Shown here: one piece after another, positions 1 through 64,000 of the stretch
Layout of the letters: the number at the start of each line of letters is the position of its first letter
How positions within the stretch are numbered: the first letter of the stretch is position 1
Source of the DNA: Desulfoprunum benzoelyticum
GTDB lineage: Bacteria > Desulfobacterota > Desulfobulbia > Desulfobulbales > Desulfocapsaceae
Assembly (NCBI RefSeq): GCF_014201505.1
Contig: NZ_JACHEO010000011.1
Location: 1-64,000 of the forward strand
DNA length: 64,000 bases
Direction: 5' to 3'
Translations under genes and position numbers: made by a program
Notes under the pieces: model-generated
What the model saw: the letters and a program-made list of their open reading frames with translations, nothing else
Databases searched by the model: none
Told to the model about the DNA's origin: nothing

Positions 1-795
1 GTGTTCCTGAACAAGTGTGACATGGTCGATGATGAGGAACTGATCGAGTTGGTCGAAATGGAACTGCGTGAGTTGCTTGACAAGTATGAATTTCCTGGAG
101 ACGACGTACCATTTGTCAAGGGTTCGGCGTTGAAGGCGCTGGAGAATCCTGAGGACGAGGCAGCGACGAAGTGCATCTGGGAGTTGATGGATGCAATTGA
201 TACGTATATTCCTGAGCCGGTACGTGATGTTGCCAAACCCTTCCTGATGCCGATTGAGGATGTATTTTCGATTTCCGGTCGTGGAACGGTTGCAACCGGA
301 AGGATCGAGCGAGGTGTGATCAAGGTCGGCGAGGAGGTTGAGATTGTCGGAATCAAGCCGACGGTGAAGACGACGGTTACCGGTGTCGAGATGTTCCGCA
401 AGTTGCTTGATGAAGGTCAGGCGGGGGATAACATTGGTGCGTTGCTGCGAGGAGTGAAACGGGATGAGATAGAACGCGGTCAGGTACTGGCTGCGCCGAA
501 ATCGATCACGCCGCATACCAAATTCAAGGCCGAGTGCTATATTCTCGGCAAGGATGAGGGTGGACGTCACACGCCGTTTTTCAATGGATATCGGCCGCAG
601 TTCTATTTCCGGACGACGGATGTTACTGGAGTCGTGACATTGCCCGAAGGAGTGGAGATGGTGATGCCTGGTGACAATATATCGGTTGAGGCCGAGCTGA
701 TCACCCCTATCGCGATGGATGCCGGATTACGATTTGCGATCCGCGAGGGTGGTCGGACGGTCGGTGCTGGCGTTATCAGTGAAATAATAGCCTAA
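1..795 (+). CDS. tuf: Elongation factor Tu, C-terminal part (5' end outside window)
   Basis: EF-Tu carries aminoacyl-tRNA to the ribosome as a GTP complex. The visible 264 residues begin at the G4 guanine-recognition motif (NKCD, residues 4-7) and run through beta-barrel domains 2 and 3 to the normal C-terminus. The GTG at position 1 is an internal valine codon, so the gene is cut by the window edge and the P-loop and switch regions lie upstream. It ends 9 bp before rpsJ, the usual str/S10 junction. Identification is from direct sequence likeness to the family and is very secure. Confidence 0.98.
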
Positions 796-804
796 ATAGG
801 GTAA

Positions 805-1122
805 ATGATGATACCTACGGAAAAAATCAGGATACGCTTGAAGGCGTACGATCATAAACTTCTTGATCAGTCTACCTCAGAAATAGTTGAAACAGCGAGA
901 CGGACAGGATCTGCGGTAGCAGGACCAATTCCTTTGCCGACTTCTATTAATAAGTTCTGTGTCTTACGGTCGCCTCATGTCGATAAAAAATCGCGAGAGC
1001 AATTTGAGATGAGGACTCACCGGAGGTTGCTGGATATTCTTGAGCCAACACAGCAAACCATTGACCTGCTGATGAAATTAGAGTTATCCGCTGGCGTCGA
1101 TGTCGAAATTAAGCTGCCCTAG
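805..1122 (+). CDS. rpsJ: 30S ribosomal protein S10
   Basis: First gene of the S10 operon. The 105-aa protein has the family opening [11 protein letters not shown] and the conserved [11 protein letters not shown] segment. S10 sits in the 30S head and also pairs with NusB/NusG in antitermination. Two ATG codons are adjacent at 805 and 808; either could be used, with an AGGG ribosome site just upstream. It follows tuf by 9 bp, so the two are probably cotranscribed. Confidence 0.98.
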
Positions 1123-1161
1123 TTGATAAAAAAATAAGCAAAAGAAGCGTCAGGATATATT

Positions 1162-1791
1162 ATGCCAAAGACTATCGGTATTTTGGGTAAAAAAATTGGA
1201 ATGACCCGGATCTTTGACGAACTGGGTAATGTTGTACCTGTGACGGTTATTGAGGCCGGTCCCTGCAAGGTACTGCAAGTTAAGAATGAAGTGACGGACG
1301 GCTACAATGCTATCCAGGTAGGATTTGAAGAGAAGAAAGCTTCTCGTGTCAACAAACCTTCTGCTGGACATGCGGCCAAAGCGGGTGCAGTCGGCTTCTA
1401 CCATATCCGTGAGTTCAGGGTGGTAGATACTGCGCAGTATAAAGCTGGGCAGGAAATCGCTCTCGATACCATTCTTCAGATAGGAATGAATGTTGACGTT
1501 CAGGGAACCAGTAAAGGTCATGGATTCCAAGGTGTAATGAAGCGACACGGTTTCAAGGGCGGTGGAGCTGGACATGGTTCAACATTTCATCGAGCTCCTG
1601 GATCGATTGGTTGCAGTGCCTGGCCGAGTCGAGTCGTCAAGGGAAAGAAACTTCCCGGTCGGATGGGCAACAATACAGTCTTGAGGAAAAATGTTGTTGT
1701 TGTTGATGTGCGCTCCGAAGAAAATATCGTGTTATTGAAAGGACCAGTTCCGGGGGCTAAAAACGGCCTGTTGAAAATATTTTCAAAGTAA
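1162..1791 (+). CDS. rplC: 50S ribosomal protein L3
   Basis: The 209-aa L3 is a primary 23S rRNA binder near the peptidyl transferase centre. The N-terminal GILGKKIGMTRIF and the central loop with HGSTFHRAPGSIG (about residues 137-150) are diagnostic. The usual loop glutamine is not seen: this copy reads KGGGAGHGS where many have KGGQGASHGS. ATG at 1162 is preceded by AGGA. It lies between rpsJ and rplD as expected. Confidence 0.97.
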   Translation: MPKTIGILGKKIGMTRIFDELGNVVPVTVIEAGPCKVLQVKNEVTDGYNAIQVGFEEKKASRVNKPSAGHAAKAGAVGFYHIREFRVVDTAQYKAGQEIALDTILQIGMNVDVQGTSKGHGFQGVMKRHGFKGGGAGHGSTFHRAPGSIGCSAWPSRVVKGKKLPGRMGNNTVLRKNVVVVDVRSEENIVLLKGPVPGAKNGLLKIFSK

Positions 1792-1826
1792 TTGATCACG
1801 GAACTTGAAGGTTCGAGGAGATAAGA

Positions 1827-2450
1827 ATGTCAACTGTAAATATAGTGAACACCAAAAACGAAAGGGTCGGCGAGATAGAGTTAAATGAAAGTATTTTTAA
1901 TCTCGAAGTGAAAGAATACCTTTTGCATGATGTTGTACGAATGCAGCTTGCAGCACGCAGGGCAGGAACTGCATGTACAAAAACTCGCGTTGAGGTCAGT
2001 GGGGGTGGGGCCAAACCTTGGCGGCAGAAAGGTACTGGCCGAGCCAGAGCTGGAAGTCGAAGGTCTCCCTTGTGGAGAGGCGGTGGTGTTATCTTTGGCC
2101 CGAAACCGCGTGACTATAGTTTCAAACTTAATAAGAAGGTCAAAAAACAGGCTCTTGCTATGGCAATGAGTGCTCGATTTCAGGAAGGTAATCTTATTGT
2201 TCTTGATGATTTTTCGATGGATGTCATCAAAACCAAGGATTTCGTGGCTGTGATGAAAATACTGAATATCGAGAACGGTCTGATCATTGCTGATGGAGCT
2301 AGTGACAATCTTAATAAATCAGCACACAATGTTAATGGTTTCAAAGTGTTGCCAACTGAAGGGCTGAATGTATACGATATATTGTTGCATAAGAAACTTG
2401 TACTCGTGCAACCAGTGATAGAAAACCTTGAAAAGAGGTTGATGGCATGA
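1827..2450 (+). CDS. rplD: 50S ribosomal protein L4
   Basis: The 207-aa L4 lines the exit tunnel through its long basic loop, seen here as KPWRQKGTGRARAGSRRSPL (about residues 63-82). In gammaproteobacteria it also represses its own operon; no evidence of that can be read here. A GAGGAG ribosome site precedes the ATG. Its stop overlaps the rplW start (ATGA at 2447-2450), which implies translational coupling. Confidence 0.97.
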   Translation: MSTVNIVNTKNERVGEIELNESIFNLEVKEYLLHDVVRMQLAARRAGTACTKTRVEVSGGGAKPWRQKGTGRARAGSRRSPLWRGGGVIFGPKPRDYSFKLNKKVKKQALAMAMSARFQEGNLIVLDDFSMDVIKTKDFVAVMKILNIENGLIIADGASDNLNKSAHNVNGFKVLPTEGLNVYDILLHKKLVLVQPVIENLEKRLMA

Positions 2451-2734
2451 AAAATATTTACGGCGTATTGATGGGCCCCAGGTTAACTGAGAAAGCTAAT
2501 TTGTTGCAGGAATCGAATGGAAAAATCGTTTTCAGAGTTCGACCTGAAGCTAATAAAATTGAGATCAAGAACGCAGTCGAAGAAATGTTTAAAGTCAAAG
2601 TAAAGAGCATAACGACTGCCAATATGCACGGAAAGCGAAAGCGGGTCGGTAAATTCATAGGTAAAACGAATGATTGGAAAAAAGCCTATGTTACCTTGTC
2701 GGAAGGAAAGATCAATTTTGCCGATGAACTGTAA
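2447..2734 (+). CDS. rplW: 50S ribosomal protein L23
   Basis: The 95-aa L23 sits at the tunnel exit and docks trigger factor and SRP. The family features are the opening GPRLTEKANLL, the beta-strand region with NKIEIKNAVEEMF and the basic KRKRVGKFIG segment. Its start overlaps the rplD stop by 4 bp, so translation is probably coupled. An 79-bp gap then separates it from rplB. Confidence 0.96.
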   Translation: MKNIYGVLMGPRLTEKANLLQESNGKIVFRVRPEANKIEIKNAVEEMFKVKVKSITTANMHGKRKRVGKFIGKTNDWKKAYVTLSEGKINFADEL

Positions 2735-2813
2735 TTTAAAAAATACAGTTTGTGTGCTTAGAAGTTCTTTTGAGATTCTATCAAATAATTGATGATGGAG
2801 CGATTGGGAAATC

Positions 2814-3635
2814 ATGGCTATCAAAACATATAAACCTACGTCGGCCGGAAAAAGGCATCACGTTTCGACAATGAGTCCAGAACTGTCGCAATGTCGTCCA
2901 GAAAAGACTCTTGTTGTCAGCCTGTCAAAATCCGGTGGAAGAAATAATTATGGGCGGATTACTGCAAGACACATAGGTGGTGGACATAAACGCAAGTATA
3001 GAATTATAGACTTCAAGAGAAATAAAATTGACATTGCTGCCAAGGTTATCTCCATTGAATATGATCCGAACAGGTCCGCAAATATTGCCTTGTTGAGTTA
3101 TCTCGACGGAGAGAAAACGTATATTCTTTCTCCTGATGGTATAGCTGTTGGTGATCAGGTCGTTGCCGGAGAAAATGTCGATATTCAGCCAGGCAATTGT
3201 TTACCTATGGCAAACATACCGCTGGGCACGATTATTCATAATATCGAAATGAAAATCGGCAAAGGAGCTCAGCTTGTTCGTAGTGCAGGATCTGCAGCCC
3301 AGCTTATGGCCAAAGAAGGACAGTATGTTCTCGTTCGTTTGCCTTCAGGTGAGGTGAGGAAATTCAATCGACTTTGCCGGGCATGCATTGGTCAGGTCGG
3401 AAATCGTGAGCATGAAAGTAAAAAACTCGGAAAAGCAGGTCGCACCCGATGGGTTGGAAAGAGACCGCATGTACGTGGTGTTGCCATGAATCCCGTTGAT
3501 CATCCGATGGGTGGTGGTGAAGGCAAGAGTTCCGGTGGCCGCCATCCGTGCACTCCATGGGGATATCCGACCAAGGGTTACAAGACCAGGAAGAATACGT
3601 CTTCTGATAAGTTCATAGTCAAGAAGAGATCTTAA
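2814..3635 (+). CDS. rplB: 50S ribosomal protein L2
   Basis: The 273-aa L2 is needed for subunit joining and the peptidyl transferase centre. The KPTSAGKRH start and the C-terminal [13 protein letters not shown] segment mark it. The first histidine of that segment, linked to peptidyl transferase activity in E. coli, is kept; the second is methionine, as in some other lineages. The ATG at 2814 starts 79 bp after rplW and the gene leads directly into rpsS. Confidence 0.97.
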
Positions 3636-3652
3636 TACGAAAGGAGTGAATA

Positions 3653-3928
3653 ATGTCACGCTCAGTTAGAAAAGGACCTTTTATTGACGAGCATGTAATG
3701 AAAAAGGTCGAGCAGGCAATAGACAGCGGATCTCGGAAGGTTATAAAAACCTGGTCGAGGCGTTCAGATATTATCCCAGAAATGGTAGGTCTGACATTTG
3801 CTGTCCATAATGGAAAAAAATTTATACCGGTGTTTATATCTGAAAACATGGTAGGCCATAAATTAGGAGAGTTCTCTCCGACGCGAACCTATTATGGGCA
3901 TTCTGCCGATAAGAAAGGTAAAAAATAA
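3653..3928 (+). CDS. rpsS: 30S ribosomal protein S19
   Basis: The 91-aa S19 binds the 30S head next to S13. The opening [14 protein letters not shown], the [19 protein letters not shown] core and the terminal [15 protein letters not shown] are typical. An AAGGAG ribosome site lies 7 bp before the ATG. It has the usual place between rplB and rplV. Confidence 0.97.
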
Positions 3929-3973
3929 TATTCCATTTCTGTTCTCAGGCAGAACTCATCAGGAGTAAATACT

Positions 3974-4306
3974 ATGGAAGCAAAAGCCGTAGGAAAATAT
4001 ATTAGGATATCACCCCAGAAAGCACGGTTAGTAGCTGATGTGGTAAGGGGAATGGCCGTCGATAAAGCAATAACGACGCTTCGGTTTATGCCGAAAAAAG
4101 GAGCTGGTATATTGCGTAAGGTTATTGAATCCGCTGTAGCTAATGCCACTCAGAATGATCAAGTTGACGTGGACGATCTGTTCGTTAAGAAGATCCTGAT
4201 TGACGGAGGACCATCCCTGAAGCGTATTACACCAAGGGCCATGGGAAGGGCTACCGGTATTATCAAAAGGTCAAGTCACATTACGGTCGTGCTGGGAGAA
4301 AATTGA
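3974..4306 (+). CDS. rplV: 50S ribosomal protein L22
   Basis: The 110-aa L22 reaches into the exit tunnel by a beta-hairpin, here around GPSLKRITPRAMGRAT (residues 77-92). The N-terminal YIRISPQKARLVADVVRG is a family signature. AGGAG lies 9 bp before the ATG. The length and position between rpsS and rpsC are normal. Confidence 0.97.
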   Translation: MEAKAVGKYIRISPQKARLVADVVRGMAVDKAITTLRFMPKKGAGILRKVIESAVANATQNDQVDVDDLFVKKILIDGGPSLKRITPRAMGRATGIIKRSSHITVVLGEN

Positions 4307-4377
4307 TAATCTCTGTAGAGATAAATCAATTTTTTTCAGCTAATCAATTTGAATAATGAATAATCTGGAGGATTGTT

Positions 4378-5031
4378 TTGGGGCAGAAGGTTAATCCATT
4401 AGGACTGAGACTGAATATCACCCGGACTTGGGATTCAATTTGGTACGCATCGAAAGATTACTCTGCTTACCTTATTGAAGATCAGAAAATTAAGAAATTC
4501 CTTAAGGAAAAGCTTCAGCATGCCGGATTGTCAAAGGTGATAATTGAAAGGACGGGCGATAAGGTCCGGACGAAATTATTCACAGCCCGGCCTGGGATTG
4601 TAATAGGCAAAAAGGGTGCGGAGATCGAAATCCTGAAAAAAGATCTCGAAAAGCTTGTGCAACGTAAAGTTACTTTGGATATTCAAGAGGTACGGCGGCC
4701 TGAAGCCGATGCACAACTGGTTGCTGAAAGCATCGCTTCCCAATTGGTGCGCCGGGTTGCCTTTAGACGCGCAATGAAGAAAGCGGTAAATTCAGCGTTG
4801 CGTTTCGGTGTCCAAGGCATTAAGATTTCCTGTTCCGGACGCTTGGGGGGGGCCGAAATGTCACGGTGCGAGTGGGTCAGAGAAGGAAGGGTTCCGCTTC
4901 ACACTCTCAGGGCTGACGTGGATTATGCACTTGCTGAAGCGAATACAACATACGGTATTATTGGTGTAAAAGTATGGATATTCAAAGGTGAAGTGCTTGG
5001 TGATAAGGACTCAGGCAGCGTTCAGCAGTGA
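4378..5031 (+). CDS. rpsC: 30S ribosomal protein S3 (TTG start)
   Basis: The 217-aa S3 lines the mRNA entry channel and has helicase-like unwinding activity with S4 and S5. It has an N-terminal KH domain with the GxxG loop (GKKGAEI, about residues 77-83) and the C-terminal S3 domain ([11 protein letters not shown]). The only start that gives the conserved [11 protein letters not shown]-terminus is TTG at 4378, with a GGAGG site 7 bp upstream. S14, S5, S13 and S4 in this run also use TTG starts. Confidence 0.96.
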
Positions 5032-5079
5032 CGAGGCGGAGAGTCTTCGGGATAAGTAGTATTGACAGTGGAGTAGAGA

Positions 5080-5496
5080 ATGTTAAGTCCTAAAAAGGTA
5101 AAGCATAGGAAGGTCTTCAAAGGAAGAATGAAAGGGGTTGCCATGCGTGGCTCCTCTATATCGTTTGGCGAATACGCCTTGAAGGCCTTGGATTGCGGTA
5201 AGATGACGGCGCAACAGATAGAAGCTGCTCGAATTGCAATCAACAGGAAGATAAAGCGCGGGGGAAAAGTATGGATAAGGGTTTTCCCTGCAAAACCGAT
5301 TACCAAAAAACCTGCGGAAACTCGGATGGGTAAGGGCAAAGGCAGTCCGGAATACTGGGTGGCTCCAATTCAGCCTGGGAAAATACTTTATGAACTGGCT
5401 GGAGTTGATGAAGAACTAGCTGTACGGGCCTTGACTCTTGCAGGGAACAAACTGCCGTTTGCCACCAAGGTCGTCGCCAAGAGGAACATATTATGA
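5080..5496 (+). CDS. rplP: 50S ribosomal protein L16
   Basis: The 138-aa L16 organises the A-site finger of the 50S subunit. The N-terminus [11 protein letters not shown] and the signature [16 protein letters not shown] (about residues 87-102) are conserved. Its stop overlaps the rpmC start by 4 bp (ATGA at 5493-5496), which suggests translational coupling. Confidence 0.97.
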
Positions 5497-5687
5497 AAGC
5501 TGAAGAATTGAGAAAAATGTCCGAAGAGGAATTGGAGAAAAAGTTAACTGAATTGCAGAAAGAACTCGGAAATCTCTCCTTTCATCATCGTATACGACCC
5601 TTGGAAGATACTTCACGATTAAGAAAAATTAGAAAAGATATTGCTAGGATTAATACCGTCGTCAATCAGAAGGGCAATATAGCCTAA
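5493..5687 (+). CDS. rpmC: 50S ribosomal protein L29
   Basis: The 64-aa L29 is a helical hairpin at the tunnel exit beside L23. It reads [17 protein letters not shown] and then the basic [14 protein letters not shown] helix, as in the family. It is coupled to rplP by overlap and followed by a 67-bp gap before rpsQ. Confidence 0.96.
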
Positions 5688-5754
5688 CCACAAGTGAAAA
5701 ATACCTGTGATTGCGGGTTGTCCATGCACTAAATCACCTTGAATCGAATATATT

Positions 5755-6015
5755 ATGAGTGAAAATACTAAATCGAAAAAAACTCGAACTGGTTCTGTTG
5801 TCAGCAACAGGATGGAAAAAAGCGTTGTCGTTCTGGTTGAACGCAAGGTTCGTCATAAACTGTACGGTAAGTATGTGAAGACAAGCGTTAAATACCTTGC
5901 AGATGACCCAGAGAACCGCTGCAACATCGGCGATACAGTACTCATTGAGGAATGTCGTCCACTAAGTAAAAAGAAACGATGGCGTGTAAGAACCATACTT
6001 GAGCAGGCTGTGTAA
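5755..6015 (+). CDS. rpsQ: 30S ribosomal protein S17
   Basis: The 86-aa S17 is a primary 16S rRNA binder with an OB fold. The signature [20 protein letters not shown] and the C-terminal [15 protein letters not shown] are typical. It lies in the usual rpmC-rpsQ-rplN order. Confidence 0.97.
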
Positions 6016-6079
6016 TACCTCTTTTTTTATCTGATCGAGGGGATATTAATTTGCAGCTGATGAAATACCGGGTGAAATT

Positions 6080-6448
6080 ATGATACAAACAGAAACAGTC
6101 CTCAATGTGGCCGATAATTCAGGTGCTAAAAAAGTACTTTGTATTCGTGTTCTTGGCGGGACAAGGAAACGGTATGCGCGTATTGGCGATGTTATCGTTG
6201 TCACAGTAAAAGAGGCTATACCACATGCCAAGGTAAAAAAAGGCGATGTTATGAAGGCTGTAATAGTTCGTACAGTCAAAGAAATTAAGCGTCCTGACGA
6301 TACCTGGGTAAAATTTGACGAAAATGCAGCAGTTATTCTGGCATCATCAGGTGAACCGGTGGGTACTCGAATTTTTGGACCGGTAGCGAGAGAATTGAGA
6401 AATCAGGGATTCATGAAAATCATCTCCCTTGCTCCGGAAGTACTGTAA
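6080..6448 (+). CDS. rplN: 50S ribosomal protein L14
   Basis: The 122-aa L14 contacts 16S rRNA in an intersubunit bridge and is where the silencing factor RsfS docks. The opening [17 protein letters not shown] and the C-terminal FGPVARELR are family hallmarks. The length is exactly the bacterial norm. Confidence 0.98.
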
Positions 6449-6498
6449 CCGTCCCCGACCCCGCATGGGTGAGATCCATTGATTGGAGAATATACGCA

Positions 6499-6834
6499 AT
6501 GAGACAGGGTAGAACATACCTGAAAAAAAATGATCAGGTTGAAGTAATTGCTGGCAAGGATAAGGGAAGAGTCGGCAAGGTTCTGAAGGTGTTGCCTGAT
6601 GAGAACAAGGCCGTAGTGGAAAGAGTGAATATGGTCAAAAGGCATACCAAGGCAAGAGAGATGAATCAACAGGGTCAGATTGTTGAAAAGGAACTACCGA
6701 TTCATGTGTCGAATCTGCAGTTGATTTGTCCTGAATGCACCAAGACCGGCCGCATAGGCAAAAAGATCCTTGATGATGGTGCAAAGATCCGCTTTTGCAA
6801 AAGCTGCGGTGAATCCATCGAAAAGAAAGCATAA
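6499..6834 (+). CDS. rplX: 50S ribosomal protein L24, zinc-ribbon form
   Basis: L24 helps start 50S assembly. The ATG at 6499 gives a 111-aa protein starting [15 protein letters not shown], with GGAGA 9 bp upstream; the in-frame ATG at 6469 has no ribosome site and adds residues absent from the family. The KOW segment is [13 protein letters not shown] (residues 19-31). The C-terminal half keeps four cysteines (C77, C80, C100, C103) spaced as a zinc ribbon, a feature of the C+ type of L24. Confidence 0.96.
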
Positions 6835-6866
6835 AACTGTAAAGACACTAACACCAGGAGTTATTC

Positions 6867-7406
6867 ATGGGTGCGTTGAAGGATTACTATAATAATGAAT
6901 GTGTACCTGCATTAAAACAGGAGTTTGGTTACACCAATCCGATGCAGATTCCCAAAATTGAGAAAGTCGTTCTCAATATGGGTCTTGGCGAAGCGGTGCA
7001 GAATCCAAAGATTGTCGAGGGCGCGGTCGAAGAACTGACCAAAATTGCAGGTCAGCGTGCGGTAGTCACTAAGGCGAAGAAGTCTATTGCAACATTTAAA
7101 CTCCGCGAGGGTATGCCGATCGGTTGCTGTGTTACTCTTCGTGGTGAAAAAATGTATGCCTTCATTAGCAAACTGGTCAATATTGCTCTGCCACGCGTAC
7201 GTGACTTCAGAGGCCTTTCTCCAAAATGGTTTGATGGTCGGGGAAATTATTCAATGGGTGTTAAGGAGCAGATTATTTTTCCAGAGATAGATTACGACAA
7301 GATTGACAAGATCAAAGGTTTAAATATCACATTTGTAACGACGGCAAAAACAGATGAAGAGGGGCGTTTCCTGCTGAAATTGATAGGGATGCCGTTCCGT
7401 AAGTAA
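6867..7406 (+). CDS. rplE: 50S ribosomal protein L5
   Basis: The 179-aa L5 binds 5S rRNA and contacts P-site tRNA. The [18 protein letters not shown] segment and [19 protein letters not shown] (about residues 113-131) are diagnostic. The C-terminus has [17 protein letters not shown] as expected. CAGGAG precedes the ATG. Confidence 0.98.
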
Positions 7407-7452
7407 TCGATAAATTAATTAAAGATTTTATAGAAATATTCTGGAGGTCAGT

Positions 7453-7638
7453 TTGGCTAAAAAATCCATTATTGCAAAGGCCCAGCGCAAACAGAAATTT
7501 GACGTGCGGCAATATAACAGATGCCCATTGTGTGGTCGGCCCCGTTCATTTATCCGGAAGTTCGGGATATGCAGAATCTGCTTTCGGAAGTTGGCGTCAA
7601 GCGGAGAAGTCACTGGTGTGACAAAGTCCAGCTGGTAG
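7453..7638 (+). CDS. rpsN: 30S ribosomal protein S14, type Z (zinc-binding, TTG start)
   Basis: The 61-aa short S14 has two CxxC pairs (C24/C27 and C40/C43) that bind zinc, unlike the about 100-aa zinc-free form. The start is TTG at 7453 with GGAGG six bases upstream; no ATG is possible without losing the conserved AKKSIIAK N-terminus. Some annotations name this form rpsZ. Confidence 0.97.
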
Positions 7639-7693
7639 GAAGTGGTCTCCGGTTTTCAGTCGATAATTCAGAAAAAATGAAGGAGTGTTCGCT

Positions 7694-8092
7694 ATGTCCA
7701 TGAGCGACCCCCTGGCAGATATGCTGACCAGGATACGCAATGCAACGATGGTAAAGTTTGATCATGTGGAAATACCCAAATCAAATGTCAAAGTTGATAT
7801 TGCACGAGTATTGAAAGAAGAAGGCTTCATTCGTGATTATCGTATTTCAGAGTCAGGTCCTCAGGGAACTTTGACTATAGATCTGAAATATGGTCCGAAC
7901 CGAGAGTCTGTTATTACGGGAATTAAACGTATCAGCAAGCCCGGGCTGAGGCGATATGCCAAGGCGAAAGAAGTGCCGACCGTATTGAACGGACTTGGTA
8001 TTTCCATCATCAGTACATCGAAAGGCATAGTTACCGATAAAGCCGCAAGGACTTTGAACACTGGCGGAGAGATACTCTGTGAAGTGTGGTAA
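7694..8092 (+). CDS. rpsH: 30S ribosomal protein S8
   Basis: S8 binds the central domain of 16S rRNA and, in enteric bacteria, represses the spc operon. The start chosen is ATG 7694 ([16 protein letters not shown]), eight bases after AGGAG at 7681-7685; a GTG at 7685 lies inside that ribosome site. The result is 132 aa, the family length. The C-terminus carries [13 protein letters not shown] and the ending GGEILCEVW. Confidence 0.97.
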
Positions 8093-8120
8093 TCTTCGCA
8101 GAAAATGGAGGAATTGACGA

Positions 8121-8663
8121 ATGTCTCGGATAGGGAAACAACCAATTACAGTACCTGCTGGTGTTAAGGTCGATATCAGTGGCCAGCTGATCACAGTGAC
8201 CGGGAAGAAAGGCAAACTGGTGAGAACTATTCAGCCAGAGATTGAAGTAGTCTATGAGGGTAATGTCATAAATATCATTAACAAAACTGAAGGAAAAACC
8301 GTTAACGCTTTCCGTGGATTAACCAGAAGCCTTGTCAATAACATGGTAGTCGGCGTTGAAGAAGGGTTTAAAAAAGTTTTGGTAATTGAGGGTGTTGGCT
8401 ACAAGGCTAATGTCGTTGGCAATAATCTCACCCTAAATGTCGGTTATTCAAGTCCGGTTGAATTTACCGTTCCGAGTGCTGTCACTGCATCGATAGAAGG
8501 GAACAACAAAGTTGTATTGGAATCTATCGACAAGGAACTGCTGGGACTCATTGCAGCCAAAATTAGACAGGTGAGAAAACCGGAACCTTACAAGGGAAAG
8601 GGCATTCGCTATGAAGGCGAGCATATTGTCAGAAAAGTCGGAAAATCAGGTTCTAAGAAATAA
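8121..8663 (+). CDS. rplF: 50S ribosomal protein L6
   Basis: The 180-aa L6 has the two repeated L6 folds and lies near the GTPase centre. SRIGKQPITVPAGV at the start and RKPEPYKGKGIRYEGE (about residues 151-166) are signatures. GGAGG precedes the ATG. Confidence 0.98.
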   Translation: MSRIGKQPITVPAGVKVDISGQLITVTGKKGKLVRTIQPEIEVVYEGNVINIINKTEGKTVNAFRGLTRSLVNNMVVGVEEGFKKVLVIEGVGYKANVVGNNLTLNVGYSSPVEFTVPSAVTASIEGNNKVVLESIDKELLGLIAAKIRQVRKPEPYKGKGIRYEGEHIVRKVGKSGSKK

Positions 8664-8706
8664 GGTTGTCGGTTTTCAACCACTTACTTTTTGATGGAAT
8701 AATATT

Positions 8707-9075
8707 ATGGCGAAGACGAATTTAAAAATCACGGCCAGGGCAAAGAGGATCAGTCGGATTCGTAAAAAAATTACAGGAACGATTGAGAGACCACGCCTGA
8801 GAGTCTTCAAAAGCAATAAGCATATTTATGCGCAGATTATTAATGATGCGACAGGGAAGACATTGATTACCATGTCAACAGTTGATAAAGGGTACTTGCC
8901 TGGTGATGACGTGAAAGGGAAATCCGCGGCAGCTAAGATTGTAGGCTATATTCTTGCAGAACGTGCAAGGGCAGCAGGCATTGAAAAGGTTGTCTTTGAT
9001 CGTGGTGGATATATATATCACGGTCGCGTTAAATCCCTCTCCGAGGGAGCTCGGGAAGGTGGGCTAATTTTTTAA
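8707..9075 (+). CDS. rplR: 50S ribosomal protein L18
   Basis: The 122-aa L18 binds 5S rRNA with L5. It shows the basic N-terminal stretch, [18 protein letters not shown] (about residues 27-44) and the C-terminal [15 protein letters not shown]. Length and order are normal. Confidence 0.98.
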
Positions 9076-9102
9076 TGTTTTTTCTACATATGGGGGTGTC
9101 CC

Positions 9103-9615
9103 TTGTCTGAGTTTAAGCGTTCCAAAAGTGAAAATACCGAGGAACTGATAGAAAAGATAGTGTTCATCAATCGGGTAGCCAAAGTGGTAAAGGGTGGCCG
9201 ACGTTTCAGCTTCAGCGCAATTGTCGTCGTTGGTGATGGAAAAGGAAAGGTCGGATACGGTCTGGGTAAGGCCAATCAGGTCCCCGAAGCCATTAGAAAG
9301 GGAGTTGAAAAAGCGAGAAAGGATATGTCTGCCGTATCGTTGACAACATCATCAATTCCCCATGAGATTGTTGGTACATATGGCGCAGGAAAAGTAATGC
9401 TCAAGCCCGCCTCCGATGGCACCGGACTGATCGCCGGTGGCCCAGTGCGGGCTGTTCTTGAGGCGGCAGGAGTTTCAAATATACTGACAAAATGTCTCGG
9501 CTCACACAATCCTCATAACATGGTAAAAGCTACCTTAGATGGATTGCGGTCATTACGCTCTGTCAAGGCCATCGCTGCTCTGCGTGGTAAAAGTGTCGAA
9601 GAGTTTCAGGTCTAG
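9103..9615 (+). CDS. rpsE: 30S ribosomal protein S5 (TTG start)
   Basis: The 170-aa S5 helps tRNA selection accuracy and mRNA unwinding. The double-stranded RNA-binding fold has [20 protein letters not shown] (about residues 38-57) and the C-terminal part has [16 protein letters not shown]. No ATG fits upstream, so TTG 9103 is the likely start. It follows rplR by 27 bp. Confidence 0.97.
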
Positions 9616-9694
9616 CAAAGCACATATGGTTGAATGCCCTGATGAGCTGTATTGGATAAAGATTTCTGTGAATTAATATTCATAAGGTAACGAA

Positions 9695-9877
9695 ATGGCA
9701 GAGACAATTACTTTTACCATGGTCAAAAGCAGCATTGGCAGTACTGAAAAAATACGCGCTACTTTGATTGGCTTAGGTTTGACCAAACTCAATAAAAGAG
9801 TGACGAGAAAAAATACACCTGAGTTGAGGGGAATGCTCGCTAAGGTCAATCATCTCGTTCGGATCGAAGAGGTATAG
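9695..9877 (+). CDS. rpmD: 50S ribosomal protein L30
   Basis: The 60-aa L30 has the pattern FTMVKSSIGSTEKIRATLIG and the terminal GMLAKVNHLVRIEEV. It is usually found between rpsE and rplO, as here. Its stop is one base before the rplO start, so the two are probably translated together. Confidence 0.96.
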   Translation: MAETITFTMVKSSIGSTEKIRATLIGLGLTKLNKRVTRKNTPELRGMLAKVNHLVRIEEV

Positions 9878-9878
9878 G

Positions 9879-10325
9879 ATGATTACGCTTTCTAATTTAT
9901 CACCGCAGGATGGTTCAACAAAACAAAAAAAGCGGGTAGGTCGTGGACCGGGATCGGGTCACGGGAAAACAGCTGGTCGAGGACATAAGGGATTCAAAGC
10001 TCGTTCTGGTTCGGGTATAAAACCTGGTTTCGAAGGCGGTCAGATGCCCTTGTATCGCCGACTCCCGAAGCGTGGCTTCACCAACGTTCATGCCAAATTA
10101 TGTGAAATCGTTTCATTGAGCCAATTGGATAAGTTCGAGGCAAATAGCGAGATTGACTCCGCAAAACTTGTCGAGGCCGGCATCGTTTCAAAAGGAAGTA
10201 TTGTCAAGGTCCTGGCAAATGGTGAGATCACAAAGGCAGTAATCGTCAAGGTGGAAAAGGTCAGTTCTCAGGCGAAGGCTCAGATAGAAAATGCTGGGGG
10301 TAAGGTCATCTTTGAAGAGGCGTAA
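9879..10325 (+). CDS. rplO: 50S ribosomal protein L15
   Basis: The 148-aa L15 is a late 50S assembly protein. The glycine-rich RNA-binding N-terminus (KKRVGRGPGSGHGKTAGRGH, residues 17-36) and the following GFEGGQMPLYRRLPKRGF are typical. The start is abutted to rpmD. Confidence 0.97.
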   Translation: MITLSNLSPQDGSTKQKKRVGRGPGSGHGKTAGRGHKGFKARSGSGIKPGFEGGQMPLYRRLPKRGFTNVHAKLCEIVSLSQLDKFEANSEIDSAKLVEAGIVSKGSIVKVLANGEITKAVIVKVEKVSSQAKAQIENAGGKVIFEEA

Positions 10326-10417
10326 TAAATACGGGAAAAGATGATGATGTCCTCGATACTGATCTCCCTGAAAAGTATGGGCATACAAATTTCTGAGTTT
10401 TTTTACAGGAAAGACGA

Positions 10418-11722
10418 ATGAGTGGATTGCAAAGGGCTGCCAATATACCCGAGTTACGTAAGCGGATTCTCTTTACCCTGATCATGCTTGCCGTTTACAG
10501 GGTTGGGGTTGAGATTCCAACTCCCGGGATTAACGGTGATGCACTGGCAGCCTTTTTCGAAAAGAATGGCGGGACGCTTTTCGGGATGTTCAACATGTTT
10601 TCCGGTGGTGCCTTGGAAAATTTTTCCATATTCGCACTGGGAATCATGCCCTATATCAGTGCATCGATTATTATTCAGCTTTTGACTGTTGTTGTTCCTC
10701 AGCTTGAAGCGTTGAAAAAAGAAGGTGAGTCAGGGCGTCGGAAAATCACCCAGTACACCCGTTACGGTACAGTACTGTTAAGTATAATACAGGGTATGTT
10801 CATAGCCGTCGGCCTTGAAGGCATGGCAGGCCCTGGAGGTGAGGCGATTGTTCTGCAGCCGGGTATTGAGTTTAAACTCATGACAATGCTGACTCTGACC
10901 TCAGGGACCGCTTTCATCATGTGGCTCGGGGAACAGATGACTGAGAGGGGAATTGGTAACGGCATTTCGCTGATCATTTTTGCTGGGATAGTGGCACGTG
11001 GACCGGCGGCTATTGTCAACTCTATCCAGCTTATCAAAGCTGGGGAGATCACCGTCTTCTTTGTGCCATTTCTGCTTGCATTCATGTTCATTATAATGGC
11101 GTTGGTAGTATTTTTCGAAACATCGCAGCGAAGGATCCCGATCCAGTATGCCAAAAGAGTTGTCGGGAAAAAAGTATATGGCGGTCAAAGTACGCACTTG
11201 CCGCTGAAAATTAATGTGTCTGGTGTAATACCTCCGATATTTGCATCTTCGATCATGATGTTTCCTGGCACAATAGGCCAGTTTGTTCAGGTTGAGTGGG
11301 TACAGAGAGCCTCGGCGATGATGAGCCCAGGTCACCCGATATACTATCTGCTTTATATTGTAATGATAGTATTTTTCTGCTTCTTCTATACTGCGGTGAC
11401 CTTCAAGCCTGATGACGTTGCTGAAAACCTCAAGAAGAACGGTGGGTTTGTGCCTGGTATCAGGCCAGGTAAAAAGACTGCAGAATTCATAGACAGAATC
11501 CTTACCCGTATCACCGTGGTTGGTGCTATCTATCTGAGTACAATTTGTGTGCTTCCTACTGTGCTGATTTCAAAATTTAACATTCCATTTTATTTCGGCG
11601 GCACGGCATTGCTCATTATTGTCGGGGTTGCAATTGATACTATTTCTCAGATTGAATCTCATCTTGTGATGAGAAATTACGAAGGATTCATGAAACAAGG
11701 TCGAATCCGTGGTAGGAAGTAA
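10418..11722 (+). CDS. secY: Protein translocase subunit SecY
   Basis: SecY is the inner-membrane channel through which SecA or the ribosome passes proteins. The 434-aa product has the ten hydrophobic segments expected, starting about residue 20, and the signature LGIMPYISASIIIQLLTVVVP (split about residues 75-95). The cytoplasmic loop has SQRRIPIQYAKRVVGKK before segment 7, which contacts SecA and ribosome. It sits after rplO and directly before map, 2 bp away. Confidence 0.98.
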   Translation: MSGLQRAANIPELRKRILFTLIMLAVYRVGVEIPTPGINGDALAAFFEKNGGTLFGMFNMFSGGALENFSIFALGIMPYISASIIIQLLTVVVPQLEALKKEGESGRRKITQYTRYGTVLLSIIQGMFIAVGLEGMAGPGGEAIVLQPGIEFKLMTMLTLTSGTAFIMWLGEQMTERGIGNGISLIIFAGIVARGPAAIVNSIQLIKAGEITVFFVPFLLAFMFIIMALVVFFETSQRRIPIQYAKRVVGKKVYGGQSTHLPLKINVSGVIPPIFASSIMMFPGTIGQFVQVEWVQRASAMMSPGHPIYYLLYIVMIVFFCFFYTAVTFKPDDVAENLKKNGGFVPGIRPGKKTAEFIDRILTRITVVGAIYLSTICVLPTVLISKFNIPFYFGGTALLIIVGVAIDTISQIESHLVMRNYEGFMKQGRIRGRK

Positions 11723-11724
11723 CT

Positions 11725-12510
11725 GTGTTTATGACAGACCATAACAGCGGCAAGTCCATCATTCTTAAAAATCATGATGAAATCATGATCATGCTCGATG
11801 CGAACCGAATTGTTGCAGAGACTTTGACGTTAGTGCAAGGGATGATTGCGCCAGGAGTGACAACCCTTGAACTTGATCGAGTTGCTGAAGATTTTTGTAA
11901 AAGTAAGAATGCCTCTCCAGCTTTCAAGGGGTATCGAGGTTTTCCAGGCAGCTTGTGTACATCTATAAATGAAGAGGTCGTGCATGGCATTCCTTCACGA
12001 AGGCGTAAGCTAAAAAAAGGTGATATCATCTCTGTAGATTTTGGTGTCAAGTACAAAGGTTACTATGGTGATTCGGCAATAACAGTGGCTGTTGGCAAAA
12101 TTGCCGAAAATGAAGAGAAACTCCTTCAAGCTACTGAAGAGTCGTTGGAGCGGGCCATCGAAAAGGCTGTCGTCGGAAACAGGGTTGCTGATATCTCAAT
12201 TGCCGTTCAGGAATATGTCGAAAAGCGTGGATTCTCTGTTGTCCGTCAGTTTGTTGGGCATGGTATCGGCACTGCCCTGCATGAAGGACCCGAAATACCC
12301 AATTTTCTTCAAGGAGAGCAATCACCAAGATTGGTGCCTGGAATGGTTATGGCGATCGAACCGATGGTTAACCTCGGAACATCAAAAGTGAAGGTTTTGC
12401 GCGATGGATGGACGGTTGTAACGGCAGATGGTAAACCGTCCGCACATTTTGAACATTCAGTGGCTGTGACTGAAGATGGGCCTATCGTGTTGAGTCGCAG
12501 GAATGACTAG
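11725..12510 (+). CDS. map: Methionine aminopeptidase, type I
   Basis: Removes the start methionine from nascent proteins in the cytosol. The five metal ligands are all in place: D105, D116, H179, E212 and E243 (numbering from GTG 11725). The family motifs GHGIGTALHEGP and MVMAIEPM surround the last ones. The start is uncertain: GTG 11725 lies 2 bp after secY, while an ATG two codons on (11731) is equally possible. No adk gene separates secY and map as it does in many bacteria. Confidence 0.97.
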   Translation: MFMTDHNSGKSIILKNHDEIMIMLDANRIVAETLTLVQGMIAPGVTTLELDRVAEDFCKSKNASPAFKGYRGFPGSLCTSINEEVVHGIPSRRRKLKKGDIISVDFGVKYKGYYGDSAITVAVGKIAENEEKLLQATEESLERAIEKAVVGNRVADISIAVQEYVEKRGFSVVRQFVGHGIGTALHEGPEIPNFLQGEQSPRLVPGMVMAIEPMVNLGTSKVKVLRDGWTVVTADGKPSAHFEHSVAVTEDGPIVLSRRND

Positions 12511-12590
12511 AATAAAAAACGCTTCTCTTTTGCAAGAAAATAGATTAATATCTCCTGTTTTCGAGAAAAAATTTATTTCCAGGAGAGTCC

Positions 12591-12827
12591 ATGGCTAAAG
12601 AAGAGGCTATAGAGGTCGAAGGTACTATTATTGAGCCACTGCCGAATGCGATGTTTCGTGTCGAATTGGACAATGGTCATAAAGTTCTTGCTCATATTTC
12701 TGGAAAGATGCGGATGCATTTTATTAAGATCCTGCCGGGTGACAGGGTTACTATCGAGCTCTCTCCTTATGATCTTACGAGAGGCAGGGTTACGTTCAGG
12801 GCAAAAAATGCCAAAAAGAAAAAATAG
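12591..12827 (+). CDS. infA: Translation initiation factor IF-1
   Basis: The 78-aa IF-1 has the S1/OB fold and blocks the A site during initiation. The sequence shows [20 protein letters not shown], the [17 protein letters not shown] core and [11 protein letters not shown] lysine-rich tail of about five residues extends it a little beyond the common 72. A CAGGAG site lies 8 bp before the ATG. It precedes rpmJ by 14 bp. Confidence 0.97.
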
Positions 12828-12841
12828 AGAGTCTGAATGTT

Positions 12842-12955
12842 ATGAAAGTACGTTCATCTGTTAAAAAAATTTGTAGTGACTGTAAAATATTCAAACGAAA
12901 CGGTATAGTTCGTGTTTCCTGTAAGGTTAAGAAACATAAACAGAAGCAGGGATAA
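12842..12955 (+). CDS. rpmJ: 50S ribosomal protein L36
   Basis: A 37-aa protein reading [20 protein letters not shown] at the start and ending KKHKQKQG. The zinc ligands C11, C14, C27 and H32 are intact, so this is the zinc-binding form. GAGAGTCTGAATGTT upstream holds a weak ribosome site. It is in its usual place between infA and rpsM. Confidence 0.96.
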
Positions 12956-13002
12956 TCGGAATTTGCTATATAGTTTTTCTGCATCTTTTAAGGAGATAGA
13001 CA

Positions 13003-13371
13003 TTGGCTCGTATAGCTGGAATTGACCTTCCAAAAAACAAACACATTGATCGTGCATTGACGTACATCCATGGTATTGGTTTAGCCTCTGCGAGGACTAT
13101 TCTCGATAAAGTTGACCTTCCCTACTCGATGAACAGTGATGATCTGGATGCAGAAGATGTCAATCGCATCCGTAAGGTCATCGAGGACGAGTTTGTTGTC
13201 GAAGGTGACCTTCGTCGAGAAGTTTCGATGGATATAAAGAGGCTCACTGATCTTGGTTGCTACAGAGGGCGAAGACACAGGGCTGGGTTGCCGTGCCGTG
13301 GACAAAGAACTAAAACCAATGCCAGGACCAGAAAAGGTCCCCGCCGCGGTGCTGCAGCTCGCCGAAAATAA
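13003..13371 (+). CDS. rpsM: 30S ribosomal protein S13 (TTG start)
   Basis: The 122-aa S13 forms intersubunit bridges and contacts P-site t[24 protein letters not shown] and [20 protein letters not shown] (about residues 86-105) are signatures. AAGGAGA lies 8 bp before TTG 13003, the only start that gives the ARIAGID N-terminus. First gene of the classic alpha operon. Confidence 0.97.
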
Positions 13372-13392
13372 TAACAATCGGATGGTATAACA

Positions 13393-13791
13393 ATGGCAGG
13401 AGCAAAACGTGCTGAGGCACGAGTGAAAAAAAAGGTAAAGAAAAATATCCCTGAGGGCGTAGTGTTCATCTACTCTACGTTCAATAATACAATCGTTACA
13501 ATATCAGATAAACTTGGTAACGTTATATCTTGGTGCAGCGCAGGAGTGCTTGGGTTTAAAGGGTCAAGAAAGAGTACCCCTTTTGCTGCACAGAACGCCG
13601 TTGCGGATGCTGCAAAAAAAGCGTCTGATTTCGGAATGCGAAAAGTTGAAGTAAAAGTGAAAGGTCCCGGGCCAGGAAGAGAAGCAGCACTTCGCGCACT
13701 TGTCAATACTGGATTTGAAGTAAGTCGTATTTACGACGTGACTCCAGTTCCGCACAACGGATGCAAACCTCCCAAGCGCCGACGTGTTTGA
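13393..13791 (+). CDS. rpsK: 30S ribosomal protein S11
   Basis: The 132-aa S11 lies on the 30S platform near the Shine-Dalgarno helix. [21 protein letters not shown] and the C-terminal [18 protein letters not shown] are diagnostic. It follows rpsM by 21 bp. Confidence 0.98.
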
Positions 13792-13836
13792 TCGGGACTT
13801 AGTTCATACGGAATATTACATTAATGGAGGCCAAAA

Positions 13837-14466
13837 TTGGCTAGAAATATAGGCCCAGCATGCCGGATTTGCAGGCGTGAAAATTTGAAACTGTACCTTA
13901 AAGGTGACAGGTGCTACTCAGACAAATGTGCCTTTGAGAGGAGAGCATTTGGACCAGGGCAGCATGGTCAGTCAAAATTCAAGAAGCTTTCCGATTATGC
14001 TGTGCAGTTGCGTGAAAAACAGAAGGTAAAAAGCATGTACGGCATGGTCGAAGGCCAATTTCGCCTGACCTTTGATCGTGCTGAACGCCAGAAAGGCGTT
14101 ACCGGTGAAAACCTTCTGGTGTTGCTAGAAAGAAGACTTGATAGCGCAATTTTCAGACTTGGTATGGCATCATCAAGGAATCAGGCCAGGCAGCTGGTAC
14201 GACATAAGCATGTTCTCGTCAACGGCAGAAAAGTCAATATTCCTTCATTTTTAGTTTCAGTAGGTGACGAAATAACTTTAAAGGAAAAAAGCAGGACTAA
14301 CAGCCTTATTGTCGAAAATCTTGAGGCTGTAGCGAGGAGAGGGGTGCCTAGCTGGCTCGAGCTTGATAAAGATAATGTCAAGGCCAAGGTCAAAACTCTT
14401 CCTAATCGTGAAGAGTTGACACTGCCTATACAGGAACATCTGATCGTCGAACTGTATTCTAAATAA
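13837..14466 (+). CDS. rpsD: 30S ribosomal protein S4, zinc-binding form (TTG start)
   Basis: The 209-aa S4 nucleates 30S assembly and in many bacteria represses the alpha operon. The N-terminal zinc cluster C9, C12, C26, C31 is intact. The S4 RNA-binding domain lies around [20 protein letters not shown] (about residues 94-113). A GGAGG site precedes TTG 13837. Confidence 0.98.
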
Positions 14467-14606
14467 CAAAGTGACAGGGGCTTTTTCTAAGCCTGAAAAT
14501 GCTCGCTGAAACTTTTTCTCCTCGACCACGAGAAACAGGTGTACTTACTGTTTCTCGTGATTTTTACATTTTATTCTTCGGAAATACAGCGCAAGAAGGG
14601 AAATAT

Positions 14607-15650
14607 ATGACCCAGGCCACCGACGAAAAACTTCCATTTTACCGGAATTGGCATGAGCTGATAAAGCCTGAAAAGCTTGAGGTTGACAAGTCTAAACATT
14701 CTGAGACGTATGGAAAATTTATATGTCAACCACTCGAAAGAGGATTTGCATCCACCATCGGTAACTCTCTGAGAAGAATTCTGCTTTCATCTATCCAGGG
14801 CGCGGCGATAACAACGGTGAAAATCGAAGGCGCGCTGCACGAGTTTACCTCCATGAAGGATGTGATGGAGGATGTTAGTGAGATAATACTGAATATCAAA
14901 CAGATACGAATCAAGTTGAATACACTTGAGTCGCTGAAGGTACACATCGAAAAGACCGGCCCGGGAAAAGTGGTTGCTGGAGATATAACGGGATCCAGTG
15001 CTGTCGAAATAATGAACCCTGATCAGATTATATGTACTGTCACTGGGGATACCACCTTCCAGGCCGAATTGACTGTTGAATGGGGGAAGGGGTATCAGCC
15101 CGCTGAAAAACAGGAAAAAGAGAATCTGGCAGTTGGGCAGATTCCAATTGATGCCATATTCACCCCTGTAAAAAAGATCCAGTACGTCGTTTCTCAGGCA
15201 AGGGTCGGTCATCAGACCGATTACGACAAATTGACTCTTGAGGTAGAAACTGATGGCAGCGTTCGTCCTGAGAATGCGCTGGCTTATGCGGCGAAGATCC
15301 TTAAAGACCAGTTGACCATATTTATCAACTTTGATGAAGACAAGGCGGAACCCGATGTCAATGTCATTGCTGGCCCGCCGGTGCCGTTAAATCCTTATCT
15401 TGATAAACCGGTTGAAGACCTTGAGCTTTCTGTACGATCGGCAAATTGCCTGAAAAATGCTGAAATTAATTTTATCGGTGATCTGGCTCAGAAAACTGAT
15501 CAGGAAATGCTCAAAACGAAGAATTTTGGAAGAAAGTCCCTTAATGAGATCAAGGCCTTACTTGCAGAAATGGACTTGACTCTGGGGATGAAATTCGAGA
15601 ACTGGTCTCCACCTCCAGTGCGTGAAAAGAAAGAGGATCAGGGGCAATAA
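14607..15650 (+). CDS. rpoA: RNA polymerase subunit alpha
   Basis: The 347-aa alpha subunit dimerises to start RNA polymerase assembly. The N-terminal domain has RGFASTIGNSLRRILLSSI (about residues 43-61). The C-terminal domain, which binds UP elements and activators, has LELSVRSANCLKNA and the helix-hairpin-helix segment FGRKSLNEI. An in-frame ATG lies at 14499, but ATG 14607 has a GAAGG site and matches the family N-terminus, leaving a 140-bp gap after rpsD. Confidence 0.97.
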   Translation: MTQATDEKLPFYRNWHELIKPEKLEVDKSKHSETYGKFICQPLERGFASTIGNSLRRILLSSIQGAAITTVKIEGALHEFTSMKDVMEDVSEIILNIKQIRIKLNTLESLKVHIEKTGPGKVVAGDITGSSAVEIMNPDQIICTVTGDTTFQAELTVEWGKGYQPAEKQEKENLAVGQIPIDAIFTPVKKIQYVVSQARVGHQTDYDKLTLEVETDGSVRPENALAYAAKILKDQLTIFINFDEDKAEPDVNVIAGPPVPLNPYLDKPVEDLELSVRSANCLKNAEINFIGDLAQKTDQEMLKTKNFGRKSLNEIKALLAEMDLTLGMKFENWSPPPVREKKEDQGQ

Positions 15651-15729
15651 GTCTCCTATCTCAGAATATTTCATTTAATTAGTCAATTACTCCTGGTTAA
15701 ATCCTGGAAAGTAACCGAAGGAAAGAAAA

Positions 15730-16119
15730 ATGAGACATAATAACTCGGGAAGAAAACTCGGACGGACCAGTTCGCATCGAGAGGCCATGTTTAGAAATAT
15801 GGTCACCTCGCTGTTTGAGCATGAGCGCATCACGACCACCAAAGAAAAAGCCAAAGAATTGCGCCCCATAGCTGAAAAGATGATCACCCTTGCCAAACGT
15901 GGAGATCAACATGCGCGAAGGCAGGCCCTTGGGTTCATTCGCAGTAAAGGTGTTGTGGAAAAGCTTTTCACAACTATCCAGTCGCAATTCGCCGATCGTG
16001 CAGGTGGCTATACACGGATTCTCTTGACCGGAGTGCGACAAGGTGACGCTGCGCAAATGGCGATTATCGAACTTGTTGGTTATCAGGAAAAAACTGAGAA
16101 GGTTGATAAAGAAAATTAG
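15730..16119 (+). CDS. rplQ: 50S ribosomal protein L17
   Basis: The 129-aa L17 lies near the tunnel exit. [20 protein letters not shown] and the Arg-rich [19 protein letters not shown] are typical. It closes the ribosomal run; a strong terminator follows at 16145. Confidence 0.98.
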
Positions 16120-16144
16120 TTTATTTAATCTCTCTCAGAGAGAC

Positions 16145-16182
16145 AAGGCTGCCTGAATACTCGTTCAGTCAGCCTTTTTTTT
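16145..16182 (+). terminator. Rho-independent terminator after rplQ
   Basis: A hairpin AAGGCTG...CAGCCTT, with an inner CTGAA/TTCAG stem, is followed by a run of eight T. It ends the alpha operon 26 bp after the rplQ stop and insulates it from the next gene. Confidence 0.9.
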
Positions 16183-16208
16183 ATTGATTTCCCCTGTTGT
16201 GGACTCAA

Positions 16209-16973
16209 ATGGCCGACCCGAAATTGTTTCCTGATGGAATGCAGCCTCTTTGCGAAAACCGATTTACATTTTCCTGTTTTCCCGGCATTCAGTGTTTTAC
16301 GAAATGCTGCAAGAATGTCGATATGATACTATATCCATATGATATAATTCGATTAAAAACCGTACTGCAGATTGAATCATCAGGTTTTCTACAAAAGTAT
16401 ACTCGGGTGGTTCAAGGCGATAATCATTATTTTCCCACTGTTATGCTTCAGGTCAATGATGATCCTGATAGAGCTTGTCCATTTTTGTCATCCAGTGGTT
16501 GTACCGTGTATCATGATCGGCCTTCGGCATGCCGTATGTATCCACTTGAACGCGCGGTGGACAGGAGGCCTGACAAGCGAGGCGTCAAGGAATACTACTT
16601 TCTCGTTAAACATCCTTATTGTCTCGGACATCGAGAGGATAAAACCTTTTCAGTTCTGGAGTGGATTCGAGATCAGCGCCTTCACGATTATAATGTCATG
16701 AATGAGCTTTGGACCGAGATCGATACAATCTTTTTTAGCAATCCATGGCAGGGTGAAGATATTGCCGGAATGAGACAGCAACTCGCGTTCATGGTTTGCT
16801 ATGACATCGATCGTTTTCGTAAAATGGTCGAGGAAAAAAAAGTAGTCGAGCAGTTTATGATCTCCAAGGAAACCAGGAAAAATATTGCTGGAAATGATGT
16901 TGAACTGATGAAATTCGGATTCGAATGGTTGAAGCATTTCCTTACAGGCCGATCGTCTCTCATTAAACGGTAG
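16209..16973 (+). CDS. YkgJ-family cysteine-cluster protein
   Basis: A 254-aa protein with the pattern of the YkgJ/Fe-S oxidoreductase-like cysteine cluster: FSCFPGIQCFTKCCKN near the N-terminus, then ACPFLSSSGCTVYHDRPSACRMYP about 65 residues later, and an isolated cysteine in HPYCLGH. The family is thought to bind zinc or an iron-sulfur cluster; no reaction is known. ATG 16209 is preferred to TTG 16197 because it starts the protein cleanly with MADPKLF. It sits alone between the alpha operon and rpsB, after a terminator. Confidence 0.8.
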   Translation: MADPKLFPDGMQPLCENRFTFSCFPGIQCFTKCCKNVDMILYPYDIIRLKTVLQIESSGFLQKYTRVVQGDNHYFPTVMLQVNDDPDRACPFLSSSGCTVYHDRPSACRMYPLERAVDRRPDKRGVKEYYFLVKHPYCLGHREDKTFSVLEWIRDQRLHDYNVMNELWTEIDTIFFSNPWQGEDIAGMRQQLAFMVCYDIDRFRKMVEEKKVVEQFMISKETRKNIAGNDVELMKFGFEWLKHFLTGRSSLIKR

Positions 16974-17190
16974 AATTTATTATATAATAAACTGAAATTG
17001 AGGAGTTGCCATCCACTGCACCGTATGGTATAAAACGGGGTTGTTTTTTGGATGGTTTTTTGATCGTTTGTTTTTTTAACACACATCTTCGTGACAAGTA
17101 CTGGTGTCATCGCGGTAAGAGCAAAATCGATACGGTCTTTCTGCGCTGATCATGAGAAGATGGAGGCCAAACCAGGAAAATGGAGGAATA

Positions 17191-17970
17191 ATGGCTAGTG
17201 CGACAGTAAGAGACATGCTGCAGGCAGGACTTCACTTCGGGCATCAGACCAGACGCTGGAATCCGAAGATGAAGCCCTATATTTATGGGCCACGAAACGG
17301 CATCTATATCATCAACCTTGATCTGACAAAAAAGCTTTTTGATAAAGCCTGCAATTTTGTATCTCAGGAAGTCAAAAAAGGTGGAACAATCCTTTTTGTC
17401 GGTACCAAGCGCCAAGCACAGTCGATTATCAGTGAAGAAGCGCAACGGTGCGGAATGTTTTATGTGGATCATCGTTGGCTTGGTGGAATGTTGACCAACT
17501 TCCAAACAATCAAACGCAGTGTCGAGCGTTTAAAAGCCATCGAGTCAATGCAGGCGGATGGCTCTATCAATAGATTTCCCAAAAAAGAGATTCTGCTCAT
17601 GGAGAAGGAGCGGATCAAGTTGGAACGTAACGTTGGCGGGATCAAAGACATGAGGAATCTGCCGAGCGTTATCTTCGTAATTGATCCACGGAAAGAATCA
17701 ATTGCCATTACAGAGGCAAAAAAACTGAATATTCCGGTTGTTGCAGTTGCAGACACAAACTGCGATCCGGATGGGATCGATTATCTCATCCCCGGAAATG
17801 ACGATGCCATACGCTCAATCAAGCTTGTCAGTTCGTATGTCGCTGAGGCAATCCTTCGCGGCCAGGCCGAGCGCGAAGGAGATAATGCCTCAGAGGAGGC
17901 TCTGGCGGCAGCCGTCAATGCTAGTGGGGTTGATTTCATCGAAGAGAACGCCGCCTCGGATGAACAGTGA
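17191..17970 (+). CDS. rpsB: 30S ribosomal protein S2
   Basis: The 259-aa S2 binds S1 and the 30S body. The start ATG 17191 follows GGAGG; an upstream in-frame ATG at 17152 would add unrelated residues. [18 protein letters not shown] and the [14 protein letters not shown] segment (about residues 168-181) are diagnostic. The C-terminal about 30 residues are acidic and variable. First gene of the rpsB-tsf-pyrH-frr group. Confidence 0.97.
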
Positions 17971-18018
17971 TCAACAATCTCTCCTCAACGGGAGAACCGC
18001 TGAAGTTCTGATATAAAT

Positions 18019-18050
18019 AAAAAGGGGCGTCCTGTGACAGCCCCTTTTTA
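18019..18050 (+). terminator. Terminator or attenuator between rpsB and tsf
   Basis: The stem AAAGGGGC/GCCCCTTT with a 12-base loop and a TTTTTA tail lies 49 bp after rpsB. Many bacteria partly end transcription here so that S2 and EF-Ts are made in different amounts. Confidence 0.85.
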
Positions 18051-18150
18051 TTGTCTGGTAGAAAGGATTTTTCTACTCATACTCGTTTCTACAGTGAAAA
18101 AGAATCGAAAACGTTAAGACGCAAATGCGTTGCTATTGAGGAGGTTTGCA

Positions 18151-18747
18151 ATGAACATAACAAGCCAGATGGTGAAGGATCTGCGCGATAAGACCGCGGC
18201 AGGTATGATGGATTGCAAGAAGGCGCTGACCGAGACGAATGGCGATATGGAGAAGGCTGTCGACCTGCTCCGCCAGAAAGGACTTGCTGTGGCTGCGAAA
18301 AGGGCGGGTCGAGCGACGAGCGAGGGCGTCATTGAGACGTATATTCATGCGGGAGGGAAACTCGGTGTCATGGTAGAGCTTGGCTGTGAGACCGATTTCG
18401 TCGCCAAGACTGATGCATTCCGAGAATTTGCCCGTGATGTGGCCATGCATATTGCGGCCACCAATCCGGTTTCGATTTCCCGCGATGAGGTGCCTGAATC
18501 GGTCCTGACCCGGGAAAAGGATATCTATATTCAACAGGCTATGGATTCAGGAAAGCCAGCTAATATTGCAGAGAAAATGGTAGAAGGCAAGATTGAAAAA
18601 TTCCTGGCCGAAGTCTGTCTCCTTGAGCAGAAGTATGTCAAGAATCCTGATCTCAGTATTCAGGATCTGCTCAATGAAGTTGTCGGCAAGATGGGAGAGA
18701 ATATTTCGATCAAGCGCTTTGCTCGTTTTCAGGTAGGTGTCGAGTAA
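18151..18747 (+). CDS. tsf: Elongation factor Ts
   Basis: EF-Ts swaps GDP for GTP on EF-Tu. The N-terminal UBA-like domain has VKDLRDKTAAGMMDCKKAL and the core has the EF-Tu contact GCETDFVAKTDAF. At 198 aa it is the short form that lacks the second core repeat. ATG 18151 follows GAGGAGG by 5 bases; the ATG-like start 18130 upstream is not needed. Confidence 0.96.
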   Translation: MNITSQMVKDLRDKTAAGMMDCKKALTETNGDMEKAVDLLRQKGLAVAAKRAGRATSEGVIETYIHAGGKLGVMVELGCETDFVAKTDAFREFARDVAMHIAATNPVSISRDEVPESVLTREKDIYIQQAMDSGKPANIAEKMVEGKIEKFLAEVCLLEQKYVKNPDLSIQDLLNEVVGKMGENISIKRFARFQVGVE

Positions 18748-18834
18748 TCTCCTTCGTCCGTCGTTTGATGTACATTTCTCGAAGCACTCTCTGATTGTTC
18801 TGGGAGAAGATGCACAACAGCCAAGGAGCTCCGC

Positions 18835-19572
18835 ATGCCGTTACAGTATAAAAGGATTATGCTGAAGTTGAGCGGTGAGGCCTTGATGGGTGATGATGCT
18901 TTCGGCATTAACACCTCGGTCCTTGAATTCGTCGCGGCTGAAGTTAAAGAGATCGTCAGGATGGGGGTTGAGCCTGGGCTTGTCATCGGCGCCGGTAACA
19001 TCTTTCGAGGTGTTGCCGGGGCCAGTAAAGGCATGGACAGAACAACTGCCGACAATATGGGAATGCTCGCCACTGTCATGAACAGTCTGGCGATGCAGGA
19101 CGCTCTTGAACGTATGGATGTTATCACCCGGGTCATGTCGGCGATCCCCATGCAATCCGTTTGTGAGCCGTACATCCGGAGAAGGGCTACCCGGCATCTT
19201 GAAAAAGGCAGGGTTGTCATCTTTGCAGCTGGTACCGGAAACCCATATTTCACTACCGATTCTGCCGGTGTGCTGCGAGCCCTCGAGATCGATGCCGATA
19301 TCATCATCAAGGCGACGAAGGTGGATGGAGTTTATGACAAAGATCCCGTCCGTGAGCCTGATGCGATCAAATATGACCATCTCACCTATTCAGAGGTCCT
19401 CGGAAGAGGTCTTACGGTCATGGATGCCGCTGGAATCGCGCTGGCGATGGACGACGATAAACCCATCATGGTCCTGAACATGAATGTCCCTGGAAATATT
19501 CGGAAGGCCGTTTGCGGCGAAATGGTCGGGACCTTGATCAGTTCACGAAAATCTCCGAATATCCCGAGGTAA
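18835..19572 (+). CDS. pyrH: UMP kinase
   Basis: The 245-aa bacterial UMP kinase phosphorylates UMP with ATP in pyrimidine nucleotide synthesis. It is an amino-acid-kinase fold hexamer, regulated by GTP and UTP in known cases. The opening [13 protein letters not shown] and GAGNIFRGV (about residues 56-64) form the phosphate-binding loops; [16 protein letters not shown] and [10 protein letters not shown] are also conserved. It lies between tsf and frr. Confidence 0.98.
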
Positions 19573-19584
19573 GAGGAGGGCGGT

Positions 19585-20139
19585 ATGCACGAAGTAATTT
19601 TTGAAATGTCCGAGAAGATGGAAAAGAGTGTCGAGGCCCTCAAGTCCGAGTTGTCCAAGGTTCGTACCGGACGCGCCTCTCTTGGACTTCTCGACGGTAT
19701 CACCGTAGCGGTCTATGGCAGTCATATGCCCTTGAATCAAGTTGGTTCCTTGACGATTCCGGAAAGCAGGAGCATTGCCATTCAACCATGGGATCCGCAG
19801 ACCCTCCCGGCGATCGAAAAGGCGATTCTCAAATCGGATATCGGTCTCACCCCCGCAAGTGACGGCAAAGTCATCCGGCTGAATATTCCACAGTTGACTG
19901 AAGAGCGTCGCAAGGAGATCGTCAAGCAGGTCAAAAAGGTAGCCGAAGAATACCGTGTCGCCGTGCGCAATATTCGCCGGGATACTCTCGATACCCTGAA
20001 GAAGTTAAAGAAGGACAAGGAAATCTCAGAGGACGACTTTTTCAAACTGCAGGACGAGGCTCAGCACGAAACGGATAGCACCATCAAGAAGATCGACGAG
20101 GTCACCGCCTCAAAAGAAAAGGAAGTTATGGAGGTCTGA
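19585..20139 (+). CDS. frr: Ribosome recycling factor
   Basis: The 184-aa RRF splits post-termination ribosomes with EF-G. The SLSKVRTGRASLGLLDGI-like segment (about residues 26-43), the IPQLTEERRKEIVKQVKK helix and the terminal helices match the family. It starts 12 bp after pyrH with an AGAGGAGG site, so the two are cotranscribed. Confidence 0.98.
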   Translation: MHEVIFEMSEKMEKSVEALKSELSKVRTGRASLGLLDGITVAVYGSHMPLNQVGSLTIPESRSIAIQPWDPQTLPAIEKAILKSDIGLTPASDGKVIRLNIPQLTEERRKEIVKQVKKVAEEYRVAVRNIRRDTLDTLKKLKKDKEISEDDFFKLQDEAQHETDSTIKKIDEVTASKEKEVMEV

Positions 20140-20206
20140 TTGTTCAGACGATTCCAGCCTTTGGAACCTGTCCGGTTCCACTACCTGGCGGGGTACGAAC
20201 ATTTCT

Positions 20207-20956
20207 ATGCCCAAGGATTCAGCTGTCGATCTCAAGCGCCTGCCCAGGCATGTTGCGATCATCATGGATGGCAATGGCAGGTGGGCGGAAAAGAGACACG
20301 AACCCCGCCTTTTCGGTCATAAGGCCGGGGCAGAGTCGGTCCGTGATATTGTCGAGGCAGCACGGGAACTTGGTATTCAGGTGCTGACCCTCTACGCTTT
20401 TTCGTCCGAAAACTGGAACAGGCCTGTGCAGGAAGTTTCCGGACTGATGACGATTCTTAAGAAATTTCTTGTTTCTGAGCTATCGCGGATGCAGAAAAAC
20501 GGCATACGCCTGACATGCATCGGTGAGATGGAAAAACTCCCACAAGGGGTCAGAGAGACCTTGCTGGACTCCATTGCCAAAACTTTCTCCAACACCGAGA
20601 TGGTACTCAACCTGGCCTTGAGTTATGGGGCCAGGGACGAGATCACCAGGGCAGTCCGCCTGCTGGCTGAGGAATGTGCCGCCGGGCGGGTCAAGCCTTC
20701 CGACATCACCATCGAGCAGGTCAATTCCTGTCTGTATACCGCTGATTTACCCGATCCCGACCTGTTGATACGGACCGGAGGCGAGGCCAGATTGTCGAAT
20801 TTTCTGCTGTGGCAGCTTTCGTATGCCGAGATATATTTCACCGATGTGATGTGGCCCGATTTCCGGAGGGATATCTTCCTGAAGGCGATTGCCGATTTCC
20901 AGAAACGAGAAAGAAGGTATGGGCGCACAGGAGCACAACTCAAAAAGAGTCCCTAA
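20207..20956 (+). CDS. uppS: Isoprenyl (undecaprenyl) diphosphate synthase
   Basis: A 249-aa cis-prenyltransferase that adds isopentenyl units to FPP, giving the lipid carrier for cell-wall and surface glycan synthesis. The catalytic motif VAIIMDGNGRWAEKR (about residues 16-30), the SSENWNRP region and the C-terminal DLLIRTGGEARLSNFLLWQ are all present. Its TAA overlaps the cdsA ATG by one base. Confidence 0.98.
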   Translation: MPKDSAVDLKRLPRHVAIIMDGNGRWAEKRHEPRLFGHKAGAESVRDIVEAARELGIQVLTLYAFSSENWNRPVQEVSGLMTILKKFLVSELSRMQKNGIRLTCIGEMEKLPQGVRETLLDSIAKTFSNTEMVLNLALSYGARDEITRAVRLLAEECAAGRVKPSDITIEQVNSCLYTADLPDPDLLIRTGGEARLSNFLLWQLSYAEIYFTDVMWPDFRRDIFLKAIADFQKRERRYGRTGAQLKKSP

Positions 20957-21756
20957 TGAAACGAGTCGTTCCCGGAATTCTGCTTGCTCTCTGTTGGTTT
21001 TTTCTCCTCTTCAAAGGTTCGATCACCCTGTTTGCGGCCGTTATCGCCGTCGTTGCGATCTGGGCCACCGATGAATATGTGCGGATGGCCGGCGGCCAGC
21101 GATTTTCCACCCTGCAGCGAATCCTCCTTGACATCATCCTTCCCCTGCCTCTTTTTGCGACCATGATGACAGGGGATGCAGGTACGGGGGCCCTCTATGG
21201 ACTGCTTTTTGCGTTCGGTCTTCTGGCGATTTTCACTTTCGCCACCTATGCGGATTTTTCCGACAGTTATGATCTCTTCTGTCGGCTGGCCTTTGGAACG
21301 ATGTATCTCGGGGTGCTGAGCGCCTTTATCCTCGGTCTGCGCCTCCTCCCCGAAGGCGGCGGCTGGCTCCTGGTTGTGACTGCCATCACAGCGGGATCGG
21401 ATACCGGTGCCTATTACATCGGTCGAGCTTACGGCAAGAGCAAGCTCTGTCCAGTCATCAGTCCCAACAAGACCTGGGCGGGAGCTGTCGGCGGATTTGC
21501 CTTTGGTGTACCGGCAGCTGTCCTCTTCGCCGGAATGTTCCTGGTCGATCCTCCGTGGCTCTTCATCACCATCGCGGCCATACTTCTCACCGGAGCCGGG
21601 ATCGCCGGCGACCTCACCGAGTCGATCATCAAACGGGGTACCGGGGTCAAGGATTCCGGCCATTGTCTTGGTGGTCACGGCGGCATCCTCGATCGTATCG
21701 ATTCACTCCTTTTTTGTGGTCCGCTCCTTTACTTTCTGCTGGTTGTTGTCCGATGA
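20956..21756 (+). CDS. cdsA: Phosphatidate cytidylyltransferase
   Basis: Makes CDP-diacylglycerol for phospholipid synthesis in the inner membrane. The start ATG 20956 overlaps the uppS stop and gives a 266-aa protein with several hydrophobic segments. The family signature is clear near the C-terminus: [13 protein letters not shown], then [17 protein letters not shown] and [11 protein letters not shown]. The dxr start overlaps its stop (ATGA). Confidence 0.96.
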
Positions 21757-22922
21757 GGCGGCGAATATCCCTGCTGGGATCGACCGGTTCAATCGGTGTC
21801 AATGTCCTCGACATCGTTCGCCGTTTTCCTGATCGATTCAAGATTGTCGGTCTCGCGGCTGGCTGTAATGTCGAGTCCCTCGCTGCACAGATCCTTGAGT
21901 TTTCTCCTGAATCCATCTCCATCTGCGATGAGCGGCACGCAAAACTTCTCCAAGACAGACTGCCCTCCGTCTGGCATAACCGGATTTTCTGGGGCGACGA
22001 GGGCAACCAGATAGTTGCCGCCCATGAAACGGCTGACATGACTGTCTCGGCGATTGTCGGTGCGGCCGGACTGAAACCGACCCTGGCGGCGATCATGGCC
22101 GGTAAGGATGTCGGTCTGGCCAACAAGGAGACCCTGGTCATGGCCGGCAGGATCGTCATGGACGCGGTTGCGGCGCAGGGAGTGCGGATGCTGCCGGTGG
22201 ATTCCGAACACAGCGCCATATTTCAGGCCCTTCAGGCTGGGCGGCGAGAGGATGTGAAAAAAATCATTCTGACCGCATCCGGCGGACCATTCCGAGGGAA
22301 AACGCCTGAGCAATTGCAGCGGGTAACTATGGAGGACGCCCTCAATCACCCGAAATGGAAAATGGGGCGGAAGATATCGATTGATTCGGCGACATTGATG
22401 AACAAGGGGCTTGAGGTCATCGAGGCGAAATGGCTGTTCGGAACACCGGTCGACGACATCGAGGTCCTGGTCCATCCCCAGTCGATCGTCCATTCCCTGG
22501 TGGAGTTCCAGGATGGATCCGTGATCGCCCAACTCGGCATTCCCGATATGCGCATCCCGATAACTTACGCCCTGTCTTACCCTGAACGCCTGGCTTTGCC
22601 CCTACCTTCGTTGAATTTAGCCGAATGCGCCAGATTGGACTTTTACCAGCCTGACCGCCGTTCCTTCCCGGCCCTGGATCTGGCCTTCGACGCCCTCCGC
22701 TCCGGAGGAGTCCAGCCTGCGGTCCTCAATGCCGCAAATGAGATTGCTGTCGAGGCATTTCTGCAGGACCGCATTGATTTTACCTCCATCGTCGATATAG
22801 TATCCTCCACTATGGACCGGATGCAGGGTGGCAGTGAAGAAAATCTCGAAGATATCCTTGAGGCCGATGTTGAGGCACGCCGCCGGGCATCAGTCCTCTC
22901 CGGTCTGGCCGTACGCCGCTGA
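21753..22922 (+). CDS. dxr: 1-deoxy-D-xylulose 5-phosphate reductoisomerase
   Basis: First committed step of the MEP isoprenoid pathway, turning DXP into MEP with NADPH. The 389-aa protein begins [14 protein letters not shown] (nucleotide-binding loop). Substrate and metal residues appear in [11 protein letters not shown] and [16 protein letters not shown] 21753 overlaps the cdsA stop by 4 bp. ispG, also in this pathway, lies two genes downstream. Confidence 0.97.
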
Positions 22923-22982
22923 CCTTCCTCTTTCCCTGTTACTGCAGCCATGAAATAATCCCTCTGCAGGGGCCGAATATTT

Positions 22983-24056
22983 ATGAATACAATAGCTTCT
23001 TTTATCCTGGTTCTGGGTGTCCTCATCTTCGTTCATGAACTGGGCCACTTTATCTTTGCCAAGCTCTTTGGGGTGCGGGTCCTCAAATTCTCCCTCGGGT
23101 TCGGTCCCAGACTTGTCGGCAAGGTGGTCGGCGAAACGGAGTATGTCATTTCGGCCTTTCCTCTCGGCGGCTTTGTCAAGATGTTCGGCGAAAACCCTGA
23201 TGAGCAGGAGATCAGTGAGGCTGACCGGAGGGTTTCCTTCTCGCACAAGTCGGTGGCGGCGAGATTCTGCATCGTTCTCGCCGGGCCGCTGTTCAACCTG
23301 TTGTTTGCCGTTGTGCTGTTCTTCGGTCTGTTCATTGCCATTGGTGTTCCGCAGCCGGTCGACACCACCCTGGTCGGGAAAGTCAACGAAGAATCGCCGG
23401 CCTATACCGCCGGTCTCAAGACCGGTGACGAAATCCTCAGTATCGACGGCAGATCGACCGTTCATTGGGAAGACGTTCTCGAAGGTGTCAAACGAAGCGA
23501 GGGGCGGCAGCTGACGATGGTCATCCGGCGGGGCCAGGAGGAGATCACGCTGTCGGTCGTGCCGCAGCGTGACAGCGTCAAGAACGTCTTCGGCGAGGAG
23601 GTCGAGCAGCGGTACATGATCGGCATCGTCAAGGATGACAAGGTCGAGTACCAACGGGTCGGTCCGGTCCAGGCCTTTATCGATGCCTGCCGCCAGACCT
23701 GGATGTATGTTTGGCTGACGGCCATGGGGTTCGTCAAGATCCTGCAACGGGTGGTGCCGGCGTCGGAACTCGGCGGGCCGATCCTTATCGCCCAGATCGC
23801 CGGCGAGCAGATGAAGGCCGGATGGATAAATCTGGTCTATTTCATGGGACTGCTCAGCGTCAATCTCGGCATCCTCAATCTCCTGCCGATCCCTGTGCTC
23901 GATGGCGGCCACCTGGTCTTCCTCTCCATCGAGGGGGTTCTGCGCCGGCCGGTGCATGAGCGGGCCCAGATCATCGCCCAGCAGGTCGGCATCGCCCTCC
24001 TCGGCGCCCTGATGATCTTTGTCTTCTACAACGATATCATCAGGATCCTGCAGTGA
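22983..24056 (+). CDS. rseP: Site-2 intramembrane protease RseP
   Basis: A 357-aa zinc metalloprotease that cuts membrane-anchored anti-sigma factors in the envelope stress response. The zinc motif HELGH is at residues 18-22 in the first membrane helix and the partner LDGGH is at 306-310. One PDZ domain spans about residues 125-195 (two are found in E. coli). It overlaps the start of tsaB by 4 bp. Confidence 0.96.
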   Translation: MNTIASFILVLGVLIFVHELGHFIFAKLFGVRVLKFSLGFGPRLVGKVVGETEYVISAFPLGGFVKMFGENPDEQEISEADRRVSFSHKSVAARFCIVLAGPLFNLLFAVVLFFGLFIAIGVPQPVDTTLVGKVNEESPAYTAGLKTGDEILSIDGRSTVHWEDVLEGVKRSEGRQLTMVIRRGQEEITLSVVPQRDSVKNVFGEEVEQRYMIGIVKDDKVEYQRVGPVQAFIDACRQTWMYVWLTAMGFVKILQRVVPASELGGPILIAQIAGEQMKAGWINLVYFMGLLSVNLGILNLLPIPVLDGGHLVFLSIEGVLRRPVHERAQIIAQQVGIALLGALMIFVFYNDIIRILQ

Positions 24057-24808
24057 GCCAATCGGGTTACCCTCTGATACTGGCCATCGAGACGGCCACG
24101 CCGTGCTGCTCGGTGGCGATCACCGAAGGCGGTCAGCAAGGCGGCCGGGTCCTCGCCGCCTTGACCCTGTGCGGCACCGTGACCCACTCGCAGCGGCTTC
24201 TGACCAGGATCGGGCAACTGCTCGAGGAGACGGCCGTGACCTGGTCGATGCTCGACGGGGTTGCGGTCAGTATCGGCCCGGGCAGTTTCACCGGGCTGCG
24301 GATCGGCATGGCGACGGCAAAGGGGCTGGCCTTCGCCGGCAACCGGCCGCTCCTTGGTGTCTCGACCCTTACCAGCCTGGCCTCGTCCTGCAGCTCCGCC
24401 AAGAAGATCTGTGCGGCTCTCGATGCCCGCAAAAAGCAGGTGTATGCCGCCTTTTTTCGCCGCTCGCCCTCCGGGAGGCTGGAGCAGAACACGGCAACGG
24501 TCGTGGTCGCCCCCGAACAGCTGGCCGCAGGCATCGGCGAGCCGGTCTACATGGTCGGCGATGCCGTCGCCGTCTATGGAGAATATTGGCGCGAGGTCCT
24601 CGGGGATCGCTACGAAGCGGCTCCCGCTCAGCTGCATCTGCCATCGGCGGCGTCCCTCGGCCTGATTGCCGCCGAACAGCTGCAGCGCGGCGAACTGCTT
24701 CATCCCGGATCGGCCGTCCCCCTGTATGTCCGGGCCTCGGAGGCGGAGCTTAACCTGGCGGCGACGGGAACCGGTCGTCTGCCGCAGCGTGCAACGATAC
24801 AGCCATGA
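24053..24808 (+). CDS. tsaB: tRNA N6-threonylcarbamoyladenosine factor TsaB
   Basis: TsaB works with TsaD and TsaE to build the t6A37 modification on ANN-decoding tRNAs. The 251-aa protein has the ASKHA start LAIETATPCCSVAI and the family core SIGPGSFTGLRIGMATAKGL (about residues 73-92). The start is GTG 24053 overlapping the rseP stop. Its last bases overlap the ispG start. Confidence 0.95.
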   Translation: MSQSGYPLILAIETATPCCSVAITEGGQQGGRVLAALTLCGTVTHSQRLLTRIGQLLEETAVTWSMLDGVAVSIGPGSFTGLRIGMATAKGLAFAGNRPLLGVSTLTSLASSCSSAKKICAALDARKKQVYAAFFRRSPSGRLEQNTATVVVAPEQLAAGIGEPVYMVGDAVAVYGEYWREVLGDRYEAAPAQLHLPSAASLGLIAAEQLQRGELLHPGSAVPLYVRASEAELNLAATGTGRLPQRATIQP

Positions 24809-25887
24809 TCAGACGACGGCAGACGCGAGAGATCGCCATCGGCGCGGTCAAAATCGGCAATGGTCACCCGGTGTCGGTCCAGTCGATGACCAATACCTAT
24901 ACGACCGATGTCGAGGCCACGGTGGCCCAGATTCACCGCCTTCAGGCCGCCGGCTGCGACCTGATCCGGGTGGCGGTGCCGGATATGGCGGCGGCGGCGG
25001 CGCTGCGCCCGATCCGTGATGCCATCGCCATTCCGCTTATCGCCGACATCCATTTCGATTCCCGCCTGGCCGTGGCGGCGATGGAGCACGGCGCCCAGGG
25101 CATCCGCATCAACCCCGGCAACCTCGGCGGCAGCGATAAGCTCGCCCGGGTCGTGGCGGCGGCGAAACAGCATCATGTGCCGATCCGGGTCGGGGTCAAC
25201 AGCGGGTCGATTGAAAAGGATCTGCTCAAGGCCCACGGCTATCCGACGGCGGACAACCCGAAGGCCCTGATCGCCAGCGCCCTCCGCAATGTCCGGCTGA
25301 TCGAGGACCTCGGCTATGACGCGCTGAAGATCTCCATCAAGTCCTCCGATGTGTTGACGACGATCAACGGCTATCAGCAGCTGTCGCAGGAGACCGATTA
25401 TCCGCTGCATCTCGGGGTGACCGAGGCCGGCGGCCTGATCGCCGGCACCGTCAAATCGAGTGTCGCCCTCGGCATCCTGCTCAGCCAGGGGATTGGCGAC
25501 ACCTTCCGGGTGTCGCTGACCCGCGACCCGGTCGAGGAGGTCCGGGTCGGCTTTGAACTGCTGCGGTCGCTGAAGATCCGGGAGCGTGGGCCGGAGCTGA
25601 TCTCCTGCCCGACCTGCGGCCGGACCCGGATCGATCTTTTCGGTCTGGCGGAACAGGTCGAGCAGTATGTCCAGACGATGACCGTCCCGCTCAAGGTGGC
25701 GGTGATGGGATGCGTGGTCAACGGCCCGGGGGAGGCGCGCGAGGCCGACATCGGCGTCGCCGGCGGCCACGGTGTCGGCATTATCTTCAAAAAGGGTGAG
25801 ATATTCAGGAAGGTTGCCGAACACGATCTGCTTCAGGTCTTCCTTGCCGAACTGAAAAAGATGGAAGATGAAGGGCAAAAAACCTGA
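24805..25887 (+). CDS. ispG: 4-hydroxy-3-methylbut-2-enyl diphosphate synthase
   Basis: The iron-sulfur enzyme that makes HMBPP from MEcPP in the MEP pathway. The 360-aa protein is the two-domain type: the TIM barrel starts with IGNGHPVSVQSMTNT and the cluster domain has CPTCGRT (about residues 268-274) and GCVVNGPGEA (about 303-312), giving three cysteine ligands. It overlaps tsaB by 4 bp. Confidence 0.98.
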   Translation: MIRRRQTREIAIGAVKIGNGHPVSVQSMTNTYTTDVEATVAQIHRLQAAGCDLIRVAVPDMAAAAALRPIRDAIAIPLIADIHFDSRLAVAAMEHGAQGIRINPGNLGGSDKLARVVAAAKQHHVPIRVGVNSGSIEKDLLKAHGYPTADNPKALIASALRNVRLIEDLGYDALKISIKSSDVLTTINGYQQLSQETDYPLHLGVTEAGGLIAGTVKSSVALGILLSQGIGDTFRVSLTRDPVEEVRVGFELLRSLKIRERGPELISCPTCGRTRIDLFGLAEQVEQYVQTMTVPLKVAVMGCVVNGPGEAREADIGVAGGHGVGIIFKKGEIFRKVAEHDLLQVFLAELKKMEDEGQKT

Positions 25888-25977
25888 AAATCTGGTACAT
25901 TCCTTTCGTCTTTGATGCGTTGCCGGGCGGTCGGCAGCGGCCGAGTAATAGAACTTTCAACCACTATCCGATTGCAT

Positions 25978-27690
25978 ATGCGCTATTCACAGCTGTTTTT
26001 GCCGACATTGAAGGAAACTCCGGCCGAGGCCGAAGTCGTCAGCCATCGCCTGATGCTGCGGGCAGGATTCATCCGCAAGCTCAGCGCCGGAGTCTATACC
26101 TATCTGCCCTATGGACTTGCGGCATTGCGCCGCGTCGAGCAGATCGTCCGCGAGGAGATGAACCGCGCCGGGGCCCAGGAACTGCTGATGCCGATGGTAC
26201 AGCCGGCGGACCTGTGGAAGGAGACCGGCCGTTACGACAAATATGGTCCGGAACTGCTGCGGTTTGTCGATCGGCACGAGCGGGAATCCTGCCTGGGGCC
26301 GACCCATGAGGAGGTTATCACCGATATCGTCCGGCGGGAACTCCATTCTTATCGTGACCTGCCGGTCAACTTCTATCAGATTCAGAGCAAGTTCAGGGAC
26401 GAGATCCGGCCACGGTTCGGTTTGATGCGAGGCCGGGAGTTCGTGATGAAGGACGCCTATTCCTTCGATGTCAGCGACGAGCAGGCCGAGGCCAGCTATA
26501 TGAAGATGTTCGAGGCCTACCGGCGGATCTTCACCCGCTGCGGACTCAACTTCCGCGCCGTACAGGCCGATTCGGGGGCGATAGGCGGTAATTTTTCGCA
26601 TGAATTCATGGTATTGGCTAAGACAGGCGAGGATACGATCGTTGTCTGCACGGCCTGTGAATACGCCGCCAATATGGAAAAGGCCGAGGTCCGGATGCCG
26701 GCCACGATCGAGGTGGAACCCATGCTCGATACCGAAAAGGTCGAGACCCCGGGCAAGCGCAAGGTCGAATCGGTCTGCGAGTCTCTCGGTATCCCGCCGT
26801 CGCGGCTGATCAAGACGATGATCTACCTCGCCGACGGCCTGCCGGTGGCGGTGCTGGTCCGGGGCGATAGGGAGGTCGAGGAGGTCAAGCTGAAGAACCT
26901 GCTCCAGGTCGCCGATGTCGAACTGGCCGACGACAAGCAGGCCTTCGACGCCACCGGCGTGCCGACCGGCTATATCGGTCCGGTCGGTCTCGGCCTCCGG
27001 GTCGTGGCCGACCAGGAAGTAGCTCTGATGCGCAATGCCGTCACCGGCGCCAACCAGAAGAACTATCACCTCAAAAACGTCAATCCCGGCCGCGATTTCC
27101 AGGCCGAGGCCTTCACCGATCTGCGCCAGATCACCACCGACGACCCCTGCCCGGTCTGCGGCGGGTGTCTGGAACTGACCGAGGGCATCGAAGTTGGCCA
27201 TATTTTCAAATTGGGGACTTCCTATTCGGAAAAGATGCAGGCGATGTTCCAGGACAGTGACGGCAGCGAGAAGCCGTTTGTCATGGGATGCTACGGCATC
27301 GGCGTCAGTCGGGTTGTCGCCGCTGCGATCGAACAGAACCATGACGACAACGGCATCATCTTTCCCGTGCCGCTGGCACCGTTCAAGGCGATCATCCTCG
27401 ATCTCGATCCCCGGGACGAAAGAATTGACGGCGCTGCTCAGGATCTGTACAGGGGACTGACTGCAAAAGGGATCGAGGTGCTGCTCGACGACCGGGATGA
27501 GCGACCCGGCGCCAAGTTCAAGGATGCCGATCTCCTCGGCATCCCTTACCGGATCACGGTCGGCAAGAAATATCTGCAGGACGGGTTCGTCGAGCTGCGC
27601 GAGCGGAAGGGCGGAGAGGTCGAAGAACTGTCTCCGGAGCAACTGCTGACGGTGCTGCCGCCCAGGATTGCCGAAGCGATCAACCGATAA
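25978..27690 (+). CDS. proS: Prolyl-tRNA synthetase, bacterial type with editing domain
   Basis: A 570-aa class II synthetase. Motif 2 includes the region [18 protein letters not shown] and motif 3 has [16 protein letters not shown]. An insertion at about residues 225-400 is the editing (YbaK-like) domain that clears Ala-tRNA(Pro), marked by [12 protein letters not shown] and [15 protein letters not shown] 25978 starts the typical [13 protein letters not shown]; earlier in-frame starts would add a spurious leader. Confidence 0.97.
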
Positions 27691-27698
27691 CCTCGAAA

Positions 27699-29891
27699 AT
27701 GGCCGTTTGCATGCCAGAGGCAACGTTCAATCCCCAGGGTCTAAAGATCCTGGCCGCCAACTATCTGCAGGATGTCGATCTGTCATTGATCGATAAGGCT
27801 TGGGATGTCGTGGTCAAGGTCCATGACGGCCAGAATCATTTTTCTGGCGAGCCGTACCTGATGCACGCCCTCAACGTCGCGTCGATGCTGGCTTCCATGC
27901 ACCTCGATCTCGATACGATCCTGGCCGGACTGCTGCACGGGGTGTTGAAGGAAGGGGTGATTGTCGAGGAACTGGAGGAAAAATTCGGTCACGATGTCGC
28001 CGCCATCGTCAACGGCTCGACCCGCATCACCGAGGTCCAGTACGACAGCAAGCTGGCGAGCCAGGCCGAGAACGTCCGCAAGCTGCTCCTCGCCATTGCC
28101 GCTGACATCCGGGTCCTCCTGGTGAAGCTGGTCGATCGCCTGCAGGATATGTTCCTGCTCGATTCCGTCGATCGGGAAACCCAGATGGATAAGGCCCGGG
28201 AGACGATGGACCTGTATGCGCCCCTGGCCAGTCGTATCGGCATCGACTGGATGAAAAGGGAATTGGAGGACCTCTCCTTCAAGTACCTGCATCCGCAGGA
28301 GTATGCCGACCTTGCCGGGAGACTCGAGAACTCCCTGGACGAGCGGCAGCGGTATGTCGACGAGGTCATCGGCATCCTCCACGACAAGCTGGCTGAGAGC
28401 GATATCACGGCGGTCAGAATCATCGGCCGGCCGAAGCACCTCTATTCGATCTACAAGAAGCTGGTGGTCCAGAACATACCCCTGGAAAGAGTCTACGACA
28501 AGGTGGCCTTCCGCATCATCGTCGAAACGGTCAGCCAGTGCTATGAGGCCCTGGGGGTCATTCATGCCAACTGGGCGCCGGTTCCGGGGAGGATCAAGGA
28601 TTTCATCTCCTCGCCCAAGGCCAACAACTACCAGTCGATGCACACTACGGTTGTCGGGCCGAGCGGCCATTTCATCGAGATCCAGATCCGTACCGAAGAG
28701 ATGGATCGGGTGGCCCAGGAAGGGGTTGCCGCCCATTGGGCCTACAAGGAAGGGCAGAAGGTCAGCACCAGCGATGCCCGGCTCTTCCGCGAATTGAAGA
28801 AGCTGGTCAAGTCGCTGCACGAGGTCGAAGATCCGCGCGAATTCCTCGACAGCGTCAGGGGCGAACTGTACGAGCCGGATATCTTCGCCCTCACCCCCGG
28901 CGGCCAGGTCAAGGAACTGTCGATCGGCAGCTGCCCCATCGATTTCGCCTACGCCGTCCACACCGAGGTCGGCGATCACTGCGTCGGCGCCAAGGTCAAT
29001 GGCCGTCTGGTCCCACTCAAGCATCATCTGCAGACCGGAGATATCGTCGAGATCATCACTTCGCCGAACCAGCGGCCGCGTCGCGGCTGGCTCGACCTCG
29101 TCAAGACCAGCCGGGCCAGATCGCGGATCCGCAACTGGCTGCGGAAGGAGGAGAAGGAAAAGGCTCTCAAACTCGGTCGCGAAATCTGCGAGCGGGAGTT
29201 GCGGAACAACAACACGACCTTCCGCAAGATCGTCAAGAGCGGTCATATCCGGCTTCTTTTGAAGACACTGCACTGCAATACGCTTGATGATATGCTGATC
29301 AAGGTCGGCAGCGGTGCAATTACCCTGGGGACCCTGGTGAAGGCTCTGCAGCCGCCGGAACTCCAGCAGGAGAAAGAAAAGACGGCGGCCGAACTGCCGC
29401 CGGCGGCGCTGGCGGCCCAGATGGTCAGCCAGCAGCCATCGGACAAGGGGCCGGGGAAACCGGGGATCAGCATCGACGGCATCGACGGCATGCTGGTCAA
29501 GATCAGCCAGTGCTGCAGCCCGGTGCCGGGAGATCCGATCGTCGGCTTTATCACCACCGGACGGGGTGTCTCGGTCCATAAGGCCGATTGCGGCAATCTC
29601 CTGAGCACCGATCCGCTGCGCTGGATCAAGGTTTCCTGGGACGGCATCGAGGATAAGCATTACAAGGTCGGTATTCACGTCAGCGCCGAGAATACCCGCG
29701 GGATCTTCGCTGCAGTCAGCTCGGCGATCAGCGCCGACAATGCCAATATCCTCGAGGTGGCGGCCCATGTGACTCCGGCCGATATTGCCGATCTTACCAT
29801 CACCATCGAGGTCGCCAACCTCGATCACCTCCACTCCTTGATGCAGCATCTGCGGCAGATGGAGCATGTGATTACCGTGCGGAGGCTCTAG
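27699..29891 (+). CDS. RelA/SpoT-type (p)ppGpp synthetase with degenerate hydrolase domain
   Basis: A 730-aa long RSH protein: HD domain (about 45-200), synthetase (about 235-345), TGS (about 395-455), helical region and C-terminal ACT (about 655-730). The synthetase is intact, with RPKHLYSIYKKL, NNYQSMHT and RIKD at 298-301 (the RXKD charge type). The hydrolase site is not: the usual HDxxED is H80-G-V-L-K-E, and LADRLHNM reads LVDRLQDM at 144-151, so metal ligands and catalytic acids are lost. I infer a synthetase that cannot degrade ppGpp by this domain, so a separate hydrolase should exist elsewhere. It starts 8 bp after proS. Confidence 0.92.
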   Translation: MAVCMPEATFNPQGLKILAANYLQDVDLSLIDKAWDVVVKVHDGQNHFSGEPYLMHALNVASMLASMHLDLDTILAGLLHGVLKEGVIVEELEEKFGHDVAAIVNGSTRITEVQYDSKLASQAENVRKLLLAIAADIRVLLVKLVDRLQDMFLLDSVDRETQMDKARETMDLYAPLASRIGIDWMKRELEDLSFKYLHPQEYADLAGRLENSLDERQRYVDEVIGILHDKLAESDITAVRIIGRPKHLYSIYKKLVVQNIPLERVYDKVAFRIIVETVSQCYEALGVIHANWAPVPGRIKDFISSPKANNYQSMHTTVVGPSGHFIEIQIRTEEMDRVAQEGVAAHWAYKEGQKVSTSDARLFRELKKLVKSLHEVEDPREFLDSVRGELYEPDIFALTPGGQVKELSIGSCPIDFAYAVHTEVGDHCVGAKVNGRLVPLKHHLQTGDIVEIITSPNQRPRRGWLDLVKTSRARSRIRNWLRKEEKEKALKLGREICERELRNNNTTFRKIVKSGHIRLLLKTLHCNTLDDMLIKVGSGAITLGTLVKALQPPELQQEKEKTAAELPPAALAAQMVSQQPSDKGPGKPGISIDGIDGMLVKISQCCSPVPGDPIVGFITTGRGVSVHKADCGNLLSTDPLRWIKVSWDGIEDKHYKVGIHVSAENTRGIFAAVSSAISADNANILEVAAHVTPADIADLTITIEVANLDHLHSLMQHLRQMEHVITVRRL

Positions 29892-29898
29892 GCGGCAG

Positions 29899-30342
29899 GT
29901 GACGGTCTGTCAAGTCTGCGGCAACGAGATTGGGCGAGGCAGCCTGTCCTGCAGATTCTGCGGCAGCAGACAGGAAGGGGAATCTCAACCGGGCAGGAAA
30001 CCGTTTATGAAAAAGGCGGTCAACCTGAAGCGCGGTCGCCCTACTGTCGAAATCGCCCTTGGTCGATTGGCGGTGGAGATCGAAAATGCCAGGAGTGAGG
30101 GCGTCAGTGTGCTGATCCTGGTCCATGGATACGGGTCGAGCGGCAAAGGAGGGATCATCCGTGAGGAATGCCGGAAGCTCCTGGAGCATTTGCGCCGGCA
30201 CAAAGAGATCAATGATTTTGTCCCCGGCGATGGCGGCGGCAAATCGGGACCGGTCAAGGCACTGTTCCGCCGCTACCCCATCCTTCGCCATGATCGCGAG
30301 CTTGCTGCCCCCAATCCCGGTATCACTACGGTGGTCCTGTAG
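29899..30342 (+). CDS. Zinc-ribbon plus Smr-like domain protein
   Basis: A 147-aa protein starting at GTG 29899. Residues 4-22 form a zinc ribbon (CQVCGNE...CRFCGSR). The rest resembles an Smr domain: a VEIALGRLAVEIENARSEG helix region, then VLILVHGYGSSGKGGIIREE, where the HGxG loop is the Smr hallmark. Smr domains bind or cut nucleic acids in MutS2 and in small stand-alone proteins. It lies 7 bp after the RelA/SpoT-like gene, so it is probably in the same operon. Confidence 0.6.
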   Translation: MTVCQVCGNEIGRGSLSCRFCGSRQEGESQPGRKPFMKKAVNLKRGRPTVEIALGRLAVEIENARSEGVSVLILVHGYGSSGKGGIIREECRKLLEHLRRHKEINDFVPGDGGGKSGPVKALFRRYPILRHDRELAAPNPGITTVVL

Positions 30343-30410
30343 CCGCGCCGCAACCGCCTTGCCTTTCTCAGTAACATGTGGCTGTAGAGAGAATAATGCA
30401 GGCGGAAACA

Positions 30411-30441
30411 TTGACAGATGTATTTTTACTGTAGATACAGT
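30411..30441 (+). promoter_or_regulatory. Candidate sigma70 promoter with inverted repeat, upstream of the FKBP gene
   Basis: TTGACA at 30411-30416 is followed at near-normal spacing by GATACA/TACAGT. The -10 area lies in the inverted repeat ACTGTA-GA-TACAGT (30428-30441), which could be an operator. The gene start is about 130 bp downstream. Confidence 0.5.
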
Positions 30442-30574
30442 ATAGGGAAGAATTCGTTTCTGGATGATGGTTTTTCCGGTTATTTTGCCGGGGAACCGTC
30501 GTCGAATGGCAGCAAAAAAGAGAGGCGCCGGACGCGACGCCTGCATATCTGTCCAAGGACAAAAGGAGTAAGGA

Positions 30575-31300
30575 ATGAAAAGAATCATACTACTGATCGC
30601 CGTCAGTCTGCTATGTGGTGGCCCGATGGCCGTCGTCGCCGCAGAGCAGGCCAAGGAAGCAGGGAAGCTTTCTACATTTCAGGAAAAATTGAGCTACAGC
30701 ATGGGGCTGGATGTAGGCACCTATTTCAAGGGCATGGGTGACGATATCGCCATCGATACCCTGATGAAGGGGATTCAGGATGCCTATGGCGGTTCGGAGA
30801 AACTCCTGACCGAGGAGGAGATAGCCGCCGTACAGAAGGAGTATGCCGAGAAGATGCAGGCCCGTCAGGCCCAGAAGATGAAAGAGCTGCAGGAAAAGAA
30901 CAAGAAGGCCGGTCTTGCCTTTCTGGAAGAGAACAAGAAGAAAAAAGGAGTTGTCGTCACCAAAAGCGGTCTGCAGTATGAGGTGCTGAAGCAGGGCGAC
31001 GGTCCCAAGCCGAAGGCGACCGACACCGTCAAGGTCGATTATGTCGGTACCCTGGTCGACGGCAAGGAATTCGACAATTCGATCAAGCGGGGAGAGCCGG
31101 CCGTGTTCTCGGTGGGCCAGGTCATCCCCGGTTGGAGCGAGGCCCTGCAGTTGATGAACGTCGGGTCGAAGTACAAGATAGTCATCCCCTCCGACCTGGC
31201 GTATGGCGACAACGGCGCCCCTCCTGTCATCGAACCTGGGGCTGTTCTAGTCTTCGAGGTTGATCTGCGCTCCATCGAACAACCGGCGGCAAAGAAATAA
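30575..31300 (+). CDS. Periplasmic FKBP-type peptidyl-prolyl isomerase (FkpA/Mip-like)
   Basis: A 241-aa protein with an Sec signal (residues 1-about 22, cut near VVAAEQ). A helical N-terminal dimerisation domain covers about 30-130 with the charged stretch EKMQARQAQKMKELQEK. The FKBP domain is about 140-236 and holds VKVDYVGTLVDGKEFDNS and VIPGWSEALQLM. It speeds proline isomerisation and chaperones envelope proteins. AAGGAGTAAGGA precedes the ATG. A terminator follows. Confidence 0.93.
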   Translation: MKRIILLIAVSLLCGGPMAVVAAEQAKEAGKLSTFQEKLSYSMGLDVGTYFKGMGDDIAIDTLMKGIQDAYGGSEKLLTEEEIAAVQKEYAEKMQARQAQKMKELQEKNKKAGLAFLEENKKKKGVVVTKSGLQYEVLKQGDGPKPKATDTVKVDYVGTLVDGKEFDNSIKRGEPAVFSVGQVIPGWSEALQLMNVGSKYKIVIPSDLAYGDNGAPPVIEPGAVLVFEVDLRSIEQPAAKK

Positions 31301-31326
31301 AAGCCTCTTTTTCGTACGATAATGGC

Positions 31327-31362
31327 AAAAGGCCTGCAGGATATTCCTGCAGGCCTTTTTTT
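31327..31362. terminator. Bidirectional Rho-independent terminator
   Basis: A perfect stem AAAAGGCCTGCAGG/CCTGCAGGCCTTTT with a 5-base loop has T on one side and A on the other. It lies between the + strand FKBP gene and the minus-strand activase gene, so it can serve both convergent units. Confidence 0.92.
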
Positions 31363-31403
31363 ATCCCTGTCTGCCGACTCGGGAGGGGGCGAACACCCGG
31401 TTT

Positions 31404-32069
31404 TCAGCCGGGTTGCTCGCCGATGAGGGCGAGTGAACCCTTGAGTCCTTCGAGCAGGACGAATCGGCCGAGCGGCACCAGGTTGCAGGGGAAGGAGCGG
31501 ATGAAGAGGGGATTGGAGCAGAGACCGCCGGAAAGATAGAGTCGGTCGGGTTTGCCGGCGAAATCGTAGGCATTGAGGGCAATCCCCTTGACGAACCTGG
31601 CCACCGCCTCGGATTCGCTCTGGCCGTTGATCACCGCATCGAAGATGTGGCTCATCCCAAGGACGCCGCAGGTCACCGAGAACGACGAGGCCGGTACGGC
31701 GAGTGAGGAGAAGTCGAGGTCGTAGTATTTCTCCAGCAGTTCGATGGTAAAGCCCATCGAGGCGCCGCACTCGGCGTTCCATCCCATGTCCTTGACCTGT
31801 CCATGCTCGTAACGGACGAACTTGATGTCCCGGCTGCCGCAATCGAGCAGAGTATAACAGTCTTCGCGGATCAGCCGTTCGCCTCCTCGGGCCAGAGCGG
31901 TCAACTCGTTGACGTAGTAGTCGGCATATTTTCTGCCGTTATGGCCGGTGGCAATGTCCACCCGCCAATCGCGGTTGAATTCCCGGGTGGGGATGACCCG
32001 TGGGCCGGCTCCTTCCTGCGAGGTGTCGAGGAGCTTGATATAGGAAGTGCCGAAATCAGCGAGGAGCAC
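31404..32069 (-). CDS. BadF/HgdC-type ASKHA ATPase (activase-like)
   Basis: A 221-aa protein of the 2-hydroxyacyl-CoA dehydratase activator family. It has phosphate-1 (LLADFGTSYIKLL), phosphate-2 (LLDCGSRDIKFV) and adenosine (LSGGLCSNPLF) motifs. Both cysteines that bridge the activator dimer with one 4Fe-4S cluster are present: C101 in NAECGASMG and C134 in VTCGVLGMS. Activators feed electrons at low potential to a partner using ATP. It overlaps the 255-aa gene upstream by 14 bp; no recognised dehydratase is nearby, so its partner may be that unknown protein. Confidence 0.8.
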   Translation of the reverse strand: MLLADFGTSYIKLLDTSQEGAGPRVIPTREFNRDWRVDIATGHNGRKYADYYVNELTALARGGERLIREDCYTLLDCGSRDIKFVRYEHGQVKDMGWNAECGASMGFTIELLEKYYDLDFSSLAVPASSFSVTCGVLGMSHIFDAVINGQSESEAVARFVKGIALNAYDFAGKPDRLYLSGGLCSNPLFIRSFPCNLVPLGRFVLLEGLKGSLALIGEQPG

Positions 32070-32823
32070 AGCCGACCCCCGACAGTTCGAGAAACGCCTG
32101 GATCTTGGACTTGGCGCTGTTGCCGACGGTCACGTCGCAGTCGAGGTACAGCCCGCGGGGATGCCGTCGCGCCAGATGCTGGGCCAGGGCCGTCTTGGCA
32201 CAGAAGGATTGGGCGAAGAAGACGGTCGGCACATCTGGGTTGTAATGCTCCTCCAGCGCCTTGTTGTCAGGGGTCTTGTTTTCCATGCAGCGTGCCCAGC
32301 CGTAAACATGGGTGGTGTCGGGAAAGAGGGCGAGCAGGGAAAAGTCCCGTGGCGGCACTCCCCAGAAACCGGCAGAGGGAAGACAGGGAGGGGCGTCGAC
32401 AGCCGGCTTCGTTTTCCGCACTGCCGCGGTGATGGCCGACATCTTGTCGACAAGCGGCATCCTCGTCCGGCACAGGGGGGTGCCGAAATCGACGCGGTCC
32501 CGGTTCCTGGTCGGGATGACGGTGGTGCCGGGCAGAAGATCGGCCAGGATGGTGGCGGTATGGAGGGCGCTGTCGCATTTGCCGGGACCGACATCGATGT
32601 AGATCCGGTCCAGTTCGAGGGTCATGGCATTGATCACCACGGTCCGCAGGATAGCACAGTACACCCGGGGCAGATGCGGCGACGCCGCGTCAATATCCTT
32701 CCTGATGATGGGCTCGTCGAGATCGAAGACCTGCGCGCCGCTCTCTTCGAGCATGCCGATGATCGCCAGGGGAGGAATGCCGACGATCCCGGCTCGCATT
32801 GTGTCGTTGATGATTTCCTTCAT
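32056..32823 (-). CDS. Unrecognised cysteine-containing protein paired with the activase
   Basis: A 255-aa protein with no family I can name. It begins KEIINDTMRAGIVGIPPLAI and has eight scattered cysteines (for example VYCAIL, GKCDS, PLCRTRM, WARCMEN, SFCAKT). There is no signal peptide. The ATG at 32823 overlaps the stop of the LptF/G-like gene (TAATG) and its own end overlaps the activase start by 14 bp, so the three are one operon. Its position suggests an electron acceptor or substrate protein for the activase; this is inference only. Confidence 0.6.
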   Translation of the reverse strand: MKEIINDTMRAGIVGIPPLAIIGMLEESGAQVFDLDEPIIRKDIDAASPHLPRVYCAILRTVVINAMTLELDRIYIDVGPGKCDSALHTATILADLLPGTTVIPTRNRDRVDFGTPLCRTRMPLVDKMSAITAAVRKTKPAVDAPPCLPSAGFWGVPPRDFSLLALFPDTTHVYGWARCMENKTPDNKALEEHYNPDVPTVFFAQSFCAKTALAQHLARRHPRGLYLDCDVTVGNSAKSKIQAFLELSGVGCAPR

Positions 32824-33911
32824 TACTGGTCCTGCATTCTCAGGAGATAGATGCCGATGCCGGCGAAGATCAGGTGGATGATGGCGGCGGCGAACAGCGG
32901 CGGGATATAGGCCGCCCTGGCCAGGGACTGGAGGGCGCCCCACGCCCCCCAGGCGAAGAAGGCGAGGCCGCAGCTGGCGGGGATGGCGATGGAGAGATCG
33001 CGGCCCCATTTCTGGTAGGAAATGAGCAGGATCGGGAGTCCCAGCAGGAGCAGCGGGAAACCGAGAAAAATATAGGAGATCCGGCTCAGGAATTCCGCCC
33101 AGGCACGATGTTTTTCGTGGTTGGTTTCCTTTTTGAATATGTCGAGAAAGAGCCCGGTCAGAGATAACTCGGCCGACTGGTACTCGGGGACGAGAAAGTT
33201 TTCCGGATGTTCGGGGAGCGTGGTTTGCCAGTACTCGAAATTCCTGACCTTGTAGGTCGCATCTTCGTTGGCCACCTGGATCTGTCCTTCCTTCAGTATC
33301 CATTCGCCCCGTTGTTCACTCCAGTCCGCCCAGTTGGCGCTGATCAGGGTCCGGATATTGTAGTTTTCGTCCCAGCGGGAATAGGAAAAGTTCTTGAAGA
33401 CATACGTGCCGGTGTGCGGCCATTCGAAGGAATAGAAACCTTCGCTGCCCTTGTAATAAAACCGGCCGTTCCGGTGGATGCCGAGGGGCACCTTGCCCTT
33501 GACCTGTTCGTACCAGATGTTGTTGGTCGCCGAGATGGTCTTGGGCAACAGGAACTGGGCCGCTGCCAGAAAAAGCAGAGTAAGGCAGAAACCGCCGATG
33601 AGCAGGGGCTTGACGATCAGTTTGAGGGGGATGCCGCCGGCTTTCATGGCGTTGAGTTCCCGGGTGTGATTGAGGATGCCGAGAGTGATGACGCCGGAGA
33701 GGAGAACGAGGATCGGCCCGATCTGGTCGATGATGAAGGGGATGTTGAGGAGAAAGAATTTCATCGCCAGCACAAAGGATTTTCCGGCCCTCGAAAAGTT
33801 GTCGATCTTCTCGAAAAAATCGATCAGCAGGTAAATGGCGACGAAGGCGACATTGACGGTGAAAAAATATTTAATGAATTGACCAAGAAGGTAGCGGTCG
33901 AGCAATTTCAA
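32823..33911 (-). CDS. LptF/LptG-family permease (lipopolysaccharide export)
   Basis: A 362-aa inner-membrane protein: three N-terminal hydrophobic segments (about 10-110), a periplasmic beta-rich domain (about 120-265), and three C-terminal segments, the YjgP/YjgQ layout. LptF and LptG with LptB drive LPS to the outer membrane. ELNAMKAGGIPLKLIVKPL is the conserved coupling-helix area. No ATG fits; TTG 33911 preceded by CGGAG gives the expected KLLDRYLLGQF start. Only one of the usual F/G pair is present here, so the other is elsewhere. Confidence 0.88.
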   Translation of the reverse strand: MKLLDRYLLGQFIKYFFTVNVAFVAIYLLIDFFEKIDNFSRAGKSFVLAMKFFLLNIPFIIDQIGPILVLLSGVITLGILNHTRELNAMKAGGIPLKLIVKPLLIGGFCLTLLFLAAAQFLLPKTISATNNIWYEQVKGKVPLGIHRNGRFYYKGSEGFYSFEWPHTGTYVFKNFSYSRWDENYNIRTLISANWADWSEQRGEWILKEGQIQVANEDATYKVRNFEYWQTTLPEHPENFLVPEYQSAELSLTGLFLDIFKKETNHEKHRAWAEFLSRISYIFLGFPLLLLGLPILLISYQKWGRDLSIAIPASCGLAFFAWGAWGALQSLARAAYIPPLFAAAIIHLIFAGIGIYLLRMQDQ

Positions 33912-34251
33912 GGCGATATGGCTCCGTTGAGGGTAATGGCGTCGTGCTGGGACTGTCTTCGGTGCAGGGGGCGGCGTATGGGAGGAAGGCGAAACTGCGT
34001 GGCACCCTTTCGGTACGAATGTGGTCCCGGCGTGAGGAAGAAAACAATCCGGCGGTTGAACGATGTTGACATGTTTCGGCAGCGACCCCGGTAACGGCCA
34101 GGAGATCGTCAAGACGGGAAGAGGATTTCCCGCCAATCCAGTCTAGGTACCATTGTCGGCACCGTGCGTCAAGGACCTTCCACAGTGGTCCGAAAGGCCG
34201 CTCCGGCGGAGGGCGCGTTGTCTGGCGGAAGGGGAGGGCGGCGGCTAAACC
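33912..34251. other. Gene-free divergent region
   Basis: About 340 bp between the minus-strand permease and the 6S RNA promoter. A minus-strand open frame runs through it but shows no family likeness, and it ends at the permease start. I see no other structured element; it should hold the permease promoter. Confidence 0.5.
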
Positions 34252-34281
34252 TTGCTTTTTTAAAAATCCGTGTGCTATATT
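34252..34281 (+). promoter_or_regulatory. Sigma70 promoter of the 6S RNA
   Basis: TTGCTT (34252-34257), an 18-bp spacer and TATATT (34276-34281) place the start of transcription near 34287, at the start of the folded RNA. Confidence 0.65.
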
Positions 34282-34285
34282 AAAC

Positions 34286-34450
34286 CCCTGTGGCGATGCT
34301 TGCGAGCCGGCTGGGATCAACGGCCGGAAACACCAGGCATCAGGCTGACCCGCTCCATTCATACCAGGTGTGACGGCGGGGCTGAAACTTCAAGGAGGTG
34401 GCTGGCAATTCCGGCTATTGCAGCATCGGCGCCACAATGCGAACCTCGGG
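34286..34450 (+). ncRNA. ssrS: 6S RNA
   Basis: The region has no protein frame but its ends pair: TGTGGCGATGC...GAGCCGG (from 34288) is complementary, with small gaps, to CCGGCT...GCATCGGCGCCACA (to about 34437). This gives a long irregular hairpin of about 160 nt with an open centre, the 6S shape that mimics an open promoter and traps sigma70 RNA polymerase. The 5' strand GATGCTTGCGAGCCGGC resembles the E. coli segment GAUGUUCGCAAGCGGGC. A promoter lies directly upstream. The exact ends are estimates. I call it from structure and motif, not from a covariance search. Confidence 0.75.
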
Positions 34451-34622
34451 GACAACTCGGGGGGATCTGTTGCGTCGGTGGCGGGCTGTATCGGCGGTGA
34501 TGATCCGGGCTGCTCCTAATTGTTTGCGTTGAGCCCTGTTTGTGCGCCTGTTTCCCCCGCAAGGACGGTCAGCAGGTTTGTGCTGCGCGATCCTTCTATA
34601 CCGGATGCCAATGCTGTAGCAT

Positions 34623-35645
34623 ATGGCAAAAAATCATAAAAACGTTGTCTCATCCCTCGGCACGATTGCTTCGAAACAGACCGCGAAAGAACGCCTTCAG
34701 GCATTCTGGAATGTCTTCGACAAGGATGACGACGTCCTTGTGGTGATCAATGCCGATCCGGACGCTCTGGCCGGTGCCATGGCCGTCAAGAGACTGCTCC
34801 GTTACCGGGTCAAGAACGTCGTCATCGCCCACCCCAACGAAATTCGCCGCCTCAACAACGTCGCGATGGTCGAACGGCTGAAGATCCCGATCGAACGGCT
34901 GAACACTATCAAGATCAATGATTACAGCAAAAAGGTCATGGTCGACTCTCAGCCCGATCATCTGCCCTGTTTCGAAAAAATCTATTTCGATGTCATTATC
35001 GATCATCATCCGCCGACCAGCAAATGGGAGGGCGTTCGGTTTGTCGACATCCGCGCCGATTACGGCTCGACGTCGACCATGATGGTCGAGTACCTCCGGG
35101 CTGCCGAACTGAAACCCTCGGTCTCTCTGGCAACAGCGCTGTTTTACGGCATCAAGGTCGATACTGAGAATTTTGAGAAGAAATCGTTGCTGGCCGACGG
35201 CATCGCCTTTCGCTACCTCTTCAATATTGCCAACCGGGACCTGGTTCGCAAATTTGAACTGACGGACCTGAGGCGCTCCGAACTCCGCTATTTCACTCTC
35301 GCCCTGCAGGAATTGAAATACTCCAAGCGGCGCTATTATACCCATCTCGGCAAGGTTCGCAGTCCTGACGTCTTGGTGATCATTGCCGACTTTCTCAATC
35401 ATGTGGGCGAGATCGACTGGGTGTTCGTCTCCGGAATCCATGGCGAGAGGCTGATTGTGATCTTCCGTTGCGACGGCTATCGCAAGAGTGCCGGCAAACT
35501 CGCCACAAGGATATTCAGTTCGGTCGGGTCCGCGGGAGGACATAAGGAGGCGGCACGGGCCGAAGTGCCGTTGAAAAACCTTGCCCTGGGGGACCGGCCA
35601 TTCAATTCAGACAGCCTGAAACGACTGATCGGCAGCCATATCTGA
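34623..35645 (+). CDS. DHH-family phosphoesterase
   Basis: A 340-aa protein with the DHH domain: VVINADPDALAGAMAV (about residues 40-55) and VIIDHHPP (about 124-131), followed by a DHHA1 domain with GSAGGHKEAARAE near the C-terminus. This is the NrnA/Orn-like layout; such enzymes break down short RNA (nanoRNA), pAp or cyclic-di-nucleotide products. There is no membrane part. The start is fixed by MAKNHKN after a poor ribosome site. It lies alone after the 6S RNA. Confidence 0.88.
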   Translation: MAKNHKNVVSSLGTIASKQTAKERLQAFWNVFDKDDDVLVVINADPDALAGAMAVKRLLRYRVKNVVIAHPNEIRRLNNVAMVERLKIPIERLNTIKINDYSKKVMVDSQPDHLPCFEKIYFDVIIDHHPPTSKWEGVRFVDIRADYGSTSTMMVEYLRAAELKPSVSLATALFYGIKVDTENFEKKSLLADGIAFRYLFNIANRDLVRKFELTDLRRSELRYFTLALQELKYSKRRYYTHLGKVRSPDVLVIIADFLNHVGEIDWVFVSGIHGERLIVIFRCDGYRKSAGKLATRIFSSVGSAGGHKEAARAEVPLKNLALGDRPFNSDSLKRLIGSHI

Positions 35646-35759
35646 GTTGATCCGGTGGTGGCAGGGTTGAAAGCGGCGGTTGCCTGAAGATGGGTATTGC
35701 GCTGGGTTCATCCTCGCTCAACAACGTTACCTGTATGCATCTGATTAATGGGGGAATGA

Positions 35760-37013
35760 ATGCTGAAGCCGACGACACTCGCAATGATTCTGGCGGGAGG
35801 CCGGGTCGACGAGCTCAACGTGTTGACCTATTACAGGCCGAAATCGGCCTTGCCATTTGGTGGTTTCGGCAGGGTTATCGATTTCGCCCTCAGCAACCTG
35901 ATGAACTCCGGTATCGAACGGGTTGCGATCCTCAGCCAGTACCGCAGTTATTCATTGATCAACCACATCGGCACCGGCGCAGCCTGGGACATGCTTGGCC
36001 GCAACCGCGGCATCTCGATCCTCCCTCCCTATATCGGTTCGGACCAGACTAACTGGTACCGCGGATCCGCCGATGCGGTCTACAGGAATATCGATTTCGT
36101 CCAGTATTATGAACCGGAGCAGATTCTCATCCTTTCCGGCGACCACATCTACAAGATGGACTACCAGCATCTGATCGCCTATCATCGCGAAAAGGATGCC
36201 GACCTGACCATGGGGGTCATCCGGGTGAGGCCGGATCAAGCCCACAGATTCGGGATCGCCGCGCTCGATGACGAGGATGGGGAGCGGGGCGGCAGGGTTA
36301 CATCCTATTGGGAAAAACCGAAAGAGCCCGAATCGGATTGGGCCTCGTTGACGGTGCTCTGTTTCAAGCCCGAGGTGATGTACCGGCTGCTGAACGAGAA
36401 TCAGAACGATGCTTCATTCGAGTTCGGGCGGGATATCATCCCCAGGCTGATGAAGGCCGGGGGACGAGTCTATGCCTACAAGTTCTGCGGTTACTGGGGA
36501 TATACCCGGACCATCGAGGAATACTGGCAGTCCAACATGGATCTGCTGGGCCGGGATCCGTGCATAGACATGGAGAAATGGGGCTTTCGAACCAACCTCG
36601 ATCATCGCGGCATCCGCGATTTCCAGCCGGTGGTGATCGGCGACGACGCCACGGTGCATGACAGTCTGGTGTACAACGGCAGTGTGATCGACGGCACGGT
36701 GCGGCGATCGATCATCTTCCCCGGCGTCAGCGTCGAAAAAGGGGCGGTGGTCGAGGATTCGGTCCTCTTCTTCAACAACCACATCGGTCGCAATTGCCGA
36801 CTGAGCAAGGTGGTCGCGGATGTCAACAACACCTTCGGCGAGGGAGTTGTGGTCGGCGCCGAGGCCGGACGGCAGGCGGAGGCGGTGACGGTCGTCGGTT
36901 GGAACAACATCGTTCCCAATCAGGTCGTCATCGGCGAAGGGGCCACGGTCTATCCGCTTCTGGGGAGCGGGCGGTGGAAGAAGGTGATAGCAGCGGGGGA
37001 GGTGCTCAGATGA
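35760..37013 (+). CDS. ADP-glucose pyrophosphorylase-like protein, GlgD-like regulatory subunit?
   Basis: A 417-aa nucleotidyltransferase with a left-handed helix C-terminus. It keeps YRPKSALPFGGFGRVIDFALSN-type residues (split) and SGDHIYKMDY. The nucleotide loop is altered: LAGGRVDELNVLT where the usual form is LAGGxGxRLxPLT. The next gene, overlapping by 4 bp (ATGA), keeps the glycine and arginine. In Firmicutes the GlgD partner is a weak-activity subunit with GlgC; this pair may be similar. A GGGGGAA site precedes ATG 35760. Confidence 0.8.
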   Translation: MLKPTTLAMILAGGRVDELNVLTYYRPKSALPFGGFGRVIDFALSNLMNSGIERVAILSQYRSYSLINHIGTGAAWDMLGRNRGISILPPYIGSDQTNWYRGSADAVYRNIDFVQYYEPEQILILSGDHIYKMDYQHLIAYHREKDADLTMGVIRVRPDQAHRFGIAALDDEDGERGGRVTSYWEKPKEPESDWASLTVLCFKPEVMYRLLNENQNDASFEFGRDIIPRLMKAGGRVYAYKFCGYWGYTRTIEEYWQSNMDLLGRDPCIDMEKWGFRTNLDHRGIRDFQPVVIGDDATVHDSLVYNGSVIDGTVRRSIIFPGVSVEKGAVVEDSVLFFNNHIGRNCRLSKVVADVNNTFGEGVVVGAEAGRQAEAVTVVGWNNIVPNQVVIGEGATVYPLLGSGRWKKVIAAGEVLR

Positions 37014-38296
37014 TTGCAGCGAAAGAAGCTCTGGTTCTCCTTCTTGCGGGCGGTGTCGGCAGTCGGCTCAACATCCTGGTGCAGAATCGGGCCAAGCCGG
37101 CCGTGCCCTTCGGCGGCATCTACCGGATCATCGATTTCAGCATGAGCAACGTGGTCAACTCCGGTCTGAAAAAAGTCGGGGTGCTGACCCAGTACAAACC
37201 CTTGTCGCTGATGAGTCATCTCGGCGCCGGCGAGGCCTGGGACCTGACCGGCCGGACCCGCGGTGTCAAGATCCTGCCTCCCCGCACCGGATCGAAGGAC
37301 TCCGACTGGTACAAGGGGACGGCCGATGCTATCCGCCGCAATATCGACTTCATAGAATCGAATCCAACCGATGAGGTGGTGATCCTGTCCGGTGATCATA
37401 TCTATCATATGGATTTCGATGCGATGATCGAATACCATCGCTCGAAGAAGGCCGACGTCACGGTGGCGATGATGGTGGTGCCGAAAAGCCAGATCCATCA
37501 GTTCGGGGCGGGCATCACCGATAACCGCAACCGGATTGTCGAATGGGAAGAGAAGCCGAAGGTGCCGCGGACCAACCTGGCCTCGATGGGGATTTACGTC
37601 TTCGATCGCCGGTATCTTCTCGATTCCCTGGCCCGGGACAAGAAGGATGTGGATTTCGGCATGCATATCCTGCCCCATGCCATTGCCAATGACAACACCT
37701 TTGCCTATCCTTTCTACGGTTATTGGCGTGATGTCGGAACGATCCAGGCCTACTGGGAAGCCAATATGGACATCATCAGGAAGGAGAGCGGTATTTCCCC
37801 GGAAAAATGGCGGATACGAACCAATTTCGAGGCCGAGGGGCGGGCGGCGGATCGTCCGCCTGTCCGCTTCGGGGCCGAGGCGCAGGTGCAGACCTCGCTG
37901 ATCTCTTCGGGGTGCGCCATCCACGGCACCGTGATCAACTCGGTGCTGTCGCCGGGGGTGGTGGTGGAAAAGGGTGCGGTCGTCCGCAACTCCATCCTCT
38001 TTTCGGACTGTATCGTCAGGAAGAAGGCGATCGTCGACCTGGCGATCTTCGACAAAAATGTGGAGACCGGGGAGGGGGCGCAGATCGGGGTCGGCGACGA
38101 CCACGACACCCCCAACCGCCAGCATCCGAAGCATCTCTACACCGGGATCACCCTGGTGGGAAAGGGCGTCGGCATGCCGGCCGGTGTCAAGGTCGGCCGC
38201 AACTGCGTCGTCGATTCCTACTGTCGCCGAGAAGCGTTCAGCCACAAGAAAATCGCCACCGGCGCAAGCCTGTCGAAGGACGGTGCAATCAGCTGA
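37010..38296 (+). CDS. glgC: Glucose-1-phosphate adenylyltransferase
   Basis: Makes ADP-glucose from glucose-1-phosphate and ATP for glycogen synthesis. The 428-aa protein has LLAGGVGSRLNILVQNRAKP (residues 10-29), the SGDHIYHMDF catalytic segment and a C-terminal left-handed beta-helix that binds allosteric effectors. Its ATG overlaps the stop of the related gene before it, so the two are made together and may form a mixed tetramer. The final gene of this + strand unit; the tRNA-Arg promoter follows. Confidence 0.93.
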   Translation: MIAAKEALVLLLAGGVGSRLNILVQNRAKPAVPFGGIYRIIDFSMSNVVNSGLKKVGVLTQYKPLSLMSHLGAGEAWDLTGRTRGVKILPPRTGSKDSDWYKGTADAIRRNIDFIESNPTDEVVILSGDHIYHMDFDAMIEYHRSKKADVTVAMMVVPKSQIHQFGAGITDNRNRIVEWEEKPKVPRTNLASMGIYVFDRRYLLDSLARDKKDVDFGMHILPHAIANDNTFAYPFYGYWRDVGTIQAYWEANMDIIRKESGISPEKWRIRTNFEAEGRAADRPPVRFGAEAQVQTSLISSGCAIHGTVINSVLSPGVVVEKGAVVRNSILFSDCIVRKKAIVDLAIFDKNVETGEGAQIGVGDDHDTPNRQHPKHLYTGITLVGKGVGMPAGVKVGRNCVVDSYCRREAFSHKKIATGASLSKDGAIS

Positions 38297-38321
38297 AACC
38301 AGGCGCTGGAGCGGAAAATTA

Positions 38322-38349
38322 TTGCGGTTTTGCAAAATGAAGGTAATAT
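38322..38349 (+). promoter_or_regulatory. Candidate tRNA-Arg promoter
   Basis: TTGCGG (38322-38327), 16-bp spacer and TAATAT (38344-38349) place a start near 38356, 17 bp before the tRNA. Confidence 0.5.
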
Positions 38350-38372
38350 TCCGCACGTTCTGAAGAACATAC

Positions 38373-38448
38373 GCCCCCGTAGCTCAGTGGATAGAGCACA
38401 GGATTCCTAATCCTGGTGTCGCGCGTTCGATTCGCGCCGAGGGCACCA
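38373..38448 (+). tRNA. tRNA-Arg, anticodon CCU
   Basis: The cloverleaf is complete: acceptor GCCCCCG/CGAGGGC, D-arm GCTC/GAGC, anticodon stem CAGGA/TCCTG with loop TTCCTAA (anticodon CCT), T-arm GCGCG/CGCGC with loop TTCGATT, and encoded CCA. The fifth acceptor pair is C-A, an odd mismatch. Its 3' end is followed by a terminator and an integrase, so it is the likely attachment site. Confidence 0.93.
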
Positions 38449-38456
38449 ATGCCAAG

Positions 38457-38497
38457 AAGGGGTTAGCCAGGGATAATAACTGGTTAACCCCTTTTTT
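38457..38497 (+). terminator. Terminator after tRNA-Arg
   Basis: AAGGGGTTAgCCAG and CTGGtTAACCCCTT form a long stem around a 9-base loop, followed by six T. It ends the tRNA transcript 8 bp after CCA. Confidence 0.9.
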
Positions 38498-38563
38498 GTT
38501 GCCGAAAGCCACCCCTTGTTTTTGCTGTTTTTTGCTTTATATTGCTCTATTATGATAATCAAA

Positions 38564-38596
38564 TGGAACAAAAGTGGAACAAAAATGGAACAATAA
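38564..38596. repeat. Three phased 11-bp direct repeats before the integrase
   Basis: TGGAACAAAAG, TGGAACAAAAA and TGGAACAATAA start at 38564, 38575 and 38586, exactly 11 bp (one helical turn) apart and 32 bp before the integrase start. Such phased repeats near attL are typical arm-type sites for a tyrosine integrase. Confidence 0.6.
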
Positions 38597-38627
38597 TCCA
38601 TGAAAAAATGGGTGAGGATTCAATATT

Positions 38628-39689
38628 ATGGCACGTATTCAACCTCGAAATGGGAAAACTCGAACAACATATACAGCCACTGTTAGAGTAAAAGGGCAAC
38701 CTTCCATATCACGAACCTTCGATACCAAAGGAGAGGCGAAAAGCTGGGCGGCCGAGGTAGAAAGGCAAATACGGATGGGGCGCTACCAAGATGTGCGGCC
38801 AGCAGAAAACCTCACTTTCGCGGATGCTTTGAGCCAATATCTGGCTCGTGTGTCAACCACCAAACGGCCAAATTCCGAGAGCCGTGATAAAATATCGGCA
38901 AAAGCACTGATTGCAGGGTTCGGTTCGGACATTTCCCTGGCGGCCATAAATCCTCAGCGTCTGGCAGAATACCGTGACAAGCGTATACAAACTGTTTCTC
39001 CGTCGACTTTCCAAAAAGAATTCGCCCTTGTCTCTCATCTGTTTAATGTAGCACGGCGTGAGTGGGGCCTACCGGTGGACAATCCGGTGCCACAAGTACG
39101 ACGTCCAAAAGTAGATAATAACCGCACACGCTTTCTTACGAAGGAAGAAGCACAGAGATTGTTGGATGTAGCCAAAACCAGCCGAAATACAAAGCTCTAT
39201 CCGTACCTACTTCTACTCATGCATACAGGCATGCGGCCAAGTGAAGCAGCAGGTTTGCAGTGGGGGGATGTCGATTTGGATGGACGCCTTGTAAAACTTC
39301 AAGTCACCAAAACCGATATGCGGTATGTTCCGCTTACTGAAATGGCGGAAAACGTTCTTCGATCAATCAGACCGAAAGAAGCACAGATGGAGACCTATGT
39401 TTTTCTTCCTCATAGCAGTAAAGAGGCTCGGAAAGTTCTCGATATTCCCTGTAACCATTTCAAACGTTCATTTGGAACAGCAAGAAAAAAAGCAGGACTT
39501 GATGACCTCCACCTCCATGATCTAAGGCATACCGCTGCCAGTCATCTCCTTATGGCCGGTGTAGATATCAGAACACTCGCGGAAATTCTTGGACACAAGA
39601 CAATGCAAATGGTGCAGCGGTATACCCATCTCCTTAATGATCACAAGTTGAAAGCGGTTGATCGGATTAATTCTTTGGGGTTGGAATAG
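38628..39689 (+). CDS. Tyrosine recombinase (element integrase)
   Basis: A 353-aa phage-type integrase. An N-terminal arm-binding domain (about 1-60) and a core-binding domain (about 62-165) come before the catalytic domain. The catalytic residues are visible: R in HTGMRPSEA, K after the strand region (TKTDMRYVPL), HxxR in LHDLRHTAA, H in LGHKTMQM and Y in VQRYTHL. It lies next to tRNA-Arg and directs site-specific insertion and excision of the element. No excisionase gene was recognised nearby. Confidence 0.95.
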   Translation: MARIQPRNGKTRTTYTATVRVKGQPSISRTFDTKGEAKSWAAEVERQIRMGRYQDVRPAENLTFADALSQYLARVSTTKRPNSESRDKISAKALIAGFGSDISLAAINPQRLAEYRDKRIQTVSPSTFQKEFALVSHLFNVARREWGLPVDNPVPQVRRPKVDNNRTRFLTKEEAQRLLDVAKTSRNTKLYPYLLLLMHTGMRPSEAAGLQWGDVDLDGRLVKLQVTKTDMRYVPLTEMAENVLRSIRPKEAQMETYVFLPHSSKEARKVLDIPCNHFKRSFGTARKKAGLDDLHLHDLRHTAASHLLMAGVDIRTLAEILGHKTMQMVQRYTHLLNDHKLKAVDRINSLGLE

Positions 39690-39928
39690 GAGAACATCTA
39701 TTGTCGTTGAAGGCTTCATATACGTATCCTCAGTAACAACTTAACCTGACGATATTTGACATTGGTTTTGATTGCCATAAGAAAGTTAAATACATTTGAT
39801 TTAATGTGTTAATAATATCCAGTGAAATCGATTCAATGGAAATTTTTTGTAATATCAAATTTTATTCTATTCTTAGATATCAAGAAACCATAGATTTACC
39901 TCTTCCTGGTGACACTTGACCGGGAATC

Positions 39929-42900
39929 GTGCCCCTGATCAGAATACATATTGGAACCACAACCATAGATATGAGTAATCCCGGAAAGTCATCTGGCGAA
40001 TTGAGCAGCTCCGATAAGTTTACATCTTCGCATGTGAAAACAGGCGAAATAGTTGATCACGTCCGGAAGATACTCGCATTTATCGTCAAGAATCCAAACA
40101 TATTTGGGGCTGGGGACATTTACAATGTTCGTTTTCAGAGTCCGCTAAAGTTGGCCGGGATTCTGACTGCAGTGTTGACGGGATTGGTTGACACCGACCG
40201 GGGGCCGGTCGTGGAAAAATTTGTAGTGATAGGCCCTCCTGGATTGAACGCCGAATATTGTGAAGGAGAGATCTGGAACGGAATTGCCAATACTTTTCAA
40301 CTGCTTGATCAAGGCGCGATGGAGCCAAGCGAAGAGGCTCGGCTGAAGAGGCGCTTTCAGCTAGTCGTCGCATCTGATCGACGAATCAGTTCTGCATTAG
40401 ACATAATTAGGATACAGCCTGAATATACGGTTATCATAGTCGCAGATGCGGCAATCTACAGGGATGACAGCATTGAGCCGTACATCCCAGCCGGCGCATC
40501 ATCTCCGCTTCAACCAGAAGACGTATGGGTGCCCCAATTGCACGCTTTGGCAACCGAAGCGATCAAGCTTGTACAGGAGTACAATCTCTATGTTGCAATC
40601 GACGCAAATCAATTCAGCCCAAGCAGAAAAGATCTTTCCGACCTCCTGCTTTCGATCGAGGGGTGCGGCGTGATGGGTTCAAGCAGCGTGAACTCTCCAG
40701 ACAGTATTCTAGCAACTCGGGTAGATCAATGGGATGCATGGATTCGCGAAGGGCGTCTTGGCCAAGTTTTTCTTGACATCGAGCGACTCCCGGCCAATCT
40801 AGATAGCAACAAGCCGGGCCTGCGCATCCAGGCACTATACAAAGCCGGCCACTTACTTGAGGCCCTGAAAGCAATCCGCCAGGAAATCGCGCTTGGTCCT
40901 GAGTTGGATGCACCGACGAGAGTGAAGTTCGCTAGAATTGCGCAAGATGCAAATGCTTCAAGGTTTGCAGTAGAAATCCTATCACCAGCCATCGCCGAAC
41001 TTCAGAGTCAAGAGGACCTTGAGAGCGCGCTCGCAACAGCGCAAGACGCTGGCTCGACTGAACTGGAAAAAGAAGTTGTAGAACGCCTCGCTGAGTTATT
41101 TCCTGGAAGTCCAGGTCTTCGACGACGCCTCCTTCGTACTCTTCTTGCTAACCGTGATTATGCGGGTGTAGCTGCCATATTGGCCAAGGAATCGGACGGT
41201 AAATCTGAATTCTACAGCACTCTCGCATGCTTCCTCTCAGGAAACGATATACCCGACTACAGGAGCCTTATTGCTCTAGCTGGCGGCGATACATCACAGG
41301 CCGATACCTATCGAATGGCGTGCGTCAGCGATGCGCTATCACGCAAGCTTATTTCTCACGCATTTGAACTCGCGATGCCGCTCCCAAGCACGCCAGATAA
41401 AATAGAGCGTGGCGAAAAGCTCCTGGTACGGATTCTCGAGCACATTCTGCTCTTTAATGACAGGGATGGAGTACTGCCCGTGCAGAGGGAAGATTTTCAG
41501 GCGGCCGTCCAATCCTTAATTGAGCGACTGGCCGCCAATCCGGAAAACCAAGGGCTTAGAGCTAGCCTCGCCCACCTCATCCAACCAACCGTCGCAGGAA
41601 CAATGGGCTTGGGCCTAATGGCTTTCATAGTGCTTAACTTGGCCTCCCGGCCCGTTCGTTTAGTAAAGAGAAAATTCCTCGGTAAGGCTGACGCTAACTG
41701 GTTCGATGAACACAAGTCCTTCCTAAGTGCAGCGTTTGAGTGGATGGGGAATGAAGGGATGATAGTGATCGGGAGATCTACCTTTCCTGAGCCTCTGTTG
41801 ACCGAACCGGCAGATGAAGTTGTGTCCGCTGTTACCAATTTGCTAACTCATGCGCCTCTTAAATCGGAGGAAGATGTCAATACTCATTTGTCCTTGCTCG
41901 CGCTGGGAACCTCGGTGACTCCGCATTGTTCGGATCCTGACTATGACCTGCAAATGATGAGGTTGGTGGCGAGTAGGTTTGCCATTTCTGGCCGCACTCA
42001 GGCAGCCCGAGATCTCGTCGAGCAAATACTTTTAAACAGTACGGCCACACCAAGCCGAAGACGTCTGGGCTGGTTCGCAATGGCAGATGTCTACCATCAT
42101 TGCCACAATCATTTAGAGGCATTCCTCGCCATGGCATGTACTCTTGTCGCGAACGATGCAGGAGACGAGGATCAGGTGTGGTATGAAATAACCGGTATGG
42201 CCAGGCTTTTTCGAGATTCCGGGCTTCACAGTCAAGCGCGAATAGTGATCCAAAAAGGGCGCGATATCCTTCAACGCATGAGTCTCTTGGACGATTACTC
42301 CCACAGGCTAGATACGCTTGACCTTCAAATTCGCCAGATGAAATTGCAGATCGGCAGTTCTGCAAGAGCTGACCTTGAGGTTCTCCTCGAGGACGTTGTG
42401 CGAAACAGTGCAACAGTACTAAATAATAACGATTTTACAGCACCGGCGGCAGCCCTGCTGGGTCAACTTATCCGTCAAGCGATAGAAATAGATGCGGTGA
42501 TCCCGGCAGAAGCAAATGAGGTGTACGCTAAACTGCTTAAGCATACAAAGGGAGGCCTATACTCCATGATCAGCACGATGTCGGCGGATGCCCCCTCAGC
42601 TGAAGAGTTACTTGCAATAACAAAAACAAGTACTTCTGCTCGATATTCAGATGACGTCGGCTACGACATACGCAACGCTGTGATTGTCGCGAGCCGTGCA
42701 CTCAGTAAGGACCATTATATATCCGATGCGGTTAACACCTCCTTCGCTTTAGAAGTTCTTGCAGATCGAGGAGTCGGGGTGCCAGGCTGGGACGAAGTTT
42801 CTGCTCCCCCCCCTTCCCTCCAAAATATCGATGAAGCCGCGGAAATCGCTCGCTCGATTTCGCGTGAGGGTATCAGTGTCGTTCAAGCCGGGTTCGACGC

Positions 42901-43834
42901 CTCCGGGCGTCTCGTAAGGGTCAGTACTGTCGATGGACACATAGAAACCCCTGTGCGAGAATCTGACAACGTAATACTCGCGGAGCGTTTTAAAATCTGG
43001 TCGAAAAGATACCCGTATACTTATGGCATCGACGGGGAATCGCTAAACCTGTTCTACACGACCACTGCTGACCTCCGATTATCGAGCCTGCCTCCAGGGC
43101 CAGTTCTTATTGTAGCGGACGTTAGATTCCAGCCTTTCCCACCGAACCTTCTCTATGTAGATGAAGAATTCGCTGGCCGCACAAGAGCAATGGCGATGGC
43201 GCCATCTCTGTCATGGTTGCGGGCCGCACGTTTAAAAGGAATGATAGGAGATGGACGACTCTGCTCTTGGATTTCCAGCGCAATCGGTACGTCTGAGAGC
43301 CACACTCTTTCAATGATTGCACAACGCCTTGAGGCGACGTTTAACCAATACGGCTTTATAGTCGATACCGGTCCGACACTTCCTGCCGCCTTTGCAGATG
43401 CGAGTCTTGCTGTGATCACTGCACATGGCGGGGTTCATCCAGAAGGGCGCTACTTTCAAGTCGTATCAGACGAAGGTATCCTAAGGGTGACTTCGAGGGA
43501 TCTGGCCAACTCGCTCCGAAACGTCGGCATCGTGATCCTTTTTGTGTGTAGTGGTGGCCGTGCTGACCAACACCCAGGAGCACACACTACGCTTGGATTA
43601 GCCAAGGATATACTGGATCGAGGCTGTGCCGCAGTCATCGCATCGCCATGGCCACTCGATGCGCGAATTCCCTCCCATTGGTTGCCAATATTTCTAAAAC
43701 ACTGGTCACAAGGTGCTCGATTGATCGAGGCAAATTTCTACGCCAACAAAACAGTAGACCAATATTTCTCGCAGGACCCAGCACGAGGGTTAGCGATGAC
43801 CATCTTTGGTAATCCTGCGCTACGAAGGACTTGA
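39929..43834 (+). CDS. 1301-aa CHAT-domain (caspase-like) protease
   Basis: A very long protein. The C-terminal about 250 residues are a CHAT domain with the catalytic pair H1166 (VITAHGG) and C1207 (LFVCSGG), plus GCAAVIASPWPLD and FGNPALR. Residues about 300-950 are mostly helical with TPR-like pairs (for example SLLALGTSVT, RDLVEQILLN). The first about 300 residues are unplaced. CHAT proteases cleave partner proteins in defence and cell-death systems (Craspase, gasdermin-linked proteases, CHAT-TPR). No obvious target gene is next to it. The GTG 39929 start is a guess; ATG 39971 is an alternative. Codon use differs from neighbours. Confidence 0.8.
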   Translation: MPLIRIHIGTTTIDMSNPGKSSGELSSSDKFTSSHVKTGEIVDHVRKILAFIVKNPNIFGAGDIYNVRFQSPLKLAGILTAVLTGLVDTDRGPVVEKFVVIGPPGLNAEYCEGEIWNGIANTFQLLDQGAMEPSEEARLKRRFQLVVASDRRISSALDIIRIQPEYTVIIVADAAIYRDDSIEPYIPAGASSPLQPEDVWVPQLHALATEAIKLVQEYNLYVAIDANQFSPSRKDLSDLLLSIEGCGVMGSSSVNSPDSILATRVDQWDAWIREGRLGQVFLDIERLPANLDSNKPGLRIQALYKAGHLLEALKAIRQEIALGPELDAPTRVKFARIAQDANASRFAVEILSPAIAELQSQEDLESALATAQDAGSTELEKEVVERLAELFPGSPGLRRRLLRTLLANRDYAGVAAILAKESDGKSEFYSTLACFLSGNDIPDYRSLIALAGGDTSQADTYRMACVSDALSRKLISHAFELAMPLPSTPDKIERGEKLLVRILEHILLFNDRDGVLPVQREDFQAAVQSLIERLAANPENQGLRASLAHLIQPTVAGTMGLGLMAFIVLNLASRPVRLVKRKFLGKADANWFDEHKSFLSAAFEWMGNEGMIVIGRSTFPEPLLTEPADEVVSAVTNLLTHAPLKSEEDVNTHLSLLALGTSVTPHCSDPDYDLQMMRLVASRFAISGRTQAARDLVEQILLNSTATPSRRRLGWFAMADVYHHCHNHLEAFLAMACTLVANDAGDEDQVWYEITGMARLFRDSGLHSQARIVIQKGRDILQRMSLLDDYSHRLDTLDLQIRQMKLQIGSSARADLEVLLEDVVRNSATVLNNNDFTAPAAALLGQLIRQAIEIDAVIPAEANEVYAKLLKHTKGGLYSMISTMSADAPSAEELLAITKTSTSARYSDDVGYDIRNAVIVASRALSKDHYISDAVNTSFALEVLADRGVGVPGWDEVSAPPPSLQNIDEAAEIARSISREGISVVQAGFDASGRLVRVSTVDGHIETPVRESDNVILAERFKIWSKRYPYTYGIDGESLNLFYTTTADLRLSSLPPGPVLIVADVRFQPFPPNLLYVDEEFAGRTRAMAMAPSLSWLRAARLKGMIGDGRLCSWISSAIGTSESHTLSMIAQRLEATFNQYGFIVDTGPTLPAAFADASLAVITAHGGVHPEGRYFQVVSDEGILRVTSRDLANSLRNVGIVILFVCSGGRADQHPGAHTTLGLAKDILDRGCAAVIASPWPLDARIPSHWLPIFLKHWSQGARLIEANFYANKTVDQYFSQDPARGLAMTIFGNPALRRT

Positions 43835-44072
43835 TAAAAGTTTTTCATGACTATTAAACCCATAAAATTTATATACTATTTTGTGAGAAGAGGACGCATA
43901 CATTGTTCTATTGGTGGGGGTGAAATTGCCAATACTAGATATTAATTCTTAGATTCCCTTTAACTTTAGTATAACTGCTGGATGCTTTGTGGAGTCCTCT
44001 CTTTTTGGCTTGTAGCTGAAAAAACTACATTTCAAAAACGCTAGTTATCGGCATTTGGACCTCGCCGCTAAT

Positions 44073-44086
44073 ATCGCTTCAGCGAT
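44073..44086. terminator. Small hairpin after hup
   Basis: ATCGC-TTCA-GCGAT lies just after the hup stop and is followed on the + side by TTTTATTT. It could end the + strand CHAT transcript or both convergent units; the stem is short. Confidence 0.4.
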
Positions 44087-44087
44087 T

Positions 44088-44363
44088 TTATTTATTTGCA
44101 GCATCGATTAACTTGGTACCGGCTTTGAACTTCACAACCTTCCTGGCCGCTATCTGGATACTATCTCCGGTCTGCGGATTACGGCCTTGACGAGCGGCCC
44201 GATCGCTCACCGAAAAGGTGCCGAAACCAATCAGGGTAGCTTTGTCACCGGCTGCGACAGCTTCAGTGATAGCATTTAGTATGCAATTCAATACCTTTTC
44301 CGTATCTGCTTTGCTCAAGTCGGAATCTTTTGCTACTTTTTCTATCAGCTCGCCTTTGTTCAT
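44088..44363 (-). CDS. HU-family DNA-binding protein
   Basis: A 91-aa HU. It opens MNKGELIEKVAKDSDLSKAD and has the DNA-binding arm with GFGTFSVSDRAARQGRNPQTG (about residues 46-66, split). Such proteins bend DNA and often aid replication, recombination or silencing on mobile elements. The promoter has a -10 TATAAT on the minus strand at about 44396-44401. It lies downstream of the transfer operon but is probably separately transcribed. Confidence 0.93.
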   Translation of the reverse strand: MNKGELIEKVAKDSDLSKADTEKVLNCILNAITEAVAAGDKATLIGFGTFSVSDRAARQGRNPQTGDSIQIAARKVVKFKAGTKLIDAANK

Positions 44364-44448
44364 ATTTTTACCTTGTTGTTTGCTCTCATGATTGAATTAT
44401 AAGATGATGTCCTGATTGACATAGCAAAGCACTTTCAGTCTTGCAAGA

Positions 44449-44805
44449 TTATTCCGATTCTTCGACCTGATGATCTGTTTTCATAAACGCATCAATTTCA
44501 CGGGGAGTGTAGTAGCGAAAGCGGATTCTTTTGCTCAATCTCGCCGTATAGTCTGAGAAAGCCATAACAATTTCTCGTCCCTCAGTCATTAGCTCTTCCC
44601 CTTCTTCGTGAGAAATTCCATTCATTTCACCAAGTCTTGCCTTGAAGTGTGCATACGCCATGTCAAATTGTCGTAGAATATCGAACATGGTTGAACCAAG
44701 TGGGGAGTTCACTTTCAATACCCGTGAGCCACGCTCCTTGGCCATATTGATTTTTTTCTCCTGAATGTCCTGCCAGGATGGTTTCGCATCACTTTTTTCG
44801 ACCAT
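44449..44805 (-). CDS. Small unrecognised protein, end of transfer operon
   Basis: A 118-aa charged protein without membrane parts, beginning VEKSDAKPSWQDIQEKKIN. It has a helical middle and the segment RFRYYTPREIDAFM. An AGGAGG site lies 5 bp before ATG 44805. It follows the membrane-protein gene by 15 bp, so it is the last gene of the conjugation operon; I cannot name its function. Confidence 0.55.
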   Translation of the reverse strand: MVEKSDAKPSWQDIQEKKINMAKERGSRVLKVNSPLGSTMFDILRQFDMAYAHFKARLGEMNGISHEEGEELMTEGREIVMAFSDYTARLSKRIRFRYYTPREIDAFMKTDHQVEESE

Positions 44806-44820
44806 ATATGCCTCCTGCGG

Positions 44821-45537
44821 TTAAGCTGAAATTGTTCTTTTGTTTTTTCTGACTTGGTATCTATGCCATAAATCCAGAAAGTACACTGACCCATACGGAA
44901 AGATTGCGGCCACCAACATGAGGCCGGCAGTCTCCGTCGCGACGGGTAGTAGATGGGGTTTGACTTCAAAGAATCCCGTATAGATGCTCTGAGCTTTGGT
45001 TCCAAACTGCTGGGCGAGTTTCCAGACATTTTCAGGTGTGCTTATCCGGTAGAGCACAAGGTAGATAACGTATACAAGGAACGCCTTGAGCAACAGGGAC
45101 ATTGCCCTTCCCATGAGCAGGGAGTTGATAGCCTTCCTGGTGATGTTTCCGACATAATAGCGGCTGATATAACAGCACATGCCTGTGTTTACCAGCAACA
45201 CGAGGTAAGGGATGCTGCCGAAAATGAAGTGGCTGAACCAATCCAACTGTTTGAAGACAAACGGGAAAAGGTAAAAATGAAATACCGGAAAGAGCAACAC
45301 CAGTACAAACCCCTCGTGAAAGCCACTTTTCAATCCTATTTTGAAAAAGTCGAGGGTCCGTTCCAACGTAAGGAATTCAGCCGGTATGTTCTGGCCTTTG
45401 CTTTCAATGACGAAAAATTGCTGGACTTCGGAAATGGCATTGAGGAGATTCCTGGGCCTGTATATCCTGCCGCTATCGGTCGTGATAATCTGGGCATTGG
45501 TATCATTTTGCCCCTTATTCTCCCATTCCCTGCCCAT
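44821..45537 (-). CDS. Conjugation-operon membrane protein (possibly DUF4400-like)
   Basis: A 238-aa inner-membrane protein. Hydrophobic segments lie at about residues 75-96, 104-126, 146-165 and 202-222; the first 70 residues are cytosolic. Its start overlaps the MOBH-like gene stop by one base (TGATG). In SXT/PFGI-type elements a membrane protein of this size follows the TraD gene. I see only the layout and topology, not a signature motif. Confidence 0.55.
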   Translation of the reverse strand: MGREWENKGQNDTNAQIITTDSGRIYRPRNLLNAISEVQQFFVIESKGQNIPAEFLTLERTLDFFKIGLKSGFHEGFVLVLLFPVFHFYLFPFVFKQLDWFSHFIFGSIPYLVLLVNTGMCCYISRYYVGNITRKAINSLLMGRAMSLLLKAFLVYVIYLVLYRISTPENVWKLAQQFGTKAQSIYTGFFEVKPHLLPVATETAGLMLVAAIFPYGSVYFLDLWHRYQVRKNKRTISA

Positions 45538-46979
45538 CAGTTTTCGTGATCCGAATTATCACTGTCGAGATAGGAGCTGACTTTAATGATATCCCGCAAC
45601 ATCTGTGGCTTGGCGTGTTCCATCTCGGCAATAGATCCGAACGGCTCAGCATGAAACGGTGTGTAGTAACCTTTGATTGGTTTACCGATTTTCCGGGTCA
45701 CGTTAAAGTATCCCCCGAAAAAGGTGTCTTTTATCAGCCCACGGTCAATAACATCATGCTCGGCTCGGAGCTGATGAACGATAGTGAATAAGACACCTCG
45801 CATGGATGCGTCCTTGTGTGCCATGGTGGCGATATCCATACATCCTGCCTTTTCCGCCATTTTGCGTGCTACCTCTTCAAGTACCTTGGCCTGGAAATAG
45901 ACATGGCCATCGGGCATGGAAAACGCCAGAAACCTGCGGCCAAACATTCTGTTTATATAGGGTCTTAGATTATCCAAGAACTGTGAAGCCTCGAACCATG
46001 AGGAAATGTCGACCAGTTGCGGTGCGGTCTTCGGCTTTTTGGGGTTGGTATCATGTCCTTCGTTATAGATGTCAGCTTGAGCTTGCCATGCTGCATCGTT
46101 TTTCGTGTTTTGATCAGCCGTGTTAACTGATGGTGGTGCGTGTGCTTTGGTATCCGCAAAATCTTTTTGTAGGGTGGTACTCTCAAGTTCCTTTTGTCTT
46201 GCCTTCTGGTCGGCTTTTTTCAGTGTTTTGCCGAGCAATCCTTTTGGCATCTTGTGGTGGAGTTTTATGGCCTGAAGAATCTCATCCTTTTTGGGAAGTT
46301 TTTCGAACTCGCTGATTCCGGTAAATGCGCGTCCGGCGGCCAGAGGATGTTCTCCCACGGAATAGAGAAATCCTCGCATGGATTCAAGTTTGCCCATATC
46401 GTGGGCCAGGGCTGCGATCATTGTGTCGGGGATAACATGCCAGGCCTTGTTTTCAGAGAGCAGTTGGATAACCTCTTCGGCGACGTTAAGAGAATGATCC
46501 AGCAGGCTTATTCTTGCCAGAAGCTGGTACGTGTTTTCATCCCATCCTCCTTCTACATCCCCACGAATGTCAACCACTGAAGGGCACTGACCTTGCTGAT
46601 CGAGTAACGACAATAACCGAACGCAAACAGCCTTTTGCTGCGGAAACTTTTTAAACCAAACACTATTAAGATTGTTTTCCATGAATGCCGCCGCCCGGGG
46701 GTTTCGAAGTTGGCTGGTTTTGTTGTACTCAGAGAGAGACTGCTCGTCTCGCCATAAAGGGGAAAGCTCAGAAATATGGACTTCTCCGGAACCATCCTCT
46801 GTCCAGAGTTTAGACAAATCACGCAAATGAATAATTTCCTGAACAACGGTTTCCTTCTTTCTGCTAAAGGCTAAAACTGCAAAAATAGTAAAAATGAGCC
46901 CAACAGCGAGCATCAGAAAGCCACCATTCCAGCCTATTGCCCTGAGCCAATCGATGATGCACGGTACTGCCTCCTTCAT
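45537..46979 (-). CDS. HD-domain MOBH/TraI_2-like relaxase-type protein
   Basis: A 480-aa protein. One N-terminal hydrophobic helix lies at 18-38. An HD metal site follows: H162 (LLDHSLNVA), H193-D194 (LAHDMGK), H211 and H241-H242 (KLHHK). This matches MOBH (TraI_2) relaxases, whose HD fold nicks the transfer origin. The last 150 residues resemble the TraI_2 C-terminal region (GRRFLAFSMPDGHVYF). MOBH proteins are usually longer and not membrane anchored; here this looks like a short, anchored form. It overlaps the coupling protein gene by 4 bp. Confidence 0.65.
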   Translation of the reverse strand: MKEAVPCIIDWLRAIGWNGGFLMLAVGLIFTIFAVLAFSRKKETVVQEIIHLRDLSKLWTEDGSGEVHISELSPLWRDEQSLSEYNKTSQLRNPRAAAFMENNLNSVWFKKFPQQKAVCVRLLSLLDQQGQCPSVVDIRGDVEGGWDENTYQLLARISLLDHSLNVAEEVIQLLSENKAWHVIPDTMIAALAHDMGKLESMRGFLYSVGEHPLAAGRAFTGISEFEKLPKKDEILQAIKLHHKMPKGLLGKTLKKADQKARQKELESTTLQKDFADTKAHAPPSVNTADQNTKNDAAWQAQADIYNEGHDTNPKKPKTAPQLVDISSWFEASQFLDNLRPYINRMFGRRFLAFSMPDGHVYFQAKVLEEVARKMAEKAGCMDIATMAHKDASMRGVLFTIVHQLRAEHDVIDRGLIKDTFFGGYFNVTRKIGKPIKGYYTPFHAEPFGSIAEMEHAKPQMLRDIIKVSSYLDSDNSDHEN

Positions 46980-48343
46980 CTCTCACGGTTTGCTGACACC
47001 ATCGTCGTTCCAGTCAGATCGGGAAAAGTAACTTTGAGTTTGCTATCATGAACTGTTGCCGTCTTTCCTTTATATGTGCCGGAATAGGTGTTCAGAAATA
47101 TCTCCCGGGCGGCCATGTTCAGGACCTCGGTATGCTTGATACGAACCTCCTCGGTCTCCCGAATCGATAGACCGCCGCCGACAGAAATAATCGGTGAAAA
47201 CCGTTTTTCTTCACCAAGGTGCCTGGAAACATAGCTGGCGGTGTTTGCATCCGGTACCCGCATAAACAGTTTGGTATTGCAGTTATCCAGGATAGTATTG
47301 GCACGGTCTTCCCCTACCTCGGCATAGAGCTGGCTGATCGATTGGCAATAGCCGTGAATAAAGACGCCTGCACCACCCGCTTTGGCAAAAAGGTCCTCGA
47401 TACCGTTGTAGAGTACAGACTGGGCCTCATCTATATGGAGGACAAGGGGAGGGGTGACGCTTTTGCCGCTGGAGTAAACCCGGCCGACAAAGGCCTGTAT
47501 CATGGAGATGATCACCTTGCCGGCGGTGTATGCCGCTCTTTTGGTCAGGAGTGACCCCAGCTGCACGACTAGAATGATTCCTTTGTTCTGTTCCAGTCGC
47601 TTGATGAAACGATTCTCATCCGCCTTGCCGATGATCTGACCCACATTTCCGGACGTCAATTCGGTCAAAGCTACACGGAGAGAACTTGCGACTTTGGAAT
47701 AGTAGTCTGCAGGAGTCGAGAGAATTTTCTGCATATCCCTGGATAGCTGCTCTGCTTCTTGGGTGTTAATATAATCAAGTTGCTCTTTCAGCCGTTCCAG
47801 GTCTTGGTGGCTGATATGGTTTTTGATGTCGTTTAGATTAAACGAAGGAGCGGCACCATTCACTTCGGCAAGCATGATCAGTGCCTGTACGACTACCAGG
47901 CTTACCTCATAAGCAACTCCAAAAAAATATGGTTCGCGGCCAACCGCGACGCCAGCGGTGATATGAGCGACTAATTCTTCCGGCATGTAATACGAGGAAA
48001 GGGGATCAAGGATGGCGCTGTATTGGGGGAATATCGGAGTAATCAACATCAGGTCATGGAGACGACCGGTGGCATCAGCAAGCTGCGTGATTTTTGAAAA
48101 AAGGTCGATATCCCCCTTCGGGTCAATCGCCACCACTGAATAACCCTTGCTGATGTCCTGCTCGATGATATGTTCCATCAACCTTGTTTTTCCTACCCGG
48201 GTTGTACCAAAACACCAGAAATGCCCTTTGCGGAAATGATCTGGAAAGCCCAATTCGACAATAGTCTCTGGGCGATCAAGGTGAACTCCTGTCCCGATAT
48301 GCGTCCATAAACTTTCTTTGTTCTTCGATTTCAGGAGTTTCAT
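46976..48343 (-). CDS. TraD-like type IV coupling ATPase
   Basis: A 455-aa ATPase of the TraD/VirD4 class that links the relaxosome to the secretion channel. Walker A is FGTTRVGKTR (45-54) and Walker B LVLHIDEAQ (300-308). The middle has HGYCQSISQLYAEVG and CNTKLFMRV (all-ATPase core). Most TraD proteins have two N-terminal membrane helices; here the ATPase domain starts almost at once (about residue 30), so the anchor is missing or supplied by the downstream membrane proteins. ATGA overlaps join it to both neighbours. Confidence 0.85.
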   Translation of the reverse strand: MKLLKSKNKESLWTHIGTGVHLDRPETIVELGFPDHFRKGHFWCFGTTRVGKTRLMEHIIEQDISKGYSVVAIDPKGDIDLFSKITQLADATGRLHDLMLITPIFPQYSAILDPLSSYYMPEELVAHITAGVAVGREPYFFGVAYEVSLVVVQALIMLAEVNGAAPSFNLNDIKNHISHQDLERLKEQLDYINTQEAEQLSRDMQKILSTPADYYSKVASSLRVALTELTSGNVGQIIGKADENRFIKRLEQNKGIILVVQLGSLLTKRAAYTAGKVIISMIQAFVGRVYSSGKSVTPPLVLHIDEAQSVLYNGIEDLFAKAGGAGVFIHGYCQSISQLYAEVGEDRANTILDNCNTKLFMRVPDANTASYVSRHLGEEKRFSPIISVGGGLSIRETEEVRIKHTEVLNMAAREIFLNTYSGTYKGKTATVHDSKLKVTFPDLTGTTMVSANRER

Positions 48344-49077
48344 TGCTCTCGGATAAACCTGACCTGTAGTGGCTCGCCAAGTTCCTCGGCCACAGCGACA
48401 ATTGCTGCTTTGGGGATCCGTCTGGAGGTCACGACAAAACTCTTTTGTCCCACATATCGCTTTGTGCAGTGAATTGTAGTGTTCTCCCTAGCACCACCAA
48501 GCTGCTCTCTCAAGAGGGCTTCGACGAGATTTTTGGATACCCGGTCGACCATTACTTTGAGTCTCGGGATGCCGCCCAGCACAACAGGGTCGACTCGGCG
48601 AACATGAAAGGCCCGTTTCATTCCAACCGAAAAGGATGGAGAATTCTGATCGTGGAGACCAACGCGATTGAGGGGACAGAAAGCTGTGATCGTTTTTCCC
48701 GGGACGATTTCTATCTCAACGTGATAGTTTTTTTCACGATCAATGATGGCGATATTGCCCCAACGAATTTCTCGTTCATAATATTTATACTGCCTGGTTT
48801 GCTTGAGCACTGCAGCCAAGGACAGGCTGTTCTCCAAACGTCTGACAATCGAGTTCGTGCCTCCCATTTTTTTAAGATCGATATCCTTCTGTAGAACTAC
48901 GCCACCGACCTTATTGTATGCCACGGCTTCGAGTTTGAGATCATGCCGGAAAATGGCCATCACCTCGACCCGGTACCATTGTGAGAGAATTGCAGAGAAT
49001 ACCTTCTCCATCTCAGCCATGACTTCATTGATGGTAAGCCCATATTTCTCGGCAAATAGGATCATGATTTCATGCAT
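48340..49077 (-). CDS. NusA-like protein (N-domain, S1, KH) in transfer operon
   Basis: A 245-aa protein that resembles transcription factor NusA. The first 55 residues (AEKYGLTINEVMAEMEKVF) match the NusA RNA-polymerase-binding N-domain. A middle S1-like part begins WGNIAIIDREKNYHVE, and the end, KVMVDRVSKNLVEALLREQ followed by VGQKSFVVTSRRIPKAA, matches the S1/KH junction (LSRTHPEFLRKLF...AREAGYRTKIAV). It stops in the first KH domain, so KH2 and the acidic repeats are absent. It is the first gene of the transfer operon. The call is by eye; alignment would settle it. Confidence 0.45.
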   Translation of the reverse strand: MHEIMILFAEKYGLTINEVMAEMEKVFSAILSQWYRVEVMAIFRHDLKLEAVAYNKVGGVVLQKDIDLKKMGGTNSIVRRLENSLSLAAVLKQTRQYKYYEREIRWGNIAIIDREKNYHVEIEIVPGKTITAFCPLNRVGLHDQNSPSFSVGMKRAFHVRRVDPVVLGGIPRLKVMVDRVSKNLVEALLREQLGGARENTTIHCTKRYVGQKSFVVTSRRIPKAAIVAVAEELGEPLQVRFIREQ

Positions 49078-49186
49078 CTATTTTCCATTCTTTTATATTT
49101 GGATGTGAGTCCCTGTTTGTTGTATCCTACAAACTCTTTTCCTGTGCATGGACCAAATCTCTATGAATTGATGACAGTGGACCACA

Positions 49187-50179
49187 ATGAAAACACGAAG
49201 AAATGACCCCTGTTTTTGCGGCAGCGGCAAGAAATACAAAAAATGCTGTATGGGCAGGGCGGAAGGCAATCCGCTTCAGGATGTAAAGGATGAAGTCCAT
49301 GATCTGCTTGAAGGCAGGACCTTTGGCTCAATGGAAGAACTGCAATCTCTACTTGATCAGCATAACCAGCAAAAAAACAGCGCTTCTGTTGAAGAATTTC
49401 ATGGGCTCTCTCCCGATCAGATGCATCGTTTTCTCCATATGCCGTTTGAATCGCCTGAGTTGGTTACTTTTCCACGCATATTGCCAACTCAACCGCAGAG
49501 TAAAGCTGCCTTTCTTCTCAATATGCTTGTCGCGGAGATCGGGGAAGAGGGGATAAAGCTGACCGCCAAGGGCAATCTGGGACAGAAATTCTGTCAAAAG
49601 GCAAGTAAGGCCTACTTCGACTTTTTTCCGGAACCTTTAATGTCACGTCTTTCGGTACACACAGAAACTAATTTCGAATCCCTGCACACCATCCGCCTTA
49701 CGGCTCAGCTTGCCGGGCTGACGCGAAAATACAAAGGCCGCCTGCTGCTAACGAAAAAGTGTTTGAAATCGTTTGAACGTGGCGGGGTGATGGAACTATA
49801 TCCACTCCTGATGCAAGCCTATATCCAGAAATTCAATTGGGCATACCGAGATGGATACGGTGAAGTTTACTTTATACAGCAATCGTTTCTATTCACTCTG
49901 TATCTACTTCACAAATACGGCAAGAGTTGGAGACCTGCCAGTTTTTACAGCGATAATTTTCTACGGGCATTTCCAATGCTACTGAGGGAAATTGAACCCA
50001 AACTGTACGAACCACCGGAGGATACCCTTCGAAAAGTGTATTTCCTACGAGCTCTGCAGCGATTTGCCGGTTTCTTTGGCTTGGTGGATATCGAGCAGGT
50101 TTCTGAAGATCCAAGAAACCGAGAGTATCGTGTTCGTGCTACAGGTTTGCTCGATGAGGTGGTGGAATGGAATTTGTGA
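49187..50179 (+). CDS. SEC-C motif protein
   Basis: A 330-aa protein starting with the zinc-binding SEC-C motif RRNDPCFCGSGKKYKKCC (residues 4-21), the tail motif that binds SecB and ribosomes in SecA. The rest has no family I know; it has a long helical stretch, and the C-terminal part has LRALQRFAGFFGLVDIEQV. SEC-C proteins of this kind are common in mobile elements and defence islands. It diverges from the transfer operon, sharing the about 110-bp region 49078-49186. Confidence 0.6.
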   Translation: MKTRRNDPCFCGSGKKYKKCCMGRAEGNPLQDVKDEVHDLLEGRTFGSMEELQSLLDQHNQQKNSASVEEFHGLSPDQMHRFLHMPFESPELVTFPRILPTQPQSKAAFLLNMLVAEIGEEGIKLTAKGNLGQKFCQKASKAYFDFFPEPLMSRLSVHTETNFESLHTIRLTAQLAGLTRKYKGRLLLTKKCLKSFERGGVMELYPLLMQAYIQKFNWAYRDGYGEVYFIQQSFLFTLYLLHKYGKSWRPASFYSDNFLRAFPMLLREIEPKLYEPPEDTLRKVYFLRALQRFAGFFGLVDIEQVSEDPRNREYRVRATGLLDEVVEWNL

Positions 50180-50553
50180 AATATGGAATGGCCTGGCAGG
50201 ATCAATGGCTTCGAATTGTTTATCAATTATGAAGATGCTTTTGATATAGAACGGCACGGAGATAGTGGAAATATACGGTAGTAAGCTTAACTTTGAGCGA
50301 ATTGTAAAATTTTTGAGGTTCGAACTGGCAAGGTCAATGTGATATTCTCTTATAACTTGAACAAAAAAAGCCGTAACCAAGATGGGGCAATACCAGGAAT
50401 CGAACCAGGGACACACGAGTATTCTGTGGGGTGTGGGAGCGATTGCAGATGTCTGGTTTACGCTCGTGTATGCCCGCAGTGATTTCCAGGCATATTGTTG
50501 TCTCGGTATCGTTTTTCATCGTCCTTTGTTGAACCTCAGAAGTGTTGTAGGTT
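50180..50553. other. Gene-free region with tRNA-like arm remnant
   Basis: No supported frame. On the minus strand about 50388-50418 reads CCCTGGTTCGATTCCTGG, like a tRNA T-arm with a mismatch, followed by TATTGCCCCA, but the rest of a cloverleaf is absent. It may be a scar of an older attachment site. The region ends at the direct repeat copy at 50554. Confidence 0.4.
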
Positions 50554-50581
50554 AAGGGTTGATGCTGGCGGGTCTGCCCTT
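50554..50581. repeat. Direct repeat, copy 1, bracketing the cassette
   Basis: AAGGGTTGATGCTGGCGGGT... to ...CTGCCCTT, followed by T-run TTTTTT. It matches copy 2 at 52136-52163 in 26 of 28 bases. GGG/CCC pairing and a T-run also make it terminator-like for the + strand. Confidence 0.6.
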
Positions 50582-50606
50582 TTTTTGTTTTTATTGAGAG
50601 ATAGTA

Positions 50607-51050
50607 TTAGGACGCCGATTCTTTGAAATTTTTGATAATATCTGCTCTGATTTCAGGCTTCAAATTTTGAAGTGCCTGAAACGCTAGTTGGTACTTTCCT
50701 ATAGGCTTCTCATTATTTTTTTCATATTTGTCCCGTATTTCACATAATCGGCTAAACCCTGAATCAGTCAACGAGCATTCTCCATACAGGCAGTGCAGAT
50801 AACCTTTTTGTTCGGTCCTTGTTACAGCGCTACTAATAGAATTACTTAAAGTCTTATTAACCACATACCCTAAAGGGCCGAGCAAATTTTCAATGAAATA
50901 TAAAGCGCTTGTAGTTGAGTGCAGATCTGTTCTGGAAAATGTGATCTTAGGATTTTCAGAGCTTATTTTGAAAAGATGATCAATTAATAAGAATACAGCA
51001 ACTTCCCAATTATTTGTCTCGCCAGGAATGAGTTCATAATTTTTAGCCAT
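50607..51050 (-). CDS. Unrecognised 147-aa protein in cassette
   Basis: A 147-aa soluble protein that I cannot place. It has WEVAVFLLIDHLFKIS at the start, LYFIENLLGPLGYVVNK in the middle and SLTDSGFSRLCEIRDKYE, the last perhaps a winged-helix-like wing. An AAGGAGATC site lies 6-9 bp before ATG 51050. It is the third gene after the RHH and DUF4258-like genes. Confidence 0.55.
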   Translation of the reverse strand: MAKNYELIPGETNNWEVAVFLLIDHLFKISSENPKITFSRTDLHSTTSALYFIENLLGPLGYVVNKTLSNSISSAVTRTEQKGYLHCLYGECSLTDSGFSRLCEIRDKYEKNNEKPIGKYQLAFQALQNLKPEIRADIIKNFKESAS

Positions 51051-51069
51051 TGTATATGATCTCCTTATT

Positions 51070-51330
51070 TTATCGATTTCTTTTATTGTAGCCTGTAATA
51101 ATAGTGTTTTCGTTAAGAATCAGTGTTTTGTTAGCTCGTGAAATATTTTCAAGGTCCTGAATTTTTCTTTTATACTCAGAGATTAAGTTCCAAATAATTT
51201 TTTTAGGAATATAACATTCATACGCACCACTTTTAGATTTTAATGTGCCATGTTCCAGTATCAGATCAACCTGTTGATTCTTAATTCCCCTTTGCTGGCA
51301 TCTAGTTACAGCGTGGTTGGATATTATCAT
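51070..51330 (-). CDS. DUF4258-like small protein (candidate toxin)
   Basis: An 86-aa protein. The N-terminal ISNHAVTRCQQRGIKNQQVD fits the DUF4258 pattern (S-x-H-A-x-x-R-x-x-Q-R-G-I) and the end IITGYNKR resembles the final strand. Proteins of this kind are often encoded beside small DNA-binding proteins and are suspected toxins or nucleases. Its start is 1 bp after the RHH gene stop, so they are probably coupled. Confidence 0.6.
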   Translation of the reverse strand: MIISNHAVTRCQQRGIKNQQVDLILEHGTLKSKSGAYECYIPKKIIWNLISEYKRKIQDLENISRANKTLILNENTIITGYNKRNR

Positions 51331-51331
51331 G

Positions 51332-51883
51332 TCAATCCTCCTGTTGTTGATCTGAAGCGAGAATTAATGGTATTAATTTGTTTTTTAATCTGTCCCACAC
51401 AGTTGAAGCCCCTTGTGAAAAGGCAACTGCAACCTCAACAATATCCACGTCGTTATAATCAACCGGATAGTCAACTAATTCTTTGGAAATAAATTCATTT
51501 GTGAAAATAAAGTCATAACCATTTGAATAGCCCAACATTTTTTTCCTAATTGCTGTGTTATTTTCTTCTAAAAGATCAATAGTTTGTTGCGCAATAGGAT
51601 CATTAGAAACCCATTCATAAGTCCAGTTACATACTATCGCCAAATCTAACAGGTCCGCTTCATACCCTGCCCAGTGCATGCCGTTTTCATACAACAACTT
51701 GAATTTTTCGTTCGACGATAGGACTCCAAATCGCTTTTTTCCCTCTAAGATCAATGAATCCAGTTTATCAATTTCTCTTTTTAGGGCTTCTGAGCAAACG
51801 TTTGAAATATTAATTATGTTCCGGTACTCGGCTAATTCTTCGTGCAACTTATCAGAAATACTAAGTGTAAGCTTTTTTGTCAT
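51332..51883 (-). CDS. Ribbon-helix-helix N-domain protein (candidate antitoxin or regulator)
   Basis: The start is ATG 51883 (MTKKLTLSISDK), 183 aa; the earlier ATG at 51913 lies inside the promoter. AGGGGG precedes the chosen start by about 8 bp. Residues 1-40 (KKLTLSISDKLHEELAEY, then ISNVCSEALKREID) look like a CcdA/MetJ-type ribbon-helix-helix that would bind DNA as a dimer. The remaining 140 residues are unplaced. In a cassette with a DUF4258-like gene it may be an antitoxin, but it is large for that. Confidence 0.6.
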   Translation of the reverse strand: MTKKLTLSISDKLHEELAEYRNIINISNVCSEALKREIDKLDSLILEGKKRFGVLSSNEKFKLLYENGMHWAGYEADLLDLAIVCNWTYEWVSNDPIAQQTIDLLEENNTAIRKKMLGYSNGYDFIFTNEFISKELVDYPVDYNDVDIVEVAVAFSQGASTVWDRLKNKLIPLILASDQQQED

Positions 51884-51911
51884 TTGCGCCCCCTGTGTTT
51901 GATTTAATGAC

Positions 51912-51940
51912 AATATAGCACGCCCTCAACACCCTGTCAA
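51912..51940 (-). promoter_or_regulatory. Sigma70 promoter of the RHH cassette
   Basis: On the minus strand TTGACA (51940-51935), exactly 17 bp, then TATATT (51917-51912): near-consensus. It puts the start of transcription near 51905. Confidence 0.75.
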
Positions 51941-52135
51941 GCGTTGGCACGTCTTTTTTGCCTTATAATTCTTACGACACGTATCTAGTACGTATTTATT
52001 TTTGTACTTGTGACAGCACAGGGTATGACTCGTCAGTTCTTTTTCAGTCTTTCTCGGTGGTCTTTGTTGAGCTTATCCTCAAAGTCACAGATTGCTCGTT
52101 TGCAGCTTGAAGATCAGCAGGTATCATGTTCAGGG
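51941..52135. other. Gene-free stretch upstream of the HEPN gene and cassette
   Basis: No protein frame is supported. It includes GATACGTGTCGT-like AT-rich sequence and, at 52060-52125, sequence loosely like that before repeat copy 1. It ends at repeat copy 2. Confidence 0.4.
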
Positions 52136-52163
52136 AAGGGTTGATCCTGGCGGGTCAGCCCTT
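52136..52163. repeat. Direct repeat, copy 2, bracketing the cassette
   Basis: AAGGGTTGATCCTGGCGGGT... to ...CAGCCCTT, 26 of 28 bases the same as copy 1 (50554). The base T-rich run after it is TTCTTTG. The two copies lie on either side of the three-gene cassette in the same orientation. Confidence 0.6.
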
Positions 52164-52288
52164 CTTTGTTTATGTTTATTCTTTTTGTTGTTTCAAAAAA
52201 GCAAAGGTACCTGTATCCTATCTCAATATTGAACTAAATAACCAGAATTCCGATTTAATATACTGATTGCTTTTACATTTTGAAATCA

Positions 52289-53530
52289 ATGAACAAACAA
52301 CAAATATCGGCAATCTCCAATGCATTGAGAAAAATTGCTGAAGATGTCACACCTGTAAAATCTTTTCCTTTTCAGCTTCACGATGGGGTTGCTTATAACA
52401 TCTCCAACGAATCTGCTGTGCTATTCAATGAGCAAATCAACAGGATACTGAAACATTCTGATTTTACAGCAAAATTCTCTTCACAGTTTCTTGAGAAGAA
52501 ACTGAAAACCATTTTATCCGAATTACTTCAGAATACTCAAACGTATGCTTTAGAAGAAGAGCTTGGCAAGTTAGTTTCTGATCTTAGTGAGTATAGGGAT
52601 CAGACTGAGGTATTTCTCAAAATCGAAGGACTCCAAATTGATTTTTGTTTCACCCTTGGCAAAGCACGATTAAGTCCTGGTGACGATGACTTGCTTTACT
52701 ATATTGAGATGAGGACATGGAAGATTGTTAAAGAGACAAGGCATACTGATGAAGAGAAAGTTGCTATCATGAACGAATTAAAAGATAGCATAAAAAAGGA
52801 GTTTAGTGGGGATTGCATTGCGATTGTAAATGTTGATGCTGAGCCTATTAGGGCTAGAGAAATTGCAAAAGAAGAGGTGGGAAGATCTATTGATCTATTA
52901 AGGTATGCAAGTAAAGCTTTATATCCTCTTCGTGATGATATGAGAGTTGGATTGAAAGGAGATTATCCAAAATCTAGAAGACAGATTTACGCAATTTCTC
53001 AGAATTCCTTTAATCCGGGACAAGACAACCTTGGTTCTCCAAGGCGATTTAGAATTGACGAGAACGCACTCAACAGAATGGAAAAAATTGGTGTTTTCAT
53101 TATTTCCGATGCACTTGCAAAGAATAGTGTGACTAAATATGAAGAAGTGCTGATTAGAGGTATACACTGGTTTTCTGTGTCCTTGACTCAAACAGAAACC
53201 AGTAATGCTTTCCTGTTTTTGATTGTGGCGCTCGAATCTCTATTCTCACCTTATAGTGGTCAGTCTATTGCAGGAACGGTTTCAGAGTCTGTCGCCTTTC
53301 TTATATCTGCCAACCTCAAGGGAAGAAAGCAACTTATTGAATTTATACGCAAATCATACAATAAACGTAGTAAGGTGGCACACGGAGGAAACAAAGAGGT
53401 TTCAGAAAGCGATTACTACACTCTTTTGAGCCTAGTTGGTGAGGTTCTTCTCGTCTGTATTCAGAGAAATGAAGATTTTATAAACCAAAAAGAACTGATG
53501 AGCTGGATTGAAGACATGAAACTGTCTTAA
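52289..53530 (+). CDS. HEPN-domain protein, candidate RNase
   Basis: A 413-aa protein (ATG 52289, TTG 52280 also possible). The C-terminal about 140 residues form a HEPN domain of the ApeA type, with the RNase signature Rx4H at R360-H365 (RSKVAHG) and the helix FLIVALESLFSPYSG ahead of it. The N-terminal 270 residues are unplaced and hold DFCFTLGKARLSPGDD. HEPN RNases are used in abortive anti-phage defence. There is no minimal nucleotidyltransferase next door, so it may be a self-contained sensor plus RNase. Confidence 0.65.
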   Translation: MNKQQISAISNALRKIAEDVTPVKSFPFQLHDGVAYNISNESAVLFNEQINRILKHSDFTAKFSSQFLEKKLKTILSELLQNTQTYALEEELGKLVSDLSEYRDQTEVFLKIEGLQIDFCFTLGKARLSPGDDDLLYYIEMRTWKIVKETRHTDEEKVAIMNELKDSIKKEFSGDCIAIVNVDAEPIRAREIAKEEVGRSIDLLRYASKALYPLRDDMRVGLKGDYPKSRRQIYAISQNSFNPGQDNLGSPRRFRIDENALNRMEKIGVFIISDALAKNSVTKYEEVLIRGIHWFSVSLTQTETSNAFLFLIVALESLFSPYSGQSIAGTVSESVAFLISANLKGRKQLIEFIRKSYNKRSKVAHGGNKEVSESDYYTLLSLVGEVLLVCIQRNEDFINQKELMSWIEDMKLS

Positions 53531-53594
53531 CTTAAGGGAACCTTGAAAAATTAGTTTTTGAAAATGTGATCCTGTAACGATACCGCGGAGTATT

Positions 53595-53619
53595 AGTTGA
53601 GCTAATTCCTAGCTCAACT
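53595..53619. terminator. Perfect 10-bp hairpin after the HEPN gene
   Basis: AGTTGAGCTA and TAGCTCAACT around a 5-base loop. Only a short T-run (TTT) follows, so it may be a terminator or a protein site. Confidence 0.45.
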
Positions 53620-53634
53620 TTGCCCTCCCTGAAA

Positions 53635-53650
53635 CCAAGATGCATCTTGG
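53635..53650. repeat. 16-bp perfect palindrome
   Basis: CCAAGATGCATCTTGG reads the same on both strands. Candidate dimeric protein binding site. Confidence 0.5.
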
Positions 53651-54216
53651 CAACCTAAAAACACTTCCCTGTAGGTGCGATCAAAGCTTATTCCTGAGAA
53701 GGTTGCAGATCAGTATACGTACTAAACTCAAACTGCCAAAAGTCAACACATTTCCGATTCTTGAGAATTAGGATAGAAGGCTGGTCCAATAACCCATTCG
53801 CTTACCTGTGGTCGGAGGCGCAAGGGCTATTGAATATTTCTTCTTGATTTTTTCACACCTGAATGTAACTATATAATCAATATTCCACTTGTTTTACACA
53901 AGTAATCCCTCTTTGCAGGGAAATAGCTGGGCGCTCTTGTTTCCTGTCACTCGCAGAAACGGTGCATTTCAAAAGATCGCCCTTGGAACACCCCAAACGC
54001 CTTGTCTATCTGTAAAAGACAGTTTCATCGCACAGGCGAACTTCTCTGTTTACGATTTGACATGGCGTACCACTACAGCAGATTTCTTATTAGAATAACT
54101 GCTCCTTTTTTGATCCCCGATTCGATGTCCGGTAACTGAACTGCAGTAAGCTTTTCGTGCGTGATTTTCTTGGTCGTTGCCCGGCATGCAGTTTGTCATT
54201 CACCACACCCTATCAA

Positions 54217-54262
54217 CGGGAGAGCACACAGACTCCCGACAGGGGACGTGTTGTCTCTCTCA
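54217..54262 (+). promoter_or_regulatory. Leader hairpin 1 (before the Rad52-like gene)
   Basis: GAGAGCACAC pairs with GTGTTGTCTCTC (outer arm) and TCCC with GGGA (inner arm). It ends 21 bp before ATG 54283 and the ribosome site AGGAGG follows it. Confidence 0.55.
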
Positions 54263-54282
54263 CATCACAGGAGGAAACAACA

Positions 54283-54969
54283 ATGTCCGAAGGAAAAAAT
54301 CTTACAAAACAGGTTGAAGAGATCAATGCAGAGCTTCGCGGTTTTGGCCGAGCGGCTGTGCAGGAGATCAAGATGATGAAGGATGGGAAGGTTGTTGGCC
54401 AGGTTCGATATGGCTACAAGCCGCAGTATGTCTTTGATGCCGTAAATAAAATCCTATTGCCGGAAAACTGGCGATACGAGGTAGTTAGCAAGGAGATTTT
54501 TGATAGTCAGGTGGTTGCTGAGGTCCGGCTCTTTATCCGCGTGAATGATACAGAGTGGATCTGCAAAGGATCCCAGACGGGGCAGATGCAAATCGTGAAA
54601 GGTAATGTCGGGGACTCTTATAAGGGGGCAACCACGGATGCTATTCAGAAATGTCTGTCTTTGCTCTCCATTGGGACCGATGCATACAGAGGATTGCTTC
54701 GCGATGTTTATCTTGGAAGTAATCGTCCAGCTGCTCCGCCGCCTAAGCAAAAAACAGAGCAACCCATCGCAGCATCCACGAAGTCCGACGCCGATCAGGC
54801 CAAAAACAACTCCGATTTGCCCAAAATCGCCGGTATCAATTATCAGCACAGGGATGGAATTGTTGTAGCTGTCGGTAACTCGTTTGATAAAAAAGACCTG
54901 CTGAAATCAGCCGGTTTCAAATGGGATAAGGCTGATAAGAACTGGTACAAAGAGGTTGTGCTTCATTAG
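54283..54969 (+). CDS. Rad52/Rad22-like single-strand annealing protein
   Basis: A 228-aa protein from ATG 54283 (AGGAGG 9 bp upstream). The first about 150 residues match the Rad52/Rad22 family: GYKPQYVFDAVNKILLPENW (about 43-62) and GATTDAIQKCLSLLSIG. A short basic tail has the FDKKDLLKSAGFKWDKADK motif seen in several DNA-binding mobile-element proteins. Rad52-type annealases pair with nucleases to recombine phage and plasmid DNA; the nuclease gene follows. Confidence 0.75.
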   Translation: MSEGKNLTKQVEEINAELRGFGRAAVQEIKMMKDGKVVGQVRYGYKPQYVFDAVNKILLPENWRYEVVSKEIFDSQVVAEVRLFIRVNDTEWICKGSQTGQMQIVKGNVGDSYKGATTDAIQKCLSLLSIGTDAYRGLLRDVYLGSNRPAAPPPKQKTEQPIAASTKSDADQAKNNSDLPKIAGINYQHRDGIVVAVGNSFDKKDLLKSAGFKWDKADKNWYKEVVLH

Positions 54970-55005
54970 CGCGTAACCCATCTCACTTTTTATCTCACCC
55001 AATGA

Positions 55006-55047
55006 GGGAGGACATTGTTTCCCCTCGTGGGATCCGTGTGTTCTCCC
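55006..55047 (+). promoter_or_regulatory. Leader hairpin 2 (before the Cas4-like gene)
   Basis: GGGAG pairs with CTCCC, ACA with TGT, and TCCC with GGGA in the inner arm around CTCGT. It ends 25 bp before ATG 55072 and its SD GGGAGGAAATG follows. Confidence 0.55.
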
Positions 55048-55071
55048 TTTACCTTAGGGAGGAAATGACAC

Positions 55072-56046
55072 ATGGATATCAAAACCACACTGCTGACAAG
55101 CCTGCGCAAGCTGGCAAAACAGCATACCGAAGAGACTCTGGGAGATCGCAGCAATTACCTTGGTGCATCCGATATCGGATATTGCCCAAGAAAAGTGATC
55201 CTGGAGAAAATCAATCCAACGGAACATGATTTGGCCACCCTTCTTCGTTTCGAGCGGGGGCACATGGCCGAGGAGATCGTTGCCAATGCTTTTGCCGCTG
55301 CAGGATACACAAATTTCGAGCGGCAGGTTGAAGTCGCAGTCGATGGCAATGTACCAATCACGGCTCATATAGACTTCGTTTTCACTTCGGAAATTCATAA
55401 GATCAAATCCGTTCTGGAGACAAAGAGCACGAGCAATATCCCTGATGATCCGTATGGCTCCTGGGAATCTCAGCTTTACATCCAGATGGGTGCATTGGCC
55501 AAAAAATTCCCTGATTACACAATCAGAGGTGCGTTTATAGCACTCGATCTCGCAAATGGTGAAGCTGAGTTTTTCAATGGCTATTCCCCGCAGAAAACCA
55601 TCTTTGCTGGACTGCTCAAAAAGGCCGAAGCACTCTGGGCTGACTATCAGGCAATACTTTGTGGAAAAGAGGTTGAGCTTGATACCGATCCAGGACCCCT
55701 TTGTGGTTTTTGCAACCATTTGACAAGCTGCCCCAGGTTCGAGGCCGAAGAGGTTCCGCACCTGGCAGCGAGTGTCAATGAATTGCGGGAACTGCAAGCA
55801 AACGAGAAGAAGTTCAAGGATAAGGTTAATCCTTGCAAGCAAAAGATTTTTGCCATTGTCCAGAAAAGAGGATCCATCAAATCAGGCGGTTGCGTTCTCA
55901 GAGCGGCAACCAGAACAAGAAAGCATCTCGTTACGAGTCGGCTTGATCACTTTTTGAGAGATCATGGCAGCTCCATCGACGAATTCCAAGAAGATCGGTC
56001 TTTCTCCTTTCTGGAGATAAAAAAAGCAAACACTGCCTCAGCGTAA
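55072..56046 (+). CDS. Cas4-like PD-(D/E)XK nuclease with 4Fe-4S cysteines
   Basis: A 324-aa protein. The nuclease core has D101 (HIDFV) and E116-T-K118 (LETKS), the PD-(D/E)XK pattern. Four cysteines, C38 (GYCPRK) and C211, C214, C220 (CGFC-N5-CPR), match the cluster ligands of Cas4/AddB nucleases. It follows the annealase by about 100 bp and probably acts as its partner exonuclease. Nothing CRISPR-related is nearby, so it is not a CRISPR adaptation gene. Confidence 0.75.
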   Translation: MDIKTTLLTSLRKLAKQHTEETLGDRSNYLGASDIGYCPRKVILEKINPTEHDLATLLRFERGHMAEEIVANAFAAAGYTNFERQVEVAVDGNVPITAHIDFVFTSEIHKIKSVLETKSTSNIPDDPYGSWESQLYIQMGALAKKFPDYTIRGAFIALDLANGEAEFFNGYSPQKTIFAGLLKKAEALWADYQAILCGKEVELDTDPGPLCGFCNHLTSCPRFEAEEVPHLAASVNELRELQANEKKFKDKVNPCKQKIFAIVQKRGSIKSGGCVLRAATRTRKHLVTSRLDHFLRDHGSSIDEFQEDRSFSFLEIKKANTASA

Positions 56047-56069
56047 GGCAAACAAAAACATCCCAGCTC

Positions 56070-56109
56070 GGGGAGATCCTTTTCCCACGGTGGGAATCTG
56101 CATTTCTCC
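56070..56109 (+). promoter_or_regulatory. Leader hairpin 3 (before ssb)
   Basis: Outer arm CGG.GAGAT/ATTTCTCCG and inner perfect TTCCCA-CGG-TGGGAA. It ends 42 bp before ATG 56152. Confidence 0.6.
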
Positions 56110-56151
56110 GAAATTCTATGTTTTATCAATCTTTCATAAGAGGAGAACGAC

Positions 56152-56553
56152 ATGAACAAGACAATGATAATCGGAAACTTAGGCAACGATCCTGAATTGC
56201 ATTACACCAAAAACAGTGCTGCTCCGGTGACAACGTTATCAATTGCCACAACCGAGCGGTGGAAAGACGCTGATGGTAACAAGCAGGAACAGACAGATTG
56301 GCATCGTGTCGTTGCCTGGGGAGGACTTGCCGTCGTGTGCGGTGAACATCTTCATAAAGGCGACAAAGTCTACATTGAGGGACGACTTCGTACACGGAAA
56401 TGGGAAGATCAGGACGGCATCACCCGTTATACCACTGAAATTATCGCCAGAGAAATGGAGATGCTCGGTGGTCATGGCGACAGGAATGCTGGCAGCATTC
56501 CGCCGAACAGTGATACCGCCGAACCACCCCTGCCGGAAGATGTTCCTTTCTAA
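56152..56553 (+). CDS. ssb: Single-stranded DNA-binding protein
   Basis: A 133-aa SSB with the OB fold: MNKTMIIGNLGNDPELHYT, then WHRVVAWGGLA and KGDKVYIEGRLRTRKWED. The C-terminal tip is PLPEDVPF, the acidic tail that recruits partner proteins. The linker is short (about 20 residues). AGAGGAG precedes the ATG by 6 bp. Located inside the recombination block. Confidence 0.96.
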   Translation: MNKTMIIGNLGNDPELHYTKNSAAPVTTLSIATTERWKDADGNKQEQTDWHRVVAWGGLAVVCGEHLHKGDKVYIEGRLRTRKWEDQDGITRYTTEIIAREMEMLGGHGDRNAGSIPPNSDTAEPPLPEDVPF

Positions 56554-56595
56554 CCGATTACATCAACCACAAGAAAAGGATAACGAAAGATCAGA

Positions 56596-56647
56596 GAAAA
56601 TCCCGGCGGCATGCGCCATCACCTGCAATCTCAGGGCCGGGATTTTC
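56596..56647 (+). promoter_or_regulatory. Long leader stem before the methyltransferase gene
   Basis: GAAAATCCCGGC (56596-56607) pairs perfectly with GCCGGGATTTTC (56636-56647), leaving a 28-base loop that holds smaller hairpins. It ends 30 bp before ATG 56678. Its plan differs from the other leaders, with a longer stem, but it has the same place. Confidence 0.55.
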
Positions 56648-56677
56648 ATTTTCTTCACGCTGTCAGGAGGAAAAACA

Positions 56678-57715
56678 ATGGCAAGACTCGCATCCCAGGC
56701 AAAAGCCGGCTTTTATCCAACTCCGGATAAAGTCTGCGACCTGCTGAAAACAAAAATATCATTTGAAGATGGTGCCAGACTGCTTGATCCATGTTGCGGA
56801 GAAGGGAAAACCCTTTCCAACCTGGCTCAGCAATCAATGGCTCTCACTACCTATGGAATAGAACTCGACCACCAGAGAGCTCAAAGGGCCAAATCGAGGC
56901 TTACCAAAGTGTTGTGGGGAGATGGTTTGACTGAAATGAAAATCTCACCACACTCATTTGGCCTGCTCTACCTGAACCCTCCCTATGACACTGCGATAAA
57001 CCAAGATGGCAAGTCACAGCGGCTGGAAGCACAGTTTTTGCGGCGCTATCTTGGTACCCTGCAGCAAGGAGGCTATCTGGTCCTGATCATTCCCTACTAT
57101 ATCCTCAAGCACTGTGCCAAACCCCTGGCCAGGTATTTCAAGATCCAGGTGCTTGGCTTTCCTGAAGATGAATTCCTACCATTCAAACAGTGTATCGTGG
57201 TTGGCAGGAAACAATTGCTTGCTCCCAGGGAACAAGCGATACAAATAGAGTCTCATCTTGTAGAACTGTCGGACATGGATCCCGATGAATTTATGGATTC
57301 TGTTTTTACCCTGGAAGATATGGCGCCCATCATCGTGCCGGTCACGTCAAAGCCGCTTCTAAATTTTACGGCAAATAAGACAGATCCGCTTGAAGCCATC
57401 CCCCTTGTTCGTAAGGTTGGAGTGTTAAAAAACCTGCTAGAGGATCTTACGCCAAAGAAAAACACTGAAATCCGTCCATTGACCCCGCTGGAAAACGGCC
57501 ACCTGGCCTTGATGCTGGCTGGCGGTTATATGAACGGAGCGATTGAAAAAGATGGTCGGCAACTGGTGATTAAAGGTGTTGTCCGTAAGTCTGAGAAAGT
57601 GATCAGTGTTCATGAGAACGAATCAGGCGAAGGCACTATTACGACACGAGACCAGTACACGCCAACCGTCAAGGTCATTGACATGCAGGCAGCTGAACTG
57701 CTCAATGTTCAGTAG
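56678..57715 (+). CDS. DNA adenine methyltransferase-like protein (DUF6094)
   Basis: A 345-aa protein with a class I methyltransferase fold: SAM loop LLDPCCGEG (35-43) and catalytic NPPY (100-103). The GIELDHQRAQRAK segment is the acidic SAM strand. Enzymes with NPPY methylate adenine or rRNA N6 positions. The last about 130 residues are unplaced. Start ATG 56678 with AGGAGG 9 bp before it; a longer frame upstream overlaps ssb and is rejected. Genes of this type (DUF6094) are common in ICEs and large plasmids. Confidence 0.8.
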   Translation: MARLASQAKAGFYPTPDKVCDLLKTKISFEDGARLLDPCCGEGKTLSNLAQQSMALTTYGIELDHQRAQRAKSRLTKVLWGDGLTEMKISPHSFGLLYLNPPYDTAINQDGKSQRLEAQFLRRYLGTLQQGGYLVLIIPYYILKHCAKPLARYFKIQVLGFPEDEFLPFKQCIVVGRKQLLAPREQAIQIESHLVELSDMDPDEFMDSVFTLEDMAPIIVPVTSKPLLNFTANKTDPLEAIPLVRKVGVLKNLLEDLTPKKNTEIRPLTPLENGHLALMLAGGYMNGAIEKDGRQLVIKGVVRKSEKVISVHENESGEGTITTRDQYTPTVKVIDMQAAELLNVQ

Positions 57716-57739
57716 TCGTTACCTCACACTTACCCATCT

Positions 57740-57773
57740 GGGAGAGCATCCCCCGCGTGGGGATCTCTCTCCC
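57740..57773 (+). promoter_or_regulatory. Leader hairpin 4 (before the 189-aa gene)
   Basis: GGGAGAG/CTCTCCC outer arm and ATCCCC-CGCGT-GGGGAT inner arm: the most regular member of the set. It ends 20 bp before ATG 57793. Confidence 0.65.
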
Positions 57774-57792
57774 TTTCACACAGGAGAGATAC

Positions 57793-58362
57793 ATGTTTAA
57801 AAACGAAAAATATGTAACAGTGCAAACCGCTGGTTTTATCACCTACTGTGACGCTCTGATTGCAAGAGCCACCGGTGGTGAACTTGAGGCCTATTTATTC
57901 AGCCTTATCGGCACACCATCCCATATCAAAGCATCTTCTGCTGTTCTATTTGGCGGGGAGACCTGCCGTATATCAAGCCAGGATGATCTACCCCAAAACG
58001 TCAGTTTTTCTGGGGCAGTGCGAACCTGTCGGACCCGCAAGATTGGTGAAACGGTCAACAAGATTATGGTGAGTGAAAATCATTTTCCGGAAACTTGTAG
58101 CCAGGTCACCTCTTCAACAGTTGTCTTTGGTCCCGATATATCCCTGGTGCAAGAGCGCTCTTTTCTGCGGCTCGATGTGGCAACCAGTATTCCCTTGAAG
58201 CCGCAATGGCAAGGTTGGCTTTGGGATGAAATTTTGCAGCCCGAGAAACTCTACTCTTTTGGTGGAGACGAGCTTCGCGAGGCCTACCTTATAACATGGC
58301 CAGTGGATGACACGCTTCAAGAACAAATCCTTGAAGGAGTGAAACAGAGATATTTGACGTAA
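57793..58362 (+). CDS. Unrecognised 189-aa protein of recombination block
   Basis: A soluble protein that I cannot name. It begins FKNEKYVTVQTAGFITYCDA and has LFGGETCRISSQDDLP and LRLDVATSIPLKPQWQGW. ATG 57793 is preceded by CAGGAGAG at 8 bp. It has the same leader hairpin as its neighbours, so it belongs to the same block. The middle has two cysteines with no clear motif. Confidence 0.6.
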   Translation: MFKNEKYVTVQTAGFITYCDALIARATGGELEAYLFSLIGTPSHIKASSAVLFGGETCRISSQDDLPQNVSFSGAVRTCRTRKIGETVNKIMVSENHFPETCSQVTSSTVVFGPDISLVQERSFLRLDVATSIPLKPQWQGWLWDEILQPEKLYSFGGDELREAYLITWPVDDTLQEQILEGVKQRYLT

Positions 58363-58382
58363 TTAAAACGAACCTACCCATA

Positions 58383-58425
58383 GGAGGGCGAACAAAGCCC
58401 TTTGGGGGACATTGTTTGCCTTTCC
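58383..58425 (+). promoter_or_regulatory. Leader hairpin 5 (before the helicase gene)
   Basis: GGGC...ACAA/TTGT...GCC outer arm and GCCC-TTT-GGGG inner arm. It ends 26 bp before ATG 58452. Confidence 0.55.
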
Positions 58426-58451
58426 CATAGCTTAAAAAAGGAAGGTGAACG

Positions 58452-60827
58452 ATGGAAGTCAACACTCGTGCACTTGATCCGAAAGCACAGATCCAGAGTG
58501 CTCCTGATCAGGTAACAACCAAAACAGTAAAGCTGGCTGATTTCTTGGGTGATTGGGGCAATATCCTCAAAGCCCAGGTCATCAAGAATATGAATCCGGT
58601 CTATTCGCCCAAGGCGGAGGATGATTGGGACATAGCGGCCAGGAAAAAGCTACAACAACTGATTCGTCCTCCATTTGCCTCACAGACCAGGCGGGGAATT
58701 CTCCCTGTAGCCCGATCGTTTTACAAAGAAGATCACAAGGCTGCTTTCCTGGTTGGCGAGATGGGAGCCGGCAAGACCTTTATGGGGCTTGCGATGGCGT
58801 ATCTCATTCCAAAATCATCCAAAAGAATCCTGATCCAATGCCCGGGTCACCTGGTCAAAAAATGGATCCGGGAGGCAGAGGAAACCATACCAGGTTGCTC
58901 TTGCTATAACCTGGATGACAAAAGTATGAAGCAGCTTCTTGCCCACAAACTGCATGCAACCAGGCCGTTTGGTACTGAGATCTGGGTTATCGGCAAAGAG
59001 CGGGCAAAGCTGCATTTTCAACGGAAACAAAATATCATCCTGCGACGAGGTGCCGAATGCTGCCCGGATTGCGGCAAAGCGGTTGAAGTATCGGAAACCG
59101 ACAAGTCGCCAATCTGTGAACACTGCAGAGCAAGATTGTGGGCTGCAGACAGGGATAAGGTCCGGCGCTATGCCAAGGCTGAGTTTATAAAAAGGTTTTT
59201 TCCAAAGAACTTCTTTGATCTGCTTATTCTCGATGAGGTCCACGAACTCAAAGGCGGCGGTACGGCCCAGGGCCAGGCAATGAGTTGTCTGATCGCAAAA
59301 TCCAAAAAGATACTGGCTCTCACCGGAACCCTCATGGGCGGTTACTCCAAAGACCTTTTTTATCTTCTCTGGCGGATGTTTCCAGGCCAGATGAAAGCAG
59401 CCGGCTTTGAGTATGGCCGTACTCTGCAGTTTGCCGAACGCTACGGCGTCGTCCAGCGTACCTATGACAGTAAAGACATAGCTGCGAGTCTGAATATCGC
59501 AAGTATCGGTCGTAAAATCGGTAGATCAAGAGTCAAGGAGGCACCGGGTATTTCACCGCTGCTTCTGCCAAATCTGCTGCTTGAACGTTCAGTCTTTGTA
59601 CGGCTGGCGGATATCAGTGACGCATTACCGGATTATGATGAAATCATTGTGCCGGTGGCCATGAACGAGGACCAGCAAACAGAATATGACCAGTTGTCCG
59701 ATAGTCTGATGTCAGCGACCAGGCAGGCCCTGGCCCGTGGCGACATGCGGCTTCTAGGCAAGATGCTCCAGTCATTACTGGCGTATCCTGATGGTTGCCG
59801 TGTCGAGGAACTGGTTACCCTTGACAAAAATGGTACTGAAGAAATCGTCGGCAGTGCACAGGCACTGGAGGATATCGACTTACTCCCCAAGGAAGCGCGT
59901 CTTCTCGAGATTCTTGCAGCTGAGAAGAAGCAGGGGCGAAAGGTTGCTGTCTTTCTGGAGCATACTGGAACGCGGGATTTGCTGCCGACCCTGCAAGAAA
60001 AACTCAGCACAAACGGTTTTTCTCCACTGGTAATGAGGAGTCAGGCCATAAGGCCCGAAAATCGTGAAGAATGGCTGAAAGACAAAATGACAACAGACAG
60101 GTATGACTGTCTGGTTTGTAATCCGAACCTGGTGAAAACCGGTTTAGATCTGCTGGATTTTCCTACCATCATCTTTTTTCAATGCGGTTATTCGGTCTTT
60201 ACTCTGCGTCAGGCCAGCCGTCGTTCATGGCGTATTGGCCAGCATTTACCGGTACGGGTGTTTTATATGGCCTATGCTGGGACAATGCAGGGAAAGGCCC
60301 TCTCCCTGATGGCCCAGAAGATGGAAACATCGCTGGCTGTCGAAGGCGAGTTGTCCGATCAGGGGCTGGCTGCCTTGTCGGAATCCGATAACTCCATGAT
60401 GTATGAACTTGCCAAGGCCCTCACCGGCAAGAAAACAGTGGGCTCCATGGACGATGCCTGGACCAGATACAAACAGCACCAGCTTATTTCGTGCCTGTCT
60501 CTTGATGATGATCAGGATGTCCGGGAGACCACAACAACCACTATCAAGACGACCACGACCATGACAACAACTGCCGGCTCCACTTCGATTACGCATGAAT
60601 TCATTGTGCGTGGCAAGGTGTATGTCCAAAATGACGGTGCAGTTGTCTATATTGGCCGTAACCGATTTGATCTGAAAGCCGGGGCCGTCTATTGGGCCGG
60701 AAGAAAGATCGGTTGGTATGACCGCAAAGGATGTGGCGAGATAAACGAAAAACCAATCCGTATTTACCGGCCTGAAGAGTCGCAAGGCTTTGTGCTGGCG
60801 GAAATACGAAAGCGACAAACAGCGTAA
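58452..60827 (+). CDS. SNF2-type superfamily 2 helicase with zinc ribbon
   Basis: A 791-aa DNA-dependent ATPase. Walker A is GEMGAGKT (102-109), the DEVH box is at 261-264 and motif VI is QASRRSWRIGQ, the SNF2 form. An inserted zinc ribbon (C204, C207, C222, C225) lies between the two. After motif VI a threonine-rich linker (about residues 693-710) joins a small C-terminal domain with VRGKVYVQNDG. It likely remodels or unwinds DNA for the element's replication or repair. Spaced about 90 bp after the unknown gene with the leader hairpin in between. Confidence 0.88.
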   Translation: MEVNTRALDPKAQIQSAPDQVTTKTVKLADFLGDWGNILKAQVIKNMNPVYSPKAEDDWDIAARKKLQQLIRPPFASQTRRGILPVARSFYKEDHKAAFLVGEMGAGKTFMGLAMAYLIPKSSKRILIQCPGHLVKKWIREAEETIPGCSCYNLDDKSMKQLLAHKLHATRPFGTEIWVIGKERAKLHFQRKQNIILRRGAECCPDCGKAVEVSETDKSPICEHCRARLWAADRDKVRRYAKAEFIKRFFPKNFFDLLILDEVHELKGGGTAQGQAMSCLIAKSKKILALTGTLMGGYSKDLFYLLWRMFPGQMKAAGFEYGRTLQFAERYGVVQRTYDSKDIAASLNIASIGRKIGRSRVKEAPGISPLLLPNLLLERSVFVRLADISDALPDYDEIIVPVAMNEDQQTEYDQLSDSLMSATRQALARGDMRLLGKMLQSLLAYPDGCRVEELVTLDKNGTEEIVGSAQALEDIDLLPKEARLLEILAAEKKQGRKVAVFLEHTGTRDLLPTLQEKLSTNGFSPLVMRSQAIRPENREEWLKDKMTTDRYDCLVCNPNLVKTGLDLLDFPTIIFFQCGYSVFTLRQASRRSWRIGQHLPVRVFYMAYAGTMQGKALSLMAQKMETSLAVEGELSDQGLAALSESDNSMMYELAKALTGKKTVGSMDDAWTRYKQHQLISCLSLDDDQDVRETTTTTIKTTTTMTTTAGSTSITHEFIVRGKVYVQNDGAVVYIGRNRFDLKAGAVYWAGRKIGWYDRKGCGEINEKPIRIYRPEESQGFVLAEIRKRQTA

Positions 60828-60847
60828 CACCAACAACCATTCACCTG

Positions 60848-60892
60848 ACCAGGGGAATCAATTCCCTGGAACGGGGCATTGGTTTCTCTGGT
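60848..60892 (+). promoter_or_regulatory. Leader hairpin 6 (before radC)
   Basis: ACCAG/CTGGT and GAATCAAT/ATTGGTTTC outer arm, TCCC/GGGG inner arm. It ends 17 bp before ATG 60910, with AGGAGG close to its end. Confidence 0.6.
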
Positions 60893-60909
60893 CCCAAAGG
60901 AGGAAGCCA

Positions 60910-61392
60910 ATGCTCTTTGTAAAAGATCAGGATGGTGAATATCATCCCGCACCGAAAAAGTTGGTTCTCACCGAGGCGAATAAGCTCATAGGCTACCAAC
61001 TGCGACGCGGTGCCTCTATTCTCTCTTCAGAATGCGCCAAGGCGGTTATCGGCTGTAAGCTCCGTGGTAGACAGTGTGAAGTTTTTGCCTGCCTGTTTCT
61101 GGACTCAAAGCATCGGGTCCTTGCATTCAAGGAGATGTTCACAGGTACAATCAACCACACAACGGTCCATCCGAGAGAGATAGTCAAAGAGGCCCTGCAG
61201 CTCAATGCCGAGGCAATCATCCTGGCCCACAATCACCCCTCAGGTGGCAGTGAGCCAAGCACTCAGGATATTTCCCTGACGACTACCCTGACCAATATTC
61301 TGAAAATCATAGATGTGCGGATCCTCGATCACCTGGTAGTCGGTGATGAGGTTACCGCGTTTTCCGATCTGGGAATTTTACCGGAGAAATAA
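60910..61392 (+). CDS. radC: RadC-family JAB/MPN metalloprotease-like protein
   Basis: A 160-aa RadC lacking the N-terminal helix-hairpin-helix of chromosomal RadC; it is the short mobile-element form. The JAMM zinc motif is intact: E (EMFTGT), then HNHPSGGSEPSTQD. The start ATG 60910 (MLFVKDQ) follows AAGGAGG by 8 bp; an upstream frame start at 60790 overlaps the helicase gene and the hairpin and is rejected. Its function is unknown, despite the name. Confidence 0.9.
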   Translation: MLFVKDQDGEYHPAPKKLVLTEANKLIGYQLRRGASILSSECAKAVIGCKLRGRQCEVFACLFLDSKHRVLAFKEMFTGTINHTTVHPREIVKEALQLNAEAIILAHNHPSGGSEPSTQDISLTTTLTNILKIIDVRILDHLVVGDEVTAFSDLGILPEK

Positions 61393-61410
61393 CCACACAT
61401 CCCATAACAA

Positions 61411-61446
61411 GGGGCAGACATGTCCCTTCGGGGGAGTGGCCTGCCC
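61411..61446 (+). promoter_or_regulatory. Leader hairpin 7 (before the DUF932 gene)
   Basis: GGGCAG/CTGCCC outer arm and TCCC-TTCG-GGGG inner arm with a stable UUCG tetraloop. It ends 33 bp before ATG 61480. Confidence 0.6.
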
Positions 61447-61479
61447 TATTGATAGACAACAAAAATCAAGGAGGCAGGT

Positions 61480-62307
61480 ATGAACGTAATCAAAACTTTA
61501 ACCAACGACAACATAATCACCCTCGCACCGGCAGCCGGATCTCTGGCACCCATTGGCACCGTTTCGTCAAGGTATTCATTTGTGCCGACTTTAACGGCGG
61601 TCGATCTGCTGCGTGAAGCAGGATGGTTTCCGATCCATGCGGAGCAAAGCATAGTACGCAAAACTGAGCGGGAAGGGTACCAGCGGCACCTGATTCGTTT
61701 TGCCAAAAATGGCTTGTCATTCGACGGTGAACGGGTTGACCTGGTTCTCTATAATTCCCACGACTGTGGCTGTGCCTTTAAGCTGATAGCTTCAGTCTGG
61801 CGGCAGATATGCGGCAACGGATTGATGGTTGCCTCGGAGTTTGCCAACTTCAGCCATAAGCATATCGGCTTCAGTCCGGATGCATTTATCCATTCAGCTG
61901 GCGAGATTGCATCTGCAGCCGGAACCATTGCCGAGCGGGTAGACGAGATGAAGGTAATCGAGATGACTCCGGACGAGCGAGGCGTTTTTGCCCAGGCAGC
62001 GCATAGCCTGATTTATGACGAGCCCGACCAGGCCCCCGTGCAGCCACATCAATTGCTTGATGAACGGCGCTATGACGACAAGGGTAATGATCTCTGGACA
62101 ACATTCAACGTGATCCAGGAAAATGTCATGCGTGGCGGCCTCAAAGGCATTACCAGAGGCGGCGACGGACGACTCAGGAGAGCAACCACACGACCGGTCA
62201 AAGCACTTGATCGAAATATCAAACTGAACCAGGCGCTTTGGTTCTTGACGGAAAAAATGGCAGAGCTGAAGCAAGTCGAGGGGAATCTTTCGACTGTATC
62301 GGCTTAA
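61480..62307 (+). CDS. DUF932-family protein
   Basis: A 275-aa protein of the DUF932 (YubP/phage-plasmid) family: SRYSFVPTLTAVDLLREAGW in the first 60 residues, HLIRFAK and a central CNG segment (WRQICGNGLMVASEF). The family is found on plasmids, phages and ICEs next to recombination genes and has no proven function. AAGGAGG precedes ATG 61480. It closes the recombination block; a strong terminator follows. Confidence 0.85.
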   Translation: MNVIKTLTNDNIITLAPAAGSLAPIGTVSSRYSFVPTLTAVDLLREAGWFPIHAEQSIVRKTEREGYQRHLIRFAKNGLSFDGERVDLVLYNSHDCGCAFKLIASVWRQICGNGLMVASEFANFSHKHIGFSPDAFIHSAGEIASAAGTIAERVDEMKVIEMTPDERGVFAQAAHSLIYDEPDQAPVQPHQLLDERRYDDKGNDLWTTFNVIQENVMRGGLKGITRGGDGRLRRATTRPVKALDRNIKLNQALWFLTEKMAELKQVEGNLSTVSA

Positions 62308-62328
62308 GCAGCCATTTACCACTACACT

Positions 62329-62357
62329 AGCCGTCTCCTTCGGGGGACGGCTTTTTT
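62329..62357 (+). terminator. Terminator after DUF932 gene
   Basis: GCCGTCTCC-TTCG-GGGGACGGC forms a 9-bp stem with one G-U pair, followed by six T. It ends the 54-62 kb block. Confidence 0.93.
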
Positions 62358-62383
62358 GTTAGCAATGTTTATATCTTTTGTGC

Positions 62384-62436
62384 TATATAATGGTATGTGT
62401 TTTTCTCTACCTTTCAGTACATATATACTAGTATAT
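62384..62436 (+). promoter_or_regulatory. parA promoter and AT palindrome
   Basis: TGC-TATATAAT at 62381-62391 is an extended -10. About 30 bp further is a perfect 14-bp palindrome ATATACTAGTATAT (62423-62436), a likely operator or partition site. parA starts about 50 bp downstream. Confidence 0.5.
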
Positions 62437-62488
62437 TTAAATATTACAAAAAAGCTATACAAAATATTCTTTACTACAGGAAAATACG

Positions 62489-63259
62489 ATGAAAATAATT
62501 ATACTTAACCAGAAAGGTGGTGCGGGAAAATCAACGATTTCCACAAACATGGCCTATTGTCTGGCTATGTCCGGAAAGAAGACGCTTCTTATCGATATGG
62601 ATCCCCAGGCACACAGCTCTGTTATCTTCTGCCCGGACATTCCCAGAGATCAAACGGTCAATGAGCTGCTCTTAAATAAATCGTTTAAAATTGACAGTGT
62701 CATTCGTCAGGCGGTGGCCGGTGAAGATGAAAATCCGGTTGGGAATCTTTTCATTATCCCCTCCAATATCCACCTGGCCATAACTGCCGAACAGATCACG
62801 ACCAAAATCCACAGGGAAAAGCTTCTCCATAATCATTTGAAGAAGATTGAAAAGGATTTCGACTTCATCATCATCGACTGTCCACCTACAGTTAATGTAC
62901 TCACGGTCAATGCTATCTATACCTCCGACCTGATTTTGATCCCGACCATTTACGGACGATATTCCCTGGATGGCATCGCCGACCTCTTCAAGTCGATTGA
63001 AGATGTGAAAGAGTCCAGCAACTTTAAATATGTGATTTTGAGAAATAGTCGTGACTCCCGTACCAAGCTTTCCAATCTGTACGTCGAAGAACAATTGGCA
63101 CCCTATAAAGAGAATCTGCTGGAAACAGTGATTCGCAGAAATGAGGCCATCAATCAGGCTCAGATGAACAATGAGCCCGTAATGGTTTTTGACCCAAGAT
63201 CTTACGGTGCCGAAGATTTCAAACAACTGACCGAGGAAATTCTCAGCTATGGCAACTAA
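62489..63259 (+). CDS. ParA-family partition ATPase
   Basis: A 256-aa Walker-type ATPase: deviant Walker A KGGAGKST (about 9-16), A' LLIDMDPQ and Walker B FIIIDCPPT. Such proteins move plasmids and elements to daughter cells with a small partner. AGGAAA precedes ATG 62489. Its 3' end overlaps the next gene by 11 bp, which is likely its partner. Confidence 0.93.
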   Translation: MKIIILNQKGGAGKSTISTNMAYCLAMSGKKTLLIDMDPQAHSSVIFCPDIPRDQTVNELLLNKSFKIDSVIRQAVAGEDENPVGNLFIIPSNIHLAITAEQITTKIHREKLLHNHLKKIEKDFDFIIIDCPPTVNVLTVNAIYTSDLILIPTIYGRYSLDGIADLFKSIEDVKESSNFKYVILRNSRDSRTKLSNLYVEEQLAPYKENLLETVIRRNEAINQAQMNNEPVMVFDPRSYGAEDFKQLTEEILSYGN

Positions 63260-63533
63260 AAAAATCACAGGGCAATCCAAGCTGGCTCAAACAGCTGAGT
63301 CGAAAACCGACACCAACGAACGTCTCGATCTGGTGACACCTAGAAAAAAGCCATCATTGAAGGCGTACCGGCTGTATGATGATGATATTGCCAGGCTTAA
63401 AGAGATTACCGCGACAATGAATAAAGAGAGCCACCGACACATCAGTGAAACTGCTGCAATTCGCGCTTTGATAGTGTTGGGGACGGGCACTACAGGGGAA
63501 AAGCTGTTGAAGGCCCTGCGGGAAACGATATAG
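63249..63533 (+). CDS. Small basic protein, probable ParB-like partner
   Basis: A 94-aa protein overlapping parA by 11 bp. It starts with a lysine-rich tail (ATKKITGQSKLAQTAES) and has RLKEITATMNKESHRHISET, a helix pattern like ribbon-helix-helix proteins. It is not a canonical ParB (no HTH core). In short ParA operons such a small DNA-binding partner is usual. I could not place it in a named family. Confidence 0.6.
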   Translation: MATKKITGQSKLAQTAESKTDTNERLDLVTPRKKPSLKAYRLYDDDIARLKEITATMNKESHRHISETAAIRALIVLGTGTTGEKLLKALRETI

Positions 63534-63808
63534 AAATGTAGTTTATTTATGCTACATAAAGACGTATCAATTTTGCGAAGATAACGGGGCAAGGATGATA
63601 GACAACACCGGGCCGCTTGTTTTCAGGGAGACTTGAACAATTAATGAGAAACCCATAAGAAAAATATGTTTATCTTGAAATATGTTCAATTTATCCCAGA
63701 TTAGTTGACGACAACGACAAAAAACGAGAAACACAAGAAAAGAAGAAACCGCGTGTAATAAGAAAAGAATAAACAAAGAAATCGACTGCTTGCTGTTCCT
63801 CCTTGAAA
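63534..63808. other. Gene-free stretch
   Basis: About 275 bp, AT rich, with no supported frame. Shortly after the partner gene there is a small inverted repeat ATGTAG...CTACAT (63536-63557). Confidence 0.4.
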
Positions 63809-64000
63809 TTAGAGAGCATTCTTGGCGTATCTACATTTTGGAAATCCAGAGCATGCCATGAATTCGTTGCCTTTATTGGTTCCTTTCTTGGCAATTCTCA
63901 AAACCAACTCACTGCCACATTTAGGACAGAGGTTGCTATTTTCCTTGTTTTCCAATCTCGATTTGACATTCTTCACATGTTGGCGCTGGGTTTCGAAAGA
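63809..64000 (-). CDS. C-terminal part of a topoisomerase-type zinc-finger protein, perhaps NERD
   Basis: A 64-codon open frame, cut at the window edge, ends at TAA (63811-63809). The protein reads QRQHVKNVKSRLENKEN and then a C4 zinc finger: CPKCGSELVLRIAKKG...FMACSGFPKCRYAKNAL. The finger is of the type that ends topoisomerase I and many nuclease-related-domain (NERD) proteins; the HVKNVKS part resembles the end of a NERD domain. Its start lies beyond 64000. It is convergent with the ParA pair. Confidence 0.6.
   Translation of the reverse strand, partial: SFETQRQHVKNVKSRLENKENSNLCPKCGSELVLRIAKKGTNKGNEFMACSGFPKCRYAKNAL

Follow-up and report, generated by a model that had tools for sequence, protein, structure and literature searches.

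In the output modules of translational riboswitches three strands, an anti-anti-SD, an anti-SD and the SD itself, compete at the SD. Among published cases, the RNA switches in the parA and traH 5' UTRs of the gonococcal genetic island come closest to the leaders described below; the retrieved sections of PMC8716806 describe them for this type IV secretion island. The parA 5' UTR forms two stem-loops from legs A to D, the second of which hides the SD and the start codon. Deletion of legs B and C increased reporter expression approximately 10-fold in E. coli and approximately 400-fold in gonococci, the legend giving p 0.14 for the latter; mutation of leg A abolished it, and a modest effect of copper on the switch was also reported. 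In the same sections, which cite Ramsey et al. 2015, the authors found no alternative fold freeing the parA RBS and attribute the leg A result to a longer second stem-loop (PMC8716806). Another described element, the STAXI motif, consists of tandem pseudoknots, often with UUCG loops, according to the retrieved part of PMC2864571, which also names radC in a table.

We analyzed a window of 64,000 nucleotides of Desulfoprunum benzoelyticum DNA carrying a block of eight neighbouring genes (Table 1), several of which handle DNA and seven of which bear a leader, and which is likely part of a mobile element. The original prediction had been that seven genes of this block share a two-part hairpin just before their start. 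All seven hairpins were found in place and fold as described; the eighth gene of the block, the methyltransferase gene 56678, is preceded by a different long hairpin, so that leaders stand at 7/8 block genes. Cut out as RNA, the seven leaders have folding energies of -17.3 to -27.1 kcal/mol, with z-scores in gene order of -2.91, -3.46, -1.99, -3.22, -3.66, -4.49 and -2.31 against 200 dinucleotide shuffles per leader, the ssb leader being the weakest. The proposal that gene 1 encodes an annealase was not confirmed; its product yielded only a weak PHROG 'exonuclease' match. The absence of a T-run after the hairpins held good, as the five leaders tested had no run of 5 T and the other two have none in their sequence. 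Terminators were rejected for the window, no U-run following the five tested leaders.

Table 1. Features of the analyzed window, with its gene block and leaders.
Feature	Position	Strand	Remarks
Source: Desulfoprunum benzoelyticum GCF_014201505.1, contig NZ_JACHEO010000011.1	1-64,000	forward	
Promoter-like site	53850-53877		count of promoter-like sites not above chance
Leader 1 (gene 54283)	54208..54285	+	segments 0-5, CCC to start codon; 5' arm from 54218, 3' arm ~54246-54262
Gene 1	54283..54969	+	228 aa; no Pfam, NCBIfam or PDB match; weak PHROG 'exonuclease' match
Leader 2 (gene 55072, exonuclease)	54998..55074	+	R2 match E 1.2e-5
Gene 2, RecE-like/Cas4-like exonuclease	55072..56046	+	phrog_434, 4.5e-16; cas4 below its cut-off
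Leader 3 (gene 56152, ssb)	56062..56154	+	R2 E 0.26; hairpin present, segment 4 predicted to stay
Gene 3, single-strand DNA-binding protein (ssb)	56152..56553	+	PF00436, 8.6e-38
Gene 4, DUF6094 methyltransferase	56678..57715	+	no clear switch leader in window
Leader 4 (gene 57793)	57733..57795	+	R2 E 1.7e-7; hairpin stays, RBS mostly open in predicted fold
Gene 5 (g5), unknown protein	57793..58362	+	conserved in relatives
Leader 5 (gene 58452, SNF2-type helicase)	58377..58454	+	15-bp pairing of 3' arm with RBS and start codon
Gene 6, SNF2/ResIII helicase	58452..60827	+	
Leader 6 (gene 60910, RadC)	60844..60912	+	3' arm pairs SD through start codon
Gene 7, RadC JAB-domain protein	60910..61392	+	
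Leader 7 (gene 61480, DUF932)	61401..61482	+	R2 E 1.9e-4
Gene 8, DUF932 protein	61480..62307	+	
Likely intrinsic terminator, operon end	62329..62352	+	consensus match: 10-pair stem, TTTTT tail

The outer arms of the hairpins differ from gene to gene, for instance AGGGCGAACAA/TTGTTTGCCTT before 58452 and ACCAGGGGAATCAA/TTGGTTTCTCTGGT before 60910, while each 5' arm fits its own 3' arm: among all 5,040 assignments of arms between the seven genes, only 5, the native one included, matched the native pairing total. This bears out the earlier observation that stems are kept while the sequence varies. A second complementarity, absent from the original prediction, links each 3' arm to the RBS of its own gene and often to the start codon as well. 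In the leader of 58452 the 3' arm CATTGTTTGCCTTTCC lies opposite GGAAGGTGAACGATG, and in that of 60910 CATTGGTTTCT lies opposite AGGAAGCCAATG, start codon included. The native total for this pairing was matched by 16/5,040 assignments, again counting the native one. Gene by gene, the swap matrix identified the own RBS as the best partner of the 3' arm in four of the seven cases (57793, 58452, 60910 and 61480), the arms of 54283, 55072 and 56152 pairing more strongly with the RBS of another gene.

These complementarities define two alternative folds, for which we number the segments of a leader as follows: 0, an upstream CCC (CCTG at 60910); 1, the RBS-like 5' arm; 2, CCC; 3, GGG; 4, the 3' arm; and 5, the RBS and start. 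In fold A, which is the best fold when the RBS is held unpaired, the 1:4 helix is closed round 2:3 and the RBS is free. In fold B, usually the best unconstrained fold, 0:3 is closed round 1:2 and segment 4 pairs with segment 5, hiding the RBS and often the start codon; fold B is visible row by row in the helicase and radC-gene leaders of relatives. Two radC-gene leaders (those of the window and of the related locus L002) nevertheless remain in fold A when cut at the start codon; the window one adopts fold B with three extra bases. In 6/7 window leaders the best fold pairs more than half of the RBS, in the ssb leader through bases outside segment 4, and the predicted cost of freeing the RBS ranges from 2.1 to 15.9 kcal/mol. 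In a family set of 67 leaders (see below) the RBS is predicted to be at least half paired at minimum energy in 52, and the median cost of freeing it, 6.5 kcal/mol, was not above that of 120 control ATGs, the majority of which probably lie within ORFs (p 0.26). The evidence for a switch therefore lies in the specificity of the pairing and not in this cost.

The order annealase-like gene, exonuclease, ssb, methyltransferase, g5, helicase, radC and DUF932 recurs wholly or partly in many loci, which were found with the helicase and come mostly from records titled Desulfobulbaceae, Desulfocapsa and alike. A scan for the core of the leader (0:3 round 1:2, with CCC and GGG required) was run over 51 sources totalling 765,793 bases (the window, L002-L045 and L090-L095), the plus strand of the loci being by construction that of the helicase gene. 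It returned 192 plus-strand sites, 189 of which precede an SD, a start codon and an ORF of 50 codons or more; the same succession follows 13 of 151 minus-strand sites, and five Markov-shuffled controls gave 0-4 sites each. The scan recovered 5/7 window leaders, and the window's three minus-strand sites fall on leaders, as a self-complementary core would lead one to expect. Twelve leaders precede the methyltransferase gene in relatives.

The same self-complementarity, CCC-GGG-CCC-GGG, would allow the hairpin to form on both DNA strands, and the sites precede DNA-processing genes of likely conjugative elements. The hairpins might then act only as DNA or single-stranded DNA, either as protein-binding dyads or as single-strand promoters upon entry into a recipient. 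We consider this very improbable: the placement of the sites before start codons depends on the strand (189/192 against 13/151), the complementarity extends to the RBS and start codon, the arms differ from gene to gene so that no single sequence-specific protein fits all of them, and the spacing to the upstream stop codon in six of the seven window leaders leaves little room for a promoter. It is to be noted that the 4:5 helix shows no preference for G.U, as the DNA reading would have it: among internal single mismatches, G.U and A.C pairs stand at 1 to 3 in 67 leaders and 8 to 14 in 187. The 1:4 helix has an excess of G.U over A.C of 16 to 2, which is partly compositional.

The match between segment 4 and its own RBS was measured across the family using 187 leaders with a usable start, reduced to 67 by removal of leaders more than 75% alike. 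The mean 4:5 energy was -13.05 kcal/mol with the own RBS and -9.0 kcal/mol with swapped ones (z -13.4; 0/20,000 permutations). The 1:4 pairing gave a z of -18.9 in the same comparison, the part of the RBS beyond the SD taken alone a z of -8.9, and a control stretch upstream of the leader a z of 0.3. The own RBS ranked within the best 5% in 27 of the 67 leaders and within the best 25% in 47. In an earlier test with loosely cut segments, 57/5,040 permutations matched in the window, the median z was -1.9 for helicase leaders and +0.5 for ssb leaders (the ssb leaders of relatives having 0/20 in the best 5% and hence no own-RBS signal), and the other leader groups gave a weak signal. Segments were later cut at the core, and as this definition was changed after the first, weaker result, the plasmid set serves as a check. 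This set, the cleanest replication and one from beyond the clade of discovery, comprises 24 model matches in plasmid loci of alpha-, beta- and gammaproteobacterial type and gave a z of -5.9 for the 4:5 test (0/20,000).

These swap tests, including that on the post-SD part alone, argue against a reading of the leaders as ordinary intercistronic hairpins for RNA stability or processing, in which complementarity to the RBS would be a by-product of purine-rich 5' arms. The intercistronic position, the stable stems and the retention of the hairpin in 2/7 window leaders would all suit such hairpins, which we nevertheless regard as the least probable of the alternatives.

Conservation of the pairing was also apparent from covariation. 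A covariance model built on eight radC-gene leaders (R1) matched 43 sources at E<=1, with 140 matches in all, and these 140 rows, 18 of them minus-strand, were fitted to fold A. For 1:4 and 2:3, 90.7% of cells were paired against 74.4% after shuffling, two-sided cell changes numbered 295 against 98.6, and the covariation score was 0.477 against 0.204 (0/500 shuffles in each case), slid controls scoring 0.078-0.114. The expectation that the same leaders would occur in related elements with covarying pairs was thus supported by two-sided changes in relatives. The radC-gene orthologues alone displayed no covariation, their sequences being too alike, and no pairs were returned when 46 leaders were aligned with MAFFT and analyzed with RNAalifold.

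The order in which the two folds might arise was addressed by folding every transcript length. With loose labels, which accepted any pairing of the pre-RBS region and allowed 1:4 to persist, the succession of 1:2, 1:4 and finally an RBS paired with the stretch preceding it was predicted for all 7/7 window leaders and for 53/67 family leaders. A strict count required the same segment 4 bases to be in 1:4 in the nascent RNA and in 4:5 at full length, with 1:4 gone. Such a partner change was computed for 48/67 leaders, against a mean of 22.0 and a maximum of 28 with swapped RBSs (60 swaps), a clearer gap than with the loose labels; the full change was absent in the remaining 19/67. Mutually exclusive anti-SD and anti-anti-SD pairings are accordingly predicted in 48 family leaders and in 5/7 of the window, where the arm is transferred from hairpin to RBS before 54283, 55072, 58452, 60910 and 61480 and the 1:4 hairpin is retained before 56152 and 57793. 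These minimum-energy folds suggest a leader that is open at first and closes later.

In silico, blocking segment 4 opened the RBS by >0.1 in 54/67 leaders, and blocking segment 1 or 2 hardly altered the equilibrium, which leaves for the ON state only a kinetic route or one that works through segment 4. Stabilising 2:3 opened the RBS by >0.1 in 29/67 leaders and closed it in none, and stabilising 1:2 closed it in 12/67. The effects of this stabilising would be in keeping with a ligand- or protein-sensing element, that is, a true riboswitch or a protein site with 2:3 or 0:3/1:2 as sensor and segments 4 and 5 as output. Beyond the CCC and GGG demanded by the scan, however, base preferences were only weak and the loops are constant in neither length nor sequence, which is unlike small-molecule aptamers; no ligand or protein candidate was found. 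We regard a sensing element as rather unlikely.

The window leaders are probably control elements within one mRNA, since 6/7 of them start 8-28 nt past the upstream stop codon and a terminator-like site lies past the last gene. Across the family the upstream stop ends a median of 22 nt before segment 0 and lies within 60 nt in 155/179 leaders; it is more than 60 nt away in 23 leaders, and 8 further leaders have no upstream stop. These 23 and 8 leaders rule out ribosome coupling as a requirement.

Leaders so placed might also be intercistronic transcription attenuators, fold A with a U-run constituting an intrinsic terminator and fold B the antiterminator. Of 166 leaders, 60 have at least 5 T after the 1:4 stem, and 32 of those 60 precede DUF932, methyltransferase, exonuclease or g5 genes. 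The U-run is however present in only 10/56 non-redundant leaders, in 3/14 of those in plasmid loci, in 0/30 before annealase-like, ssb and helicase genes and in 0/5 of the window leaders tested, and attenuation leaves the match of segment 4 to each own RBS unexplained. Attenuation is for these reasons an improbable account of the leaders as a whole, and the U-run subset of the family may act on transcription in addition.

A second covariance model (R2, 60 sequences) was used to estimate the reach of the leader. Six of the seven window leaders were matched at E<=3e-4, among them two that belonged to its training set; the ssb leader, at E 0.26, scored no better than the region upstream of the methyltransferase gene (0.24). 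In the whole 3.78-Mb assembly the six best matches were window leaders (E<=0.018) and the next had an E of 0.44, the other 55,682 bases of this contig being free of R2 matches at E<=1; there is no convincing match in this genome outside the block. Across the order, matches at E<=0.01 occurred in 50/242 genomes, this one included. At E<=0.05, twelve plus-strand matches were found in each of two related loci, L016 and L022. Six plasmid loci, from Comamonas, Vibrio, Pseudomonas aeruginosa (pKLC102), Shewanella, Nitrogeniibacter and Rhizobium, contained 24 matches at E<=0.1, one of them in the R2 training set. All 24 are on the plus strand and end in a start codon, 19 of them at the annotated one, although R2 itself favours a terminal start codon. 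Fifty more distant loci gave 12 matches at E<=0.1, and two of the loci matched are titled Deferribacteraceae. Among viral contigs, a first scan found no relatives and a second nine distant ones.

The two complementarities of segment 4, the covariation of 1:4 and the family-wide match between segment 4 and its own RBS are observed directly in the sequences and computations. From these we conclude, with a probability of about 0.7, that the leader is a translation switch in which segment 4 is predicted to pair with segment 1 and, in 5/7 window leaders, alternatively with its own RBS. The support for the switch is computational throughout. Several results stand against it: the cost of freeing the RBS does not exceed that at control ATGs, G.U is not favoured in 4:5, the 1:4 hairpin persists in two window leaders, the full partner change is absent in 19/67 family leaders, three window arms fit another RBS better, the ssb leaders of relatives lack an own-RBS signal, and blocking segment 1 or 2 changes the equilibrium little. 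The notion of one regulatory RNA used seven times in a row survives in that a single structured RNA recurs with its pairing kept over its sequence; its suggested identification as the radC motif does not.

In the mechanism that we envisage, the growing RNA would pass through 1:2, then 1:4, then 4:5. The RBS would be born beside the open fold A and close while emerging, fold B then being the more stable in most leaders. In the cell, fold B would repress translation, and expression could depend on an early-loading ribosome or, alternatively, on a putative factor able to release segment 4 or to stabilise 2:3. No regulator of the leaders was found in this analysis. The leaders may in this way let the element set many genes together. 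More tentatively, the switch may serve as a timer of conjugative elements, with tailored copies allowing translation of fresh mRNA only, such as that made after entry into a new cell, and with the gonococcal-island switches as members of the same class. Should the translation switch be real, it would add a level of control over translation that is widespread among conjugative elements and not listed by Rfam 15 in the scanned sequences, used before up to twelve genes per locus with the fold kept and the sequence rewritten for each gene, and it would place the radC RNA within the same control regions.

The suggested link to the Rfam radC motif (RF01754, gathering threshold 40 bits) was borne out as to neighbourhood and not as to identity. 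The model had no match in the window at the gathering threshold, and at E<=10 it matched neither the 50-64 kb part nor any of three relatives. It had none in 58 related genomes either, in a search that also returned none in 14 control genomes. In pKLC102 (L092), the positive control, it scored 96.8, 83.8 and 81.8 bits. Two of these sites lie approximately 10 and 30 nt upstream of R2-found leaders, those of genes 1160 and 2261. The third radC RNA precedes gene 4736, where a leader can be recognised by eye only, missed by both the scan and the model. The radC RNA was consequently rejected as the identity of the leader, having no match in the window yet scoring strongly in pKLC102 upstream of separate leaders: these are distinct elements, which may occur next to each other. 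Searches with all of Rfam 15 at gathering thresholds gave only tRNA in the window, no match in six relatives, and only radC and a tRNA in the six plasmid loci, radC falling outside the leaders. A term search of the PAPI-1 control paper PMC8565334 gave no mention of stem-loops or UTRs. No description of such a leader before successive genes was found in open-licence PMC text at the level of titles and abstract beginnings.

The gonococcal parA and traH switches come closest to the leader type, which matched no Rfam 15 family in the scanned sequences. The leader type shares with the radC RNA (RF01754) an occurrence upstream of the same genes in pKLC102 and differs from that 149-position RNA in structure and sequence. 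The STAXI motif is likewise a repeated structure near ssb, antirestriction and integrase genes; by its description in the retrieved part of PMC2864571 it differs from the arrangement seen here, in which each gene has a single leader, predicted to be bistable, with an arm complementary to the RBS. With translational riboswitch output modules the leaders share the logic of strands competing at the SD, although no aptamer stood out in them and their strands vary to fit their own RBS. In the gonococcal switches, too, a 5' UTR fold hides the SD and start codon, which is a prediction only in our leaders, and this likeness is drawn from the published description (PMC8716806). As described in the same sections, the gonococcal switches differ in serving two operons only, with no repeated use before successive cistrons, and the traH switch opens when leg A is unavailable, which the present leaders are not predicted to do (PMC8716806). 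If legs A to D are equated with segments 1, 2, 4 and 5, both parA results would be predicted, because segment 1 would free the RBS; this correspondence is a lead. Should the proposed switch be real, it would also provide a testable model for the RNA switches of a type IV secretion island.

At least five T in a row follow the 1:4 stem, formed by the 5' arm and the 3' arm, in 60 of the 166 leaders of relatives, for example before position 4731 of locus L007, so that the predicted fold A, in which this stem encloses the 2:3 stem and leaves the RBS free, would resemble an intrinsic terminator in those leaders. Upstream of the methyltransferase gene, the window carries a long hairpin (AAAATCCCGGC...GCCGGGATTTT) in place of the switch. 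A similar long hairpin precedes this gene in the related locus L002, and the switch is present before it in L007, L013, L014 and other loci.

The tRNA gene of the window, with the tyrosine integrase gene after it, is a likely site of integration; the rest of the contig contains no exact copy, 15 bases or longer, of the end of the tRNA. An HD-domain protein gene adjoins that of the TraD-like coupling protein.

Features of the window and of pKLC102 (L092)
Feature	Sequence	Coordinates	Strand	Remark
tRNA gene, then tyrosine integrase gene	window	38373-39689
1,301-aa protein	window	39929-43834		weak CHAT-domain match; adjoins integrase
TraD-like coupling protein and adjoining HD-domain protein	window	45537-48343	minus	coupling protein: top NCBIfam match SXT_TraD, under its cut-off
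Long hairpin	window	56566-56680		before methyltransferase gene
Rfam radC RNAs (three)	pKLC102	929-1076, 2006-2156, 4534-4671		each upstream of a gene with a switch-like leader

All three radC RNAs of the Pseudomonas aeruginosa element pKLC102 contain GG(U/C)AGC(G/A)CG, a motif that resembles the ops site of RfaH targets.
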